Shown here piece by piece: positions 1 through 64,000 of a DNA stretch of 64,000 nucleotides. Origin of the DNA: Amanita rubescens (Eukaryota; Basidiomycota; Agaricomycetes; Agaricales; Amanitaceae); contig WION01000235.1 in NCBI GenBank assembly GCA_015039365.1, forward strand, positions 18,717 through 82,716, given 5' to 3'. The position numbers were made by a program, and so were the translations under genes. The notes beneath the pieces were generated by a model that worked only from the letters and a program-made list of their open reading frames with translations, searched no databases and was not told the origin of the DNA. The stretch's first letter is position 1; each line of letters opens with the position of its first letter.

Positions 1-169
1 AATCCTCGTCTAACGTGAACTCGAGGGTGGAAAAAAGACGACGCCGGGTTTTGAGAAGGGCTCGCTTAGATACGAGGCCACAGGAAAGTAATGTCGATGT
101 CTCGTCAAGTTGATCGATTAATTCATCGAGAAGCTCAGGGGGGAACATGAAGTCGCTAGCTGCGTGCAT
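1..169 (-). CDS. F-box protein, N-terminal fragment (runs off left edge)
   Basis: The first 56 codons of a protein whose remainder lies left of the window. The open frame starts at the ATG at 169. It contains FPPELLDELIDQL, followed by a leucine/cysteine segment and LVSKRALLKTRRRLF. This is the usual layout of agaricomycete F-box proteins: helix 1 with PPELL, then CxLVSK, then RxxLF. Such proteins recruit substrates to SCF ubiquitin ligases through Skp1. The substrate-binding part is not visible. No internal stop is seen. The gene is divergent from the secreted kinase-like array to its right. The family call is from pattern only; a cyclin-like or BTB-type start is less likely. Confidence 0.6.
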   Translation of the reverse strand, partial: MHAASDFMFPPELLDELIDQLDETSTLLSCGLVSKRALLKTRRRLFSTLEFTLDED

Positions 170-640
170 GTTGGCTGGCTACAGGTTGAGCGTAAGTAAA
201 TTGCATGCCGAAGACAAGCCGTAAGTAAATATATGTAAATAGAACGTCATGCCCTTTGACTCACGCCGGCCTTTGATGGTAAAACTTACCTCGACATTTC
301 CGTATGAGAAATCATGACGATTGGACGGAGGAGAGACCGAGCTGTTAACCAGACGACGGGAATCTGACGGGGTACATGCGAGTGCACTGTGCAGCGTTGG
401 TTATCACCCGAGTCCGCGGTTGAACGACTCGGACGGCGGACGCAAACGGCAGCTACGAGGAAGCGGCGCGCCTAGTAGGATAGCAACATGATGCATCATG
501 GCAACGGCGCGGGGAGCGATCTGATAGTTGCGGAAACGTAAGCTCGGATCAGCTCCGGCTCCGAGCCTGACACAATCTATCGTCGCGTTGTGAATCTGAT
601 GTTTGCAACATGATCTCGTTCCAGGTGTTGTCGCTCCAGC
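170..640. other. Intergenic region left of the kinase-like array
   Basis: No coding frame with support on either strand. The right part (from about 540) resembles the upstream regions of the following three array genes: a 'ctcggatcagctccg' stretch, then a 'gttgtgaatctgatg' type segment. It is therefore probably the promoter of the first array gene. Confidence 0.5.
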
Positions 641-643
641 TGA

Positions 644-650
644 TATAAAA
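644..650 (+). promoter_or_regulatory. TATA box of kinase-like copy 1
   Basis: TATAAAA about 92 bases upstream of the ATG at 742, inside the block 'gatataaaacactgcc' that also precedes copies 2-4 at the same distance. Confidence 0.6.
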
Positions 651-741
651 CACTGCCGGGTGTTGCTGATGAATCTCCAGGCTGGTTCCTCCACATCTTC
701 CCAACGCTGAGCGTTCCTCAAGGCCTCATATTCGATCTATA

Positions 742-1624
742 ATGCGCCTTACATTCATCGCTCTTGCATTCTTCTTCATCAACGTCCTCGCGACGCCAAT
801 CAACCCATCACGTGGCAATGCCGTGGCATTGAGAGTATGTTGTTGGATAAATCGTCTCTGAATATTCTGAACTGTTTGCATTATCAGAGACGATCTCCAA
901 ACGAACGTGATACACCTGGCAAGGTCGCTGCTCCCAAAGCCCGTACCTCCACTCCAAAAGGGGGAAATGACTCTACAATGAAGAAAGCAGCGGCCAAGTG
1001 CAAGCGTGCGACGCCTAACGAGCTCATCGAGGCCCTGAGAATATTTGACGGACAAAATCCACTCCTTTCTGAGGCGGGCTGCAGCGTCTATCGCCTGAAA
1101 GAGAAAGTTGACAACGAGAATGTGATCGTGAAGGTGATCCTGAATGGAATGAGGTCGAAAAAGACGATCGTAGACGAAGCGTGGGCTCTTCATAACGTCG
1201 AGCAGTTGCTCGGCTGGGCCCACACGCCCAACGGAAGGTTATACTATCTCTTTATAAAAGATATGGGCGTTCCGTTGTCGCCGCAGATGCCGTTCGCAAA
1301 GGATCCCCAGCAGCTCCGAGAACTCCAGCTCAAAGCCGAAAAAGTCTACCACTCACAATACCATTTAGAACACGAGTAAGAGTGCTACTATTCAGTTGGA
1401 ACTAATGACATACAGTTGATTATAGCGACCATAACGAAAGCCCGGCCAACTGGGTGTTCAGGCAAGAAGCTGGCGGCGAATGGCGAGCAGAACTGATCGA
1501 CTGGGAGTTCTTCAAGAGAGAAAGCGGCCATAAAGATTACAAAGATCCGCCGGCACCGTTTATAATAGATCCGGACTGCGTTTTTGTGCCTCCGAAGATG
1601 GAGAGGTATCTCGGGACTAAGTAG
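742..1624 (+). CDS. Secreted kinase-fold protein, array copy 1
   Basis: Spliced model 742-834, 888-1375, 1426-1624 (introns of 53 and 50 bases), 259 residues. A clear signal peptide (MRLTFIALAFFFINVLA) is followed by a short propeptide ending in RRR at the exon 1/2 junction, a possible Kex2 site. Next comes a Ser/Thr/Lys-rich disordered stretch, then a domain that reads like a minimal protein-kinase/APH fold: a beta-3-like VIVKVI with a lysine, an alpha-C-like DEAWALHNVEQLLGW, and a hinge-like YYLFIKDMGVPL. Across intron 2 follow a possible catalytic loop (DDHNESPANW) and ELIDWE in the DFG position. The loop lacks a standard HxDxxxxN, so it may be a pseudokinase. Function unknown; an effector or extracellular regulator is possible. 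I do not recognise a named family. Confidence 0.75.
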
Positions 1625-1863
1625 TTTCATAGCTGTCGATTTACTTACGACTTTGGCTTTTTTAACCGGTACAAGTCCATCGAGTATTTCAAGTTCGCCT
1701 TTGACTAGCAGCTCAATATCTACCACCACTCGTAATAATCAGCACTAAACAAAGTAGGAAAACGCGTTTATATCGATTTAGTCAAGCTCGGCTCAGCTCG
1801 GTTCTGAGCCCGTTGCCCGTATCATCGCGTTGTGATGTCCAACATGATCTCGCTCCCAGCCGA

Positions 1864-1880
1864 TATAAAACAGTATAAAA
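1864..1880 (+). promoter_or_regulatory. Double TATA box of kinase-like copy 2
   Basis: Two TATAAAA motifs ten bases apart, 84-100 bases upstream of the ATG at 1964. Copies 1 and 4 have a single motif. Copy 3 shares the doubled form, so copies 2 and 3 are probably the most recent pair. Confidence 0.55.
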
Positions 1881-1963
1881 CACTGCCAAGTGTTGCTGAT
1901 GAATCCCCAGGCTGGTTCCTCCACATCTTCTCAACGCTGGGCGTTCCTCGTATTCGATCTACA

Positions 1964-2864
1964 ATGCACCTTACATCCATCGCTCTTGCATTCCTCTTCC
2001 TTATCAACGTCCTCGCGACGCCAATCAACCTCTCGCATGGCAATGCCGTGGCATTGAGAGTATGTTGTTGGATAAATCGTCTCTGAATATTCTGAACTGT
2101 TTGCATTATCAGAGACGATCTCCAAACGAACATGATACGCCTGGAAAGGTCGCTGCTCCCAAAGCCCATACCTCCACTCAAAAAGGGGGAAATCACTCTA
2201 CAATGGAGAAAGCAGCGGTCAAGTGCAAGCGTGCGACGCCTAACGAGCTCATCGAGGCCCTGAGGATATTTGACGGACAAAATCCACTCCTTTCGGAGCC
2301 GGACTGCAGCGTCTATCGCCTGAAAGAGAAAGTTGACAACGAGAATGTGATCGTGAAGGTGATCCAGAATGGAATGAGGTTGAAAAAGATGATCGTAGAC
2401 GAAGCGTGGGCTCTTCATAACGTCGAGCAGTTGCTCGGCTGGGCCCACACGCCCAACGGAAGGTTATACTATCTCTTTATAAAAGATATGGGCGTTCCGT
2501 TGTCGCCGCAGATGCCGTTCGCAAAGGATCCCCAGCAGCTCCGAGAACTCCAGCTCAAAGCCGAAAAAGTCTACCGCTCACAATACCATTTAGACCACGA
2601 GTAAGAGTGCTACTATTCAGTTGCAACTTATGACATACAGTTGATTATAGTGACCATGACGTTGAAATCCCGCAAAACTGGGTGTTCAGGCAAGAAGCTG
2701 GCGGCGAATGGCGAGCAGAACTGATCGACTGGGAGTTCTTCACGAGAGAAAGCGACTATAACGGTTACAAAGATCCGCCGGCACCGTTTATAATAGATCC
2801 GGACTGCGTTTTTGTGCCTCCGAAGATGAAGAAGTTTCTCGGGTATCTCAAGAGACGGGACTAA
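1964..2864 (+). CDS. Secreted kinase-fold protein, array copy 2
   Basis: Spliced model 1964-2059, 2113-2600, 2651-2864, 265 residues; both introns (53 and 50 bases) sit exactly where they do in copy 1. The signal peptide is MHLTSIALAFLFLINVLA. The kinase-like core is almost identical to copy 1 (VIVKVI, DEAWALHNVEQLLGW, YYLFIKDMGVPL). The loop after intron 2 reads DDHDVEIPQNW, one residue longer than in the other copies. It is followed by GGEWRAELIDWE and a conserved tail PPAPFIIDPDC. The C-terminus is longer (ends KRRD). The upstream 150 bases are highly similar to those of copies 1, 3 and 4. Probably secreted; biochemical role unknown. Confidence 0.75.
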
Positions 2865-3134
2865 GTAGTTTCATAGCTGTCGATTTACTTGTGACATTGG
2901 CTTTTTTAACCGGTATAAATCCATCGAGCGTTTCGAGTTCGCCTTTGACTAACAGCTCAATATCTACCACCAGTGACCACTCGTAGTACGCATAATAATC
3001 AGTACTAAACAAAGTGTTGGCACCAGGAAAACGCGTTCATATCAATTTAGTCGTGGTAGAATAAGCTCGGCTCAGCTCGGTTCCGAGCCCGTAACATCGC
3101 GTTGTGATGTCCAACATGATCTCGCTCCAGCCGA

Positions 3135-3150
3135 TATAAAACAGTATAAA
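3135..3150 (+). promoter_or_regulatory. Double TATA box of kinase-like copy 3
   Basis: Paired TATAAAA motifs about 85-100 bases upstream of the ATG at 3234, in the same arrangement as copy 2. Confidence 0.55.
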
Positions 3151-3233
3151 ACACTGCCAAGTGTTGCTATGAATCCCCAGGCTGGTTCCTCCACATCTTC
3201 TCAACGCTGGGCGTTCCTCGTATTTGATCTACA

Positions 3234-4119
3234 ATGCGCCTTACATCCATCGCTCTTGCATTCCTCTTCCTTATCAACGTCCTCGCGACGCCAATCAACC
3301 TCCCGCATGGCAATGCCGTGGGATTGAGAGTATGTTGTTGGATAAATTGTCTCCGAATATTCTGAACTGTTTGTATTATCAGAGACGATCTCCAAACGAA
3401 CATGATACACCTGGCAAGGTCGCTGCTCCCAAGACCCGTACTACTACCTCACTCCAAAAGGGGGGAAATGGCTCTACAACGGAGAAAGCAGCGGCCAAGT
3501 GCAAGCGTGCGACGCCTAACGAGCTCCTCGAGGCCGTGAGGAAAGGTAAAGTTGGCAGCAAACTCCAGGAAAGCAAGGCCTCCAGCGTCTACCACCTGAC
3601 TACGAGAGTTGACAATGAGGATGTAATCCTGAAGGTGGTCCGTGGAACGGGCATAGAAAGGATGAAGGCAGGTGAAGCATGGGCTCTTGAAAACGTCCAG
3701 CAGTTGCTCGGCTGGGGATACACGCCCAACGAAAAATTGTTCTATCTCTTTATGAAAAATATGGGCGTTCCATTATCGCAGACTGGGGCGACGTTCGCAA
3801 ATGATCACCAGCAGGTCGAGAAACTACAGCGCGAAGCGGAAAAAACCTACTTGTCACGCTACCATTTAGAACACGAGTAAGAGTGTTACTATTCAGTTGG
3901 AACTAATGACATACAGTTGATTGTAGCGACCATGACGAAAGCCCGAGAAACTGGGCGTTCAGGAAAGTTGGCGGCGAATGGCGAGCAGAACTGGTAGACT
4001 GGGAGTTCTTCAAGCTGGAAAGCGGCTATAAAGGTTACAAAGATCCGCCAGCACCGTTTGAAATAGATCCGGCATGCGGCTATTTTGTGCCTCCGATGAT
4101 GGAGAGATACATATATTAG
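3234..4119 (+). CDS. Secreted kinase-fold protein, array copy 3
   Basis: Spliced model 3234-3329, 3383-3876, 3927-4119, 260 residues, with the same intron positions and lengths (53 and 50) as copies 1 and 2. The signal peptide is MRLTSIALAFLFLINVLA. The kinase-like domain has diverged from copies 1 and 2 (VILKVV, GEAWALENVQQLLGW, FYLFMKNMGVPL). Its loop DDHDESPRNW is the closest in the array to a canonical HxDxxxxN catalytic loop, because an aspartate sits five residues before the asparagine. The DFG-equivalent is LVDWE. The tail PPAPFEIDPACGYFVPP keeps the single cysteine. It could be the most enzyme-like member; activity is not established. Confidence 0.72.
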
Positions 4120-5220
4120 AGTAGGGCAGTAGAAAGTAGTAAAATGAGGCGTCGGAATGAATTGGGCGCCTTAATGTGGAAAAGCCGTACACTCAAAACT
4201 GGCGACCGCCTCGCATATTCCAACAGATTTGTCTGCTAGGACCTTGAAAATATGTAGCGCTCCAATGGGACCTGCACTGGTTAATCTTGGCTGTAAGGGA
4301 TACGAACTGTGCGCGCGTTGATGCTACTACTCACGGTGCTTTCATCACGAATTTGTAGTGATGGTAACAACTCTTGCTCGGCTGATCACCGTCCAACTCG
4401 TGTCGGCGTGAGTGGCCAGTTAGTCTCCCGTAGTCAGACCAATAAATTCGGTCTTTTTTGACGTGATGCACGACGACACTCATATATGGTCTGATAGCAA
4501 TGGACGGTCTCTAACCGGTGTTCCCTTTTTTCGCACGCCTGTTTCCAAATCGGGCTTATCTATAGTCACGTGTAAGCGCGTCCCTCGCTTAGATTGTTGA
4601 ATGCTCGACGCGCTGGCACCATTGAGGATGGATCTGTCGTGTCCTGTACCTTTGACGCCTCTGCGACCACCCGTTTTGGCCAATGCGAACCTCAACGGAC
4701 CATGTATACAGCCATACCAATCCCCTTCGGCTTCTACCCGCAAGAGAAAGGGGATCAAAGGGTAGATTCATGATCTTCAGTATTGACCGGCAGAGGGCAA
4801 ATCCCTCGGGTGTGCTAAAGCGAAAGGCTTCGCTCGCCATATCAGGGTGGCGCGACGGCGCGTCGGCGGCGCGTCAAATTAGCGTGTTAGGTAAGCAATG
4901 CTCAGTACATGTGACCTTATCTATGATTTGTAAGCTACTCAGTGTGGGAAATTATCGAACACCGGTTCGAGCCTGCCATAACAAACAGACTAGTGGCCAG
5001 TGGGGTTACGAAGGTTTGAAAGAGGCAGCAGCCAGCGTAGTGTCCAGTCGAGCTAGCTAGAGCTGACCTGAGAGTAAGCTCGTGTTAGAAAATTTTCGTA
5101 ATGTACCGAAATTACAGTCACCTCTTGATCACAATCGCCTCAAGCTCCGGATCAGCTCGGTTCCGAGCTCGTTGCCCGTATCGTCGCGTTGTGATGTCCA
5201 ACATTATCATAATCTCACTC
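4120..5220. other. 1.1 kb spacer within the kinase-like array
   Basis: Open frames occur on both strands (for example 4480-4758 minus and 4683-5060 plus). They overlap each other, have no domain signature and no consistent splice pattern. The spacer is much longer than those between copies 1-2 and 2-3, so it may be an insertion. No terminal repeats were found by eye. Confidence 0.4.
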
Positions 5221-5227
5221 CAGCCGA

Positions 5228-5234
5228 TATAAAA
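5228..5234 (+). promoter_or_regulatory. TATA box of kinase-like copy 4
   Basis: TATAAAA 90 bases upstream of the ATG at 5318, in the same conserved upstream block as copies 1-3. Confidence 0.55.
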
Positions 5235-5317
5235 CACTGCCAAGTGTTGCTGATGAATCCCCAGGCTGGTTCCTCCACATCTTCTCAACGCTGGGTGTTC
5301 CTCATATTCGATCTACA

Positions 5318-6197
5318 ATGCGCCTTACATCCATCGCTCTTGCATTCCTCTTCCTTATCAACGTCCTCGCGACGCCAATCAACCCCTTACGTGGCAACGT
5401 CGTGGCATTGAGAGTATGTTGTTGGATAAATCATCCCCGAATATTCTGAACTGCTTTCATCATCAGAGGCGATCTCCGAACGAACATGATACACCTGGCA
5501 AGGTCGCTACTCCCAAGACCCGTACTACTACCTCACTCCAAAAGGGTGGAAATGGCTCTACAATGGAGACCAAGTGCAAGCGTGCGACACCTAACGAGCT
5601 CATCAAGGCCCTGAGTACAGCTGACACCGAACGTCAGTTCCCCACAGACAAGGACTGCATCGTCTACCCTCTGACCACGAAAGTTGACAATGAGAATGTG
5701 ATCCTGAAAGTGATCCACAATGGAATGGGGGAGGAAGAGGAGATCAAAGATGAAGCATGGGCTCTTGAGAACGTGAAGCAGTTGCTCGGCTGGGCACACA
5801 CGCCCGACAAAAAGTTGTACTATCTCTTTATGAAAAATATGGGTGTTCCATTATCGCAGACGACGTTCGCAAATGATTACCGGCAGGTCCGGAAACTCCA
5901 GCGCAAAGCGGAAGAATTCTACCTCTCACACTACCATTTACGGCACGAGTAAGAGTGTTGCTATTCAGTTGGAACCAATCACTTTACACAATTGATTATA
6001 GCGACCATGGCAAAGACACGAAGAACTGGGTGTACAGGAAAGCTGGCGGCGAGTGGCGAGCAGAACTGATCGACTGGGAGTGCTTCACCAGAGAAGACGG
6101 CTATGAAGGTTATAAAAATCCGCCAGAACCGTTTGAGATAGATCCGAATTGCGGTTATTTTGTGCCAGAGAAATACCTACGTTACATAAGGCAGTAG
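5318..6197 (+). CDS. Secreted kinase-fold protein, array copy 4
   Basis: Spliced model 5318-5413, 5467-5948, 6002-6197, 257 residues; introns 53 and 53 bases. The signal peptide matches copies 2 and 3, and the RRSPN junction is preserved. The core has VILKVI, DEAWALENVKQLLGW and YYLFMKNMGVPL. The loop after intron 2 is the most divergent (DDHGKDTKNW), but ELIDWE and PPEPFEIDPNCGYFVP are intact. It is shorter than the other copies in the basic linker (the lysine/alanine run is missing). No frameshift or stop. Probably a functional, secreted member of the same unassigned family. Confidence 0.73.
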
Positions 6198-6730
6198 AAA
6201 GTAGTAAAATTAAGGGTCGGAGGGCACCCTAAATATGGAAAAGCCATCGCATGTTCGAACAGATCTGCCCGCCACTGGGACCTTGAAATATCCGTAGTGC
6301 TCAATGGAACCTGCACTGGCAGTTTAGGATACAATTCACTGTGCATTGGTGCTACTGGTATCGGACCTCGGTGGCTGTGCTGCTTCGACATTCGCTCAGA
6401 ATGCGGAGATGTGTAATCTTATGTTGTTCGGGGGCCATCAACCCTGTCAACGGCAGTGTTCCAAATTTAGCTGGACAGCAGGCATGATCGGAATGATATT
6501 AGTTCCGCGTTCCTTTGGATTCACCATCTACACTCATGCCATTTTGCAACGGCTACATGCTATACATACTCTATCGCACTATTTCACTGTGCGCAGGCCA
6601 AGCTGTGGTACGTACGTTGTCCTTTGTTCAAACTTCAATTCACCAAAATGATCGATGAGCACATCGCTTCCGAACGTCCAAGTTACGGCAGACTTTGATT
6701 AGGTTTTCATGTCATTCTTGACACGCAGCA
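6198..6730. other. Intergenic region
   Basis: No gene that I can support. Its first part resembles the 3' flank of array copy 3 ('gtagaaagtagtaaaat'), so the duplicated array unit includes some downstream DNA. Confidence 0.4.
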
Positions 6731-6735
6731 CATAG

Positions 6736-6742
6736 TATAAAA
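6736..6742 (+). promoter_or_regulatory. TATA box of the membrane-protein gene
   Basis: TATAAAA 58 bases upstream of the ATG at 6794, followed by a pyrimidine-rich leader (CCTCCCCTTCTCC) typical of fungal transcription start regions. Confidence 0.5.
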
Positions 6743-6793
6743 GGCTCTTTTGATGAATGTGACATTCGTGCCCCACACCTCCCCTTCTCCAAC

Positions 6794-8238
6794 ATGCGGC
6801 GACAGCTCTCAAAGGTAAAGCAAAGTACGTCCTTCAAATCTGGTTTTTTTGATTATTGGGCTCAACGTATCAAGTCATCGAAAGAATCAAAGGTTTCTTG
6901 CTTCCAACGTCCACCGAACAATTCAAAGAAATCGAGGTGTGTATCGTCGATAACGGTCAAGCACTTGTTAACGTTGTTAAATAAGGGGGACATAAAGCGG
7001 TGTTATGAGCATGATATTGAAACTTTGAGGAGGGATCGAAACACGTTGAAATACCTGGTGATTTCTTCCGCCCTCCGCTTTCTTACCTTTCTAACTTTGG
7101 AATTAGGTGCTGGCGTCACGTAACAAGCGGACGGAAATGCTGGATGAGCTGCGCAGCACACTGCCGGACCTCGCTATCAGGGAAAAGTATGGTACAGAGA
7201 TCGCTGGCCCGGTTCGTAGTTCCCGCCAAGCTGTCCTCCGCGATGTGTTTAAATCAGGTTCTAGAGCGTATCGGAGAACTTACTGAACGAAAAAGTGCCA
7301 CGTCTTTCGACGCTTCAGCCCGACATGGATCCTCTCACTGCTGATCAAGAAGATCTGTTGAAAGCGTATTTGGAGCACGTCAAGACGACTCGTTTATTGA
7401 GAGAACATGTACGGTTCACGTCGCTTTCAATGTTGCTGTCCTATTGATATTCCTTCAATGAAGCTTCGCGATATCGATGGGGATCTGGAGGAATTCAAGT
7501 ATACGGTCGACACCCAAGCCGTCGCAGAGCTCACCAATTATCGTGGACTTCATGATTGGGGAGAGGTGCGATATATCGGTATTCGCAGCCCTTTTGTTTG
7601 ACACGTTTGACCAGGCAATGCGGCAATTCACGGGCAACTATGCAACAGGTCTGGGAACACTTTCCATCGCAGGTGCTGGCTTGGTATATTCCACGATATT
7701 TAGGTACGCGCGTGTCTTTTTGTTGGGTTTATGGTGCTAATCATATTCCCAGCGGAAATGGAGAGGTGTCCCTCATGACTCTCACATTTCCACTCTTCAC
7801 AGTCGGATTTCTGATTCCAGGCTTTGTGTATATTGGGATAGGCTGGGCCGCAAGTGTTCCCAAGGGAATGACTTTTGCAAGCCAGAGGTTCTGGACCTAC
7901 GCCACATTGTAGGTGTCCCGCTAAACCCAACCTTTAACGATGGTAATATTGAATATAATGCCAGTCTTGCCCTTTTCATTGCAACAGTAATGGTCGTCGG
8001 TGCCATCGTCATCGTAAACATAACCATTTTCCAACTCCGTTTGCACGAAGGTGCTTTCACTGTCGTCGAAACTGCTGGTATCATCTCCCTTGCTTTCTCC
8101 GGTTCCGTCATCGCCGTGGCGTTCATGGCTTTCTTCATCGGTCTCTTCTCTCACAAAATGAGGACTTCGGTTCGGGACCATTTGAAAAAAATCACCAGCA
8201 AGGAGCGCGAGGCGTTGAATACATATGAGCATGTATAA
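6794..8238 (+). CDS. Hypothetical multi-pass membrane protein (one extra base disrupts frame)
   Basis: Inferred exons 6794-6824, 6875-6936, 6986-7057, 7107-7257, 7296-7408, 7464-7703, 7753-7908, 7965-8238. Removing one base near 7566 gives a continuous 365-residue protein. The N-terminal half is soluble and charged (IERIKGFLLP, REKYGTEIAGPVRSSRQ, LEEFKYTVDTQAVAEL). The C-terminal half carries about four hydrophobic helices, including SIAGAGLVYSTIF, LFTVGFLIPGFVYIGIGW, a segment around VVGAIVIVNITIF, and IAVAFMAFFIGLF. It ends in a short basic cytosolic tail. No named family recognised. As an alternative to the extra base, a single 119-base intron (7409-7527) also restores frame but discards coding-like sequence. 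The 38-base intron at 7258-7295 is unusually short. Confidence 0.6.
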
Positions 8239-8700
8239 TGTTCATGTTTTGGATATTTACGACACATCACGAGTATCATGCCTGTTGTAATTCGTCTTCT
8301 GTACCATCAATGTCATGTTGTAAGCGGAGATCACGAGTTGAGGCGGAGAAAGTCGGACAACCACGAGTGCTGAAAACATACGCAGCACAGTCGTCTTTGC
8401 GCATCTCAAGCATCCTTCCAAGCCCTCCCCGACAGCGAGGCCAAATGTAGATGACAAGTGCGCACGGACCACGGTTCAAAGACTAGATTCTCACGTTTAC
8501 TTTTATTCCAAACTCTCCCTAACCTCGTTCTGAGTCTGAGCGGAAACTGAATCGGAGTGAGCATCTTTTCTTTTCTTCTTCCTCCTAACGTTCTAGCTTT
8601 GAGAACTATACTGACCATGCATACGATGTTCCCTCTGGCTGCCGCGCAGAAAATTTCCCATTTTTTACAGTAATCCCCGGCCCACGCAATTTGACCTGAA
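8239..8700. other. Intergenic region between membrane protein and Zn2Cys6 gene
   Basis: 3' end of one gene and promoter of the next. Overlapping short frames on both strands show no family signal. Confidence 0.4.
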
Positions 8701-9803
8701 ATGTCGTCAGATGAGCAGTCCAATACGAGTCAGGCCGAGTCTGCTGCACAAGATCACTCATATCCACCATCCGTGGTTAATTTTTCTCCCCAACTACTTG
8801 GTGGGGCTACACACGTCACAGTTCCCCCGATCGGCGCCTACCCGCCACATTTCTTTGCCTATGCACATCCCCAAGATGGAAACAACACCGAGAATGGTCC
8901 AAATGGCGTCCCGAACCATATTCCGCCTTACATGATACCACTTCCTCCGCCGGGGATGGTATATGCGTTTCCACCTCCACAAGGACAAGGTAAGCTCACC
9001 CGTGGGACATCACACATGTCCTCATCTCTCATGACAGTTCCGCCTGGGATGTCAACTCCAACACCGCCCGCCTTGACCAAGCCAAAACGAAAACAAGTCA
9101 AAATGGCGTGTACCAATTGTGCTGCCGCCTGTAAACGCTGCGATGACGACCGCCCTTGCGGTCGTTGCCAGAAATATGGGATTACCGAATCTTGTCGAGA
9201 CGGCGAACGGAAGCAAAGAAAGAAAGGAATCAAACGCGGGTCGTATAAACGTAGAAACAAGAACGGTGAGTCCAACTTTTTGTGAAATATTACGCCGGTT
9301 GTTGATTCGAAATAACAGAGCCTGAATATATGCCCGTTGCGCAGCCAGCCGTTACTCAGTTTGCTTCGCCGGAGGGTTATTACGGGATTTACGTCCCTTT
9401 GCCTGCCGAGGTTCCCCCTCAAGATGGCTCCGGACCTGCGAATGGTGCTCCGCCCATGGTGCCGTACTTTTTACCTGCGTTCCCGCCGTATGCTGCCCCG
9501 TACGGGCATCCAGCAATGTATCCGGGACTAATCTCACCTGGTCAACCAATACTGCGGCCAGCTCAACCTGGGCAGGCACAAGTTGTGGAGCCGCAACAAA
9601 CAATTCAACCAGTCGTTGATAGTCCTGGGACGAGCTCTGCGGGCGGGGCATCTGGGATTGGCGCAACTGCGAGTTTGAAGAAAAGGAATCGCAGTTCCAA
9701 AGGTGGAGAATCGAAGGCTAGAAAGGTCAAGAAGCATCGTACTGCGACGGATAAGGAAGACAAAGATAATGGGACCGCACAGGCGGTGACTGGAGTTGCC
9801 TAA
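8701..9803 (+). CDS. Zn(II)2Cys6 transcription factor
   Basis: Spliced model 8701-8989, 9038-9265, 9319-9803 (introns 48 and 53 bases), 333 residues. The first intron is a multiple of three and open, so an unspliced reading looks falsely intact. The protein is rich in Pro/Tyr/Gly on both sides of a compact DNA-binding domain. The cluster reads CTNCAAACKRC, then RPCGRC and a final cysteine in ITESCRDG, followed by the basic run KQRKKGIKRGSYKRR. This gives the six zinc-ligand cysteines and a nuclear-localisation-like segment. This small Zn2Cys6 type, flanked by low-complexity activation-like regions, is conserved in agaricomycetes. It lacks the large fungal 'middle homology' region. Target genes are unknown. 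Confidence 0.88.
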
Positions 9804-9945
9804 TGTATTTGATTCCCAGTAGCGTTATCATATCGTATGGCATTAGTATTGCTATCTTCGCATTCTTACGCTTTCAAGATGCCTGTCTAATAATCCATTT
9901 TACATAGAGTTTAATATATGCACTGCTTGGGGTACAATAATACGA

Positions 9946-12569
9946 TCACGTTAGATCAATCACGTCTTCCCTAAATGTCTGTTTCGTTGGTGGGTTTGTA
10001 CCCAAGGCAGTACCTTGGTTCTTGTTCCGCGACCTCGCCTTGGCAAGCATTAATGGCGGAATAACGGATCGTTGCACAGAGACAGCAGCTGGACGAGCGT
10101 CGGAATCATCCGAGTCGTCCGAAGATATCTCGATGACGGACGTATTGGTCGCCTTCGCGTCAGCGGGTCGTGTACGCGAAGGAGAGGTTGACCGTGCTTG
10201 GCTTTCCACCAAAGTGTACTTCAGAGATTTCCGTGGCGACTGGTGTTGCTCGGAATCCGACGTCTGTGATGGAGCACCCCTCAGACTCATCTTCGTGGGT
10301 CTTAGCCGGCCGTGGGTATCGCTCGACGACAACACGTCATCCTCCTTGTTGAACGAAATTGGAAACGGTGCTGGGACAATTGGCTTCTTGTGTGTATTGG
10401 TAGACATGGCGCGGGATGGTTGGACATGTTCAGATTGCTCGTCTTCATCTGATAACGAGAGATAGCTGAAACCGGAATTTCTCCGTTTCTCGCGTTCGGC
10501 GGCTGTCTTGGAAGATTCGGCTCGTGACTGTGCCGTAAAAGCGGGCATCGAAAGCAATGCGTCGGATCCGCTTTCCTCGCTCTCTTCAAACATAGGTTGT
10601 AGCGCCATCTTCCGACCATTGGCTCTACGACTAGGAGTCGACTGTATCGTCGCCTTTCTCTTCGCAAGCATGTCTTCAATGGTTTGCCGTTGATCTGTGT
10701 CCGAGTCGCGCAACGATTTCTGCGACTTTAATGCTTTCTTCTTTGACTGCTTTGTAGCGCCCGACTCTTGTCTAGCTTTTCCGCTCTTCTTCGAAGCCTT
10801 CTTCGACTTCCGCTCTTTATACTCTTCGACGATCTCTGGTTCTGCCATTTCCACCATACATGCTGGCATCCACAACCGCAAATGACTTGTTGGATCTGGA
10901 GGTGGCTTTGGTCCCTTGGTCTTTTTCCCAGCGTCGGAATCGTCATCGTCCCCTCCAACATCCTCCTCGGATGCCCATTCGTCTGTTTCCGGAGGCTCCC
11001 TCGTTCCCTTGATGCCTGATTCTGCCAATCGCACTAGCTGAGCGGGCGCAACCTCGAGACGATATTCTAGAAGTTCATCCGTGCTCGCGTGGTTTCGCGA
11101 AGAGTGGATCTTCATAATTAGAGGTTCTTCATCATCAGCGTCTGAGTTTGCGTCTCCGCGCGGTTGAGAACCTGGTGAGTTGAGACCCATCGAAGCAAAA
11201 TGCTTCGCAACCATTTTTGATGGCGTGTTAATAATGCGAGGATGTGCCCGGTCCTTGCCTTTATGCGGCGTAGAGGGCATGGTGGTTGATGACGAGGCAT
11301 GGTCAGATGCTTCCGCGTTGATCACGGCTCGCCTCAACACTCGTAGCACGATCGAGTGCCATAGCAACGTCCTAAAACGCTTGATGATCGCCTCTTTATA
11401 TCCCCACTCAAAGTAAAATTCACATAAAGCCGCCAGTTTGCCGACATCTGGCTCTTTCCCCCACGTCAGCTTCAAATTTTTTTCGGCCGCGCGTCCGAGA
11501 CTCTCGGAGGTTATGGGGCTCGTGTAGGATAGGAGGATGTCGATGTTGGGAAAAGAGTCGGGGACCTCTTTGGCTAGTTTACCCAGCTTACGACATATGA
11601 TTCCCCGAGAATTTGTTCGAAGTTCTTCTCGCAAGTCTCGGCGCCATTGCGTCAGGAAATCGGGGAGGGCATCAGGGGGTAGGGTAGTAGCTGCTTCGTA
11701 CAAAGAGTCGCCGAAACCGCAACGTGCGAGCGCGTGAGCGGTGGTAATACCGCACCCAGGTAAACCAGCTTGAGCGTAATCACCACCCGACAAGAGGCCT
11801 ATAAGTATAAGGCCGCCCCTGGTAAGTAAAATGGAGGAATGGCTGCGAATCTTCGATGCTCGATATAACCTTGTATGGTTCTTGTCGTCCCTGCCTTGGC
11901 TGTTCAAGATGGGATTTGCTCTGTTACCAGAGAGATTATTGCTTAAACTGGAAAGGGGTATGAGTCGGACTATCACGTCGCGGCTGGAAGGCGCACTTGC
12001 GGATTACGGTAGTGGCGCCAAAAAGGAAATTATCAACGTCATCTGAGAGTACAGCGTCAATGATGCCGGCACTATTGAGGTACGCTAACTCGGCCTCAGC
12101 CTCAGCTGGAGCCTGCAGACTGATCAGAAACGGAAATAATCGAAAGAAACGGAAACGCACCATTCTCCATTCAAATCCAAAAGCCTCGATGATAGCCTTC
12201 ATACCGGGAATAAGTTTATGACTGGTCTTGTTAATCTTTTTGCCGCGTTTGAAGTCGGGCCTTTTCGGACCATCGAAAACGAACAATGGCAAGAATGTCG
12301 TCCGCATCAGAGTAGCGCAACGAAAGAAAAGCGTACGGAGCACCGGATTTTCACCCTCCTTCCCGTATTCGGCATGAAAGAACCATATACTCGCGTCTAT
12401 TCCAATCCGAAACCCGCGAAGTCCCTGTGGATTGGCGATAAAACCCTCCGTGACCGCCAACTCTGTCATCGAGCGTGTTTCTGCGGCCGGCTTTAGTACC
12501 TGGGTGTTTTCAGCAGAATGTCCTGGATTGTGCTTTCCTACGTACCTCCCAAAGCCCTGCAACGCCCAT
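9946..12569 (-). CDS. GEN1: GEN1/Yen1-like Holliday junction resolvase (XPG family)
   Basis: Spliced model 12569-12546, 12499-12161, 12112-11997, 11947-9946 (introns 46-49 bases), 826 residues. The family start MGVAGLWEVLKPA is spliced across the first, 24-base exon. The XPG-N region has FRIGIDASIWFF. The XPG-I region has APAEAEAELAYLNSAG followed by AVLSDDVDNFLFGA, with the acidic metal-binding residues. RGGLILIGLLSGGDY and GLPGCGITTAHAL form the helix-two-turn-helix region typical of GEN1/FEN1. The C-terminal third has a chromo-like segment (YRLEVAPAQLVRL, then HLRLWMPACMVEMAEP), then a long Lys/Ser-rich, probably disordered and phosphoregulated tail. The nuclease would cut four-way DNA junctions symmetrically during recombination. 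No catalytic residue appears lost. Confidence 0.9.
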
Positions 12570-15500
12570 GATGGCGGAGCGTAACGCGGTGTGACACGAC
12601 CAGGTGACCGTGACAATTGGTGAAAACTTCGCGTCTACGACACTAGACACGAGTTGGGTAAGCAGGCAAACTTTCGAATCAGGGTTTATGCAAGAGTCAA
12701 TGGCAAGCGAATAGAACTTGGGGCAAATATCATACATTTGCATACAAGATACATCACATTTCACATTACTTATTTAACAGACAAGAAATTCACTCATCCT
12801 ACATTTCATCTACTGAGGGAACAATCGATTGACGTTGAAGAAGATTTCATCCTCCTGAGCATCTTTCCCGTGCTTGAGAATGATCTATTTCATGTTAGCT
12901 TTCTTTCTTTGTTACCAGTTCCGACATGGACTGAACGTACATTGCGTCCAATCCCAACCTTGTCGAACCAGTAGAGATCAACACCCGGGACGCTGATCCT
13001 GCAGCGCCAAGGACTGTTAGACACACACGATGGAATTAGAAATGCAAACGCTTACGAAAGAGAGCCTGGCGGCCCATTAGGCGCGAAGCGCCACTCAGAT
13101 GGCTTCGAGCTCCAAACTAGGAATTGGCCAGCTTCATCCTAAAACAAACGTCAAGGACTACTAAATAGATCAACGCGAACGTGGACCCACGCTGTTGACT
13201 GCGATGAATAATCCGTTCCTGCCTTTCACGGTAGACACATCATTGGGACCGACCGGGGGCGGCGTAATTGTGACAACCTACACCAGAAGCTTCAGCAGCG
13301 TTACAGTAGCATGATGCTGGGATATCTTACGATTGTATTAAGGTCCTTGTCAGAATCAGGGACAGTTTGGACTCTGTCGCCCGGCTTTTCCTTGCCAGTG
13401 CTGACGATGATGAATTTGGTTTGGACGCTGCTAACGATGAACTCTGCCATGATTGACGAAGCAAGCTCTGAGGTTGAGGTGCTGAAGACTTCAGTCCTTC
13501 TCGCTGCACCTTTATACATCTGGTAGTTACGTGAGCCATTCCTTTCATGTAGCGGATAGAAATAGCAGAGTTCTTCTTGCGAATGGAAACAAATCATGTG
13601 TGCAGTTTGAATTCCACTCCACGGCAGTCTTGCCACTGCCGAGCCAATCGGGAGCTCAGCGCCCAGCGCCCATGTACCCCACTCTCTGCCCACACGCACC
13701 GCCGTCTTCTGAGTACAGCGAAGGTTGACAGTACTTCGATTTGCTGCCATGTCATGCGATACTCTTCGGCGAATCGGGCCGCATCAGACCTGTCTGGTTG
13801 ACGACAATGTATCATTATCGACGGCATTTTGAGTCCAATTGATCGTCATACCTCTGAACAGTTGGAAAAGTGCGCTAAGAACATCGAAGGCCGAGGCTGA
13901 AGTAGATAAGTAAGAGGTTCGGAAGGCATTTCGGTTCGGCCTACGATTAACTGTGTAAACATTCGGAAAATAATCTACCTTTCGACATCAAAACTATCGC
14001 CCTTACCGAGCGCGACCTCCTGGAATGCATCAGAGTTCTCCCGATGCCGTGTGAAAGTCGCTCATTTGCGCACTCCGAGGTAATAATCTTTCCGCGTTTG
14101 GTAACCCCACGACTTTATTCGCCGCTCCAACCGTCACAAGTCGCCACATCAACGCTCTAGGCTTTCGCCGAGTTAATGGAAACCGTTCTTATAACGTGAG
14201 AATGCCGTTGAAATAAAAATAAAAAGCACCCTAGAATGTCAAGCCATCGTACTTGGCACCAGTAGAGGGGAGACTGAAGAGGTTATTTCTGTCGATTCTG
14301 CTTTGCGAGCACACCGCATTCAAACGGCCAAAGCTCAAGTCATGACCGTCTTTAACAGCCAAAGTTAATTCTGGATCGCGCCATCATGAATTCAGAACAA
14401 GGTTCAAAATAGACTCAATGCGCATCGGATCACCAAAAAGCACTGACAGGATACGTGAGTGGAGTCAGTGATGATTCAGCGAAGACTCGAAATTACCGTG
14501 TTATTCAAAGTGGAGTTTTTTGCCATAAACTGCCGTTTCGTGGAGACCAATAGTCGGAGAGGATAGCCATAAACGTTTGTCCACGTAAGTTATGGTTAGA
14601 AAAGGCGGCAGGGTGAAGTTGGTCAACAGGCTTGTGAGTGCTCAAAGCGCTCAATAGAAAGCGGCCTAGCTTTTCCGCGCTCCCGTATTAAATAGCACAG
14701 CATAGGTTCACATGCTCTGTGAACAGGAGATGGGCAGAGGAGATCGAGTGTTGCGAGCCAGTGCTTCAGGCAGCCTTGCCATTCACTTGGGGTGTGATAA
14801 GATGCGCACGTTCATCATCTGGATGGTACGCATCTCCGACTCGGGAGCATCCTGTCGTACAGATATAGACTCGAGCGGTCCGCAGGCATGTAATCGCTGT
14901 CAATGACGAGTCAGCGTTTCAGCATTAGTAACAAGTCTCCACTATCGCTTACATTCTTCAAGTTGACCCCGTATCTGACAACTGGAGAAAGCACCGATGG
15001 TCCACGCTTCCAGTTTCTTACCTTATGCTCGATGCACGCGCCATTTATATAAGCGGATCCGCTACTGGACGTTGTACTGATGGTGTTAAATTCTTGATTA
15101 GAGGAAAATACTCTTGACTCTGAGGAATGTGGCGGTGCAAGTGCTTTCGGTTGTTGTAGTCTATTTGACGTGGGTGTTCAATGTTTTCTGCAGCCCGGCC
15201 AGATGACGAGCCAAACCAGTCAGCCTTGGATAACGGTTCATCGAAAAGAATCTTCTGGTACACGCTGCGCACTCTTCTACCCGAAGACACAATGATATCG
15301 GCATGTTCAATTCCCCAATTTTCATAACCGCGTCACAAATGAATGGCGAGCCCCTCTGAAGCACGATCGCTCACTACACTTGCAGTTCTTTAACTCATAG
15401 GTTATGCGAGCCTAGGTTGTGATGACTGAGACGACAGCAGATGGAGCCAATTTATCATCAGCGATAGGTCCGAAAACTCCGAGAGGAATTGGCACGATAC

Positions 15501-15606
15501 CACTCAAAGAGGCTTCCACAACATGCGAGGTCTATAAGCCTATTTTGTACTATGCCTGGCGCTTGACGCTATTTTGTGCCTCGAACAAAGAACATCAATA
15601 TTACCG
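12570..15606. other. 3 kb region without a supported gene
   Basis: The GEN1 promoter lies at the left. The longest candidate is a minus-strand frame at 13301-13750 (149 codons) that overlaps other open frames. It has no recognisable domain, signal peptide or consistent introns. A second frame starts at 13827 on the same strand. Either could be an exon of an unrecognised gene. The 13.9-15.4 kb part looks non-coding. Confidence 0.35.
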
Positions 15607-17009
15607 TCATGAACCGACAGTGCTTTCCAACGGTTTATTGTTCTTTTTACGTTTCTTTTTCTTCGCCAGTCCTTCTCTTTCCCCATCTTTCGATCCTTGC
15701 CCCTGCCTCTGCCCCTGTCCGCGTTCCATCCCTAAGCTCTTCAGATTATCCTGTTGCTGTCCAGATTTCGCCATCGTTTGCAAACCATCGCTCCTTTGGG
15801 GAGAAGCGGTGACATCATCGCCCGCCTCGTCGTCTCGGGCTCGAGCCCGTTTCGTGCCTACTTGAGCTTCTTCTTCCTCCACAACTGCGCTCGTCGACTG
15901 AGGCTTGGGCATAGAGAGGAGGAGATCCATAGAACCTTCCGGCACAACAACCTTTGGCTCGGAAAAGACAGCTCGGTAGGTTCGTCTTGTTTCTAGTACG
16001 CCGGTTCAGTAATCAAAGAAGGGAGGGCAAGATAGACAAACGCACGAGCTCGTATCGTTATTGACTTTGGTGTCGTCGTCAGAGCGTGATGTGCAAGGTC
16101 TTGTGGGATATTGAGCAACGTCACTCTAGACACCCCGTATTATAAACACCAAGCAAAGAAAGATCGTCGCATCACGTACAAATTCTGTACATCTCTCGGA
16201 GCACGCAAGTCCGCCTCGTTCGTTGTCCCACTTCCAAGCACAATTCCCTTCCCTTTTGTTACCCTAACAATTTCCCTAGCGTTCGCCCACCAGTTTCGTT
16301 TTGAGTTTTGTCCTGTTTCCGCAAACCCTGAATCTGCCAAAAGTGCGTCTGGCTGACCGCCCAAGGCACCGGCATAGGTGATTTCGAACGCTGCACCGTT
16401 TTTGAGTGCGGTTCGAATGAAGGTGTGCTTTAGATGGAAGTTGAACCTTGGGAGGGTGAGCGGAAGGGAGATGATGTGTGTTGTTAATGGGGAGGGGACA
16501 GTGTGCGTTAAGCAAGCCAGCGAGAATGTCGTTACGTTGGTAGGGGTTAGCGAAAGGATGTCGTAAGACGAAAAACGATTTGTGTTGGCATTGATCTTTT
16601 CGTACATCAGAAGAAAGTTCCAAAAAGATGTCAAACCGATACGCACGAGTCCGAAACCCTTCTCAGAGTCTTCATCAAGGATAATGTTTAGGCGTTTGAG
16701 GTAGAGAATACCAGATCTAGGACGTAATTGGGGAACAAGAATGTCAAGCGTATTGATGTGCGTTTTTGCGTCGAACTTTTTCAGAATTGTTTGCGTGAAG
16801 GCGAGAACAGAGTATCCTACTGAATTCGATCAACGCGTGGTCAACAGACAAGGAAGTTAAGACGTACAATGAACCAGGAGATCGATTCTAGCCTCTATTG
16901 CAGATATTTGTGCAGGACTATATTGAAAATCAGCCTGAGGTGCCTTTCCTTTTGATTTTCCTGTGGTAGGCGGTGGCCCGTCGATGGGCAGGTTTAGGTC
17001 GAAAAACAT
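15607..17009 (-). CDS. RPP30: RNase P/MRP protein subunit p30 (Rpp1/RPP30)
   Basis: Spliced model 17009-16868, 16819-16647, 16595-16180, 16125-16046, 15992-15607 (introns 48-54 bases), 398 residues with no frame break. The start MFFDLNLPI is family-typical. The TIM-barrel-like body includes GYSVLAFTQTI, SYDILSLTPTN, TFSLACLTH, FEITYAGALGG, NWWANAREIVRVTKGKGIV and RAPRDVQNL, which follow the RPP30 order. The C-terminal 110 residues are a charged, Lys-rich, low-complexity tail ending in a KKKKRKKNNK-type basic run, as in many eukaryotic p30 proteins. It is a core protein of nuclear RNase P and RNase MRP, which process tRNA and rRNA precursors. Its 5' end has been copied to 24.0 kb, where it heads a different gene. 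Confidence 0.88.
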
Positions 17010-17023
17010 GGCGGATCAATTCA

Positions 17024-17702
17024 ACATGGACAAACAAAGAACAATGTGCAATTGACACTTCGGTCGATTCTTCAAGCTTCAAGGCGGGTACAAGAACGTT
17101 TACGAATATATATATATGACATCACAGAGCCCCATCAGTCCCAGTATTATCCAGCTACGGATTTGGGATGATGCCATTCTCCACACATCCCGACATTCAA
17201 AAAATTTCGCAGTCTTCCAACAGGAAACGGAGCATATCGGGATCTTTCCGGCGAATACTGTGAAAGAGAAGAAGTCCAGTAATCAAGGTACTTTATGGTC
17301 CGATTGAGACAATGGGTAGATAGGCAACACGGAACGACTCACGTCATGAGGCCATGGTTCTTCAGTGGTGTAGATTCGTGGTTCAGGTTAAACAAGGGCA
17401 ACTAGCTGTGAGCGGGACCAGGCTCCCCTAGCCGATCAGAACCAATCGGAAGATGCAAATCAAGCTTGGATCGCAATTCGCCAGACTCTCGTCTACGCTG
17501 GCCAGCTCTTCTCCGCACGCGCCATTGGTTAGTTCCTCATTAGTTCCCACAAGAAACCGCACCCTGCAGCGTTTGGCAAACGAAGACCGTGGCACAACCA
17601 GTAGGACATTGAGCACCAAAATAAATCCAAAATCCCCAATTTGCGAAGCAGGACTAGGCTCAACCTTCTACATATGCGCCTACCCATGCCGCTACTACCG
17701 GC
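17024..17702. other. Intergenic region upstream of RPP30
   Basis: RPP30 promoter at the left, with a short TATATATATA run near 17107-17116. No supported gene; the overlapping frames at 17.4-17.7 kb lie on opposite strands and lack family signals. Confidence 0.4.
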
Positions 17703-17826
17703 TTAATTCTCCTGGATGATCAAATCCTTCATCTGCTTTTCCATCCACGTCCACAACTTTTCGCCCACAGTTCGAATCTTGTGCCACGGCAGTCGGGGAG
17801 CGGCCACAGGCACATACACCGTCGCA
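17703..17826 (-). pseudogene. Short-chain dehydrogenase C-terminal scrap
   Basis: Read on the minus strand, this encodes a degenerate copy of the last exon of the dehydrogenase at 19-20.6 kb: YVPVAA, then a short gap, then GEKLWTWMEKQMKDL ending in a stop. It matches YLYPWARL and [11 protein letters not shown] of the intact gene. No upstream exons of this family are present here. It sits just downstream of the cysteine-rich secreted protein gene. It is best read as a relic of a former tandem copy. Confidence 0.65.
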
Positions 17827-17830
17827 TTGT

Positions 17831-18420
17831 TTAATGATTTGGTTTCACAAGAGGGGGAGCACTATATGTTCCATCTGTACCGTGACATCCTGACATCCAG
17901 TAATCCTCGCATTCGGACACAGTGAACACCCTTTCATGAGGCTTGATACCATAGGTATATAAAGCAGTACAGTACTGCGAAAGAGCGGAACCGCAATAAC
18001 CAAGTTTCTTTAGGGATTGAGAAATATGGAGCTTTGTGTTGTACATGGAAAGACTCACATCTTGCGAGGCAGCGAATGAGATAGTGCTGTAGATTAAACC
18101 GTCCGGTCCGTATATCACATGCAAGGGGTATCTGCCAACTTCGCTGATCATTTTGAATTTGGCGCAGCTCAGCGTGCACGTGTGACTGTTATACGGTATT
18201 TTTTTTTCTTTGAAGTGAGCCTTGGCCTGTTCTGAGCCGCAGAGATGGTGACAGCCCAGACAAAGATTGCGAGCCAATTTATTAGGCTTTTTTGGTCGGA
18301 CAGAGTCAGACTCTCAGGAATAGAATGGCTTACGAAGAGTACATATCTTTCAGAATGACATTGAATGACGAGGAGGGATAGTAAGAAGATGAGGATATTG
18401 AGGTTGGTAGCGAGCACCAT
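17831..18420 (-). CDS. Small cysteine-rich secreted protein
   Basis: Spliced model 18420-18334, 18286-18059, 18007-17831 (introns 47 and 51 bases), 163 residues. The N-terminus MVLATNLNILIFLLSLLV is a signal peptide. The mature part holds nine cysteines: LCLGCHHLC, TCTLSC, YC, YC, EC and GC in order. This suggests disulphide bonding outside the cell. A segment RYPLHVIYGPDGLIYSTISF looks like a beta hairpin, and the conserved-looking end contains CEDYWMSGCHG. I do not recognise a family. By size, secretion signal and cysteine content it fits the small-secreted-protein class (effectors, hydrolase inhibitors, toxin-like folds), but nothing in the sequence fixes a role. The 51-base second intron is a multiple of three and open, so isoforms with or without 17 residues are possible. 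Confidence 0.65.
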
Positions 18421-19164
18421 GTAGAAGTTGCGGATCGAAGTAAGGCAAATGATGAAAAGGGGGTCTTAAAGCGAAAAAATGATGCTAGGATAGCCTTTGC
18501 GATCATGGGATTGATGTGGATGAACGCTATAGCAACATGATATTTCGATTACATATGTAAGTATGTACTTGATTGCAGATGATGCATGATGCATGATGCC
18601 CGAGGTCTGATGCATGATTAGAATTTATTCAATAGCAGTAGGTAATTCCTACGCTCGGTATAGGACAAACGAAGTTGCCTACAATTGTTAGCTTGTCAGA
18701 ATTACCCTCATTTATGCACATGTCCGGGCTGGGCGCTGACGGTTGAGCGAGAGAGTTTCTGATCATACTAATTGCCGCCGTGGGAAACTGTCCCCACGAT
18801 CATCCGCATCAAAATATTAGTCTAATTGGGCAATCGGCACTGCAACACTCCACCTCGCTCCACTCAGTGCTCCTGACTGGTCATGCTGATGGGAATAATG
18901 ATATGTCGCTCCTTCTAAATGCATTAGGTCCTAGCTTACCGCCGTTATTGCCGCCCAATCGTAAAAGCGGAGTTCCACTCATTTCAAGCAATGGATTAGA
19001 CTCGATTTCACAAGAAACCAGATAGGTCCGACGCAGTCTCTGCTTAAAGTTTACTGCGCATCTCAGGGAATTACGCACGAAAATTGTTGGGCATTGGCCA
19101 AGATGTTTAATTTCAACGGCGAAGGGGTTACAAGTTCAACAGCCCAAATCACATCAGGAGATCC
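18421..19164. other. Intergenic region with a dispersed repeat and a short tandem repeat
   Basis: No supported gene. Contains a GATGCAT-rich run at about 18576-18618 and one copy of a ~95 bp repeat at 18637-18730 (listed separately). Confidence 0.5.
18637..18730. repeat. Dispersed ~100 bp repeat, copy 1
   Basis: Shares 'gacaaacgaagttgcct' and 'cctcatttatgcacatgtcc' plus the DNA around them with 23190-23296, with about a dozen substitutions and one 12-17 base length difference in the middle. No terminal inverted repeat or target-site duplication was convincing by eye. Confidence 0.7.
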
Positions 19165-20616
19165 TTACAAATATTTTACCTGTTCCTCCAGCCACGTCCA
19201 CAACTTTCCTCCCAACTCTGGGTCTCGTGACGCTGGGGTCGATTCTCCAAGGCGCGCCCACGGGTATAGATACTTGTATCGTTGCATGGTCAGCCGGGAT
19301 CATATGAAGAATTAATTGAACCTACTTTCCCATTATAATTAACCGCTTCTGGCATCGTCCCCGCGTAGAGCTGTGTCAGCGCGCCATAGCTAACGTCGTA
19401 ACATATAGCTCGCTGCGAAAGCATCACAAACATTCTTAATCCAGAACAAGGAATATGCCCGTACCGCGAAAACCCTCTCCACTAATGAAAGATGGCGTTG
19501 AAGATCCGATTTGAGGTTCCCTGCACACAGATTAACACGGAAGCTACTGAAGGATGATGACTTACCTGGATTCAGGGATGTCGATACAATTCCCAGGTTG
19601 TGGTATCGCTTGGCGAACTCGTTGGCGACAACCACGTTGGCCTGTTGAAATATTATTGAGTCCATAACTTAGTAATGCGGGGCATTCTTGACTAACCAAC
19701 TTGCTTTGGGAGTAAAAATTCCATTGGCCTAGTTTTTTTCGATCGGGACTGTCCTTCAACGTATCAAAGTTGATGGTTGAGACAAATTCGTGTCCACTGG
19801 AGGACGTGTTGACGACTCTGGAATGTCCGTCCGGTGAGTTCTTCGCGGCCTGTTCCAGGACGGGAAGAAGCAGCTTCGTGAAGTAAAAGTGACCTGGAAC
19901 AGATACTTCGACTGCTGGCTTTGTCTCGAAATACAGTAAACTATACCTAAGACGTTTACTCCGAATTGTAGATCATAACCCTGGGCACTCAGAAGCTCGA
20001 TGGGGCACGTCATTACACCACTGTATAAGGTTAGAGCCTTCCACTTGGCCAAGGAAGTCGTCAAGCTTACCCGTTGTTAAATAGGACGTGCAATTCCTTT
20101 TCTTGGCTGTAAATGATAAATGGTAAGAACGCCAATCAAAACCCCTTCAAGTGGAAACACGCCTCATGAAGTTTTCAGGCGGCAGCCTTGACAGAACAAA
20201 GGTCTGCCAAGTCAAGCGGTAGAAAAATACCCTCTTTGCCCGTCGCCTCCCTTAACTCCGATATGGCTTCACGCGCCTTTGTTTCGTTTCGACACGCGAA
20301 GTATACCTTGGCGTTATGTGACAACAACGCCTAAAAATCGCAGTCGTCCTCTGAGGGTTGGAGAAGTTGAACGATGGAATGTACCCACCTTTGCAGTCTC
20401 TTTGCCTATACCCGTATTTGCACCCGTCACAATCATCACTTTCCCAGAGAGATCTGGTATGTCGTCTACCGCAAATAATGGCGCGGGAGGGAAATATTGA
20501 GTGAAAAAATGAGTGAAACACTGAAACGAGTCGCATAATATGTATTCGCTTTGGTGGAAAGGACTTCGGGAGTGGGATTGAAAGTATGTTCGCAACCCAA
20601 GCGGTATTTGAAGCAT
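19165..20616 (-). CDS. Short-chain dehydrogenase/reductase (one extra base in exon 2)
   Basis: Inferred exons 20616-20389, 20330-20163, 20106-20071, 20020-19947, 19893-19697, 19641-19566, 19520-19465, 19412-19326, 19272-19165. The protein has the dinucleotide motif [17 protein letters not shown] in place of the usual NNAG, VNTSSSG before the catalytic region, and YSQSK (YxxxK). The tail contains [15 protein letters not shown] and ends [11 protein letters not shown]. This order matches the retinol-dehydrogenase-like SDRs common in fungi (Rossmann fold, NAD(P)H-dependent). One surplus base at about 20177 turns AAAENF into a stop. With it removed, every exon joins in phase. The intron at 20162-20107 has a GC donor. 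It may be active if the extra base is a consensus error, otherwise a recent pseudogene. The first 36 residues upstream of the usual start are uncertain. Confidence 0.75.
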
Positions 20617-21475
20617 GAAACCGTTCGAACTTCGGCCTAACCACTTCTCCCTGCCGAGATGATTGCGTCAATTCGGATACTATGGAAATAAACACATGAT
20701 TTTGTGTGTGTGTTATTTCGTGTTCCGGCCTCATGCATACGTTGGCAGGCGGCTTGCTGATAAATATCATTGCGACCTGCAGTGAGAGTAAGCATATATT
20801 GTAAATGATTCACGATCAGGACGGAGTCTCGCTTTACATACGTCAATGGCGCATATGATAGAAATGTCAGCTTACGCGTCCGAGCAGGCCGAAACGGAAC
20901 AAATATGCCTTGTGCGTCGGAGTTTTAAAAGAGCCATCCGCTTGTCCCGGATTCGGCCGTCTCTGGCACCTCTCAAGAACTAGGCACGGCGGGGATTTGA
21001 CGTGTAAAGTCATACAAGCCATCGTTCAATCATTCGGGCACAAAGCACGGCAGCGCTGTAGGCTTCATATGCACCGACTTCATCACGCAGCTATTCGAAG
21101 ATTCAAGCGACGCTTCAGATAGAAAACGCCATGCTTCGCCGTGTGCTCAGCGTCAGCGCTTCGTCCAATTCAGACGAAATATTCAAGGCAACGGCAATGA
21201 CGAACGGGCGCCCAAACTGAAGCACGCAGCATTCGACATCACATCTATTGATTCCGACTCCGAGCTCATCCCAGCGAAACGCCGATTGAACGCGAGATCT
21301 CTGCCCTTCGTGCCCGGGCGTCCCTAGCGCGACGCCAGACTAGCTGCCCAGTCCAGTCCGACCATGCAAACGGCCATCAATGCGGTTTGTAAATTGTTTG
21401 CTAATGTTACTTGCGGCGTGCCCTGAGTGGGTTCAGGCTTACTTAAGCTCGTGGGCCAAGCCAGACCACGCCACC
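20617..21475. other. Intergenic region before HNH copy 1
   Basis: Contains the dehydrogenase promoter and, near 21395, a short stretch ('gtttgctaatgttacttgc') that also precedes HNH copy 2 at 24137. Both mark the left edge of the duplicated block. No supported gene. Confidence 0.4.
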
Positions 21476-22325
21476 ATGGTGAACATTTATCTGCCCACCG
21501 ACCGCGGACAAGTTCTAGCACTCTCCATCCCTTTCAGTGACATCGAGAGGCTCTCCGTCCGCCCTGTCAAATGGTTTCGATTTGTTACGTTCGCCATTTG
21601 CGGAGTCCGTGGACATCTTTCCGAGTCTGCGATGCCCAATGGCACCCCTGTCGACTATGACAGTATCTCCCTTGATAATATTGCCGAAGCTTACTATTAT
21701 ACTCCCGAGGGTAATATTCACAGATCACTTGCTAATATTTTGGTTTACGCCCCTATAGGGGATTATCATCTCATCGACCACAATGCGTTAAACGATCGAA
21801 TTACCTCCTCTGAGCAAACGCTATGCTCTTCACGTTTCCGCAGTGATGTCATGGCGCGCGATGGCCCTGTGTGCGTCTTCACAGGGACATTTGGCGGTAT
21901 GTGCGATGCAGCGCACCTACTCGCCAAAAGCAAGGGCGATGAGGTATGTATCCGTTGTCATTGTTCCATGTCACCGCCTCGCTAAACGCCCTTTTAGTAC
22001 ATCGGGGTTGTTCTCCAAGATCGTCTCAATTCGTACGACCCCGCTCTAGAACCTCGTGTTCTAGGCATTAACTCTGTTGAGAACGGGATGTTTTTGAACA
22101 AGACTCTACATGCGTCGTTCGCGCTCGGGCGCAGCGCTTTCCTGAAGGTACGTGAAGTAGACATAAATTCCCAAATTTTCTGAATCTGGTGATCTCTAGA
22201 CGCCCAACTTTGCTTTGGACCCCGCCGACATCCCTAGGGTTGAGGCAGGTCCAATGCCATCCAGTCGCATCACATTGCATAATTTGGTACCAGACACTAG
22301 GCCTCGATCCGATTCCGCAATATGA
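21476..22325 (+). pseudogene. HNH_2 endonuclease-like gene, copy 1 (frameshifted 3' part)
   Basis: Exons 21476-21710, 21759-21943, 21998-22147, 22200-22325. Exons 1-3 are intact and match copy 2 at about 90 percent or better: a start in a CCACCATGG context, RDGPVCVFTG, CDAAHLL, KGDEY, then NSVENGMFLNKTLHASF. These are the AH and N(H) landmarks of the basidiomycete HNH_2 family. In exon 4 an extra base near 22297 leads to a stop at 22325. Two further extra bases relative to copy 2 occur near 22515 and 22694 in the untranslated remainder (to about 22800). The conserved nuclease core is still encoded, so a truncated product is possible. Alternatively all three are sequence errors. Confidence 0.75.
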
Positions 22326-22825
22326 CGCGCGCATCACCGGTACGGGCACATCACTGCCATCGACTGTCATCCTTGACTACATATATGGTGTTGCTGCCTA
22401 TCAACGCTGGGGCAGTGGACGGGACATCGAGGAAGTGATGGTGCAACGTTTTGCCGAGTACTATAAATCTATACCTATACCACCAGCCCCTCCGCACTCA
22501 AGTGACAGCGATAGGTTTTTCAGAACCTGATCATCCCAACGACGGCAATTATATACCCGATCGACGACCGAGAGGGAGAAATCATAGTACCAAAATGTCA
22601 GATGAAATGCTTCGTGCGATGGACAAGGTCCTTGCACTCTCCATGTTGGTCAAGGGAACGACTCCTGAATTGATGGCCGCAGAAAGACAGAGGACGAGAG
22701 GAGGCGGAAGAGTTGCGTGCGAAGGAAGCTAGTCGAGTGAAAGTGCAGCAGTGGATGCAAAGTTCTCCGTGCGTTCTCTCTTACCTCCGGGCTATTTCCC
22801 ATTAGAAGCTGATCTTAGGTCAAAC

Positions 22826-23179
22826 GGAGATATGGGGTAATCGAGCTTTGGGTATATCGGTGATTTTAATTTTTTTTGTCAGCAAGGACAATCCACCAGG
22901 ATGGTTTCCGTTCCTTTGAAATAGAGTTGAGAGGATGTATGCGCGCGAAAGAGAGAGAGAGAGAGAGACAAAACATACACCAGGCCAATGAGGAGCGTAG
23001 GCATACTCTGCGATAGTTCTCGCTTCTTCAGCGTCACCACGCGAGTTGAGGAATTCTTCCTCTTGTTCATTATGCCGTTTTACGCGTCGCTTGATCGTAT
23101 CTACGTCTAGCTCCGGCTTCTTGTCATCTTGTATTGGTTGTGCAATGGGTGACTTGAGGCGAAGTTTTACGACTGGCAT
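22826..23179 (-). pseudogene. SEC63: SEC63 fragment
   Basis: The minus strand from 23179 encodes MPVVKLRLKSPIAQP, a charged linker, and FLNSRGDAEEARTIAEYAYA followed by APHWPG. After an intron-like gap (22980-22914) it reads ERKPSWWIVLADKK, then KITDIP in another frame. This is the order of the C-terminal Sec63/Brl domain of the ER translocation protein Sec63 (APxWP, then KPSWWxVLAD, then the ITDxP step). The J domain and membrane segments are absent, the last exon joins out of frame, and the copy ends abruptly. It is therefore a transported gene scrap. Family assignment is from memory of the motif order only. Confidence 0.6.
22949..22968. repeat. (GA)n microsatellite
   Basis: About ten GA units, inside the intron-like gap of the SEC63 fragment. 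Confidence 0.8.
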
Positions 23180-23189
23180 GGGTAATACT

Positions 23190-23296
23190 AGTAGGTAATG
23201 CCTACGTTTGGTATGGGACAAACGAAGTTGCCTGGCCAAACATTCACAATTGCTAACTGGTCACTGCAGAATTGCCCTCATTTATGCACATGTCCT
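23190..23296. repeat. Dispersed ~100 bp repeat, copy 2
   Basis: Second copy of the element at 18637-18730. It lies exactly at the 3' end of the APH-like gene. The TAA that ends that gene (23284-23282) is inside the repeat, so its insertion or the breakpoint it marks truncated the gene. Confidence 0.7.
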
Positions 23297-24072
23297 CGCT
23301 CGGATCACACTTTCGGCGTGGTTGGGAACCAGCCGCCAACTGCTGTTGAAGAGGCCCAGGAGCTTCGAGATGAGATAGTCCAGCATCGGGCGAAAGCGCT
23401 CGGGCAGCCCTTGCTGGAGCGCCTTGAGGTCCGACAAGTACTCGTCATACAGCGTGGCGCGGTCGGGACACTGCATCGACCTCGGTGTCTCGTCCCATGC
23501 CGAGGCGAAAAACCTGTATGGGTAAAGTCAGCTGCGCGAATTCCTTAACGTGGGTGGAGAGGACGTGGGATGTTGGTGGCGACGACGTACCTGGCAAAGT
23601 CTGGAAGCGTTTGCCGAAGAAGGCGGAAGTTGCCCTTGTGCAGCTCGCCACGGGCAAGATACATCGAGATCCCGCGCACATTGCCCATCGTGTAGATGTC
23701 ACGGAGCCCGCCGACGTTAGCGACAAACTCGTGACGTGGCATGAATCCTTCGTAAGCTCGCTCGACGCACTCGAGAAAAGACATATCTAGGGCAGAGCGG
23801 CCGGAACGGAACTGGACGACGCAAGTGTCAGCGTCGGACACGACGGTGTAGCTGGTTCCACCTTGTACGGATGCTGGGTGGACAGACATGTCCATAAGTC
23901 GTTCAGCCTCTTGGTCGCATAGTTTCTGCGTCGCGGGGGCGTTATTGTAAAAGAAGGTGGATCGTAGTAGATGCTTGGGAACAGTGAGATCAAGATGGTG
24001 ATGGTACTTTCCTTTCGATTTTCCTGTGGTAGGTGGTGGCCCGTCGATGGGCAGGTTTAGGTCGAAAAACAT
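23282..24072 (-). CDS. Chimeric APH-like protein with an RPP30-derived N-terminus, C-terminally truncated
   Basis: Spliced model 24072-23591, 23513-23282 (intron 77 bases), 237 residues. Residues 1-22 (MFFDLNLPIDGPPPTTGKSK and two more) are identical to RPP30, and about 15 bases upstream of the ATG are shared too. From about residue 40 the protein is an aminoglycoside-phosphotransferase-like (kinase-fold) protein: NNAPATQKLCDQEAERLMDM, SYTVVSDADTCVVQFRS, MPRHEFVANVGGL, YTMGNVRGISMYLARGEL, ARFFASAWDETPRSM. Normal family members continue past VPNH into a catalytic loop (NHxDxxxxNI) and a DWxD metal site. Here the frame leaves the family right after VPNHA and stops 13 residues later within a dispersed repeat. 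It therefore lacks the catalytic half and cannot be an active phosphotransferase in the usual sense. Confidence 0.7.
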
Positions 24073-24185
24073 GGTGGATCAATTCAAATGAGTCGGTGCC
24101 GGATATTCCATCTAATAACTCGGTTAACACCTTTGTTTGCTAATGTTACTTGCGTGCCAGTTCGTCAAGCCAGCACCACGCCACC

Positions 24186-25510
24186 ATGGTGAACATTTAT
24201 CTGCCCACCGACCGCGGACAAGTTCTAGCACTATCCATCCCCTTCAGTGACATAGAGAGGCTCTCCGTCCGCCCTGTCAAATGGCTTCGATTTGTTACAT
24301 TCGCCATTTGTGGAGTCCGTGGACATCTTTCCGAGTCTGCAATCCCCAATGGCACCCCTGTCGACTATGAGAGTATCTCCTTTGATAATATTGCCGAAGC
24401 TTACTATTATATTCCTGAGGGTAATATCTGTCGCTTATCGCTAATATTTTGGTTCACGCCCCTATAGGGGATTATCATCTCATCGACCACAAAACAATGA
24501 ACGATCGAATCACCTCCTCTGAGCAAACGACACGCTCTTCACATTTCCGCCGTGATGTCATGGCGCGCGATGGCCCTGTGTGCGTCTTCACAGGGTCCCT
24601 TGCCGATGATTGCGATGCAGCACACCTACTCCCCAAAACCAAGGGCGATGAGGTATGTATCCGTCGTCATTTTTCCGTGTCACCACCGTGCTAAACACCC
24701 TTCTAGTACATTGCGGTTGTTCTCCAAGATCGTCTCAATTCGTACGACGCCGCTCTAGAACCTAGGAATCTAGACATCAACTCTGTTGAGAACGGGATGT
24801 TTTTGAACAAGACTCTACATGCGTCGTTCGCGCTCGGGCGCAGCGCTTTCCTGAAGGTACGTGAAGTAGACATAAATTCCCAAATTTCTGAATCTGGTGA
24901 TCTCTAGACGCCCAACTTTGCTTTGGACCCCGCCGACATCCCTAGGGTTGAGGCAGGTCCAATGCCATCCAGTCGCATCACATTGCATGATTTGGTACCA
25001 GACATTGGCTTCAATCCGATTCGGCAATATGACGCGCGCATCACCGGTACGGGCACATCACTGCCATCTACTGTCATCCTTGACTACATATATGGTGTTG
25101 CTGCCTATCAACGCTGGGGCAGTGGACGGGACATCGAGGAAGTGATGGTGCAACGTTTTGCCGAGTACTATAAATCTATACCTATACCACCAGCCCCTCC
25201 GCACTCAAGTGACAGCGATGGTTTTTCAGAACCTGATCATCCCAACGACGGCGATTATATACCCGATAGACGACCGAGAGGGAGAAATCATAGTACGAAA
25301 ATGTCAGATGAAATGCTTCGTGCGATGGACAAGGTCCTTGCGCTCTCCATGTTGGTCAAGGGAACCACTCCTGAATTGATGGCCGCAGAAAGACAGAGAC
25401 GAGAGGAGGCGGAAGAGTTGCGTGCGAAGGAGGCTAGTCGAGTGAAAGTGCAGCAGTGGATGCAAAGTTCTCCGTGCGTTCTCTCTTACCTCCGGGCTAT
25501 TTTCTACTAG
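24186..25510 (+). CDS. HNH_2 endonuclease-like protein, copy 2 (intact)
   Basis: Spliced model 24186-24420, 24468-24652, 24707-24856, 24908-25510 (introns 47, 54, 51 bases), 390 residues. Residues 1-80 form the usual N-terminal region of basidiomycete HNH_2 proteins (VNIYLPTDRGQ, then the IPFSDIERLS segment). The nuclease core has RDGPVCVFTG, DCDAAHLLPKTKGDEYI, NSVENGMFLNKTLH and FLKTPNFALDPADIP. After it comes a long acidic/proline-rich and then helical basic tail (MSDEMLRAMDKVLALSMLV). HNH domains cut DNA with a metal ion bound by histidine and asparagine. In this lineage the family is highly expanded, often near mobile or duplicated DNA, and of unproven role. The last exon may contain a further intron at about 25469-25510, which would end the protein after QSSPS. 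Confidence 0.85.
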
Positions 25511-25600
25511 AAGCTGATCTTAGGTCAAACGGAGATAACGTATTCCAGTCAAACGCAGATAGTGGGCTATTTCCGCCGGAAGCTGATCTTAGGTCAAACG
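25511..25600 (+). repeat. Small tandem duplication downstream of HNH copy 2
   Basis: 'ggctatttcc/ttct' plus 'gaagctgatcttaggtcaaacg' occurs twice within about 75 bases here and once at 22791-22825, so the duplication block ends in a short local repeat. Confidence 0.6.
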
Positions 25601-25603
25601 TAT

Positions 25604-25875
25604 TCAAGTCAAGCGCGCTATAGGCCGGAACGGAACTGGACGACGGTGTAGCTGGTTCCACCTTGTACGGATTCTGGGTGGACGCATGTCCATAAGTCGT
25701 TTAGCCTCTTGGTCGCATAGTTTCTGCGTCGCGGGGGCGTTATTGCAAAAGAAGGTCGCTATCTGGACCTTAGATAGTTTTGCAATCGAAGCCGCAATGG
25801 CATTCGCCATTGTATCTTGGTGGATCGTAGTAGGTGCTTGGGAACAGTGAGATCGAGATGGTGATGGTAGCTTTG
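25604..25875 (-). pseudogene. APH-like N-terminal fragment
   Basis: Minus strand. Before and around an ATG at 25810 it matches the sequence that follows the RPP30-derived part of the chimeric gene. It contains MANAIAASIAKLSKVQIATF (absent from the chimera), then NNAPATQKLCDQEAKRLMDM, after which frame is lost. It therefore preserves the original start of this APH-like family, which the chimera has lost through a ~57-base deletion. It ends within 270 bases and has no catalytic region. Confidence 0.7.
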
Positions 25876-26353
25876 TTTCGTTGTCTGTGGATCCCCAAGC
25901 ACTTTGGGGTTTAGCGCTTACGTGAAATCATATTCGTTCATGAGAGCCAGCTGCGACAGAATCAAAGAATGTTTCGGTCCGCATTCCACCAGTGTACCCC
26001 GTGCCACGTGGCGGGGTTCCCATATGATAGAAAAGATTATAAGATTAGTCCAGAATTTTTGAATTGCAAAGGCCACCCGGAGCCTCGATGCATTTACGAG
26101 AACCTAGCCCTCAGACTGCGGTATTGCCGGCTGGAGATGGGGGGACTTGGTAGAATCAGGTCATTCGAGAAAATGTCTAGGCTTCAGAATCGTTTGATGT
26201 TGGTTGCCTATTCCTGCTTACCTAATCATGTAAAGCTAGTTCGAACGGTCGCGTCGTGCCTGGACACTACCCAGGCCATTCAGCTGAAATAGAACCGCAT
26301 ACCATGTTACCTCTTAATCCCCTGGAAACCCTTGACAGGAACAAACAGACTTC
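25876..26353. other. Intergenic region before the F-box gene
   Basis: One open plus-strand frame (25969-26292) without recognisable features. Otherwise non-coding; presumably the promoter of the F-box gene. Confidence 0.35.
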
Positions 26354-28569
26354 ATGGACCTTTTTAACCCCAAAATCCTCGACGCATGCATTCGTGACGT
26401 TGCATCCTGCCTCACCGACAACCAGAAGGCAGATTTGTTGCTTTACGCTGTGCGTAGTATACGCATCAACAGGTATGCTTGTTCTGTGTAACCGAGAGGA
26501 TGCTCCTCAATTCTTTCATCTTCCAAGCGATACTCGCACCATAGTCGAGAATGCCATGCAATCTTGCCTACAAATCTCAACTTTGTGTTCAGAAAAGATT
26601 GCAAAGGCTCGAATTCTTCGTGCAAGGGCCAGACTGGCGGCGGGGCTACAATTTAGTGCAAACGAAGGTGTTCTCTCTCCTCTGCGTGATTTGGTCCTTT
26701 TGCCAATCATTCGCATTTTTTGCTCAGACTTGGAAGCGGCGCTAATCGCAGAGCCGGGCAACCCCGAAGCAACGGCACTCCTTCACCATCGATCTGTAGC
26801 TGTCGAGAAGGCACGTGTCTAACGAGCTCTGATTCGTTCTTGCTATTTAAAGGGTGCCTTTGAACAGCTACTGTCTCCCCTTCCCAGGAGTAGGGAACGC
26901 CTCTCAAATGAGATATGGCGAGAGATTGTTTCGTATCTGCCAAGAAAAGACCTCAAATCCCTGTTATTTGTGCCACATGCGGTTTCACGTGTTGCGAGTC
27001 AGCTCCTTTTCAGAGAGTTAGATCTTTACTTCGGGAACATATGTGACGGCGATGAAGATGTTGATTCCTGGAATCAAACTTCATCCTCTGACAGCAAGGG
27101 CGAAGATGTTCGACATGCGCTTCGTAGCGCCGATATCCTGACACGGATCATCGTTGACGATAGCTTTGCAGGGGTTGTGCGGACGTTGAGGTTATATGTG
27201 CCTACGCATGATAAGGATGGTACAATGGCATTCCAAACAGGTAAACGGGATGAACCTCGCATCTGTATGCCTGCCATCTAACAGAAAATCAGGAATGCTC
27301 ACAAATGCCTTGCCGAAATTGACAAATTTGCGCAATGTGCACATCTCTGCTGGTAACGGATGCTTGACTCCGATTTTACTTGTGCTGCAAGCGACCACGC
27401 CTCGTCTAAAGAGCCTCTCACTGTGGTTGGTTTTTTTCACCTGCGTCATATGCACATATCCTCATCCACCTCAGTTCGCCCGACGGTCCCGCAGATCTCT
27501 TTCTCTTCACGTTCGAGCACCTCTCTCACTTTTCGTACCAGACAGACGGCGGGAATTCTAACGCCGTATACAATTTCATTTATCAAAATCAACAGTCCCT
27601 TCGAACTGTCTCCATTCGAAACCAAAGCTGGACTTTCCCCTCGACCGTTCTCTCCATTCGAAATCTGACTCACATCGACTTCCACGGTCACCTCCCTCCA
27701 AACAGCCAAGCCATCGAAGACATCCTCACGCACGGACGGCAACTGGAATCGCTCTTGCTGAGCTGCGGCATCGACTGTACCTCCACATCTCACATCTTCC
27801 GAAGCATGCCCAAAGCGCTCCCTTTCCTTCGCCACTTTTCGTTCACAGTGCATAACGTGAGTAGGCGAGCGAGAGACCCCGACTTGTTCCCAGCCATCGC
27901 AGAATTTCTGCGCGGACGTCAACAACTGAAAACCCTGAGTCTCGTCGTTCAAAATGGAACTATACAATCTTCCGTCGGGTTCGACGCGGCCGTATGGGGT
28001 GTCTTGCCGTCACTCGTGAATCTGAAAACGCTCAAAATTTCTTATCCCTCGGATCTAGCGCCTGGATTGGCTTCTTGGTTGATTCCACGTAGCGTTAGAG
28101 GGTTGGCTTTGACGCTGGATTTTACAAATGCGTCGAGTGGGGGCACGACTAATGCGAGGGACCCGATCTCGTTCCTCGACGTGCGTATTAGTCTCAACAG
28201 TGTTGCTGCGTCAACTGACACCTCATATTATAGCAACTTCGGCCGGGCATACCTCCCGACCTGCGGTATATCAATCTATCGCAGTTCTTAGTGCAGAATG
28301 TGGCACTCATTGTTGAGCGTGGTTTTCCCATGGTACGTGTGATACGTGTGGAGAACAACTATTGGACGGTGGAGAGACATCTGAGAGGACTTGGGGATCT
28401 CAGTGGCCCTGGCCACTCTGTCATCGGAGGAACGCAAGAGGGTGTCTTGTTACAGATGGAGCAGTGGCCTCGAAAGAGAGTGACATGTCATGCTGCGGAG
28501 TGGCTGGAGTGGCTTGGGTGCGGTTGTGCGATTCAGGTTGATTGTCCGGATGCCGCGTTTCCGGAATGA
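26354..28569 (+). CDS. F-box protein with leucine-rich C-terminal region
   Basis: Spliced model 26354-26472, 26528-26667, 26728-26810, 26853-27240, 27293-27425, 27475-28180, 28234-28569, 634 residues with all phases consistent. The intron at 26811-26852 has a GC donor (AAG/gcacgt). The N-terminal 115 residues are helical with a TPR-like look (KIAKARILRARARLAAGLQF, then DLEAALIAEPGNPEA). The F-box follows: RLSNEIWREIVSYLPRKDLK and LLFVPHAVSRVASQLLFREL. The rest has irregular leucine-rich repeats (LPKLTNLRNVHIS, LRTVSIRNQSW, LPFLRHFSF, LPSLVNLKTLKIS), as in substrate receptors of SCF ubiquitin ligases. This TPR-like plus F-box type is much expanded in agaricomycetes. The substrate cannot be told. 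Confidence 0.85.
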
Positions 28570-30116
28570 GCCCGATGAGACGTGATAATATTTAGCATGA
28601 CTATAGTGACTAGGTGGATTTTGTAGTACCTTATACCATAGCTAGTAGCTTGTTGTCCGCTGGCTTCCTTATTCTATGATCACCTGCTTCGGAGAGTTTT
28701 CTGAAGAAAAATGTTTTTGCTGAAGAGAGGAAGAAATGTTGTTCGACGACTGGAGTTTTTCTCATCGGAGGCACTCGAGCCGCACAATGGCAGCTACTCG
28801 TTTTTTTCCTATTGGAGCCGGACTTGAGCGTCAGAGTCTTGAACACTCTTGAACATTCCTTTGAAAGCATCGGGACAGACAAGCACCTACAATTACCGAC
28901 AAATAAGCGCTTACTAAGCGGCGGACAAACTATTTTCCTCCAGACTTCCAGTATCCATGACGACAAACACATGAATTCGACAATGGTCAACGAGGTGAAA
29001 ACCGCAAGTTGCGGCAAATATTATGATAACCAAGCCTAAGGGTATTTCTCCAGCGGAATGGAAACCGTCAGAAGGTTTCACTTTCAGGGTGTGTGGACCG
29101 CGTTGTGACGATCCCCAGGGCCATAGTAAATTTACTGTCTTCCTTCAGATGGTATCGTAAGCATCTCTTCGATGTTTCGCTCGCGAAGACAACTAAATAC
29201 GTTTTCGGCTGCCATCCATCCAGCTTGGGCAAACCTTAAACTTGGTATCTATAGCCGATGGTGGAATGTTCCATTATATTTTGGCTGAGAAGCTTGAGAA
29301 GTGGCGAAAGTGGAACAGGTGATGCAAGTTTCCCAGCTGCGGAAGTCGACGATCTGCGGCGCTCAGAAGGGCACAGTTCTTATCATCGCGTAAGTCTCTA
29401 GTTCTTGACGGTGAACTCACTAATATTAACGGAAGCTCGTGGAACTACCCCAAGACATTGAACTCCATGGCGGTATTTTTGCCGGATCTGAAAATTATCA
29501 GAGTTTTCACCGAGGTATGCCATGCCTCTGACCAATTTACTATCTAGAGCGTATCGCGTTATTCTTATAGTAGTACCCTAACTCACCAAATTTCTCGAAT
29601 TGGGTGCAAGGCCGGATTCTCCAGCTAGAGATAGCGATCGGTGACAATGACGGAATCAAGAAGCGCAAGAATTGGCGAAGTTTTGCGCGCGAAATCCATT
29701 TTCCTGTCATTGTCTGGTATTCCTTCCAAGATTGCGGCAGATCCTGCAATAAATCTTTTAATGTAAGCGAGCCTTTCGACGTTCCAAGATGCTCGCAAGT
29801 CTAATCCAGTTGTTAGTTCTTGCCAAGAGGGTGGATGGGGTATTGTGAACCTTGTTCCCGTACGTTGTCACTACCCCTGATGGAAGAGGTTGTGGCAAAG
29901 AATGATGACATGAAAAGTGCCATCTTCCATCGGTCCAGAAGAGACTAACAAAAAAGACATAGCGCATGTTACCGAAGCAGTGCGGCAGTATGGCCTTCCA
30001 GTGAACTGTCTTTGCGTTGAACTAACCTAAACAAACGGCTACCGTATCACAACACACTGCATTTCAATGCTTGTTACAATACTGTACATATCCTCCGGGT
30101 ATGATATGATTTACGA
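28570..30116. other. 1.5 kb region, possible degenerate gene at 29.3-29.8 kb
   Basis: A coding-like plus-strand stretch at about 29326-29515 (SFPAAEVDDLRRSEGHSSY, then an intron-like gap, then LVELPQDIELHGGIFAGS) and an open frame at 29604-29804 could be exons of an unrecognised gene. They lack a start, a domain and consistent joins. The frame at 28631-29017 (minus) is low-complexity and unsupported. Confidence 0.3.
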
Positions 30117-30639
30117 TCAATTCTCGACCACGATCACCTCCTCCACCTGTTTGGATGCTGAAATAGTAATTTGTTATCTCAGTACCCGAAGTGAATGGAG
30201 CTGAGGCGAGAATTTACCTGCGTGCTTCGCCTTCTGTTGGTCAATGAAATCTAAACCCTTGGTTGAGACCATGTGGGTGATGAAGGCAGCAGCGCCAGCA
30301 GCGCTTAAACAATGTATAAGCCACGAGAACAGCTTAATGCGGGAGCAAACGTACGCGATCTCTTTAGCCTTCGCATGGTTGTCGGGTTTACCGTTTGCTT
30401 CACAGTGCTTTTCATATACTTTGGCACCCTGGTTGGATCTCCAAGTCAAAGAACATTCAAATATAAGAATCGGACACATGCCTCGTAGGCTGCAGCTGCA
30501 GCAAGGAGATCGAAGGTGATGTTGCCCTTGTGGCCATCGGTCACCTGGGAACATTCCATCAGCAGACGTCAAAGTGTGGCCAAAGAACAGCGTTTACCTG
30601 CTGGTGGCTGTCTTGCGAGAAAGCGTCGAGTAAGCCCAT
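30117..30639 (-). CDS. CipC-like protein (DUF3759)
   Basis: Spliced model 30639-30598, 30544-30482, 30428-30355, 30303-30218, 30157-30117, 101 residues. The start MGLLDAFSQDSHQQV, then FDLLAAAAAYEGAKVYEKHC, NGKPDNHAKAKEIA, AFITHMVSTKGLDFIDQQKA and KHA follow the conserved order of the CipC/DUF3759 family. These are about 100-residue intracellular helical proteins. Expression of members is reported to rise under antibiotic, lignocellulose or other stress in fungi; the molecular function is unknown. The intron at 30481-30429 starts with GC (GAG/gcatgt), and the family alignment (AAYE/GAKVYE) confirms that join. The start is fixed by the family's short conserved N-terminus. Confidence 0.85.
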
Positions 30640-31615
30640 GTTTGTTAAGTTGAGATAAGAGAGGTAAGGATTGGTTTTTGGGATTTCAGCATTTATATAT
30701 TGCTGCGGGCATTGGCGGTATAATCATGTGGCGCAATTCTGAACAGAGAAAGCGATGCAAGATCCTCCATTAGGTAGAAAAAAGAAGACGACCTTCCTTC
30801 TGATCGCGGGTCATCTGTTCTGTGCTATCGATGCAGAGGGTAATCAGTTGTGATCAATTGCAATCTGATCTGTTGTCCGACGCCTTTTGGAATCGGCAGT
30901 CAACGGCCGAATTGACAACCTCTGAAATGGGTTTTACGCTGTTCGAATAGGCCAAGCGAACTGTCACTACTGTCGCTTTGGCCATCTTCTATGTATAGCG
31001 TGACAAATACGCACGCTGTCACTTGCGAGTTTTATAAATTTGAGTCTCTGACCCAAACGCGATGTTTATTTTTGTGTGGGGCGCGTCGCCTTCGCAACCG
31101 ATCTCGCATTGCCACCCAAAGTTCGGCTTTCCAATGGCAGCGTCGTGGTCTGTCGTGGTGCATAAAATCATCCACGCGCGTGATTATTTATATTTATGAT
31201 CGTCATGGATGCCACCCAAGTGCCTCCGCAGCCACATAGATCTTTCCTGCACTACCATAGACGACCCGCGATGGTGCTGCTCGATAGACTTGAATCTAGC
31301 ATAGGGCACTTGACCATTTGCGGTACGTTTCATCATGTTTCGCTTGAAATAGTAGGCTCTCTCATCAAAATTCATCATGTCCTACATAGACTGAAGGTGT
31401 GGCTCATAGCTATATTCAGAAATCTCGATTATCGATATCAAGGAATGATGAACAAAACGACGTGACGTTGACATTGAGCGGTGTTCTGCATGTGCGCAAC
31501 CTAGAAACACGTCTGGAGTCTGATCATCTCCAATAGCATGAAGTCGAATTCAACTGAGTTATTATTACAGACGAATACAACAATGACACCTCGTAATTTA
31601 CACGTACACCAGCAA
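30640..31615. other. Intergenic region
   Basis: CipC promoter at the left (AT-rich, with 'tttatatatt' near 30692). Nothing else supported. Confidence 0.45.
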
Positions 31616-33365
31616 CTATAACACGAAGACAAGCAAATCTCCACTCGCCGAACCAATAGCAATTCGACCTGTAATCTCATCGTAATCCAACGCAGTCCAA
31701 TTGTTACTATCGTTAACATAAATCGTCGATATATCAATATCAGTATTACCATCTGGGGCACCGTTTCCTGCCCCAACCCCATCTGGAGATAACGGACCAT
31801 GGAACACAGCAGCCATGAGTCGCTGGTCTGACCGTTCGATATACGGAACGATCTGCAACGGTGATTCGTCGTCGCTAAAGTAGAGTCCGCCTACGGAAAG
31901 GTCTTGTGGGTTTATCCAGACTGCGGTGCCGCTCCTGCCTAGGATCATGTTTGATCTGTGGAGAAGTCGTCCAAGGGATCCCCGGAGGTTGGGGATTTGG
32001 GATCGCGGCACGGGAGGGAAGAGATATGGGAGATTAGAGGATGGTTTGCGTCCTGTTTGTATTGTCGACTCATGTATTGATGAAGGCGTAAGAGGGTGGA
32101 TTGGGGCTTCTGGGTCGTACGAAGGATTTGGAAGAAGAACGTGATGCTCAATGCTGTGCGCGGCAGAGTGCCATGGGTCATTGTTCTTTCGTCTGAGGAG
32201 CAACGAGATGGATTGTGGGGATTCTCCGTTACGGGTTGTGCCATTGAATATGGGTTGAACAGGTGTAGCTGTGATCCCATCGATCCAACCGAAATGGTAT
32301 TGTGCGATGGGGGCGTAGGTTACCGGAGATTCGTCCTTCGCCTTGAGCTCCGGAAATGGGAAGAGAGATATCGACACGTCGCGAACGGCAAGAATACTGT
32401 TGGTAGAGCGAGAGAATATGATTTGGCTGCAGACGTTATGCTGCCGGAAGATCATGGTCAATTCAAAGATAGCTGTTATAGAACGGAAGTTTGACCTGAA
32501 ATGGAGTTCCTTCATCGTCTTGACAGCTCAAGGTTGCATGTTTGTTATCTCTCCAGTTCCATATACTAATCTGAGATCGTTCGTCGCTTAATCCGACAAT
32601 GTCTCCTTGCAGCGATACCGGGACGAAGTTTGTAGGGAATGACGTAACAATATTGAAGGATACTGTCTCTCCTTCCGTAATAACAGAGAGAATATACAAC
32701 ATTTCTTTCCTAGGCTAATCTCAGAATCAGGATGCAGTACAATCGATAACAATGACAGACGCTTCATGAAGCAGGGCTATTGCAAGAGTGGCCGTGGACG
32801 TGGGGTCCGAATTGAGGCAAAATTTCTTGAAAATACCACCCTTTGGTGACCATTTGCAAGTTTGCAGTTGACGACCTGAACCTAAGCTTGATATATCCCA
32901 CAAAGTTAAGACGGACCAAACGCTTTTAGAAGCGGTGATGAGCCATCTGTCGTCGTGACCAGGCAGAAACCGGACATCTGAAATGTTGGCGCCGGAAACT
33001 GAATCGTTAAACAAAATTGAACGTGGTCGAAGGCTTTTGGATCGCCATTTTTGTCCGAGCTGATAGGCATGACGTGTTAACCGTTCCAGGTTTGCGATGG
33101 ACAGGGAATCAAGAGGAACATTCGGAAACGGATATCCCTGTGCTAAAATGTATCTTATACAGGCATTGGTCCATACGATTCGAGTATGGGTCAAGCTGTA
33201 TAGTCGCTTGCATGTCTGACCTGTGAATTAGCAAGGCGTCGAGGTAGAAACGTGATCCCTTGCGATAGTGACCTTCCTGATAGAGAGCAGGTCCGAGGGT
33301 TCTATCCAGGATAGAGTGAATATCAGGATATCATCGTGAAGGTCGGTCAGCGAAGAGCCCGTCAT
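31616..33365 (-). CDS. F-box protein with WD/propeller-like C-terminus
   Basis: Inferred exons 33365-33273, 33215-32751, 32714-32496, 32440-31616, 533 residues. The F-box is at the N-terminus: LTDLHDDILIFTLSW, then LSIRKTCKRLYSLTH, with RKTC formed by splicing at 33272-33216. What follows resembles the irregular beta-propeller of basidiomycete F-box/WD proteins: ISDVRFLPGHDDRWLITASK, VLTLWDISS, VSLQGDIVGLSDERSQISIW, a long loop region, then NWTALDYDEITGRIAIGSAS, GDLLVF. Presumably an SCF ubiquitin-ligase substrate receptor. The 36-base intron at 32750-32715 is the weakest join: it removes three in-frame stops and is unusually short, so a small deletion or an extra exon is possible. The start is 38 bases from a truncated QCR6 copy on the other strand. 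Confidence 0.78.
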
Positions 33366-33402
33366 CGTTCGGATGAGCGTGAGCGATATCGGCTACTCTT
33401 GC

Positions 33403-33692
33403 CGGACTTCCCACGATTCGCATTCCGGAAATATCCGGGGCACGGGACCACGCCGCGTTTCGGAACGCACGCGATGAGCCCAAGTATTACCTCCTTCTTT
33501 TCGTCTTTCCTTCCGACGGTTTATGCAGATACTCAAGGGCCATCAGAAGGTACTGTAAGCAAGGTCGAAGAGGAAGAAGCGTCCGCTGTTGAGGAGAGTA
33601 AGGCTGAGGAAGCTGCTAGTGAGGAGGAAGAAGAAGAGCCGGAAGACAGTTTTTCAGTAGTAATGTATTGCAAGGTCCCACTTTTGAGATGA
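33403..33692 (+). pseudogene. Truncated QCR6 copy
   Basis: The first ~290 bases duplicate the QCR6 gene at 49.7-50.0 kb: the same upstream block (ggacttcccacgattcgc...), an ATG at 33474, and the acidic first exon (SITSFFSSFLPTVYADTQ, then a Glu-rich run ending EPED). The bases 'gtg' at the start of intron 1 are missing here, so the splice donor is gone. The frame reads into intron sequence and stops at 33692. Downstream, 'ctgcgaagca' and 'gtcacagga' are faint traces of exon 2; the conserved CX9C-type cysteines are not encoded. Non-functional as a complex III subunit. Confidence 0.8.
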
Positions 33693-36540
33693 ATCTCTAG
33701 GTGAGCAACGCCTCATGGCGCGCTCAGCGCTGCGAAGCATGTGACAAGTGTCACAGGACGTGGCTTGTGACTCTGGCTTCCCACCACTAGTGGCCGCATA
33801 AATAAACACGCGTATCCGGGAGCGCCTCGAAACCCATTTGATTTCTTCTTGCACCAATGGCTAATACGAGGGAACGACAGGGTGAAAGGAACTGTCGCCT
33901 ACCGAGGGCGACCCGGGAGCAAAGTGAGTCGCCCCCTCTCCAATTCTTCGTTTTGGCTAATCGAGGATTCAAGAGCCGTTCTCTTCGGAGAAAGTAGCCA
34001 GGAAGGGTGCGGGTACGCCATATCAATGTGGCTCCCCTGATGAAATTCGCTGAGGCAACTTGAAGGAAGCACCCATACACGCTGGACGCTCGATCATCAG
34101 ACGCAGGCACTCGCATCTGAGCAGTTTAATATTCTGCCCAACAGAGCATGCCCCAGGGAGAAGAGGTGTCGTTCTTGAATAGCTGAGAAGGTAAGGTCCT
34201 GGTACTTCGGTTCGTCGATTTAACTGACCGAGCATCTAAATGTAGATGCTTATTCGATCTCTAACGGACAGCCCATCAAATGGAATCGATGAAAGGGGGG
34301 ACTGGAAATGGTGGTTTCAGGAGAGGGTAAGTTCTTCTTTTCCTTTTCCTCGTTCTTTGCTGATAAGTCATGACTCTACAGCTTCAATCCGCTGTCCACA
34401 AGGACTAGAGGAGGAGATGAGAAGAGAGTCTATCAGTTAGAGATGCGTATGAGGTATGTATGATACGTTGAACGATCGTTATGGAATGACCTAACCATTT
34501 CTGTAGAGTTTTACTGATTGGCCATTTCTTGAAGCAGCGGAGCTCAAGGATCTGGTGTGCCTGCTCAGGCTACAAACCGATCGCGACCGAAGGCAGCGTG
34601 CCAACAGAAGTGCCACTGTATACATCTAATTCATCGTTTCGAACGTCAACCACAGCCCGCTACCAGCAAACTATTTCTCAGGCGATTGACTGTCAGAAAA
34701 GACGAGCTGACGGTCTGTCTCTGTCACCCAGTCTCCCAAACAGATCGAGACGGATGGACCTACCGACCGGACCTCTTGCCTCGCAGTATGATTCGGGTGG
34801 ATGATCTCAAGGAGCTTGTTGGACTCAGTCGGGGGCCGGAATACAACAATTTCAGGTGAAAATCGGAAACATGACGAGAATCGACAATATCGTTAATAGC
34901 ACGCCTGGAACTAACCTGGTGACGGGAGGTGACTTCCCCGTCACTGAATGAGATAGCGGTAGCAAATATGGCAGCTCTTTTACTGCAGCAATCCCATCCC
35001 GCCAGTTGCGCTATCATTACTGCCACATCTCGACAGCGAATAACTTGTGCGGTATCGGAACGCTATATTCTGCTACTTATACGCTCAAATATACTGATCC
35101 CCATTGCCGATATTCTCATCCTCTGGCGGTATTGTCCTCGGAAATGAACAAAGACAGGGATTGCGTCAAAACCCACGTCAGCCGTGCTGCTCTACACCCA
35201 CCACGTAGGGCATAGGCTATTCAGTCACTTTCATAACCCCCGCATGCTCCGAACTCGCACGCGTCTCCAATACCTTGTAAATTTGGAGCTGCTTGTACGA
35301 AACCAATTTGCACCTTCGCCCATCCATCACGAACACATTATGTGCAGCCATGGAAATTCGGTGCTGCTTGCGCTCGCGCGATTTGCCCATGTCAACATCC
35401 TGAAGGTCGTACGTTACCTTCAACATTCCACCGTGGCTTGTCTACGAACGCACCCCTGATAACCGTTCAAATACCAGTGACCGGATCGATGGACGGAGCT
35501 GGCCCGCACAAGAGCGTGGTGTTCAACACTCTCTGTCCGGGAGCAGGTGCGAAGGAAAAGTAACCGATGAGAAAGGTCTGGGAGAGAAGAATAAGGCAGA
35601 GAAAGCTGTCGAGGAAGCAGAGGCTGCCCGAAAGAAAGACGATTCGAAACCAGTCGCTATCACCATCTAGATACTTGCACACGTTGCAACGGGAACCCTC
35701 AAGTTTACACGAACAGTTCGCCTTACATGGGACTCAGTTGCGGCCGCAGGCAACAGTAACGAAATGATACTGCCACAAAATTCTCATTCCGCGTCGAATC
35801 GGAAAGTGGTTAGTTGCATAAACGATGTCTATGACTGTCCTAATGAGCCCCATGAAGGTTAGCGCAAACCACTGAACGTAATCCAGGGTTGACGGCGGAG
35901 TTCCAACTCGCCACAAAGGAAATCGAGGTCACCCGAACTTCAGGGCACCATAAGTTACTGGCGACTTGGACAAGAAGCGAAGACGGCGTTTACATACGGA
36001 TCATACAGAATGTGTATTTGTTTGACACGCTGGTGAACCGGTATTCTTTGTGGGTTCAGCAGGAGTCGCTGAGTCATGCTTGCTGTGTCCGACACGTCAG
36101 CTTGACTTTTGAAATTCAACACAAATTGCAAATTGGGAGTGACCTTGGTTACCTAGCGTCATCTCAGAACGCGGATTCAGAATGCGAGGGGAAAAAGCAG
36201 TGTCCAAGACATGGTTCATGGCATAACCGCATTACGAGACCCTTCATATCGACCTAATTCCGTCTGCAATGGTCAATTAGGTTTGGCCCAACCTCCGGAT
36301 GACATAAACTTATAGGTATAAAAAGGTTCCGGTCTCTTCTCGCCACGGTCTGGAATAGTTCTTTGATTCAATCTGCCATTGTAAATTGGATACGTCCCTC
36401 CACGTGGAGACCTGTTGGGCGTTACTGCCACATATTGAATTTTAATTGCACCTGTCAAAAGAATGCCTTCCAACGTTGTTCGGTTAACAGCCACCTGTCT
36501 GTGGCCCACGTTAAAATGAGGCCGCAATTGGCTCGAACAG
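33693..36540. other. 2.8 kb region without a supported gene
   Basis: Mixed short frames. Local coding-like peptides exist (PHKSVVFNTLCPGAG near 35500; EKNKAEKAVEEAEAARKK near 35600; SRYSLWVQQESLSH-like near 36040), but they do not join into a gene and I recognise no family. Probably decayed DNA. Confidence 0.3.
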
Positions 36541-36575
36541 GATCCCTAACGGCGCATGTAAGGTGTCCTGCTTTG
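36505..36575 (+). repeat. Duplicated promoter-like segment
   Basis: 'aatgaggccgcaattggctcgaac' followed by 'ggcgcatgtaaggtgtcc' resembles 37000-37053 ('aatgataccgcaattggtttgaac ... ggcgtatataaggccacc') upstream of the beta-sandwich protein gene. The pair TTAGGTTTGRCC at 36279 and 36896 lies a similar distance upstream of each. The left copy has lost the TATA-like core and no coding region follows it. Confidence 0.55.
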
Positions 36576-37040
36576 ATGCGTCCTGAAACGCGAAGTGAAG
36601 TAAATGCACGGAACTTGAAACGCAGGCTTGCTCGCCGGACATGGTGACCCAGAGCAAACGGCCACCATCGATATCCAGACCTGTCTGCGGAGAATGTTAC
36701 AAAAACTCACAAAATTTCAAGACGCGCCAGCTTTTCTGGACTCATGAGATATTCATCAGCAAACTCTGGGGGCACTTTAGGCACTCCGGATTGTTCCGTA
36801 GTGTTCCTGAGCTGAGTGCCTGAAGCACTGGCTTTCACTGATGTTGCGAGACCCTTTTTCATTTTGCATGACTTACCGACCTAACGATCACTGATTAGGT
36901 TTGACCTAACCTTTTTAGCAGTCTGATCACGGAAACATATACGTAGTAATTACTAATAGGCGGCAGCTGCAACAGCTTTTCGCTGTTGTCTGGCGTTCAA
37001 ATGATACCGCAATTGGTTTGAACGTTGACCCTTATTGGCG

Positions 37041-37047
37041 TATATAA
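37041..37047 (+). promoter_or_regulatory. TATA box of the secreted beta-sandwich protein gene
   Basis: TATATAA 38-44 bases upstream of the ATG at 37085, within the segment duplicated at 36.5 kb. Confidence 0.55.
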
Positions 37048-37084
37048 GGCCACCCAATTTTGACTTCGAACTTCAGCTCGAACA

Positions 37085-38170
37085 ATGGCCCTCAAAGGTA
37101 CAACCTCGTATCTGCTCGCATGTCCCATCGTCTAACCTCTTGTCCTAGCTCTTTTCAGTACTTTACTTGCCCTATTCATCTGTCGTGCGGTCGCGCTAGA
37201 CTTCAGCAATTCCCATTGGATTTGGTACAAATATGCTACTACAGTACCAGTCTACGCCGTTGGCGATTTCCGCTACGACCTTAAGCATTCCGGCGGACCA
37301 CACCCTGTCTCCGCAGAAATTATCATTGCCGGGGATAATGACTATACCCTCTGGGTTAATGGCAATGTCATTGGGAAGGGTACCGACTGGACGATAGCTC
37401 AAAAATACTGCGTTGTCCTCAATCCGCTGCATAATGTCTTTGCTGCCCAGGTTGTTAACGCTCCTGGTGCCCCGCCCAACCCTGCTGCATTGCTTGCCGC
37501 TGTCGAGGTCTTTTACTCTGATGGGAGTACCAAAACGATCGTGAGCGACCGTAGCTGGCTCGCACATAGGGGTCCTTCACCTGGATTCCAAAGCCCCATT
37601 TACAATGATCATTCTTGGACCCGCGCTGTTGAGTTGGGTACTGCCAACACTTTGCCCTGGCATACACCCTCCTTACCAGGCCCTCCCCCTCCCCCAACCC
37701 TCGCCAAATCAGAATGGATTTGGACAAACGAGATTAGCGGTCCTGGTGGAAACGCACCTGCCGGGAGCCGCGCGTTCCGCAAGGACATCACGATACCCGG
37801 TATTCTACCGGCCACCGGTGGCACGATTGTCATAAGCACGGATAACCAGTATACGCTTTACATCAATGGTCAACTGATCGGGACTCATGCGGACTGGACG
37901 CACTCTCAGACTTATCCATTCACTCTTACAATCCCTACCCAACACATCGTTGTCGCAGTTGCGGCTACAAATTTTGCAGGACCTGCCGGTGTCATTGCCG
38001 CCCTCCAGCTCAATGCCGGGTGCTCCAATTTCGTCTATGTCACGGACAGTAGCTGGAAGTATAATCTCGCTGTGCCCTCTGGCTTCCAACTTGCCAGTTA
38101 CAATGATGCTAGCTGGCCCCATGCCGTACAAGAGGGCCTCGACGGAGTCTCTCCTTGGGGTACCATTTAG
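37085..38170 (+). CDS. Secreted protein with two galactose-binding-like beta-sandwich domains
   Basis: Spliced model 37085-37097, 37149-38170 (intron 51 bases, after a 13-base first exon), 344 residues. The signal peptide MALKALFSTLLALFICRAVA is assembled across the intron. Two repeated domains follow. Domain 1 has HWIWYK, AGDNDYTLWVNGNVIGKGTD, HNVFAAQVVN and WLAHRGPSPGFQSPIYNDHSW. Domain 2, after a poly-proline linker (PGPPPPPTLAK), has EWIWTNEIS, STDNQYTLYINGQLIGTHAD, HIVVAVAATN and WKYNLAVPSGFQLASYND with ASWPHAV. The pattern WIW / YTLWVNG / DxSW is that of jelly-roll carbohydrate-binding modules seen in secreted fungal lectin-like proteins and appended to glycosidases. No catalytic domain is present, so a lectin or wall-binding role is likely. 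Ligand unknown. Confidence 0.78.
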
Positions 38171-38562
38171 AATGCGTAGTCGGGATTTGGGATGGCGCTT
38201 GTGTACAAGTTGTTTCGGCCTGCAATTTTTGGTTCATTTGTCTCGTGTTGTATGGACGTGCAGTATGATATGGATGTTAGTAACGAGTAATGTCGCTAAC
38301 GAAATTATTATGCGATTCGATCTTTTGAAACTAAATGCCCGAACTATTATAATGAGATGAACCGTTGGTTTGAATATGTATACCGCAGTTAGCTGTGAGC
38401 TGCGTAGCCGGCGGTTGCTTCCTAGCTTTCCACGCTTGTCTGCCCCAACACGGCCCGAACCCCTCCCCACATGTGGACGCCCAATTTTCGGCTCTCGGCT
38501 GCCGGAGCCGATGCGGTCATCGTGCCAAAACGAGCGGCGGAAGCGCTGTTTGGCCTTATTTG
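38171..38562. other. Intergenic region
   Basis: 3' flank of the beta-sandwich gene; no supported gene. Confidence 0.4.
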
Positions 38563-38965
38563 GCCTGGGCGCGCATGCACATGTTCGAAGCCAAGCAAGA
38601 CTTTTCGATGTCGAGCACATGGTTAAAACCACGTTCGTTCTTCGTTATATCCCAAGCTGGCATGACACTTTCGAGGTCCAACCTACTCCATCCTCACTCA
38701 CATCCTTGCCCGCGTATACATCTACCCTTTCTGTCCTGCTCGATCCACAAGGAGGCATTATCGATGATACCTTCGTCACCAAGCGCTCTGTGGAGGCCTT
38801 TTACATCGTCACCAACGCCGGGAGGAGGGAAGAAGACCACGCTTGGATTACTTTGCAACTCAGAATTCACCTGAGAGCCCCGGCGGAAAGAACGGGCCAG
38901 TGGAAATGAAAGTCACGGAAGGATGGGGGTTGATGAAACGTTGATCGCTCTGCAGGGTACGCCAG
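38563..38965 (+). pseudogene. Relic of glycine cleavage T protein (aminomethyltransferase)
   Basis: Plus-strand fragments in the order of GcvT: HVRSQARLFDVEHMVKT (usual RxxxGLFDVxHM), then SSLTSLPAYTSTLSVLLDPQ, GGIIDDTFVTKR, AFYIVTNAGRREEDHAW, and in a shifted frame GGKNGPVEMKVTEGWG and LIALQG. The N-terminal mitochondrial part and the C-terminal half are missing, introns are absent or unrecognisable, and at least two frame changes occur. The T protein transfers the methylene group of glycine to tetrahydrofolate in mitochondria. This piece cannot do so; an intact gene must exist elsewhere. Confidence 0.7.
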
Positions 38966-40552
38966 ATATCGCCAGATTAAAATAAGTGCGCTAATGACAC
39001 GGAGATCTTGCCATCCGTGCGCTTCTCGACTCTGTCCCAGTCACTGATCCCGTTCTAGGCGAGTAATGGTATCCTCTGCCGTGCATCCCTGCAACTTGGA
39101 ATCAAGATCCGTTCCTTTTAGTGGTCGCCGTTCAATGAGATACTAATGGTCGTCGTTGGTGCTGATCTCTCTCTTTCATAAGTATGAGCTTCCGAATGGG
39201 AAAGTTGGAATAATGTTGGTAGATGTCGTCATCTATCGGGAGAGATGACTTGTCGCGCGGACGCGAGCTGGACGACTCGGAGAACCTACTAGTAAGTAGG
39301 GCCGACAACGGAAAGTTGTTATCGGCAGTGCCTGCGAAACTTGAAGCTTTAAGCTTTAAGCTTTAAGCCCCGTGTGCCCCGGGACCCTGTAAAGGCTGGA
39401 GTCCTCATTCGTCGATAAGTAGGAACGTGCCGAAGTGACAGTATGGGATTCGCCCGTTTGCCATTCGCCGTCCCCCTTTGAATCAAACGCAAGGATTCAG
39501 TGTGTGTGTATATGCATCTCTCATGTAGATGCTGATTGGTGCTCTAGATCCGTTCCGAGGCCGGGTGGACATTCAACGATGTCTATTTGTTTTGCGCCGT
39601 ACTGCGGAATATCGATATGATACGCCAAATGAGGATCTCCGTCTGTTTTCTTGTATCATCAAGATCCAGGTGGATGGGCGCCGGGTGTGGATCAAGGATG
39701 TTGGCAGCCTGAATGAAGGATCTAAGGCCTGCGGAAGAGGATCAGTAAAGGTACATACAGAAAGAGATGAACTTCGTAAGTGGTGGACCCATGATCTGTC
39801 CGTCTCTGTCGTTTTCCACCCTTGCGCCGTATAGCCTGAACAGCCCACATGCCCCATCCTTTGCTTGGTAGGACGCCATGTAGTAGACACATTCATCGAG
39901 GATAATGAGAAGGGGTCTTCAGAGCCGAAATCGCGGTGCTAGCGAAGTGGTTTCTCGTTTAGCGCATATTGCCAGGCCGTGGTGCAGATATCTGGTGAAA
40001 GAGGCCTCAGTAGACAAGTCACAACGTTGGCAGTGATCCACCAGTCCTCTAGTACCCTCGTCTTTTTCATATGTTTGTTGGCTTGGTTATAAGATTATAT
40101 ATATATAGGTTGCGATGTGCTGGCGGAGAATGGAAGGGCCCGTCCGTATTGTCAGTGCGTCACTGTAGTTTCGAGAAAGAGCTAGATTGGCCCGAAGACT
40201 GGGTGAGACCTAACGCGCATGGTCCAACTAGCCCCCAGGTAACTCTCCTGGCTGAAACCGCTGAACACTGACTCGCAAGATGAATTCTTTCGGGTCGACC
40301 TTCTCATCGGGTATGAACGGAGAAGCGACGTTCCCAGCAAAACTCACGCTGGACGACTTAACTTTATCATCCGTGTATCGCCGTGTCGTCGTCCCCACCA
40401 TTCGATTTCATTTGTACCCGTGCTACACAGTATACTTGCGCACTCTCAAGTCTTGTGTCCTGGCACGGTCATCTGACACACCGTTCCGCTGCCTTCGGTA
40501 ACTTCAAAACGTATCGTACAGTTTCCTAATTACAAGTCCATGTTGACATCTG
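38966..40552. other. 1.6 kb region without a supported gene
   Basis: Overlapping open frames on both strands at 39529-39896 lack any family signal. A short direct repeat 'aagcttta' (three units) lies at 39344-39367 and a TATATATATA run near 40098. Confidence 0.35.
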
Positions 40553-42470
40553 TCATTCTATCGACCGTATTCCTCCCGGTTTGGTATCACATCTAGGCAG
40601 TAAAGATGACGCACACAACGCCATTACCGCAGTACAAACGAAAACGAAGTAGACCATATATCCGCCGAGATACCCCTTGTTTATTGACCATGAAAAGAGC
40701 GAGTTGGAAATTGCAGGAGCCATCATCACCAATACACCCGCCACCATCTGTTACCCGCAATAAGCTCTGTGTACGGCATTTGACTGAAGAAACCAGGCAA
40801 CACACCTCACAAAAGCCGAGTGCTGCGGCACGACTTCCATACGCTTGGGTAATAAAAACCGAAATTGCGACTACACACACATTTGTGACATAATTCATCA
40901 GCATTGCAAATGTACTTACGCCAACCAAATTGATTCAAAACCGAACAGCACATCTGAGTGGCAAGCGCAAACCACACCAAACCATTATATCCATTTTTCC
41001 TCGCAATCCAGTTCATCAAAGGCCACAGCACGAATAGCGGGACCGATGCGAATAAACCGAGTACATACGTATATCTCGAGCCCCATTTATCATGCACGCG
41101 GGGGAAGATGAACAGCTGGGATATGCCTGTGACTGTTGAAGAAATGGATGACAAGATGCCGATAGCTTGTGGCGAAAGACCAAGTCCTCCATCTCTTATA
41201 GACGTGGAGAGGTACAATACTTCGGTTTCCGAGTAGAATGTCTGTAGAAGACAAATCGACGACAAATTGATGGCAGCAACGATGATTCCGGGAACGAAGA
41301 TGATGCGTAACGATAGTGGGCTTCCGGTGCTTTCAACTCCTTCTCCCATCACGCACTTATCTTTCTGTGTCTTTTTCTTAAATAAGCTGGAAAACAGTGA
41401 CAGTGGTTCCCTCACCATTTCTTTCAGAAAGATGGTTCCAACTAGCCAGCCAGTAAGCAATAGTATGGAGCAAATGGCGCAGGGCAGGAAGTAGGGGTAT
41501 TCTTTAAGAAATTTGCTAGAACCAAATAATTGTGGAAATTGGTCGACAGGTCTTGAGAGAGATCCCCCGATCCTGGACCCAATCTATGGTGGATACTTTC
41601 GAATGTGCACGCTTTACAAAGAAGATAAAACTCACAGTTCCCGCAACGTATACCGAGGTCTCATAGTAGGCTATTGCCTACTTTCGCTAATCAAGAAAAA
41701 GTCATGATCCATAATCAAAAACATACTCGCACAGTATCCGTTGAATCAGTCATCCTAGCCAACATGCTGCATCAACAAGTCAGAAGGGTGAATTGTGCGC
41801 TTCTCCACGGTCATCTAACCTTCTTGTCACTCCATGAGTTCCCCCTATATAGACGTTACACGTTACGTACGGTAGCATTTATGACGGACTTACGGAATGC
41901 GCCCATTAAAGCTTGACTGCACATCGGGTAATCAAGAACGTGGTTTTAATTCAAGTGTCGCACGAACCAAAAGATAAGACCCCCAAACGTTATTGAAAGC
42001 CCAAAGCCGCTGATAAATACCGACAAGCCTATTGTGCAGGCGAGGAAAACAATTTTTCGGCCTATGTGATCGGAAAGCTGAGACAGATGAAACGTTGTGG
42101 CCGTTTCAGAAGCAGCTATCGTGGATATCTGTTGTTAAGTTAGTCTCATTCGGATATTGAAGGAACGCGTGCACGACACGTACCAGCAACCCGACATAAA
42201 GTCCTACATCCTTCTCTCCTTCTGCTATCCCAATACTTCGAATTAACTGAAAGTTACGTTTTGGGACCGCAAATGTCAAAACAGTAAGGAAGACCGTACA
42301 TCCGGAATGAAGGGGCGCGTGACATAAAATGGTATATGTGTCGCAGTTTGCAGCGCGAAGAGTATTGAAAACTGGAACCATGGAAAGGGCGTTTGGTGAA
42401 CCTGCTCACGAGCTCGCTCAGCGTATAAGAGAGGAGTTTCCTCGTCTCTGATGCTTTGATCAGTCGTCAT
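40553..42470 (-). CDS. Major facilitator superfamily transporter (one extra base near the 3' end)
   Basis: Inferred exons 42470-42300, 42246-42184, 42128-41968, 41916-41894, 41844-41820, 41766-41727, 41677-41636, 41583-40806 (with one surplus base at 40920), 40747-40553. The cytosolic N-terminus has RDEETPLLY. Helices 1-2 follow, with QLSDHIGRKIVF between helices 2 and 3 (the MFS signature D-x-x-GRK). QALMGAFRGTHGVTRSMLAR and MTDSTDTVRA, IGGSLSRPVDQFPQLFG, and a central loop lead into helices 7-12. The end is GGYMVYFVFVC, LLPRCD. The order matches fungal ZIFL1-like/MFS drug-type transporters. Three micro-exons of 23-40 bases were placed by family similarity. It is divergent from the ATP-grasp/methyltransferase gene, so it may export that enzyme's product. 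Confidence 0.75.
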
Positions 42471-43186
42471 GGCCAAGGGGAGAGCAGTTAAGATGGGAAG
42501 CACTGTTGAAGATGATAACGCCCGGCGCGTGCCGAGGCATTTGAATTGTGGATGAAATCATGAAACATCGGCCACTGCCCTGTGGCAATCCTATAAAGGG
42601 AACATAAGTACCATAGAGATGGCATTTCACGAGATAGAACCAAGTATAGTCTCCTTCCGCATCAGGCTGACGTGACAAGTAACCATCAAGGAACGGTCAC
42701 AAGGGTTTGGTGTTATTAATACCCAACACATGTCAGGTGGTGTATACTAGTGTATTCAGTGTACGTCGGTTATACCAACATGACTTGACTTTTTGGTGAC
42801 TTTGCGGTGCCGTCTCCGGTAGGCAGCGTAGGTTTCAACGGTTCTACAACTTCTGTTAACAAGGCCAACGACGCGAGTCCTCCGAGTCGTCATATGCTGG
42901 TTGCTTATCTCCGTACTCTTTTGGATTAGATGAGGGGGCAAGGGAGCACGCCTGGCGGGAGTAAGTAATATTAAGAGACTATATGCATTTTCGGCAGGTA
43001 ATTGATGTTGCGCCATCCGTCGCACGTTTTGGGGAGTGTGTACGTACATTCGTGAGTTTATAATAGACATCTGACAAGCTATCTGACATGATCTATGTTA
43101 ATTTAGTATTTTTCCACAGGTCGCAGCATGATAAATAAACCACGATATCCAGATGAACTCAGGCAGTCCCCCACTCATTATCAATC
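42471..43186. promoter_or_regulatory. Divergent promoter region between MFS and ATP-grasp genes
   Basis: 716 bases without a supported gene separate the two start codons. This arrangement is common for co-regulated metabolite genes in fungi. No binding site was recognised with confidence. Confidence 0.45.
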
Positions 43187-44848
43187 ATGAGAATCTGCGT
43201 CTTGCAATCCGCCTACTCCGACCAACATGAACTTGCCGAGCATGATTCCGGCGCAGATCCGTCCAGATTTACAGAACAACATACATTCGAGCACCGATGG
43301 ATTCGCAAAGACAATGCCAAAGAACAGATCGATGCCGCCATGTCCGAAAAATTCGACTTCTACTTCAACTTCATGTGGGGGCAACTCGAGGATGAGGTTG
43401 CAGGCATCGAGGCCATCGAATACTTCGAGAGCTTTGGGTTGCTATCCATCGGCCAGCGCAGCGAGCTCCTGAAGCGATCCAAAAACGATTTCTACCGGAA
43501 TGCCCGAACTCTAGGGGCCCCTCGCGTTCCAGGCACTTCTAATTATCCCTTCTTCGTCAAACCATCCCAGAGCTGCTGCCAGCCAGTTTATCTCCGACAA
43601 ATCACTCTGTCGCAGTCGTGACGAGCTTCTCGAATCCCTCAAAGATCTCAACCAGGCTCTGGAACCTGGCCGCAAGATTGCTGGCCGCTCAGGTCAGCCT
43701 GTGTCCACATCGACTGTGGTGGACGGCATCGCCATCCCCGATGATATCGTTGTCCAGGAATTCGTCCAAGGATGGGACCATTCCGTCGTTGTCATCGAGA
43801 TCGGTGACTGCCCCGTTGCTTTGACTCCCAATCGATATGTCTACCCCAAAGATTTCGTCCCGTATGATGACTTCCTGCGATTCGACATCAAATTTCACGA
43901 CGAAACCAAGTATTAAACTCCTCAATCGGAAGGAAGAGCCGGAGCTTTTTACGAAGCTCCAAGAGATGGCTTTGCAGGCATGGAACGCGAATCAGATGGC
44001 CGGACAAAGTTGGGCCAACGTCGATTTCAGGGTGCAGGCCAATGGCGAGCCCATCGTTCTTGAAGTGAACCCCATGCCGGCCGTCTTCCTCGCCGATGAG
44101 AAGTGGGAGGATACCGCCATCCGTGAATCTTTCCCAGGAGGCCACCGGGCGCTCATCAATGTCTTGATCGCCAGCCATTTAATCCGACAGAAAGTCGAAG
44201 AACACCGCCAGTCCTGCATTGCGGACATATTTACCAAGGTACAGCAGCACATACGACGAGGATCTTGAACGCTTCACGGTATCTTCCATCTATGAGAGAA
44301 TAGTCTCATCATTGGACTTCTCTGGGTCCATTCTTGAGCTGGGCCCTGGAACAGGCGCGCTTGGTCGTCTTCTGGAAAAGAAAATATCTTCCCACGAGAC
44401 CACTCTGACAGGCATCGAGCTATCCAATGGTATGATCGAGAAGTGCCAGGAAACAGGGTTATATAAGGAAGTCTACCATGGGTCAATTCAGACGATATTA
44501 CCATCAGTCGGTCCATTCGACCATATCGTCAGCTTCATGACACTATATTACGTGTCGCCGGAGGATTTCTCGCTGATCATGACGAGGTCGTTCCAGCTAG
44601 CACGGAAGTCCATTGCGGTGACAATTGACGAGATCCCAGATGTGTATAACGAGTGGTTGAGGGAGAGGGACGATTCGAATATGATAGGGCGTAACCATAA
44701 GGCCGAGATGGAGAAGGCATTTTGCAACCCCCCTCCCGCAGGATGGAAACTGTCACAGACGTTCCGTGCGCTCGGGTGGACTTCTCCTCGTGCTAAGTGT
44801 GATATCTATGTGACTGCTTACATATTCGAGAGGATAGAGCACGAGTGA
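43187..44848 (+). CDS. ATP-grasp ligase fused to a SAM methyltransferase (three extra bases)
   Basis: No introns seen. Three coding frames follow on directly once surplus bases near 43577, 43914 and 44239 are removed. Residues 1-330 resemble D-Ala-D-Ala-ligase-type ATP-grasp enzymes: MRICVLQSAY, FDFYFNFMWGQLEDEVAGI (where DDL-type proteins have N-x-x-G...ED), PFFVKPSQSC (ATP-binding lysine), VVQEFVQGWDHSVVVIEIGD, and VDFRVQANGEPIVLEVNPMP (metal-binding D/E/N). Then comes IADIFTKYSSTYDEDLE leading into a class I methyltransferase: ILELGPGTGALGRLLEKK (SAM motif I), GIELSNGMIEK, FDHIVSFMTLYYVSPEDF, ending IFERIEHE. A ligase that forms an amide bond plus a methyl transfer suggests an N- or O-methylated amino-acid or dipeptide product. 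Substrate unknown. Confidence 0.7.
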
Positions 44849-46125
44849 GCTATGACCCAAGGACACTTTGTTACACGCTGTTGTATGTAAAAGAAAGAAG
44901 GCATATTGTTCCTTGATTGTGAAGGTCACTAGTAGGCTCGACAGCAAGGTTCATTGCTGAAGGTAGTTGCGGTGCTGGCAAAACAAAGGTGTAGACCGTG
45001 GAGAACGTTAGTTTGCACGCGCACGTGTTACATGCATGTGAGTCTGACTTCTGCGTGCAGCAGATCCGAGGCCGTAAGTTTGATGTAGATAGCTATCAGA
45101 ATAAAAAAAGCAAGAACGCTTGCTAATAGTAATACTACATGGGCGTTGAATCGTTGAATCGTCCAAACAACCAGACTCCTAATCGGTGTGCTTGACGATG
45201 TTATGTAAGCTATCACACGGCGAAAGGCTCGTCAGTGAGCGTTACGAATCGTGACAACGACATCGTCAAGCGCACACCGAGGGATTGGGCAGGAGTCTGC
45301 CAAACAACGTGCATTCCCCGCCGATATCTGTCGCTCCTACAGAGATAGACCCTATAGTCACGATGAAAAGTATAGTCGAGACGCCGAGCCCATCGAGAGG
45401 GGTCACGCGCGGTAGGGACAGAATCATTTATAAAATCGGACAATGAAGAATAGTTAACTAGTGGCAGGATCGGACAAGGATCTATCAAATTCGGCACGAA
45501 TCCCTTCAGCAACGGCGCAATCTGTTGATATGCATGCCAAAATTGCCGCATCGATAAAGTAAGCATTTTGACCAGCATAGAATAGACCTGACGTTTGGTA
45601 TTATAACAGAGTCGGAGAAGAGAGTAGGTCGAAGCCACAGCTTGATGTTAACGTTCTGTATCCTCATTAATTCCAAGAGTATTGGAGTGCAATAGGATCT
45701 GGCATAGGCTTCTACGGTTTTAGCCTTCAAACGTGCCTATATGCAATGCATAAAGATATTATTACCGTCTGGAACATCCGAGACCTTAATGAGGTATGTG
45801 CAAAAGTACATCTCAGCATTCCTTTGGATTCATCGCGTTTCGATAGTATTTTCTCAGTGATGAATTTTGTCATCGAATGGCTGTCGTTGTTGGCGATCTC
45901 AGTCGTGGGAATCAAGGGCTCGTCAGTGCAATGTAAGTCGACTTGGTACATTGAACAAAGGAACCGCTGATGCTCTATTTAAGGCAAAAAACGGTAGCGA
46001 TGGGATCGCCTAGTCCACTGAGCAAGTTGACGAGCGCTAATTACCCGGATTTGTGAGCATGTACCACTTGTTACCAAGACAGATATCTTGAGCTTTTATA
46101 CAGACCCGAGCAAATTCATTCCCTC
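44849..46125. other. 1.3 kb region, possible membrane-protein remnant on the minus strand
   Basis: Minus-strand frames at 45213-45638 and 45506-45730 (ILLELMRIQNVNIKLWL) and 45028-45216 (one hydrophobic helix, HVVLLLASVLAFFILIAI) look partly coding. I could not join them, and no family is recognised. Confidence 0.3.
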
Positions 46126-49100
46126 ATGGGATACGCAGTGGACCTCACGCTTATCCTACAAGCCGTGTTTCAAGTTTCACTTCACGACCGAGCCGAAGGG
46201 AAAGCAACACAAGACCGCGTATCCGAAATCGTCTATGAGTTTCATTTGTCAGAAAAGAAGAAACTTATTCATGACGCAATTGTCGGCGCCCAGCACCTGG
46301 TTGCAAACGATAGCGTGGTAGAACAAATCAAGTCATTAATAAAGGAAAATGAAGTGCGAAGTTTCTTATTCCGGCGTCAATCCATTGCTAATCGTACAGC
46401 TTTGCTGCGCTATAGATGACGGATAGTGATAGCCAACTTGACGAAATGAGACCTACCATTCCACTGTTACTTTCAATCCTTAGATTCGAGGTTTGTGCTT
46501 TTGGTGCATACCAGGCTATCGCTGACGAGTGCTAGCAAAGTGCAAACGGCCCGGTGGTGAACAAGGCTATTCTTGGCATTCTGCACAAAGTGCTAGATTT
46601 ACCCGACTATGGCACTGTTGTCGACGAAATGGTAGATCCTTTGAACGATGTCGAGACGTTGATCGATTTCATCCTCTACGTTCGTTAACCTTCGATCTAC
46701 TTGTTTGGCGTTATTGCTTACTACCTGTAGGCGCTTCGTAATGACAGCCTTTCAGATTCTGGCATTCCAGATGCCAACCGAAGAGCCGGGAGACTGATGT
46801 TCAAACTAATAAACAAGACAGATGTCACGCTAAAATTCCTATCTATCACCGACGTTGAGATTCACTCGCATCATGGTATGGGAGAGTTTGCACGGGTGTA
46901 CAAAGGCGAATACAGAGGACAACAAGTTGCGCTGAAAATGCTAGACCAAGAGGTTGGCATTACTATTTTTTCGCTTCCCCGCTCCTAGCATTAATGCTCG
47001 AATCATTCTGCAAGATTTCACGCAAGAAGGATTTCTGTCGGCAAGCCCTAGCGTGGCGATCGCTCGTACATAAGTCTATCCTCCCTCTAGTGGGAATCTT
47101 TGGAGAGGCACCACAGCAATTCCTTGTGTCGCCGTTCATGTCGAACGGCACGTTAACTCAATGGAGAAAGAACAAGCCGTCATCAGTTATACCTGATGTA
47201 CAAAGGATGGTAAGGTTTTGGCGCTCATCAGAATATACAAATAGAATTATTTCTATCCTTTAGATGCTGGAGGTAGCCCAGGGCTTACAGTATATTCACT
47301 CAGAAGGAATTGTACACGGCGATTTGTGTGGAGTGCGTGTTTTGATATCGTACTTTATCAATACATCTGATTTATTTGTCGTCTACTAGGAGAACGTCCT
47401 CCTCGACTCTGATTTCCACTGCCGAATTGCTGGTTTTGGAATGGCACGACATTTCGATGCCACCGTTAGTCCATCCGCCCTCCTTTCTTGGCTCTTTTAT
47501 TTTCCCGCCCCCGAGCTGCTTGGTAATTGCGACAAATGTGGCGAGCCCGACTGCAACGGATGTCGCGAGGATCACGAGACGTCAAAGGCAACGACAACGA
47601 AGGCGATAGACGTATGCGCATTCGGCTGCCTTTATTACTTAGTGAGTACCTCAACCCATCTAGCGTGCTTGATGATAACTCGTGTAGATATTTTTCAATA
47701 CTTATCCCTTTCAAGGAAAGGACGAGTATCAAGTTCTTCGACTGGTCGCAAGAGGAGCACGTCCAGATCGATTGAGCGATCCAATAATCGAAGACGATAT
47801 ATGGGATATCATCCAGAGGTCTTGGCTAAGTAAACCTTCTGAGCGTCCAACAATCCAGCAAATAGTGAAGTCATTAGTAAACGCGAAAAGGGTAGGCGAT
47901 GCTCGAGATCTCATCCGGATCCGTTCGGAATCCAGTCCTTCTGAGCATCTGACAAAGACGCAAATTATTCCACCATCAGCAGAAACCTACCCTGGCCCAC
48001 CGCCCGCCGCCACTTCTTCATTACCTGTAATACCCCATTCGTTTTCGACAACCCCCTCGTCGTCACCTGCAAGTGCAACCGCGACATCGCTGCCGGGGAT
48101 CTTCCCTTCACTGTTCGCAAGCCTCAATGAGGTACAGTATGTACTTTTGAGGCATTAATGCACTGCAACTAATAACAGCTAGTCAACGACACGCGGCGAG
48201 TCAACGGTTAACAAGCTTACCCTTGACCTTACATGTAAATTGTTGGATCTACCTGAGTATACCATCGCTGCCTCTGAGGTGAATACTGCAGACGTCGAGT
48301 TATTGATTGATTTTCTCCTCCATGTATGTATGTTTTGTTTTGTTTTCTTCGCAGCTAATTTGTGTAAAATTTACTCCCTTCAGCTACTTCCAAACATCGG
48401 TAGCCTGTCAGATTTAGGCGTCCATGATGCAAATCGGAAAGCTAGGAAGCTGATGTTCAAACTAATATCCATTACAAATGTCATACCAAAGTCTCTATTC
48501 ATTTTCGGCGTCAAGACTGAGACGCATCTCGTCGCGACCATGATTAGTATGGGAGGCTATGGACGTATTTTCAGAGGCGAACATAAAGGGCAACAAGTAG
48601 CACTGAAAGTGGTGGACCAGGGTGTACATGACGTTAGTGCATTGTCAGGTTTTCTTTTGGACGATATTCATTCATTTGATAAGGATTCGCTCACCAAAGA
48701 CTTCTGCCGGGAGGCCATAACGTGGAGATCTCTCTCACACCGTTTCATCCTCCCTCTTCTGGGAATATTTGAAGAGAATTCACAGCTAATCCTCGTATCG
48801 CCATTCATGGAAAATGGGACGTTAACTCGGTGGAGAAGTAAGCAAAAGCGGGACGTAGTTGAGATACGCAGACTGGTTAGACTCCTGTGCTTGTCGGTGT
48901 AGAACTGATTCACTAACATCGTAAAGATGCTAGAGGTAGCCGAAGGCATTCAATATCTTCATTCTGGAGGAATCGTTCACGGCGACTTACACGGAGTGAG
49001 TAAACTTGAGTCTGTACTTTCAAATCAGTTGATCCAATTATTTTCCAGGGGAATATCCTCCTTGATTCCGAATTCCACTGCCAAATCACTGATTTTGGAA

Positions 49101-49532
49101 CAATTCAACATTTTGAATCCACGGTTACACAACCCACTACAGTTTTTTTAAATTTCGCTGCACCTGAACTATTTGGCACGTGCACCGCGTGCGGCTTGCC
49201 CGAATGCCACCATGGCGCTCAGAATAGAAGTAAAACAATGGAAACTGACATATTTGCTTTTGGTGGCATTTGTTATTCAGTGCGTTCGAATTTTTCCCCA
49301 ACTTAACCAGCTCATTGAGCAAGGACCTGCACAGACATTCTTCGATGACATTCCTTTTCATGATAAAAACTACTTTCAAATTGTGCGACTTGTCATGGAT
49401 GGTATGCGCCCAGATCGGCCGCCGGGAATGGAAGACGATACATGGAATCTCATTCAGTGCTGTTGGGAGCCCGTTCCTTCTAAACGACCGACAATAGAAC
49501 AAATAGTGAAGGCATTGATTCCACCTACTTGA
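46126..49532 (+). CDS. Tandem kinase protein: pseudokinase module followed by kinase module
   Basis: Spliced model of 14 exons: 46126-46353, 46416-46490, 46536-46679, 46731-46952, 47015-47209, 47264-47332, 47390-47641, 47688-48131, 48183-48323, 48384-48632, 48684-48875, 48927-48995, 49049-49279, 49335-49532; 902 residues, every join in phase. An N-terminal helical region (1-100) precedes module 1 (about 102-480): a helical LIDFILY leader, glycine loop GMGEFARVYKGEYRG, lysine K218, HGDLCGEN at 306, then IAGFG with glycine 326 where DFG needs Asp, and APELLG. A Ser/Pro linker (to 543) leads to module 2 (544-902): the same leader, K665, HGDLHGGN at 755, TDFG with D775, APELFG, and RPTIEQIVKAL. 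Exon pattern repeats between modules, so it arose by internal duplication. TKL/Ser-Thr-type kinase fold. Module 1 is a probable pseudokinase. Two separate genes are possible if 48132-48182 is not spliced. Confidence 0.75.
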
Positions 49533-49757
49533 GACCCATCTATACTTTCTATGTATGTGGCGCTCGTCATCTATGAAGTATATTCAATGCCGCAAATGTT
49601 ACAATGTAGTAGACAATGTAATAGTATCATACTGCTATCAGAGGCTATCAAGCGCAATACTACGGACTTCCCACGATTCGCATTCCGGAAATATCCGGAG
49701 CACGGGACCACGCCGCGTTTTGAACCGTCACTCGCCCGAAAGCTCGGAACGCACGCG

Positions 49758-50415
49758 ATGAGCCCAAGTATTACCTCCTTCTTTTCGTCTTTCCTTCCGA
49801 CGGTTTATGCAGATACTCAAGAGCCATCAGAGGGTACGGTAAGCAAGGTCGAGGAGGAACAAGAGAGCGCTGTTGAGGAGAGTAAGGCTGAGGAAGCTGC
49901 CAGTGAGGAGGAAGAAGAAGAGCCGGAAGACGTGAGTTTTTCAGTAGTATTGCAAAATCCCACTTTTTTGTTGAGATGGAGGAATGTAGCCTCATCCAGC
50001 CATTCGTGAAGAATGCAAGGAATCTGCGAAATGCGCCGCTCTGACGAAGCATTTCGAGCACTGCCAGGAGAAAGTGCAGGCCGGCAAGGGGTTCCACGGA
50101 GAAGACTGCGTCGAGGAATTGTACGTGTTTTTATTTATGTCTCTCTTTGTGAGCATTGTCTGACTCGGAGGCTAGATGTATGTTACCAAACTTTGTTACT
50201 ATATTTGTCCTAACAGAGTGCATTCACCCTGCGCGACGTATCCCCTGCTAGTCCAGTACGTTGCCTGCGTTTGTTTCCTCGTTTCATTTCTCATTTCTCT
50301 TTGACAGTATGATGCACTGCGTAGACGTATGCATCTCATCACGTCTATTTTGCTGTCAAAACTGACACCGTTTCAGGAATGTGCTGCTCCAAAACTATTT
50401 TCCAAGCTCAAGTAA
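49758..50415 (+). CDS. QCR6: Cytochrome bc1 complex subunit 6 (hinge protein, QCR6)
   Basis: Spliced model 49758-49931, 49990-50120, 50308-50326, 50377-50415, 120 residues. An N-terminal segment (SITSFFSSFLPTVYADTQ) is followed by a very acidic stretch. The conserved C-terminal hinge domain reads AIREECKESAKCAALTKHFE, then HCQEKVQAGKGFHGEDCVEE, MMHCVDEC and APKLFSKLK. The paired cysteines of the helical hairpin are all present. The protein sits on the intermembrane-space side of mitochondrial complex III and helps dock cytochrome c with cytochrome c1. The join at 50120/50308 skips the usual tyrosine-histidine before MMHC. A tiny exon may lie in the 187-base gap, which is long for this genome. 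Its 5' end was copied to 33.4 kb. Confidence 0.85.
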
Positions 50416-51072
50416 ATAAAAAAACTAGTAGCTGGGAATACCACGTAAGTACTGCCACCTCTCCTGTATTCTTGTCTGACGGCTGTCATAGATGATGATG
50501 ATAGATGAACTAGGGGATATCGCGCTGAAGAGAGACTGTGTTTGTGCTTAGGGCTCTTGTCATGCAATAGAGTTAGTTCTCGTTTTGTTGCGCGTCCTTT
50601 CAGAATCTGTCGGGTCAAAACGTGGACAGAGTGCGCTCGATGATAATGAGCTCTGAAATAGCACCCGGGCCGGGAATTAATGAATCTGAACAATCAGCGC
50701 CAAGGTACATTACCGCACGTCAAGTATAAATATCTGATGAGGATGGCGCGTCGATTGAGCGGGCGTCGCACTGCGTCGCATCAAGACTGTCCTGGGAGTT
50801 TATGTAACATTGACAACCAGGGGAAACTTCCAAGTCGCATCAAAAATTCACGTTCCTGGCTTGGCGAATGCATTGACCTGGCCACAAAAAAATGTGCGTC
50901 GAATCCATATCCGCAGTCCATTGAACAAAAAACAACAATAATCATAAGAGGGTATATGCACGTAACAACAGCATTATAGTTTACACTAAAAATCCATACC
51001 TATATACTCTACATAATAATACCATAACCAAAAAATCAAAAAAAATCACTTTAAATTTACGCAAACTCGAAA
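50416..51072. other. Intergenic region
   Basis: Convergent 3' flanks of QCR6 and the proline-rich gene. AT-rich near 50970-51060; no supported gene. Confidence 0.45.
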
Positions 51073-54010
51073 TCACCAATTCCCCTGGCCATACATCTGA
51101 GCATTCCTATGCGTATTCCGCTTCGTCGCCGAATCAAACGAAGTTTCACTAATCTCATCTTCCACATCTCGGTGACGGTAGATACCTCCACCTCCAGTGC
51201 TACCCGAAGGCGAGGGAGGCACAGGGATAACCACAGGAGGCAAAACCGGTGAAATCGTAGGCGGCGCAACCGGTAAAATAGTATTACTAGGGATGACCGG
51301 AATAACCGGAGGCGTCACCGATTCCAAAGGTTGTTGAAGGGTCACGCTTTTTCGTTTTCCCTTCTTTTTGCCTTTTCCTTTACCTGTCGTTGTGGGTCCC
51401 GCTGTCTCCGTCGTGCTCGTGCTTGCTCCTCCTTGAGATCCGATTGAAAAGCCCAATGGTGCTGGATACTCGAAGGGTGCGGGTGCTTCTTCATACACCG
51501 GTGGTGCTGGCGGGGTTGACCCAGGGCGGATGCTGCCCAAATCAACGGTTCTCATTGATGGGGTACCATACATCGTTGGTTGAGGGACCACTCGGGGTAG
51601 TACAGGCAACACGGGCACCACAGGTGTCGAGTCCAAGTGTCCATTGTGGTGTGGAGGGGGGAACGTTGGTGGCGGAGTGGTGGGATGAGATTGTACAGGT
51701 GGAAGGCTTATTGGTCGGCTGTTCGGGCTGAGGTGGCTCGGATCTTCGTTCGATAAATGCTCCCTTGGTTCAAAAATAGGTGTTTCAGGTCGAGACTGAT
51801 GTAAACATGATCAGCAAAAACTCAAAACAAAAACAAGAGGAAGAGACTTACGGGAGGCACAAGGGTGAATTCGATTGATATCGAACTACGGTTGCTACCG
51901 GTTCCGCTCGTGAATGCCGGACTGACAGGGCTGAGGGGACTAAGGAAGTTATGCGGGTTTTGGTGACGATGAACTGGGGTGCTAGTGCCGCCAATGGGAC
52001 TAGGAGGAGCACTCAGATCCGGAGGAGGGTGGACAAACCATTGCGGAGCTGGTATGTGTGGAGGTGGCGCCATTGATGGAGGAGGCTGCGTAGGGTCACG
52101 GTTGTGATGCGTGCCAGGGGGAGGGACGAGACTAGGTCCTCCAGTCCTACTGGGGGGTCTAGCCTGAACATTTTTGTGTATAACGTGTAATGCGTCGTCT
52201 TTGGGTGGTTGCTCTCGCGTTCTTCTGTTGCTTCCGCTGTTTTCCACAACCAACTGCGGTTGATGCACAGGTACAGCAAAAAGAGGCTGGGGAGACCGAG
52301 AAGCGGGAGGAACTGAAGGAGGACGAGGAACTGAATATTGAGGAGTGGCAGGGACCGAAGGAGGACGAGGAACTGAATATTGAGGAGCGGCAGGGACTGA
52401 AGGAGGTCGAGGGACTGGAAGTTGAGGAGCGGCAGGGACTGAAGGAGGTTGAGGAGTGGCAACCGCCGAAGGCGAACGAGGTACAGGAGGGAACGTAACG
52501 ATCCCGAGTTCGCCCACGGAACTAGCGGCCGACTCGGTTGACGCCTCTGAGCTGTCATCTCTGGGTATACCCCCTGGGAACTGTTGTACAGGAGGCACTG
52601 GTGGGGGAGCCGGAACGCGTCGCCGAGGCTGAGGCGCTGATGAAGTAGATGGGAATGCGTTGCTTGGACCCTGACGGGAATGATGTCGCAGTTCGATGGG
52701 CGCTGTTTCCAAGGGGCGAGATGGATGGGCAGGATCGATCTGTTCCGCCGCTCGATCATTTCGGTTCTGATGTTGTGTTGTAGTTGCAGACACAGATGCA
52801 CGACGAGCAGACCCTGATGTGCGATGAGAAGTGACCGAGCCAGACCCTGAGCCACTCGACTGGCTTTCGTCGCTCCTAGCTTGCATAAACACCTCTGGAT
52901 GGACGGGTTGAGACGGTTGTGGTATTTCAGCTGCAGCAGTCGTGTTACAACGCGTCGCAGCGTCATCTCTCGACCTGGTGGATCTACCACTTCTATCGCT
53001 CGGGACTTGCTGAAGGGATTCAGGAGGTACTTGTTCTCGTGAGGTTGTGGGAGCAACGCGTCGGCTAGGAGCAGCGCCCGTAGTCTGATGATCCTGGGCG
53101 GCTGACGCGACGGATGAGCGCCTGGTACTTTGTCGGGGTAGGATCTCCGTATCCACGGGGCTTCTTGTAGTATGTTGGTCCAAAGAGCTGCGCCGTGTGT
53201 GTGATGGACGATGACGATGGCTGGTGCTATCGTTGGGGCCTTGCGTCAACGCACGTCTCAAGGTCGCCGTTGCCACCTTGGCTTCTTGAAGGCTGGAAGT
53301 GTCTTGGATCCTGCCTGCCGCTAGAGCTTGCACCTGCGAGAGCCGGACTACAAGTCTGCCCTGTTCCAAGCCCTCTTCAAATCCAATGCGTCTCCCTTGC
53401 TCGCGGGCCAGCTGGACGGCGGACTTTTCCTTCAAATCGCGGGCCTTGTCCCGAGCGCGCTGCAAAGCACGCTCCATTTCTTCCTTGTCATCTTCGAGAA
53501 TTTTGACGACATCAATACCCCTCCGTCTACACGGGGAAAGCAAAGTTAGCTTTGGATACCCCCCAAAAAGAATGAAACGTACATTTCACGCTGAGCGTTA
53601 TCGAGCTTGAGCTTATACTGCTCCACATCCTGCCTCGCCTTCAACGCCTCCTGTTGTGTATCCAAAATGGTCTGGGTCATCTTTTCTCGTACGTGTTTTG
53701 CCTCTTCCATGGCTTGCCGTTCCTTCTCTGCCTGTTCCTTGAGTAAGAGAGCGTACTTCCTCAGGCGGGCTTCCGTCTTCTCGATTTTATACTCTCCGAG
53801 GAGGACGAGGTTGATCATGTCGTCCGTGGACATTCTTTTGAGTTCTTTTGCACGTTCTGTGCGATAGGTGCTGCTTGCTTTACTGCTACGAGTGAACATG
53901 GTTCCGCTGGCCTTTGTGAGACGTGTTGGAGGGAGAGGCGGTGATGACGATGAGGTTTCGCTTGAATCTGGGTAGAGCGCGGGTTTGAATTGAGAGGCAT
54001 CGTAGGGCAT
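51073..54010 (-). CDS. Large coiled-coil and proline/serine-rich protein of unknown function
   Basis: Spliced model 54010-53583, 53526-51852, 51795-51073 (two 56-base introns), 941 residues. Residues 1-60 are disordered. About 60-215 form a charged coiled coil (STDDMINLVLLGEYKIEKTE, LRKYALLLKEQAEKERQ, then ILEDDKEEMERALQRARDKA). The next 300 residues are Ser/Arg/Gln-rich. A proline-rich array has repeated units of the type PRPPSVPAAPQ, and more proline-rich sequence with a lysine run (KGKGKKKGKRK) follows. The folded-looking end is IYRHRDVEDEISETSFDS. No catalytic domain. The layout suggests a scaffold or cytoskeletal/membrane-trafficking adaptor, but that is inference. The start was chosen because upstream codons overlap other features and lack coding character. 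Confidence 0.75.
52295..52470 (-). repeat. Imperfect tandem repeats coding for PRPPSVPAAPQ-type units
   Basis: Four copies of a roughly 42-45 base unit. The encoded units differ at one or two residues (AAPQLPV, AAPQYSV, ATPQYSV). Such near-identical units tend to vary in number between strains. Confidence 0.75.
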
Positions 54011-54281
54011 ACTATTGGGAGGATGGATGAGGGTGAGAAGAAAGGGACATAATAAAGGGTATCCAACGGAATTGTGGCGGGTCGATCCTGGGTGTCTGAA
54101 TGGAGATAAGCACCGCAACTGGACAAATCTGGATACCTGCCTTTTGACGCTGAATGCACCGCGTCTGGCAGTGGCAATCACCGCTTCGCATGTTGCAAGG
54201 CTGACAGTGACAGCATTATCCGGAGTTTGCTTGTGGCCGCCGGTGAGCGAGCGAACATGGACGCAGTTTTCAATGTCTTCT
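54011..54281. other. Promoter region of the coiled-coil gene
   Basis: Separates the coiled-coil gene from a dehydrogenase relic on the other strand. No supported coding sequence. Confidence 0.35.
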
Positions 54282-54970
54282 TTCAAATGTGGCCAATGTT
54301 TACAGTCGAAAACATACCAGATTTGTCTGGAAGGTAGTGCCAATCGTAACGGGCGCAAACACTGGAAGGCGATTGCAAAGGTGCGTATGCCACGTTAACA
54401 CTCTGCTGAACATGTGTGAATACATCATCTGCACAGGAATTAATGGCACGGCGCCAAAGTCTACTTTGCTTCTCGGGACGAAAATAGAGCCCGGGCCAGC
54501 AAGTTATAGAGGTACTGCGCGGGATTACAAGGCATTTCCTCGACCTTCATTCCGTCAAAGACGCAGCTGAAACGTTTATCTCGTGCGTCCCGATACAACA
54601 GCGGGATTATGAAATCAATGTATCATGTATGATAGCCAAGAAAAGGAACTCGACATTCTTTTTAACGGCGCGCGTGACTTTTCAGGTTCTGATTGATGAA
54701 TCTTATCGGATTTCGCAGGGGAACCGTCGATATCCTCTTGATTACATCACGGATCCGAGCAAGGTTACGACTATGAATTTGGCAGTCTTGGGCAAGAATA
54801 GCATCCTTTACGAAACTCTGATGTTGACTTTCTCCGCACAGGTCAATTTTTCTTGACGAAACTGCTTCTTCCCGCGCTCATCGAAGCGGCCAAGAACTCG
54901 GCAGGCCAGTATACTCGCATCGTCACAACGCATCTCATTTACGCGTCACCTTCAAAGCAAATTGGTAAGC
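54282..54970 (+). pseudogene. Short-chain dehydrogenase relic
   Basis: Pieces in SDR order on the plus strand: MWPMFTVENIPDLSG, then VTGANTG with one base change either side, DLHSVKDAAETFIS near 54545-54590, then FFLTKLLLPALIEAAKNSAG and QYTRIVTT at 54850-54930. They align with [29 protein letters not shown] and [18 protein letters not shown] of the 19-20.6 kb gene. Stops and frame changes lie between them, and the YxxxK region and C-terminus are absent. A dead copy, probably from a paralogue rather than a direct copy, since identity is moderate. Confidence 0.65.
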
Positions 54971-57037
54971 TTGACGTTTGTCGATCAGGGCAACCCTGAT
55001 ATCGATACAGGGAACCGTTATCATTTCAAACGAGCACGCAAAGCGATACTTCAAGGGATTGTCTGTGTCCTTGAACACCGGCCAGTTCACGCACATTTTC
55101 TTCTAATCTTTTCCTTTAATTGAAAACAGGCACCCTCAAATCGGAAGTATTTACCAACCCTAAGGCGACATCGTAGTTTCAGTCTCTGATTCACGTAAGT
55201 TCGCGACCCTTGCTAAAAGATTCTTCATAACGCGGATGCATATACCTTTTTTACAGCACCTGATATGTTATGACCCCAGCTTCAGGCGTGAACGGCGCCG
55301 GAAGCAGTTGATTTGAACGGAAAGACGTGTATGCAAGCCCGACGCGATGACAAGATCACAACTTATCAACAATTCATTCATCGATTTTAGTATTTGGTTC
55401 CATGGGCACGTCTCTGCGAACCCTCTGCCACCTCAGCTCGCAGAGGAGTTCTGGAACTGGCTTCAAGTGGCGAGTAAAAGACTTCTAACGAACCCTTAAT
55501 CACGGGCAAGGAGTGATGATTCCCACTCCCTCGGCCTCATCCCTTGTACTTGCTATAGAGCCATCATCATTCAATACAAAGTAAACGCGATAGTAATATC
55601 CGCTTCATCTGCGTTGCGTACTCACAGGACACCGGTATACCCAGCCTCTCTTTCGGCCACGTTGGCACAGCACCACGCACTCAAAAGCTTATAATTTTAG
55701 AAACATGATATCATTGATAAGAGTATTGATGTTCCCCGGCCGACAGAGAAAAAGGAAAGAGAAAACATGCGCGTCGACCTACAAAGAGAACCGTGCCGTG
55801 CCGGTCGGTTACACGCGTTCACCAGGCTTATCCATCTCTGTCCACGTCTTTGTTAACGTTATATACGTACGGTAAGCGCTCGTGTATTTGGAACTGCCTT
55901 TATACGATCTCATCACACACGCACCGCAGCACGAACATAAGGGTCGCTTCAAACGTGCCCCTACAAATTCCACTTCGCGGCAATTCGTTATGAACGGATC
56001 CGGAGATCAACGGCACTGCCCCTGGACCTATGCTCCCGGTACGCCTCGAGTTCTGATAAGGAATCCGAAGCGATGCCGCCGATCCCTAGGAGTCGGGGCC
56101 TCCGATACCGCCTCGGAGACTCCCACGAGTGATGCTTGCTGTGCAAGTCGTACTCATCACTACTTATCACCTCAACTACTGTATATCAAGAAGCACGATA
56201 AGTGACACAACTTGGCGCCGCTGCTCTGATCTTCTGATTGATATGCAATGTTACAAGGAGATAATGAACACATTGCACGGTGATCGTGAGAAACATCATG
56301 CGGCCGTCTCGCAACAACTTCTTAACATCATTTTACGATTGATATTGAACTTCTATGATCGGTCCGGATTTACGTAACTTTCGGTGACTTCCCCAAAACT
56401 AATTCCGGCCATTCAGAACTACTTATCGCTCCGAATGCAGGCCCACAAGCGGACCGTGACCACTTCACTTCACTTCACTTCCCTCTTGCAGATCACCGGA
56501 AGATTAGCGGCTCGCGTCAGATGGTATGACAGGCCCATCACATCGCACATATTAATCGGAGTCTTGCAACCCCTCTAGTTGTCTACAAGAGAACTTACTT
56601 GTATGCTCGTCACGGATCAATCGATCACACGAGCAGCTCAGAAATAAACAATTACTTTGAATCCTTGTCGCCATTGGTTCTGTGAGCAAAGTTCCAATAA
56701 GGTTGAGCAAAAAATATCCGTCCGTCATGCAAAAATCCAACCACGAAAGAGAATATAAATTGTGGAGTGAGAAAAACTGTAACATGTAAAACACCATCTC
56801 GGGAGTAAGGTCGAGAAGCATGCTTTGCTGTTAGCGGTGTTACAAGTCTGAATAAGGTAGCGCACAGTATTGTGTCGTTAGCCTGGACAAGTTGGGACTC
56901 GCTGGTTCGTCATTTTGACCGCATGTACATTAAGTTTGAGTGCAGCGTATTATAGTTTCATGCCTAACCATAGTGGGATATTACTACCAACCAAATACAT
57001 ACAGTAGATCGCATAGGAATCTTCTAGACCCTTGCAT
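54971..57037. other. 2 kb region without a supported gene
   Basis: Several short frames, none with a family signal. A CACTT(n) run (four units) is at about 56463-56484. Probably degraded sequence following the dehydrogenase relic. Confidence 0.35.
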
Positions 57038-59470
57038 TCACGAAGACCCTGAAGGAGATGGATGCAAACGGACAACTCGCCATATTTCTTCCGTCGTATG
57101 TCGAAGGCCATTGTAGACCGCCTCCTCGCTCATCCCCAACAGAGGTTGAACCTGGGCAACCTTTTTGCTATGTTCCCTGACCATATCAAGAATACGCGTC
57201 TGCAGCTCTTCGTGCGTCTTCAGTCTCCCGTCGTTTTTCTAATAACATATCAATTCGGTTATGTTGACCAGAAATGCTCTCATTACCTGTTTCGCGTCGA
57301 CCCTAATAAAAGCTCGAATCAAACCCGTAGGCAACTCGCCAGACGAAGCAATCAAGGTTTGTCTTAGTATCACCTTGACTTGTTCCCTGAGTTCTTGCTT
57401 CAGTTCGTCGCCCTCAAACACATTCGACTTTATCGCTTGACGAAGCAAATCGGTAAGATCCTCCGGAATGTTCTCAAGTACCTCCGAGGGTATATTACGA
57501 ACCAACTCCACCGGCAATCGCTCCAAAAGGGATGTGGGAAGTCGCTCGAGTGTCGGCCGTGGCAACTTCGACAGCACTTTTGCGGGCAGTTTTACGAGAA
57601 GCTCCTGAGGAAGCCTTTCAAAACAGTGATTTGACATTCTGCCAATGTACTCTGGTGGAATGCGTTCAACTGCAGACGCAGGAAGCGATTTGATCGAAGA
57701 CGTTGGTACTGCATCCATTACAATTATCGGTAAATGTTTGAGGACTACTATGGGAGAGATGCGGATCAAGAATCCAAGAATGCTATGTTCATCCCATCTC
57801 TTTGTGATATGACGGAACAGGGGTGGGGATTTGACGTGAGGTGCCCCCTGATCTGACTGTTGTTCAGGAAGCGTAGGGTTTACTGGGGAGGTTATTCCTT
57901 CTTCAATTTCGTCACGCATGGCGATATACTCCTGGGACAATTGTGCTAAGCGTTCCTCAGGAAGGCGACGTAACAACTCGAGAGCATGTTTTCGATCCGG
58001 ATTATCGTTTGGCTTATCCAACAGATTCTGCATCCGCAGCAAAGCCACTTCAAGTAACGTCGGCGGAACGAGTTCAAGGTCGTCCGGGAGTGTGAGTACC
58101 ATAGCATCTCTCATCCGAGAGAATATGTGAATAGGAAGATTCTGCAGGAACTCTTCGGGAGCGCCTCGCAAAAGATCGTTCGGCAGTTTAGCGAGAAGAT
58201 CGTCCGGCAGTTTCTCTAGCACTTTGATCGGGACACGCGCCAAGAGTTCAGGCGGTAAACGGGCCAGAGCGGAGGGTGGAATACGGTTAATCAGTCGCTC
58301 AGGTAAGATAACGCTGACACCTTGGATCATATTGCCAGGCAAGTGCGCCTCTAACTGGGGCTTGACCGTCTCGTTCAACCTACAGCTGGCCGTCGTCTCG
58401 TACTTGTTCGAAAACTGGGGTTCGGAGAAACTTTGCTGGAGATTCCCATGCCATAGCGTCATCTCTGTCGCCTCGATAATCCATTCGGTTACAGCTTTCG
58501 GGATCTCGTTGCCCGCCAGAACAATGTTGCATCTCTCCACTTCATCGCGGATCACCTTGTTCACAATGTCCTTGAGGCGATCCCAGTCCTTCCGCTTCTC
58601 TATTCGAGTTCCGGCATCCTCTTTGACAACATCCCAAATGAGATTTTCGAGCACATGGATCATTGCCGCCTTGAGCAATGTTCCCAACTTGTTCCAATCT
58701 CCGTCAAAAACGTGGGTCAGTATCATAGACTCGGTGACTCTATCCCAACGCAAGTAATTCGTCGGAGATGACCGGAGAAGACAATGGCGAGTGACGAGCG
58801 CGATGATGGAACGGGCGACAAAGTAGCAGTTGTACTGTTGTAAAGTGTAGTTCTTGGTGCGGGGGTCTAAATGAATGGCGACGGCGACGGCAATGACATT
58901 GTAGAGGTCTGGCTTGTCTGAATCGAATTCGAGAGTGATCTCTGCATCCGTCTCGGAACGAATAACCTCGAGATCAGCGTTGCTGACAGGTGTCAGGCTA
59001 TCCTCAGCCTCGCACCCTTCTTTCGAAATCGGCTCGAAGTTGGGGCCTTTGACTGGTCTACGGTCGATGCGGTGAACCCACCCGTTGTCCAGATATATCA
59101 CGATATATTCGTGCTTGAAATGGTCCCTCTCCTTCCGTAGCTCGAGCTTGGTGATGGTGGTATATGTCTGCATCCTGTACCAGTCAAAGATCCTTCCGTC
59201 ATCCCAATCGCGACAAGTTATCCTGACGGGAGCCATGTCCCGCATCGAGGACAATTTGTGGGCAAGGGCTTGATGGACATCATGAGATGCGTTGGCAAGG
59301 TACTCGTTGGCATGTTGGGATGCGTTTGCAAGATATGTACCCTGACTGGCTATAGACGGGTTGGCTATGGACGGCGTGGCCATGGATGGCCGAAACGAAG
59401 GTGGTAACCCTCCATGAAAGAGTTTGTCCTGCTCTTTGGTGTCAGTCTTCCCTCTTGAAAAGAAATGCAT
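57038..59470 (-). CDS. LRAT/NlpC-like N-terminus with LP-repeat solenoid, copy A
   Basis: Spliced model 59470-57287, 57238-57038 (intron 48 bases), 794 residues. Residues 1-75 are low-complexity with a local repeat (LANASQHANEY/LANASHDVHQA). Residues 80-230 hold HEYIVIYLDNGWVHRIDRRP and, after a YNVIAVAVAIHLDP strand region, YTLQQYNCYFVARSII. The His (H120 or H133) and Asn-Cys (C215) arrangement recalls LRAT/NlpC-P60-type thiol enzymes. Two arrays of an eight-residue unit LPxxLLxx follow (about 389-450, LPPELLARVPIKVLEKLPDD, and 575-675, ERLPTSLLERLPVELVRNIP). The end is helical: KQELREQVKVILRQTLIASS, then EELQTRILDMVREH. A 42-base 5'-UTR intron is likely just upstream of the ATG. Family unnamed; enzyme activity unproven. 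Confidence 0.75.
57455..57742 (-). repeat. LP octapeptide repeat array 2 (copy A)
   Basis: About twelve consecutive 24-base units coding for the pattern [LIV]P-x-x-[LVAS]-[LIV]-x-x (for example LPTSLLER, LPVELVRN, IPSEVLEN). The first array, about eight units, lies at 58121-58306. The same arrays exist in copy B. Confidence 0.85.
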
Positions 59471-60050
59471 CGTCGCTTCTGTGTCCTGTTAGTGGAAAGA
59501 GTTGTAGGCGCAGGTGGGCTAACTTACAGTGAGAAGGCAGCGTTTGGAATGGATGCAGGAAATGGATGAACGAGATTTATAATTGCCTCGTGTTCAACAT
59601 GTTTGAGAAGCGCGTTATGTAGCCTTTGTTCGCATCACCAGCTAACTGAATCTTAATATCATTGGGTTATTCGGTTCCCCGAAGGTGATTTCATCAAAAT
59701 CAATGAGGCTTTTGGGACGTCACGGGCTGTAAGCTGGGCATGCAGTACAGGACCAGCAGGGATCGTGTGAGGGAAAAAGCAATTCTATTTCAAGTTGACG
59801 GCAGTGGATTTCGTAACTGCCTTGTCCCCACATATAGATAGCGGCGGTCTTTCGAAACTGTTGAACAGGCCTTCTCTACCGGAGGCAGCAAATTAAATGT
59901 CAAGAGCATCGTGCTGGGGTTCACTGGACGTGACAAGAGCGTGACTCAGAGTGACGCCGTCCAGAAATAGCATATCCGCTATTCCTCTCAATTTGGCCAA
60001 CCAGATACAGCACGTACAACACGTTATAATACTCCTCTGGACCCTTGAAT
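59471..60050. other. Intergenic region between the LP-repeat paralogues
   Basis: Upstream DNA of copy A. About 59700-59960 resembles 62760-63060 upstream of copy B (shared 'agggaaaaagcaatt', 'caagttgacggcagtg', 'tagcggcggtctttc'). The duplicated unit therefore spans gene plus promoter, about 3 kb. Confidence 0.6.
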
Positions 60051-62479
60051 TTATGAAGACCGTGAAGGAGATGGATGTAAACGTACGACCCGCCATATTT
60101 CTTCCGTCGTATGTCGAAGACCGTTGTAAACCGTCTCCTCGCTCATCCCCAACAGAGGTTGAACCTGGGCAACCTTTTTGCTATGTTCCCTGACCATATC
60201 AAGAATATGCGTCTGCAACTCTTCGTGCTTATCGAGTTTCCCGTCATTTTTCTAACAACATGCATCAATTCGGTTATGCTGACCAGAAATGCCCTCATTA
60301 CCTGTTTCGTGTCGATCTTAATAAAAGCTCGAATCAAACCCGTAGGCAACTCGCCAGACGAAGCAATCAAGGTCCGTCTTAGTATCACCTTGACTTGTTC
60401 CCTAAGTTCTTGCTTCAGCTCGTCGCCCTCAAACACATTCGACTTTATCGCTTGACGAAGCAAATCGGTAAGATCCTCCGGAATGTTCTCAAGCACGTCC
60501 GACGGTATATTGCGAACCAACTCCACCGGCAATCGCTCCAAAAGGGATGTGGGAAGTCGCTCGAGTGTCGGCCGTGGCAACTTCGACAGAAGCGTTTCAG
60601 GTAACCTCTCTAAGAGTTCTCGAGGAAGCCTCTCAAAACAGTGATCGGTCATTTTAGCCATGTACTCCGCTGGAATGCGCTCGAGAGCGGATTTGGGGAT
60701 GGAGCGAATAGAAGATAATGGTAGTAAATCCATTACAAATGGTGGTACTCTTTTGAGGACTGGCAACGGAGCGATACGAATCAAGAACCCAAGAAAGCTA
60801 CGATTATCCCATTTCTTCTTGATGCGACGGAATAAGGTATGACGTTTGACATCAGGCATCGCCTGATGTTGTACGGGGATCGTGGGTTCCGCTGATGAGG
60901 TCTCTTCTTCCTTAATTTCCTCGCACATGGCAATATGCTCTGGAGACAATTTGACTGAGTAATCCTCAGGTAGGCGGCGCAATAACTGGAGAGCATGTTT
61001 TCGATCCGGATTATCGTCTGGTTTATCCAACAGATTCTGCATCCGCAGGAAAGCCACTTCAAGTAACGTCGGCGGAACGAGTCCAAGGTCGTCCGGGAGT
61101 GTGAGTACCATAGCATCTCTCATCCGAGAGAATATGTGAATAGGAAGGTTCTGCAGAAACTCTTTGGGAGCGCCTCGCAAAAGATCGTTCGGCAGTTTAG
61201 CGAGAAGATCGTCCGGCAGTTTCTCTAGCACTTTGATCGGGACACGCGCCAAGAGTTCAGGCGGTAAACGGGCCAGAGCGGAGGATGGAATGCGGTTAAT
61301 CAGTCGCTCAGGTAAGATAACGCTGACACCTTGGATCATATTGCCAGGCAAGTGCGCCTCTAACTGGGGCTTGACCGTTTCGTTCAAGCTACAGCTGGCC
61401 GTCGTCTCGTACTTGTTCGAAAACTGGGGTTCGGAGAAACTTTGCTGGAGATTCCCATACCATAGCGTCACCTGTGTCGCCTCGATAATCCATTCGGTTA
61501 CTGCTTTCGGGATCTCGTCACCCGCCAGAACAATGTCGCATCTCTCCACTTCATCGCGGATCACCTTGTTCACAATGTCCTTGAGGCGATCCCAGTCCTT
61601 CCGCTTCTCTATTCGAGTTCCCGCGTCCTCTTTAACAATATCCCAAATGAGATGTCCGAGCACAGGGATCATCGCCGCCTTTAGCAACGTTTCCAACTTG
61701 TTCCAATTTCCGTCAAAAACGTGGGTCAATATCGTAGACTCGGTGACTCTATCCCAACGTAAGTCATTCGTCGGAGATGACTGGAGAAGACAATGGCGAG
61801 TGACGAGCGTGATAATGGAACGGGCGACAAAGTAGCAGTTGTATTGTTGTAGAGTGTAGTTCTTGGTGCGGGGGTCTAAACGAATGGCGACGGCGACGGC
61901 AATAACATTGTAGAGGTCTGGCTTGTTTGAACCGAATTCGAGAGTGATCTCTGCATCCGTCTCGGAACGAATAACCTCGAGATCAGCGTTGCTGACAGGC
62001 GTCAGGCTATCTTCAGCCTCGCACCCTTCTTTTGAGATAGGCTCGAAGTTGGGGCCTTTGATTGGTCTACGGTCGATGCGGTGAACCCACCCGTTGTCCA
62101 GATATATCACGATATATTCGTGCTTGAAGTGGTCCCTCTCCTTCCGCAGCTCGAGCTTGGTGATGGCGGTATGCGTCTGCCTCCCGTACCAGTCAAAGAT
62201 CACTCCATCATCCCAATCGCGACAAATTATCCTGACGGGAGCCATGTCCCGCATCGAGGACAATTTGTGGGCAAGGGCTTGATGGACATCATGAGATGCG
62301 TTGGCAAGGTACTCGTTGGCATGTTGGGATGCGTTTGCAAGATATGTACCCTGACTGGCGATGGACGGGTTGGCTATGGACGGCGTGATCATGGATGGCC
62401 GAAACGAAGGTGGTAACCCTCCATGAAAGAGTTTCTCCTGCTCTGTGGTGTTGGCCTTCCCTCTGGAAAAGAAACGCAT
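60051..62479 (-). CDS. LRAT/NlpC-like N-terminus with LP-repeat solenoid, copy B
   Basis: Spliced model 62479-60302, 60251-60051 (intron 50 bases), 792 residues, roughly 90 percent identical to copy A with the same intron, the same HEYIVIYLDNGWVHRIDRRP and YNCYFVARSII segments and the same two LP arrays. Differences cluster in the linker between the arrays (about residues 505-590), which has diverged strongly, and at several polar positions. The conserved His and Asn-Cys and the repeat spacing are kept in both, which argues that both copies are under constraint. The start at 62479 matches copy A (M[HR]FFSRGK). An in-frame ATG further upstream lies in a probable 5'-UTR intron. Confidence 0.75.
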
Positions 62480-63454
62480 TGTCGCTTCTGTATTCGGTGT
62501 TAGTGGAATGAGTTGTGGGCGCAGGTGGGCTAACTTACAGTGAGAAGGCAACTTTTGGAATGGTGCAGGTCACGCGGCAAATGGAAGGATGGTCTTTATA
62601 ATTGTTAATAAGGGTCCTTGTTCGCATCCCTGGCGAACCGGATCCTACCATTTGCGTCGGATGGCTAATCGGTTCCCTGAAGGTGATCTTGACGGCATAT
62701 ACGGGCGCTAGAATTCAGAAGCTCAATATATATGTGAGAATGGCACTTCATAGAAATCAGTTGTTTCTGGAAGGTCTTTGCAACATCACGGGCCGAGAGC
62801 TGGGCATATATGTGCGTAGTACCGGACCGACACGGATAGTCAGGGAAAAAGCAATTCCATTCCAAGTTGACGGCAGTGAGTAATGGGCACCAATTGAAGA
62901 TTCCGTAACCCCACATGTATAGCGGCGGTCTTTCAAAACTGGAAGCAGCACTTCTGCATGGAAGTCAACCGGGATACTGCCAGCAGTGTCAAGAACATGC
63001 CGGGTAGTTGCAAGGCCGCGGTGAGGGAGCCCGATCACTGGGCGTCACAGCACCGTGACTCAGTGATGGCCCACAGATGATCTCCCTGACAAGGGTTCTT
63101 CTCGGGACGGAGAAATTGAGGACTGATATATTAGTGACTCATCTGCATCCGCAGCCGTTTGTCGCAGGCTGGAAAAGATGATAAGATTACACTAAAATGA
63201 TTACATTTTGTTATACAGGTTCAATGTAAACACAAGTTCAGTAATGCAACGCGTAGGAGGTTTTAACGTGCTGAAGTTCAGTCCGACCAGATCATCAATG
63301 ACGAGTGGTCTTCAGGCACACGGCAAGGGAGCACAGGACCAGATGACCCCTTCACGACACATCTTCACGCAGATTGTTTATCTCGAGAGCAGAGCTCCAA
63401 ATTGACGACAGAATCTGAGTCAACTACGCAGAGCGTGTTTGTAACTTTGTCGGT
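62480..63454. other. Upstream region of copy B and unassigned DNA
   Basis: Left part is the duplicated promoter of copy B. The rest has no supported gene. Confidence 0.4.
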
Positions 63455-63649
63455 TCAGTTTCTTGATGTCAGGATCCTTAGTAAATTCGACGTCTTCAGA
63501 GGTTGAATCAATGGCAGCACGGGCTCCAAGTGGGTGACAGAATAAAGATCAGTACATTCACGTCGGATTTCTGTCAAATTGTCTTGATGAATAATGCCTT
63601 CTGGGATAAAATTGCCCATGAAAGCCGGCGCCAGCGAAATAAAGAGCAC
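63455..63649 (-). pseudogene. Degenerate copy of the right-edge exon
   Basis: Encodes APAFMGNFIPEGIIHQDNLT then LYSVTHLEPVLP, an evident relative of the segment APACTGDFNPEDSISIHQLE then LFHIHLEPALTP at 63.7-63.9 kb. The middle is shortened and no splice context is clear. Looks like a decayed tandem duplicate of an exon or small gene. Confidence 0.5.
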
Positions 63650-63698
63650 AAAGTGTTTGGCAGTATAGTTTCTTCACGTCAAATTCTCAGTAGAAGAT

Positions 63699-63999
63699 TC
63701 ATAAAGCCGTTTCCGGTGTAAGCGCGGGCTCCAAGTGGATGTGAAAGAGTACAAAAGCATTTGCCGATGCAGTCACGCTAGATTTCTCAGTCAAGTCGCC
63801 TTCAAGTTGATGAATACTAATGGAGTCTTCTGGGTTAAAATCACCCGTGCATGCCGGTGCCTGTACAAGTTCCGAGGCCGACGAAAAGGCGTGAAAATGA
63901 ATCGCATTGGCCACGAGAGAACCGCTTACTATGCTGGTTGCTGTTGCCACAGTCGCACCACTAACACCGCCCACAAGCGCAACGACAGCTTGAGTTTAC
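63699..63999 (-). CDS. Hypothetical protein, C-terminal part (runs off right edge)
   Basis: An open minus-strand frame reaches the right edge. It starts in an alanine/valine/glycine-rich hydrophobic segment (VVALVGGVSGATVATATSIV) and continues HFHAFSSASELVQAPACTGD, an acidic stretch (NPEDSISIHQLEGDLTEK), and ends HLEPALTPETAL. The hydrophobic start could be the end of a signal or membrane segment. A similar but decayed copy lies next to it at 63455-63649, which supports a real coding unit. Family not recognised; an upstream exon outside the window is likely. Confidence 0.4.
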
Positions 64000-64000
64000 A

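Follow-up and report, generated by a model that had tools for sequence, protein, structure and literature searches.

The described systems closest to the genes analysed here are, for their enzyme-like part, the lysosomal protein CLN5, the PLAAT/HRASLS and LRAT proteins and the PPPDE/DeSI family and, for their repeat-bearing part, superhelices of the ARM type. The title of a cited paper identifies CLN5 as an S-depalmitoylase, and parts of PMC7140883 attribute phospholipase and acyltransferase activities to PLAAT proteins and a His-His-Cys triad with an NCEHFV motif to LRAT. The permuted order of NlpC/P60-type proteins is treated in passages of PMC3142127, and ARM and HEAT repeats are given a length of about 50 residues in an excerpt of PMC2628672. 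Here, we describe two genes from Amanita rubescens, lying in an analysed stretch of 64,000 nucleotides (the window), whose products join a domain resembling such thiol enzymes to arrays of an eight-residue repeat, LPxxLLxx. We put at roughly 0.6 the probability that they represent a new enzyme family with a CLN5/LRAT fold and a Cys-His pair, probably working in acyl transfer or as thioesterases, carried on what would be a binding scaffold.

Positions 57038 to 62479 of the window hold two intact two-exon genes, A and B, both on the minus strand. The two paired reading frames called in the original prediction are present, and their coordinates are exact once an intron is removed from each: the uninterrupted frames run from ATG for 743 and 778 codons, each reading on into an intron, and excision of a GT...TTAG intron of 48 nt from A and 50 nt from B gives proteins of 794 aa and 792 aa, respectively. 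The gene parts are as follows:

57287..59470, minus strand, exon 1 of gene A (start codon at 59470; a second copy, on contig C13, is 96% identical in protein)
57239..57286, minus strand, intron of gene A (48 nt, GT...TTAG)
57038..57238, minus strand, exon 2 of gene A, the C-terminal cap (KNDGRLKTHEELQTRILDM...EEIWRVVRLHPSPSGSS, stop)
60302..62479, minus strand, exon 1 of gene B (start codon at 62479)
60252..60301, minus strand, intron of gene B (50 nt)
60051..60251, minus strand, exon 2 of gene B, the C-terminal cap

The exon junction of gene A (KQ/KN) is that of the annotated A. rubescens protein P0005, whose cap is resembled by those of both A and B, and a search of the fungus's own genome with the cap led to 22 places that are read, by their position and coordinates, as genes of the family. 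Both proteins share one layout, namely a disordered N-terminus, an alpha/beta domain of about 165 residues, a helical linker, two octad arrays and the spliced C-terminal cap.

The alpha/beta domain carries the residues on which the enzymatic reading depends:

58751..59239, minus strand, predicted permuted NlpC/P60-like domain of gene A (residues 78-240)
61760..62248, minus strand, predicted permuted NlpC/P60-like domain of gene B (residues 78-240; 92% identical to that of gene A)
59111..59113, minus strand, codon of His120 in gene A, proposed catalytic base (His in 64/65 aligned rows, a gap in the other)
58826..58828, minus strand, codon of Cys215 in gene A, proposed nucleophile at a helix start (Cys in 65/65 rows)
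62120..62122, minus strand, codon of His120 in gene B (conserved as in the 65-row alignment)
61835..61837, minus strand, codon of Cys215 in gene B (conserved as in the 65-row alignment)

Both copies have the NCYF motif and the upstream His. Across the 65 rows Asn214 and Cys215 are invariant, the conserved His is H120, within KHEY (64 rows, the remaining one being without that stretch), and no third polar residue is conserved; in rows down to 28% identity, Asn-Cys is kept throughout and His wherever the sequence covers it. The original prediction had paired an Asn-Cys helix start with a His-bearing strand at 'WVHR', and of these the Cys stands but the His must be moved, H133 being His in just 9/65 rows. 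In the confident domain model, with its own numbering, His47 sits at the edge of strand 48-54 and helix 141-160 opens with Asn-Cys, the Cys being Cys142; this is the arrangement expected of the superfamily, a Cys at a helix start C-terminal to a His-bearing strand. The top structural neighbours listed for this model are CLN5, PLAAT4 and picornaviral 2A; apart from PLAAT4, H-REV107 and picornaviral 2A, the 50 structural matches listed contain nothing from LRAT, PPPDE or the other NlpC groups, although absence from such a listing excludes nothing. When the model is aligned on PLAAT, the His and Cys are placed near the catalytic positions, in keeping with the Cys-His proximity on which the original prediction had staked itself. 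The structural alignment, the order of His-strand and Cys-helix and the invariance of His120, Asn214 and Cys215 together support a predicted fold of the permuted LRAT/NlpC group.

Sequence profiles do not add to that support, and the original interpretation is borne out in part, its fold assignment largely so with one residue corrected. With 58 members scanned together and others in further scans, no member passes a Pfam cut-off over the domain; LRAT (PF04970) and CLN5 (PF15014) are both absent among the 19 families listed for the 58, and PPPDE/Peptidase_C97 (PF05903) peaks at 14.4 bits, its cut-off being 29.2. Run against the own genome, the LRAT profile finds a single locus, C354, whose sequence is outside the octad/thiol-domain family, and the CLN5 profile finds nothing, control genomes being equally empty. 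Weak matches to unrelated families occur over or near the domain (Barstar, E 0.0022; DUF5064, E 0.039); Barstar, Cornifin and DUF1699 were rejected as lying below their curated cut-offs. A PDB sequence search with the domain profile gave one match, at E 3.5, and a search of viral structures gave 644 matches at E 10 or less and 0 at 0.001. A profile-profile comparison, a kind of check proposed at the outset, was made against a PPPDE/LRAT-like family of 169-aa proteins encoded in this genome; it set the NC helices in register at a P of 0.09, which is not significant beside controls of 0.16 and 0.27 with one side reversed and 0.06 with both reversed. Since the curated profiles gave no match above cut-off and the profile-profile result was not significant, we do not place the proteins in LRAT, PPPDE or CLN5; they probably resemble, and belong to, the permuted NlpC/P60 superfamily.

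The second half of each protein is dominated by the octads, about eight in array 1 and about 12 in array 2:

58115..58306, minus strand, octad array 1 of gene A (residues 389-452, 8 octads)
57470..57757, minus strand, octad array 2 of gene A (residues 572-667, 12 octads)
61124..61315, minus strand, octad array 1 of gene B (octad-core matches)
60485..60772, minus strand, octad array 2 of gene B (octad-core matches)

The eight-residue LP repeat had been read correctly: its core (Leu, Ile, Val, Met or Phe, then Pro, any two residues and two hydrophobic ones) is matched 15 times in each of A and B, whereas 1000 shuffles average 2.0 and 2.2 and never exceed 7. In a giant relative, P0015, residues 370-849 form 60 consecutive octads free of indels, with a hydrophobic residue at position 1 in 60/60 and Pro at position 2 in 57/60. 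Identity within this array is 0.373 at a lag of 8, 0.453 at 16 and 0.629 at 32, with an off-octad mean of 0.081. Because the lag-32 value exceeds every one of 1000 shuffles of octad order (at most 0.511), the 32-residue superperiod is real; the lag-16 value is not above such shuffles (mean 0.449). Successive octads nevertheless alternate, with position 7 occupied by Glu or Asp in 28/30 even octads and 0/30 odd ones, and with position 4 acidic in 27/30 odd octads and Ser or Thr in 23/30 even ones. A Leu-Pro step followed, two positions on, by an acidic or hydroxyl residue is a pattern favoured at helix starts. AlphaFold2 predicts for gene A one short helix in each of the 12 octads of array 2, at a spacing of 8 residues (block pLDDT 89 falling to 55), and a short helix in 7/8 octads of array 1 (64-92). 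The disorder that would have spoken against the original prediction is thus not seen, the repeats being predicted as ordered with moderate confidence (block pLDDT 55 to 92 over both arrays).

Two other repeat assignments were set aside, matches to LRR designs (reaching E 2e-10 with the alignment profile), ascribed to the spacing of Leu and Pro since a helical structure is predicted, and MgtE_N, whose best E was 0.057 in 4/58 members; MgtE_N and LRV repeats differ in length from the octad. The array of P0017 is 8 residues longer than that of P0015 at one point and 16 shorter at a second, from which it follows that arrays change by whole octads. Within the genome, no polymorphism of array length was seen in the five giant copies, four of which are 1251 aa long, the fifth (C132) being without 63 residues at the C-terminal end of the frame, outside the array. 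In the portion of the literature covered by our searches, outside which most subscription journals lie, no description of an LPxxLLxx solenoid or of this Amanita family was found. Among the matches listed, and within the text that they expose, octapeptide repeats combined with solenoids led mainly to prions and once to ice nucleation, eight-residue helical repeats to nothing related, and neither Amanita with LRAT, Amanita gene expansion and basidiomycete LRAT, PPPDE or NlpC nor the A. rubescens genome to this family. A bolder view, which we regard as speculative and rather improbable, would make the array a new class of alpha-solenoid, in which every 8 residues form a minimal helix, helices alternate in 16-residue pairs and duplication proceeds by 32-residue units, used by Amanita as the exchangeable recognition arm of CLN5/LRAT-fold acyl-handling enzymes in nonself or symbiosis signalling.

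The pair belongs to a large family. Searching the 75.7-Mb assembly of the own genome with protein A gave at least 51 family loci, a lower bound drawn from the best-scoring candidates, with search rows grouped by hand and alleles counted apart. They comprise 20 long, octad-bearing loci, 2 mid ones and a remainder of 29; 28 of these are short, and the last, C67, encodes a divergent protein of 499 aa; two further places, C285 and C497:26092, were found with the divergent member as query. Some copies are broken, C597 and C146 carrying stops. Protein searches yielded 20, 51 and 11 proteins, two of the three having scored about 8000 candidates, so that a wider spread is possible. Every match that bears an organism name is from A. 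rubescens or Amanita phalloides, most matches bearing none, and a divergent metagenomic member, P0074, is fused to a reverse transcriptase. As judged from these sequences, the combination of enzyme-like domain and octad scaffold has so far been seen only in Amanita and in environmental sequences.

Two further tracts emerge from sequence comparison of the paralogs:

59471..59860, strand not assigned, upstream flank of gene A, partly common to 62480-62941 upstream of gene B
60560..60997, minus strand, mosaic tract in gene B (approximate ends; about 440 bp that take in the linker between the arrays and a large part of array 2)

For A against B dS is 0.21; for the window copies against a matching pair on contig C13, which is read as the other haplotype, it is 0.02 and 0.06. 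The A/B pair is thus older than the split from the C13 copies, and 'recently duplicated', as the original prediction had it, holds loosely. That the promoter was duplicated too holds for about 90 bp upstream of the ATG, beyond which there are just patches of 63 and 35 bp (blastn pieces in the gene A flank run up to 59559 and over 59744-59806 and 59826-59860). Selection is mostly purifying. For A and B against their C13 copies dN/dS is 0.28 and 0.13, for A against B 0.36, for A against C385 0.38, for three farther paralogs 0.11-0.19 (dS saturated or nearly so) and for the tested giant pair 0.18; higher values come from C385 against C760 (0.70, with 12 synonymous and 28 nonsynonymous differences) and from the mid pair (0.61, with 3 differences). 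In the arrays the ratio is 0.15 for A against its C13 copy and 0.34 for A against B, B being identical to its C13 copy there, and by this measure diversifying selection is not seen in the arrays of either gene. Taken 50 columns at a time, the mosaic tract matches the C385 paralog at 82-98% and gene A at 62-80%, against 85-100% agreement of A and B over the rest of exon 1; correspondingly, A/B dS is 0.07-0.14 before residues 501-600, 0.90 within them and 0.27-0.32 after. The same drop in A/B identity in the C13 pair makes the exchange older than the window/C13 split. In a domain tree of the 65 rows, a branch (97/100) sets the short members apart, and rows with octads lie around its base. Taken by itself, the octad label requires two changes, and the four architecture labels jointly require three, the least possible, a pattern compatible with a single origin of the arrays and later loss.

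These observations can be read in several ways, and the main enzymatic rival, which we consider unlikely, keeps the fold but makes the protein an isopeptidase (deubiquitinase or deSUMOylase) like PPPDE/DeSI, its solenoid selecting a substrate protein. A protein-binding scaffold fits such a substrate, a section of PMC10318531 describes PPPDE proteins as permuted papain-like enzymes acting on ubiquitin and SUMO, and PPPDE is among the sub-threshold Pfam matches, at E 0.036 on the NC helix of P0075, other weak matches also falling over the domain; however, the best structural neighbours listed include no PPPDE protein, though this excludes nothing, and none of the 23 places listed for the PPPDE profile in the own genome is a family locus. 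Similarly unlikely is a pseudoenzyme or scaffold protein that has kept the fold and lost catalysis, its Cys and His being structural. The lack of a conserved third polar residue would suit it, and an inactive PLAAT relative exists (FAM84B, without C113, in part of PMC7140883), but the retention of Asn-Cys and His in members so divergent would be unusual had catalysis been lost. The chance that the domain has another fold altogether, such as a CYTH/triphosphate-tunnel barrel, its LRAT resemblance being a local motif, seems small.

A role in nonself recognition or innate immunity, with the solenoid as sensor, the thiol domain as effector and paralog exchange diversifying the sensor, is an idea we entertain, if with considerable doubt. 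The number of loci, the broken copies, the exchange tract, the whole-octad differences between P0015 and P0017 and the C385/C760 ratio all agree with it; on the other side, the arrays of A and B are under purifying selection, which speaks against a sensor that evolves fast, the giant array is of one length in five copies of this genome, and Pfam finds no NLR-type nucleotide-binding domain. This proposal concerns role, and is compatible with a Cys-His enzyme on a scaffold.

In the enzymatic reading that we prefer, A and B are paralogs within an Amanita-type family of multidomain proteins, whose N-terminal domain would be a circularly permuted NlpC/P60-type thiol enzyme nearest in fold to CLN5 and PLAAT/LRAT. 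Cys215, activated by His120 as base, would attack an acyl carbonyl, and by analogy with the S-depalmitoylase activity of CLN5 and the activities of PLAAT, from which we infer the acyl chemistry, the domain would most likely move or hydrolyse an acyl group carried by a lipid or by an acylated protein. The arrays would form an alpha-solenoid in which each LPxxLLxx makes one short helix, with Leu at the turn, Pro in the first helix turn, the acidic or hydroxyl residue at the helix start and Leu-Leu facing the core. Solenoid and cap may then bind a partner protein, the donor or acceptor of the acyl group, with the scaffold keeping the enzyme on its target. If true, this would extend the CLN5/PLAAT/LRAT thiol enzymes, with their acyl and lipid chemistry, to a large mushroom family with a scaffold of its own. 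A natural octapeptide helical repeat of up to 60 gap-free units would help in classifying solenoids and could serve as a simple template for design, and enzyme and scaffold can be tested apart from each other through the His-Cys pair and through the members that are short or have no array.

Set beside known systems, the repeat stands apart from ARM-type superhelices, since its unit measures 8 residues exactly and its superperiod 32, in place of a helix-turn-helix of about 50; matches to these superhelices and to mesothelin, stereocilin and otoancorin are all weak, and the LRV structure 1lrv appears at Foldseek rank 45 with a non-significant E of 1.1. For the domain, CLN5 (PDB 6r99) shares 6% identity and is without a solenoid. 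The permuted order is common to the Amanita proteins and PPPDE/DeSI. Of the LRAT triad, the first His (64/65) and the Cys (65/65) have counterparts in the family, but the second His, equivalent to H35, is present in 9/65, so the full triad is not conserved, and the NCEHFV of LRAT (PF04970) and PLAAT is replaced by NCYF. What sets the Amanita proteins apart from PLAAT/HRASLS and LRAT is their long helical and solenoid extension.

Several long members of the octad/thiol-domain family keep a short motif of the LPPSFRPS, LPSAFRPS or PLALRPS type in their disordered N-terminus, which is possibly a docking motif. Among the short members, P0028, from contig C179 of this A. rubescens genome, is annotated with a protein end that forms a hydrophobic, tail-anchor-like stretch, a hint that some family members may be located on membranes. 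In the metagenomic protein P0074, a divergent copy of the thiol domain is directly followed by a match to reverse transcriptase (RVT_1, E 2.9e-16). This is probably due to an element that landed within the gene or beside it.

The window also holds the following ORFs:

9946-12616, minus strand: GEN1/Yen1-type Holliday junction resolvase ORFs (XPG_I and GEN1_C matches)
37490 (stretch 37490-48902): alpha-L-rhamnosidase N-terminal domain match
40807 (same stretch): MFS transporter match, under the cut-off
44219 (same stretch): methyltransferase match
48240 (same stretch): protein kinase match
51822-53543: low-complexity ORF with PRPPSVPAAPQ-like repeats

The last of these, whose product is probably disordered, overlaps a 42-bp tandem repeat at 52298-52455.

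Apart from the family of the window genes stands a family of ORFs of about 169 aa, found in the same genome at loci L053, L055, L056, L058, L060 and L062 (contigs C354, C19, C51, C201 and C210); the own-genome PPPDE profile search placed it at multiple positions per contig on C19, C51, C201 and C210. Their C-terminal ends, for example CTVF or CTVV, look like prenylation (CaaX) signals. Against the PPPDE profile the best E-value was about 1e-4, under the cut-off, and the ORFs carry the PPPDE/LRAT-like motifs HWAVLVG and, further on, NNCQDFAN.
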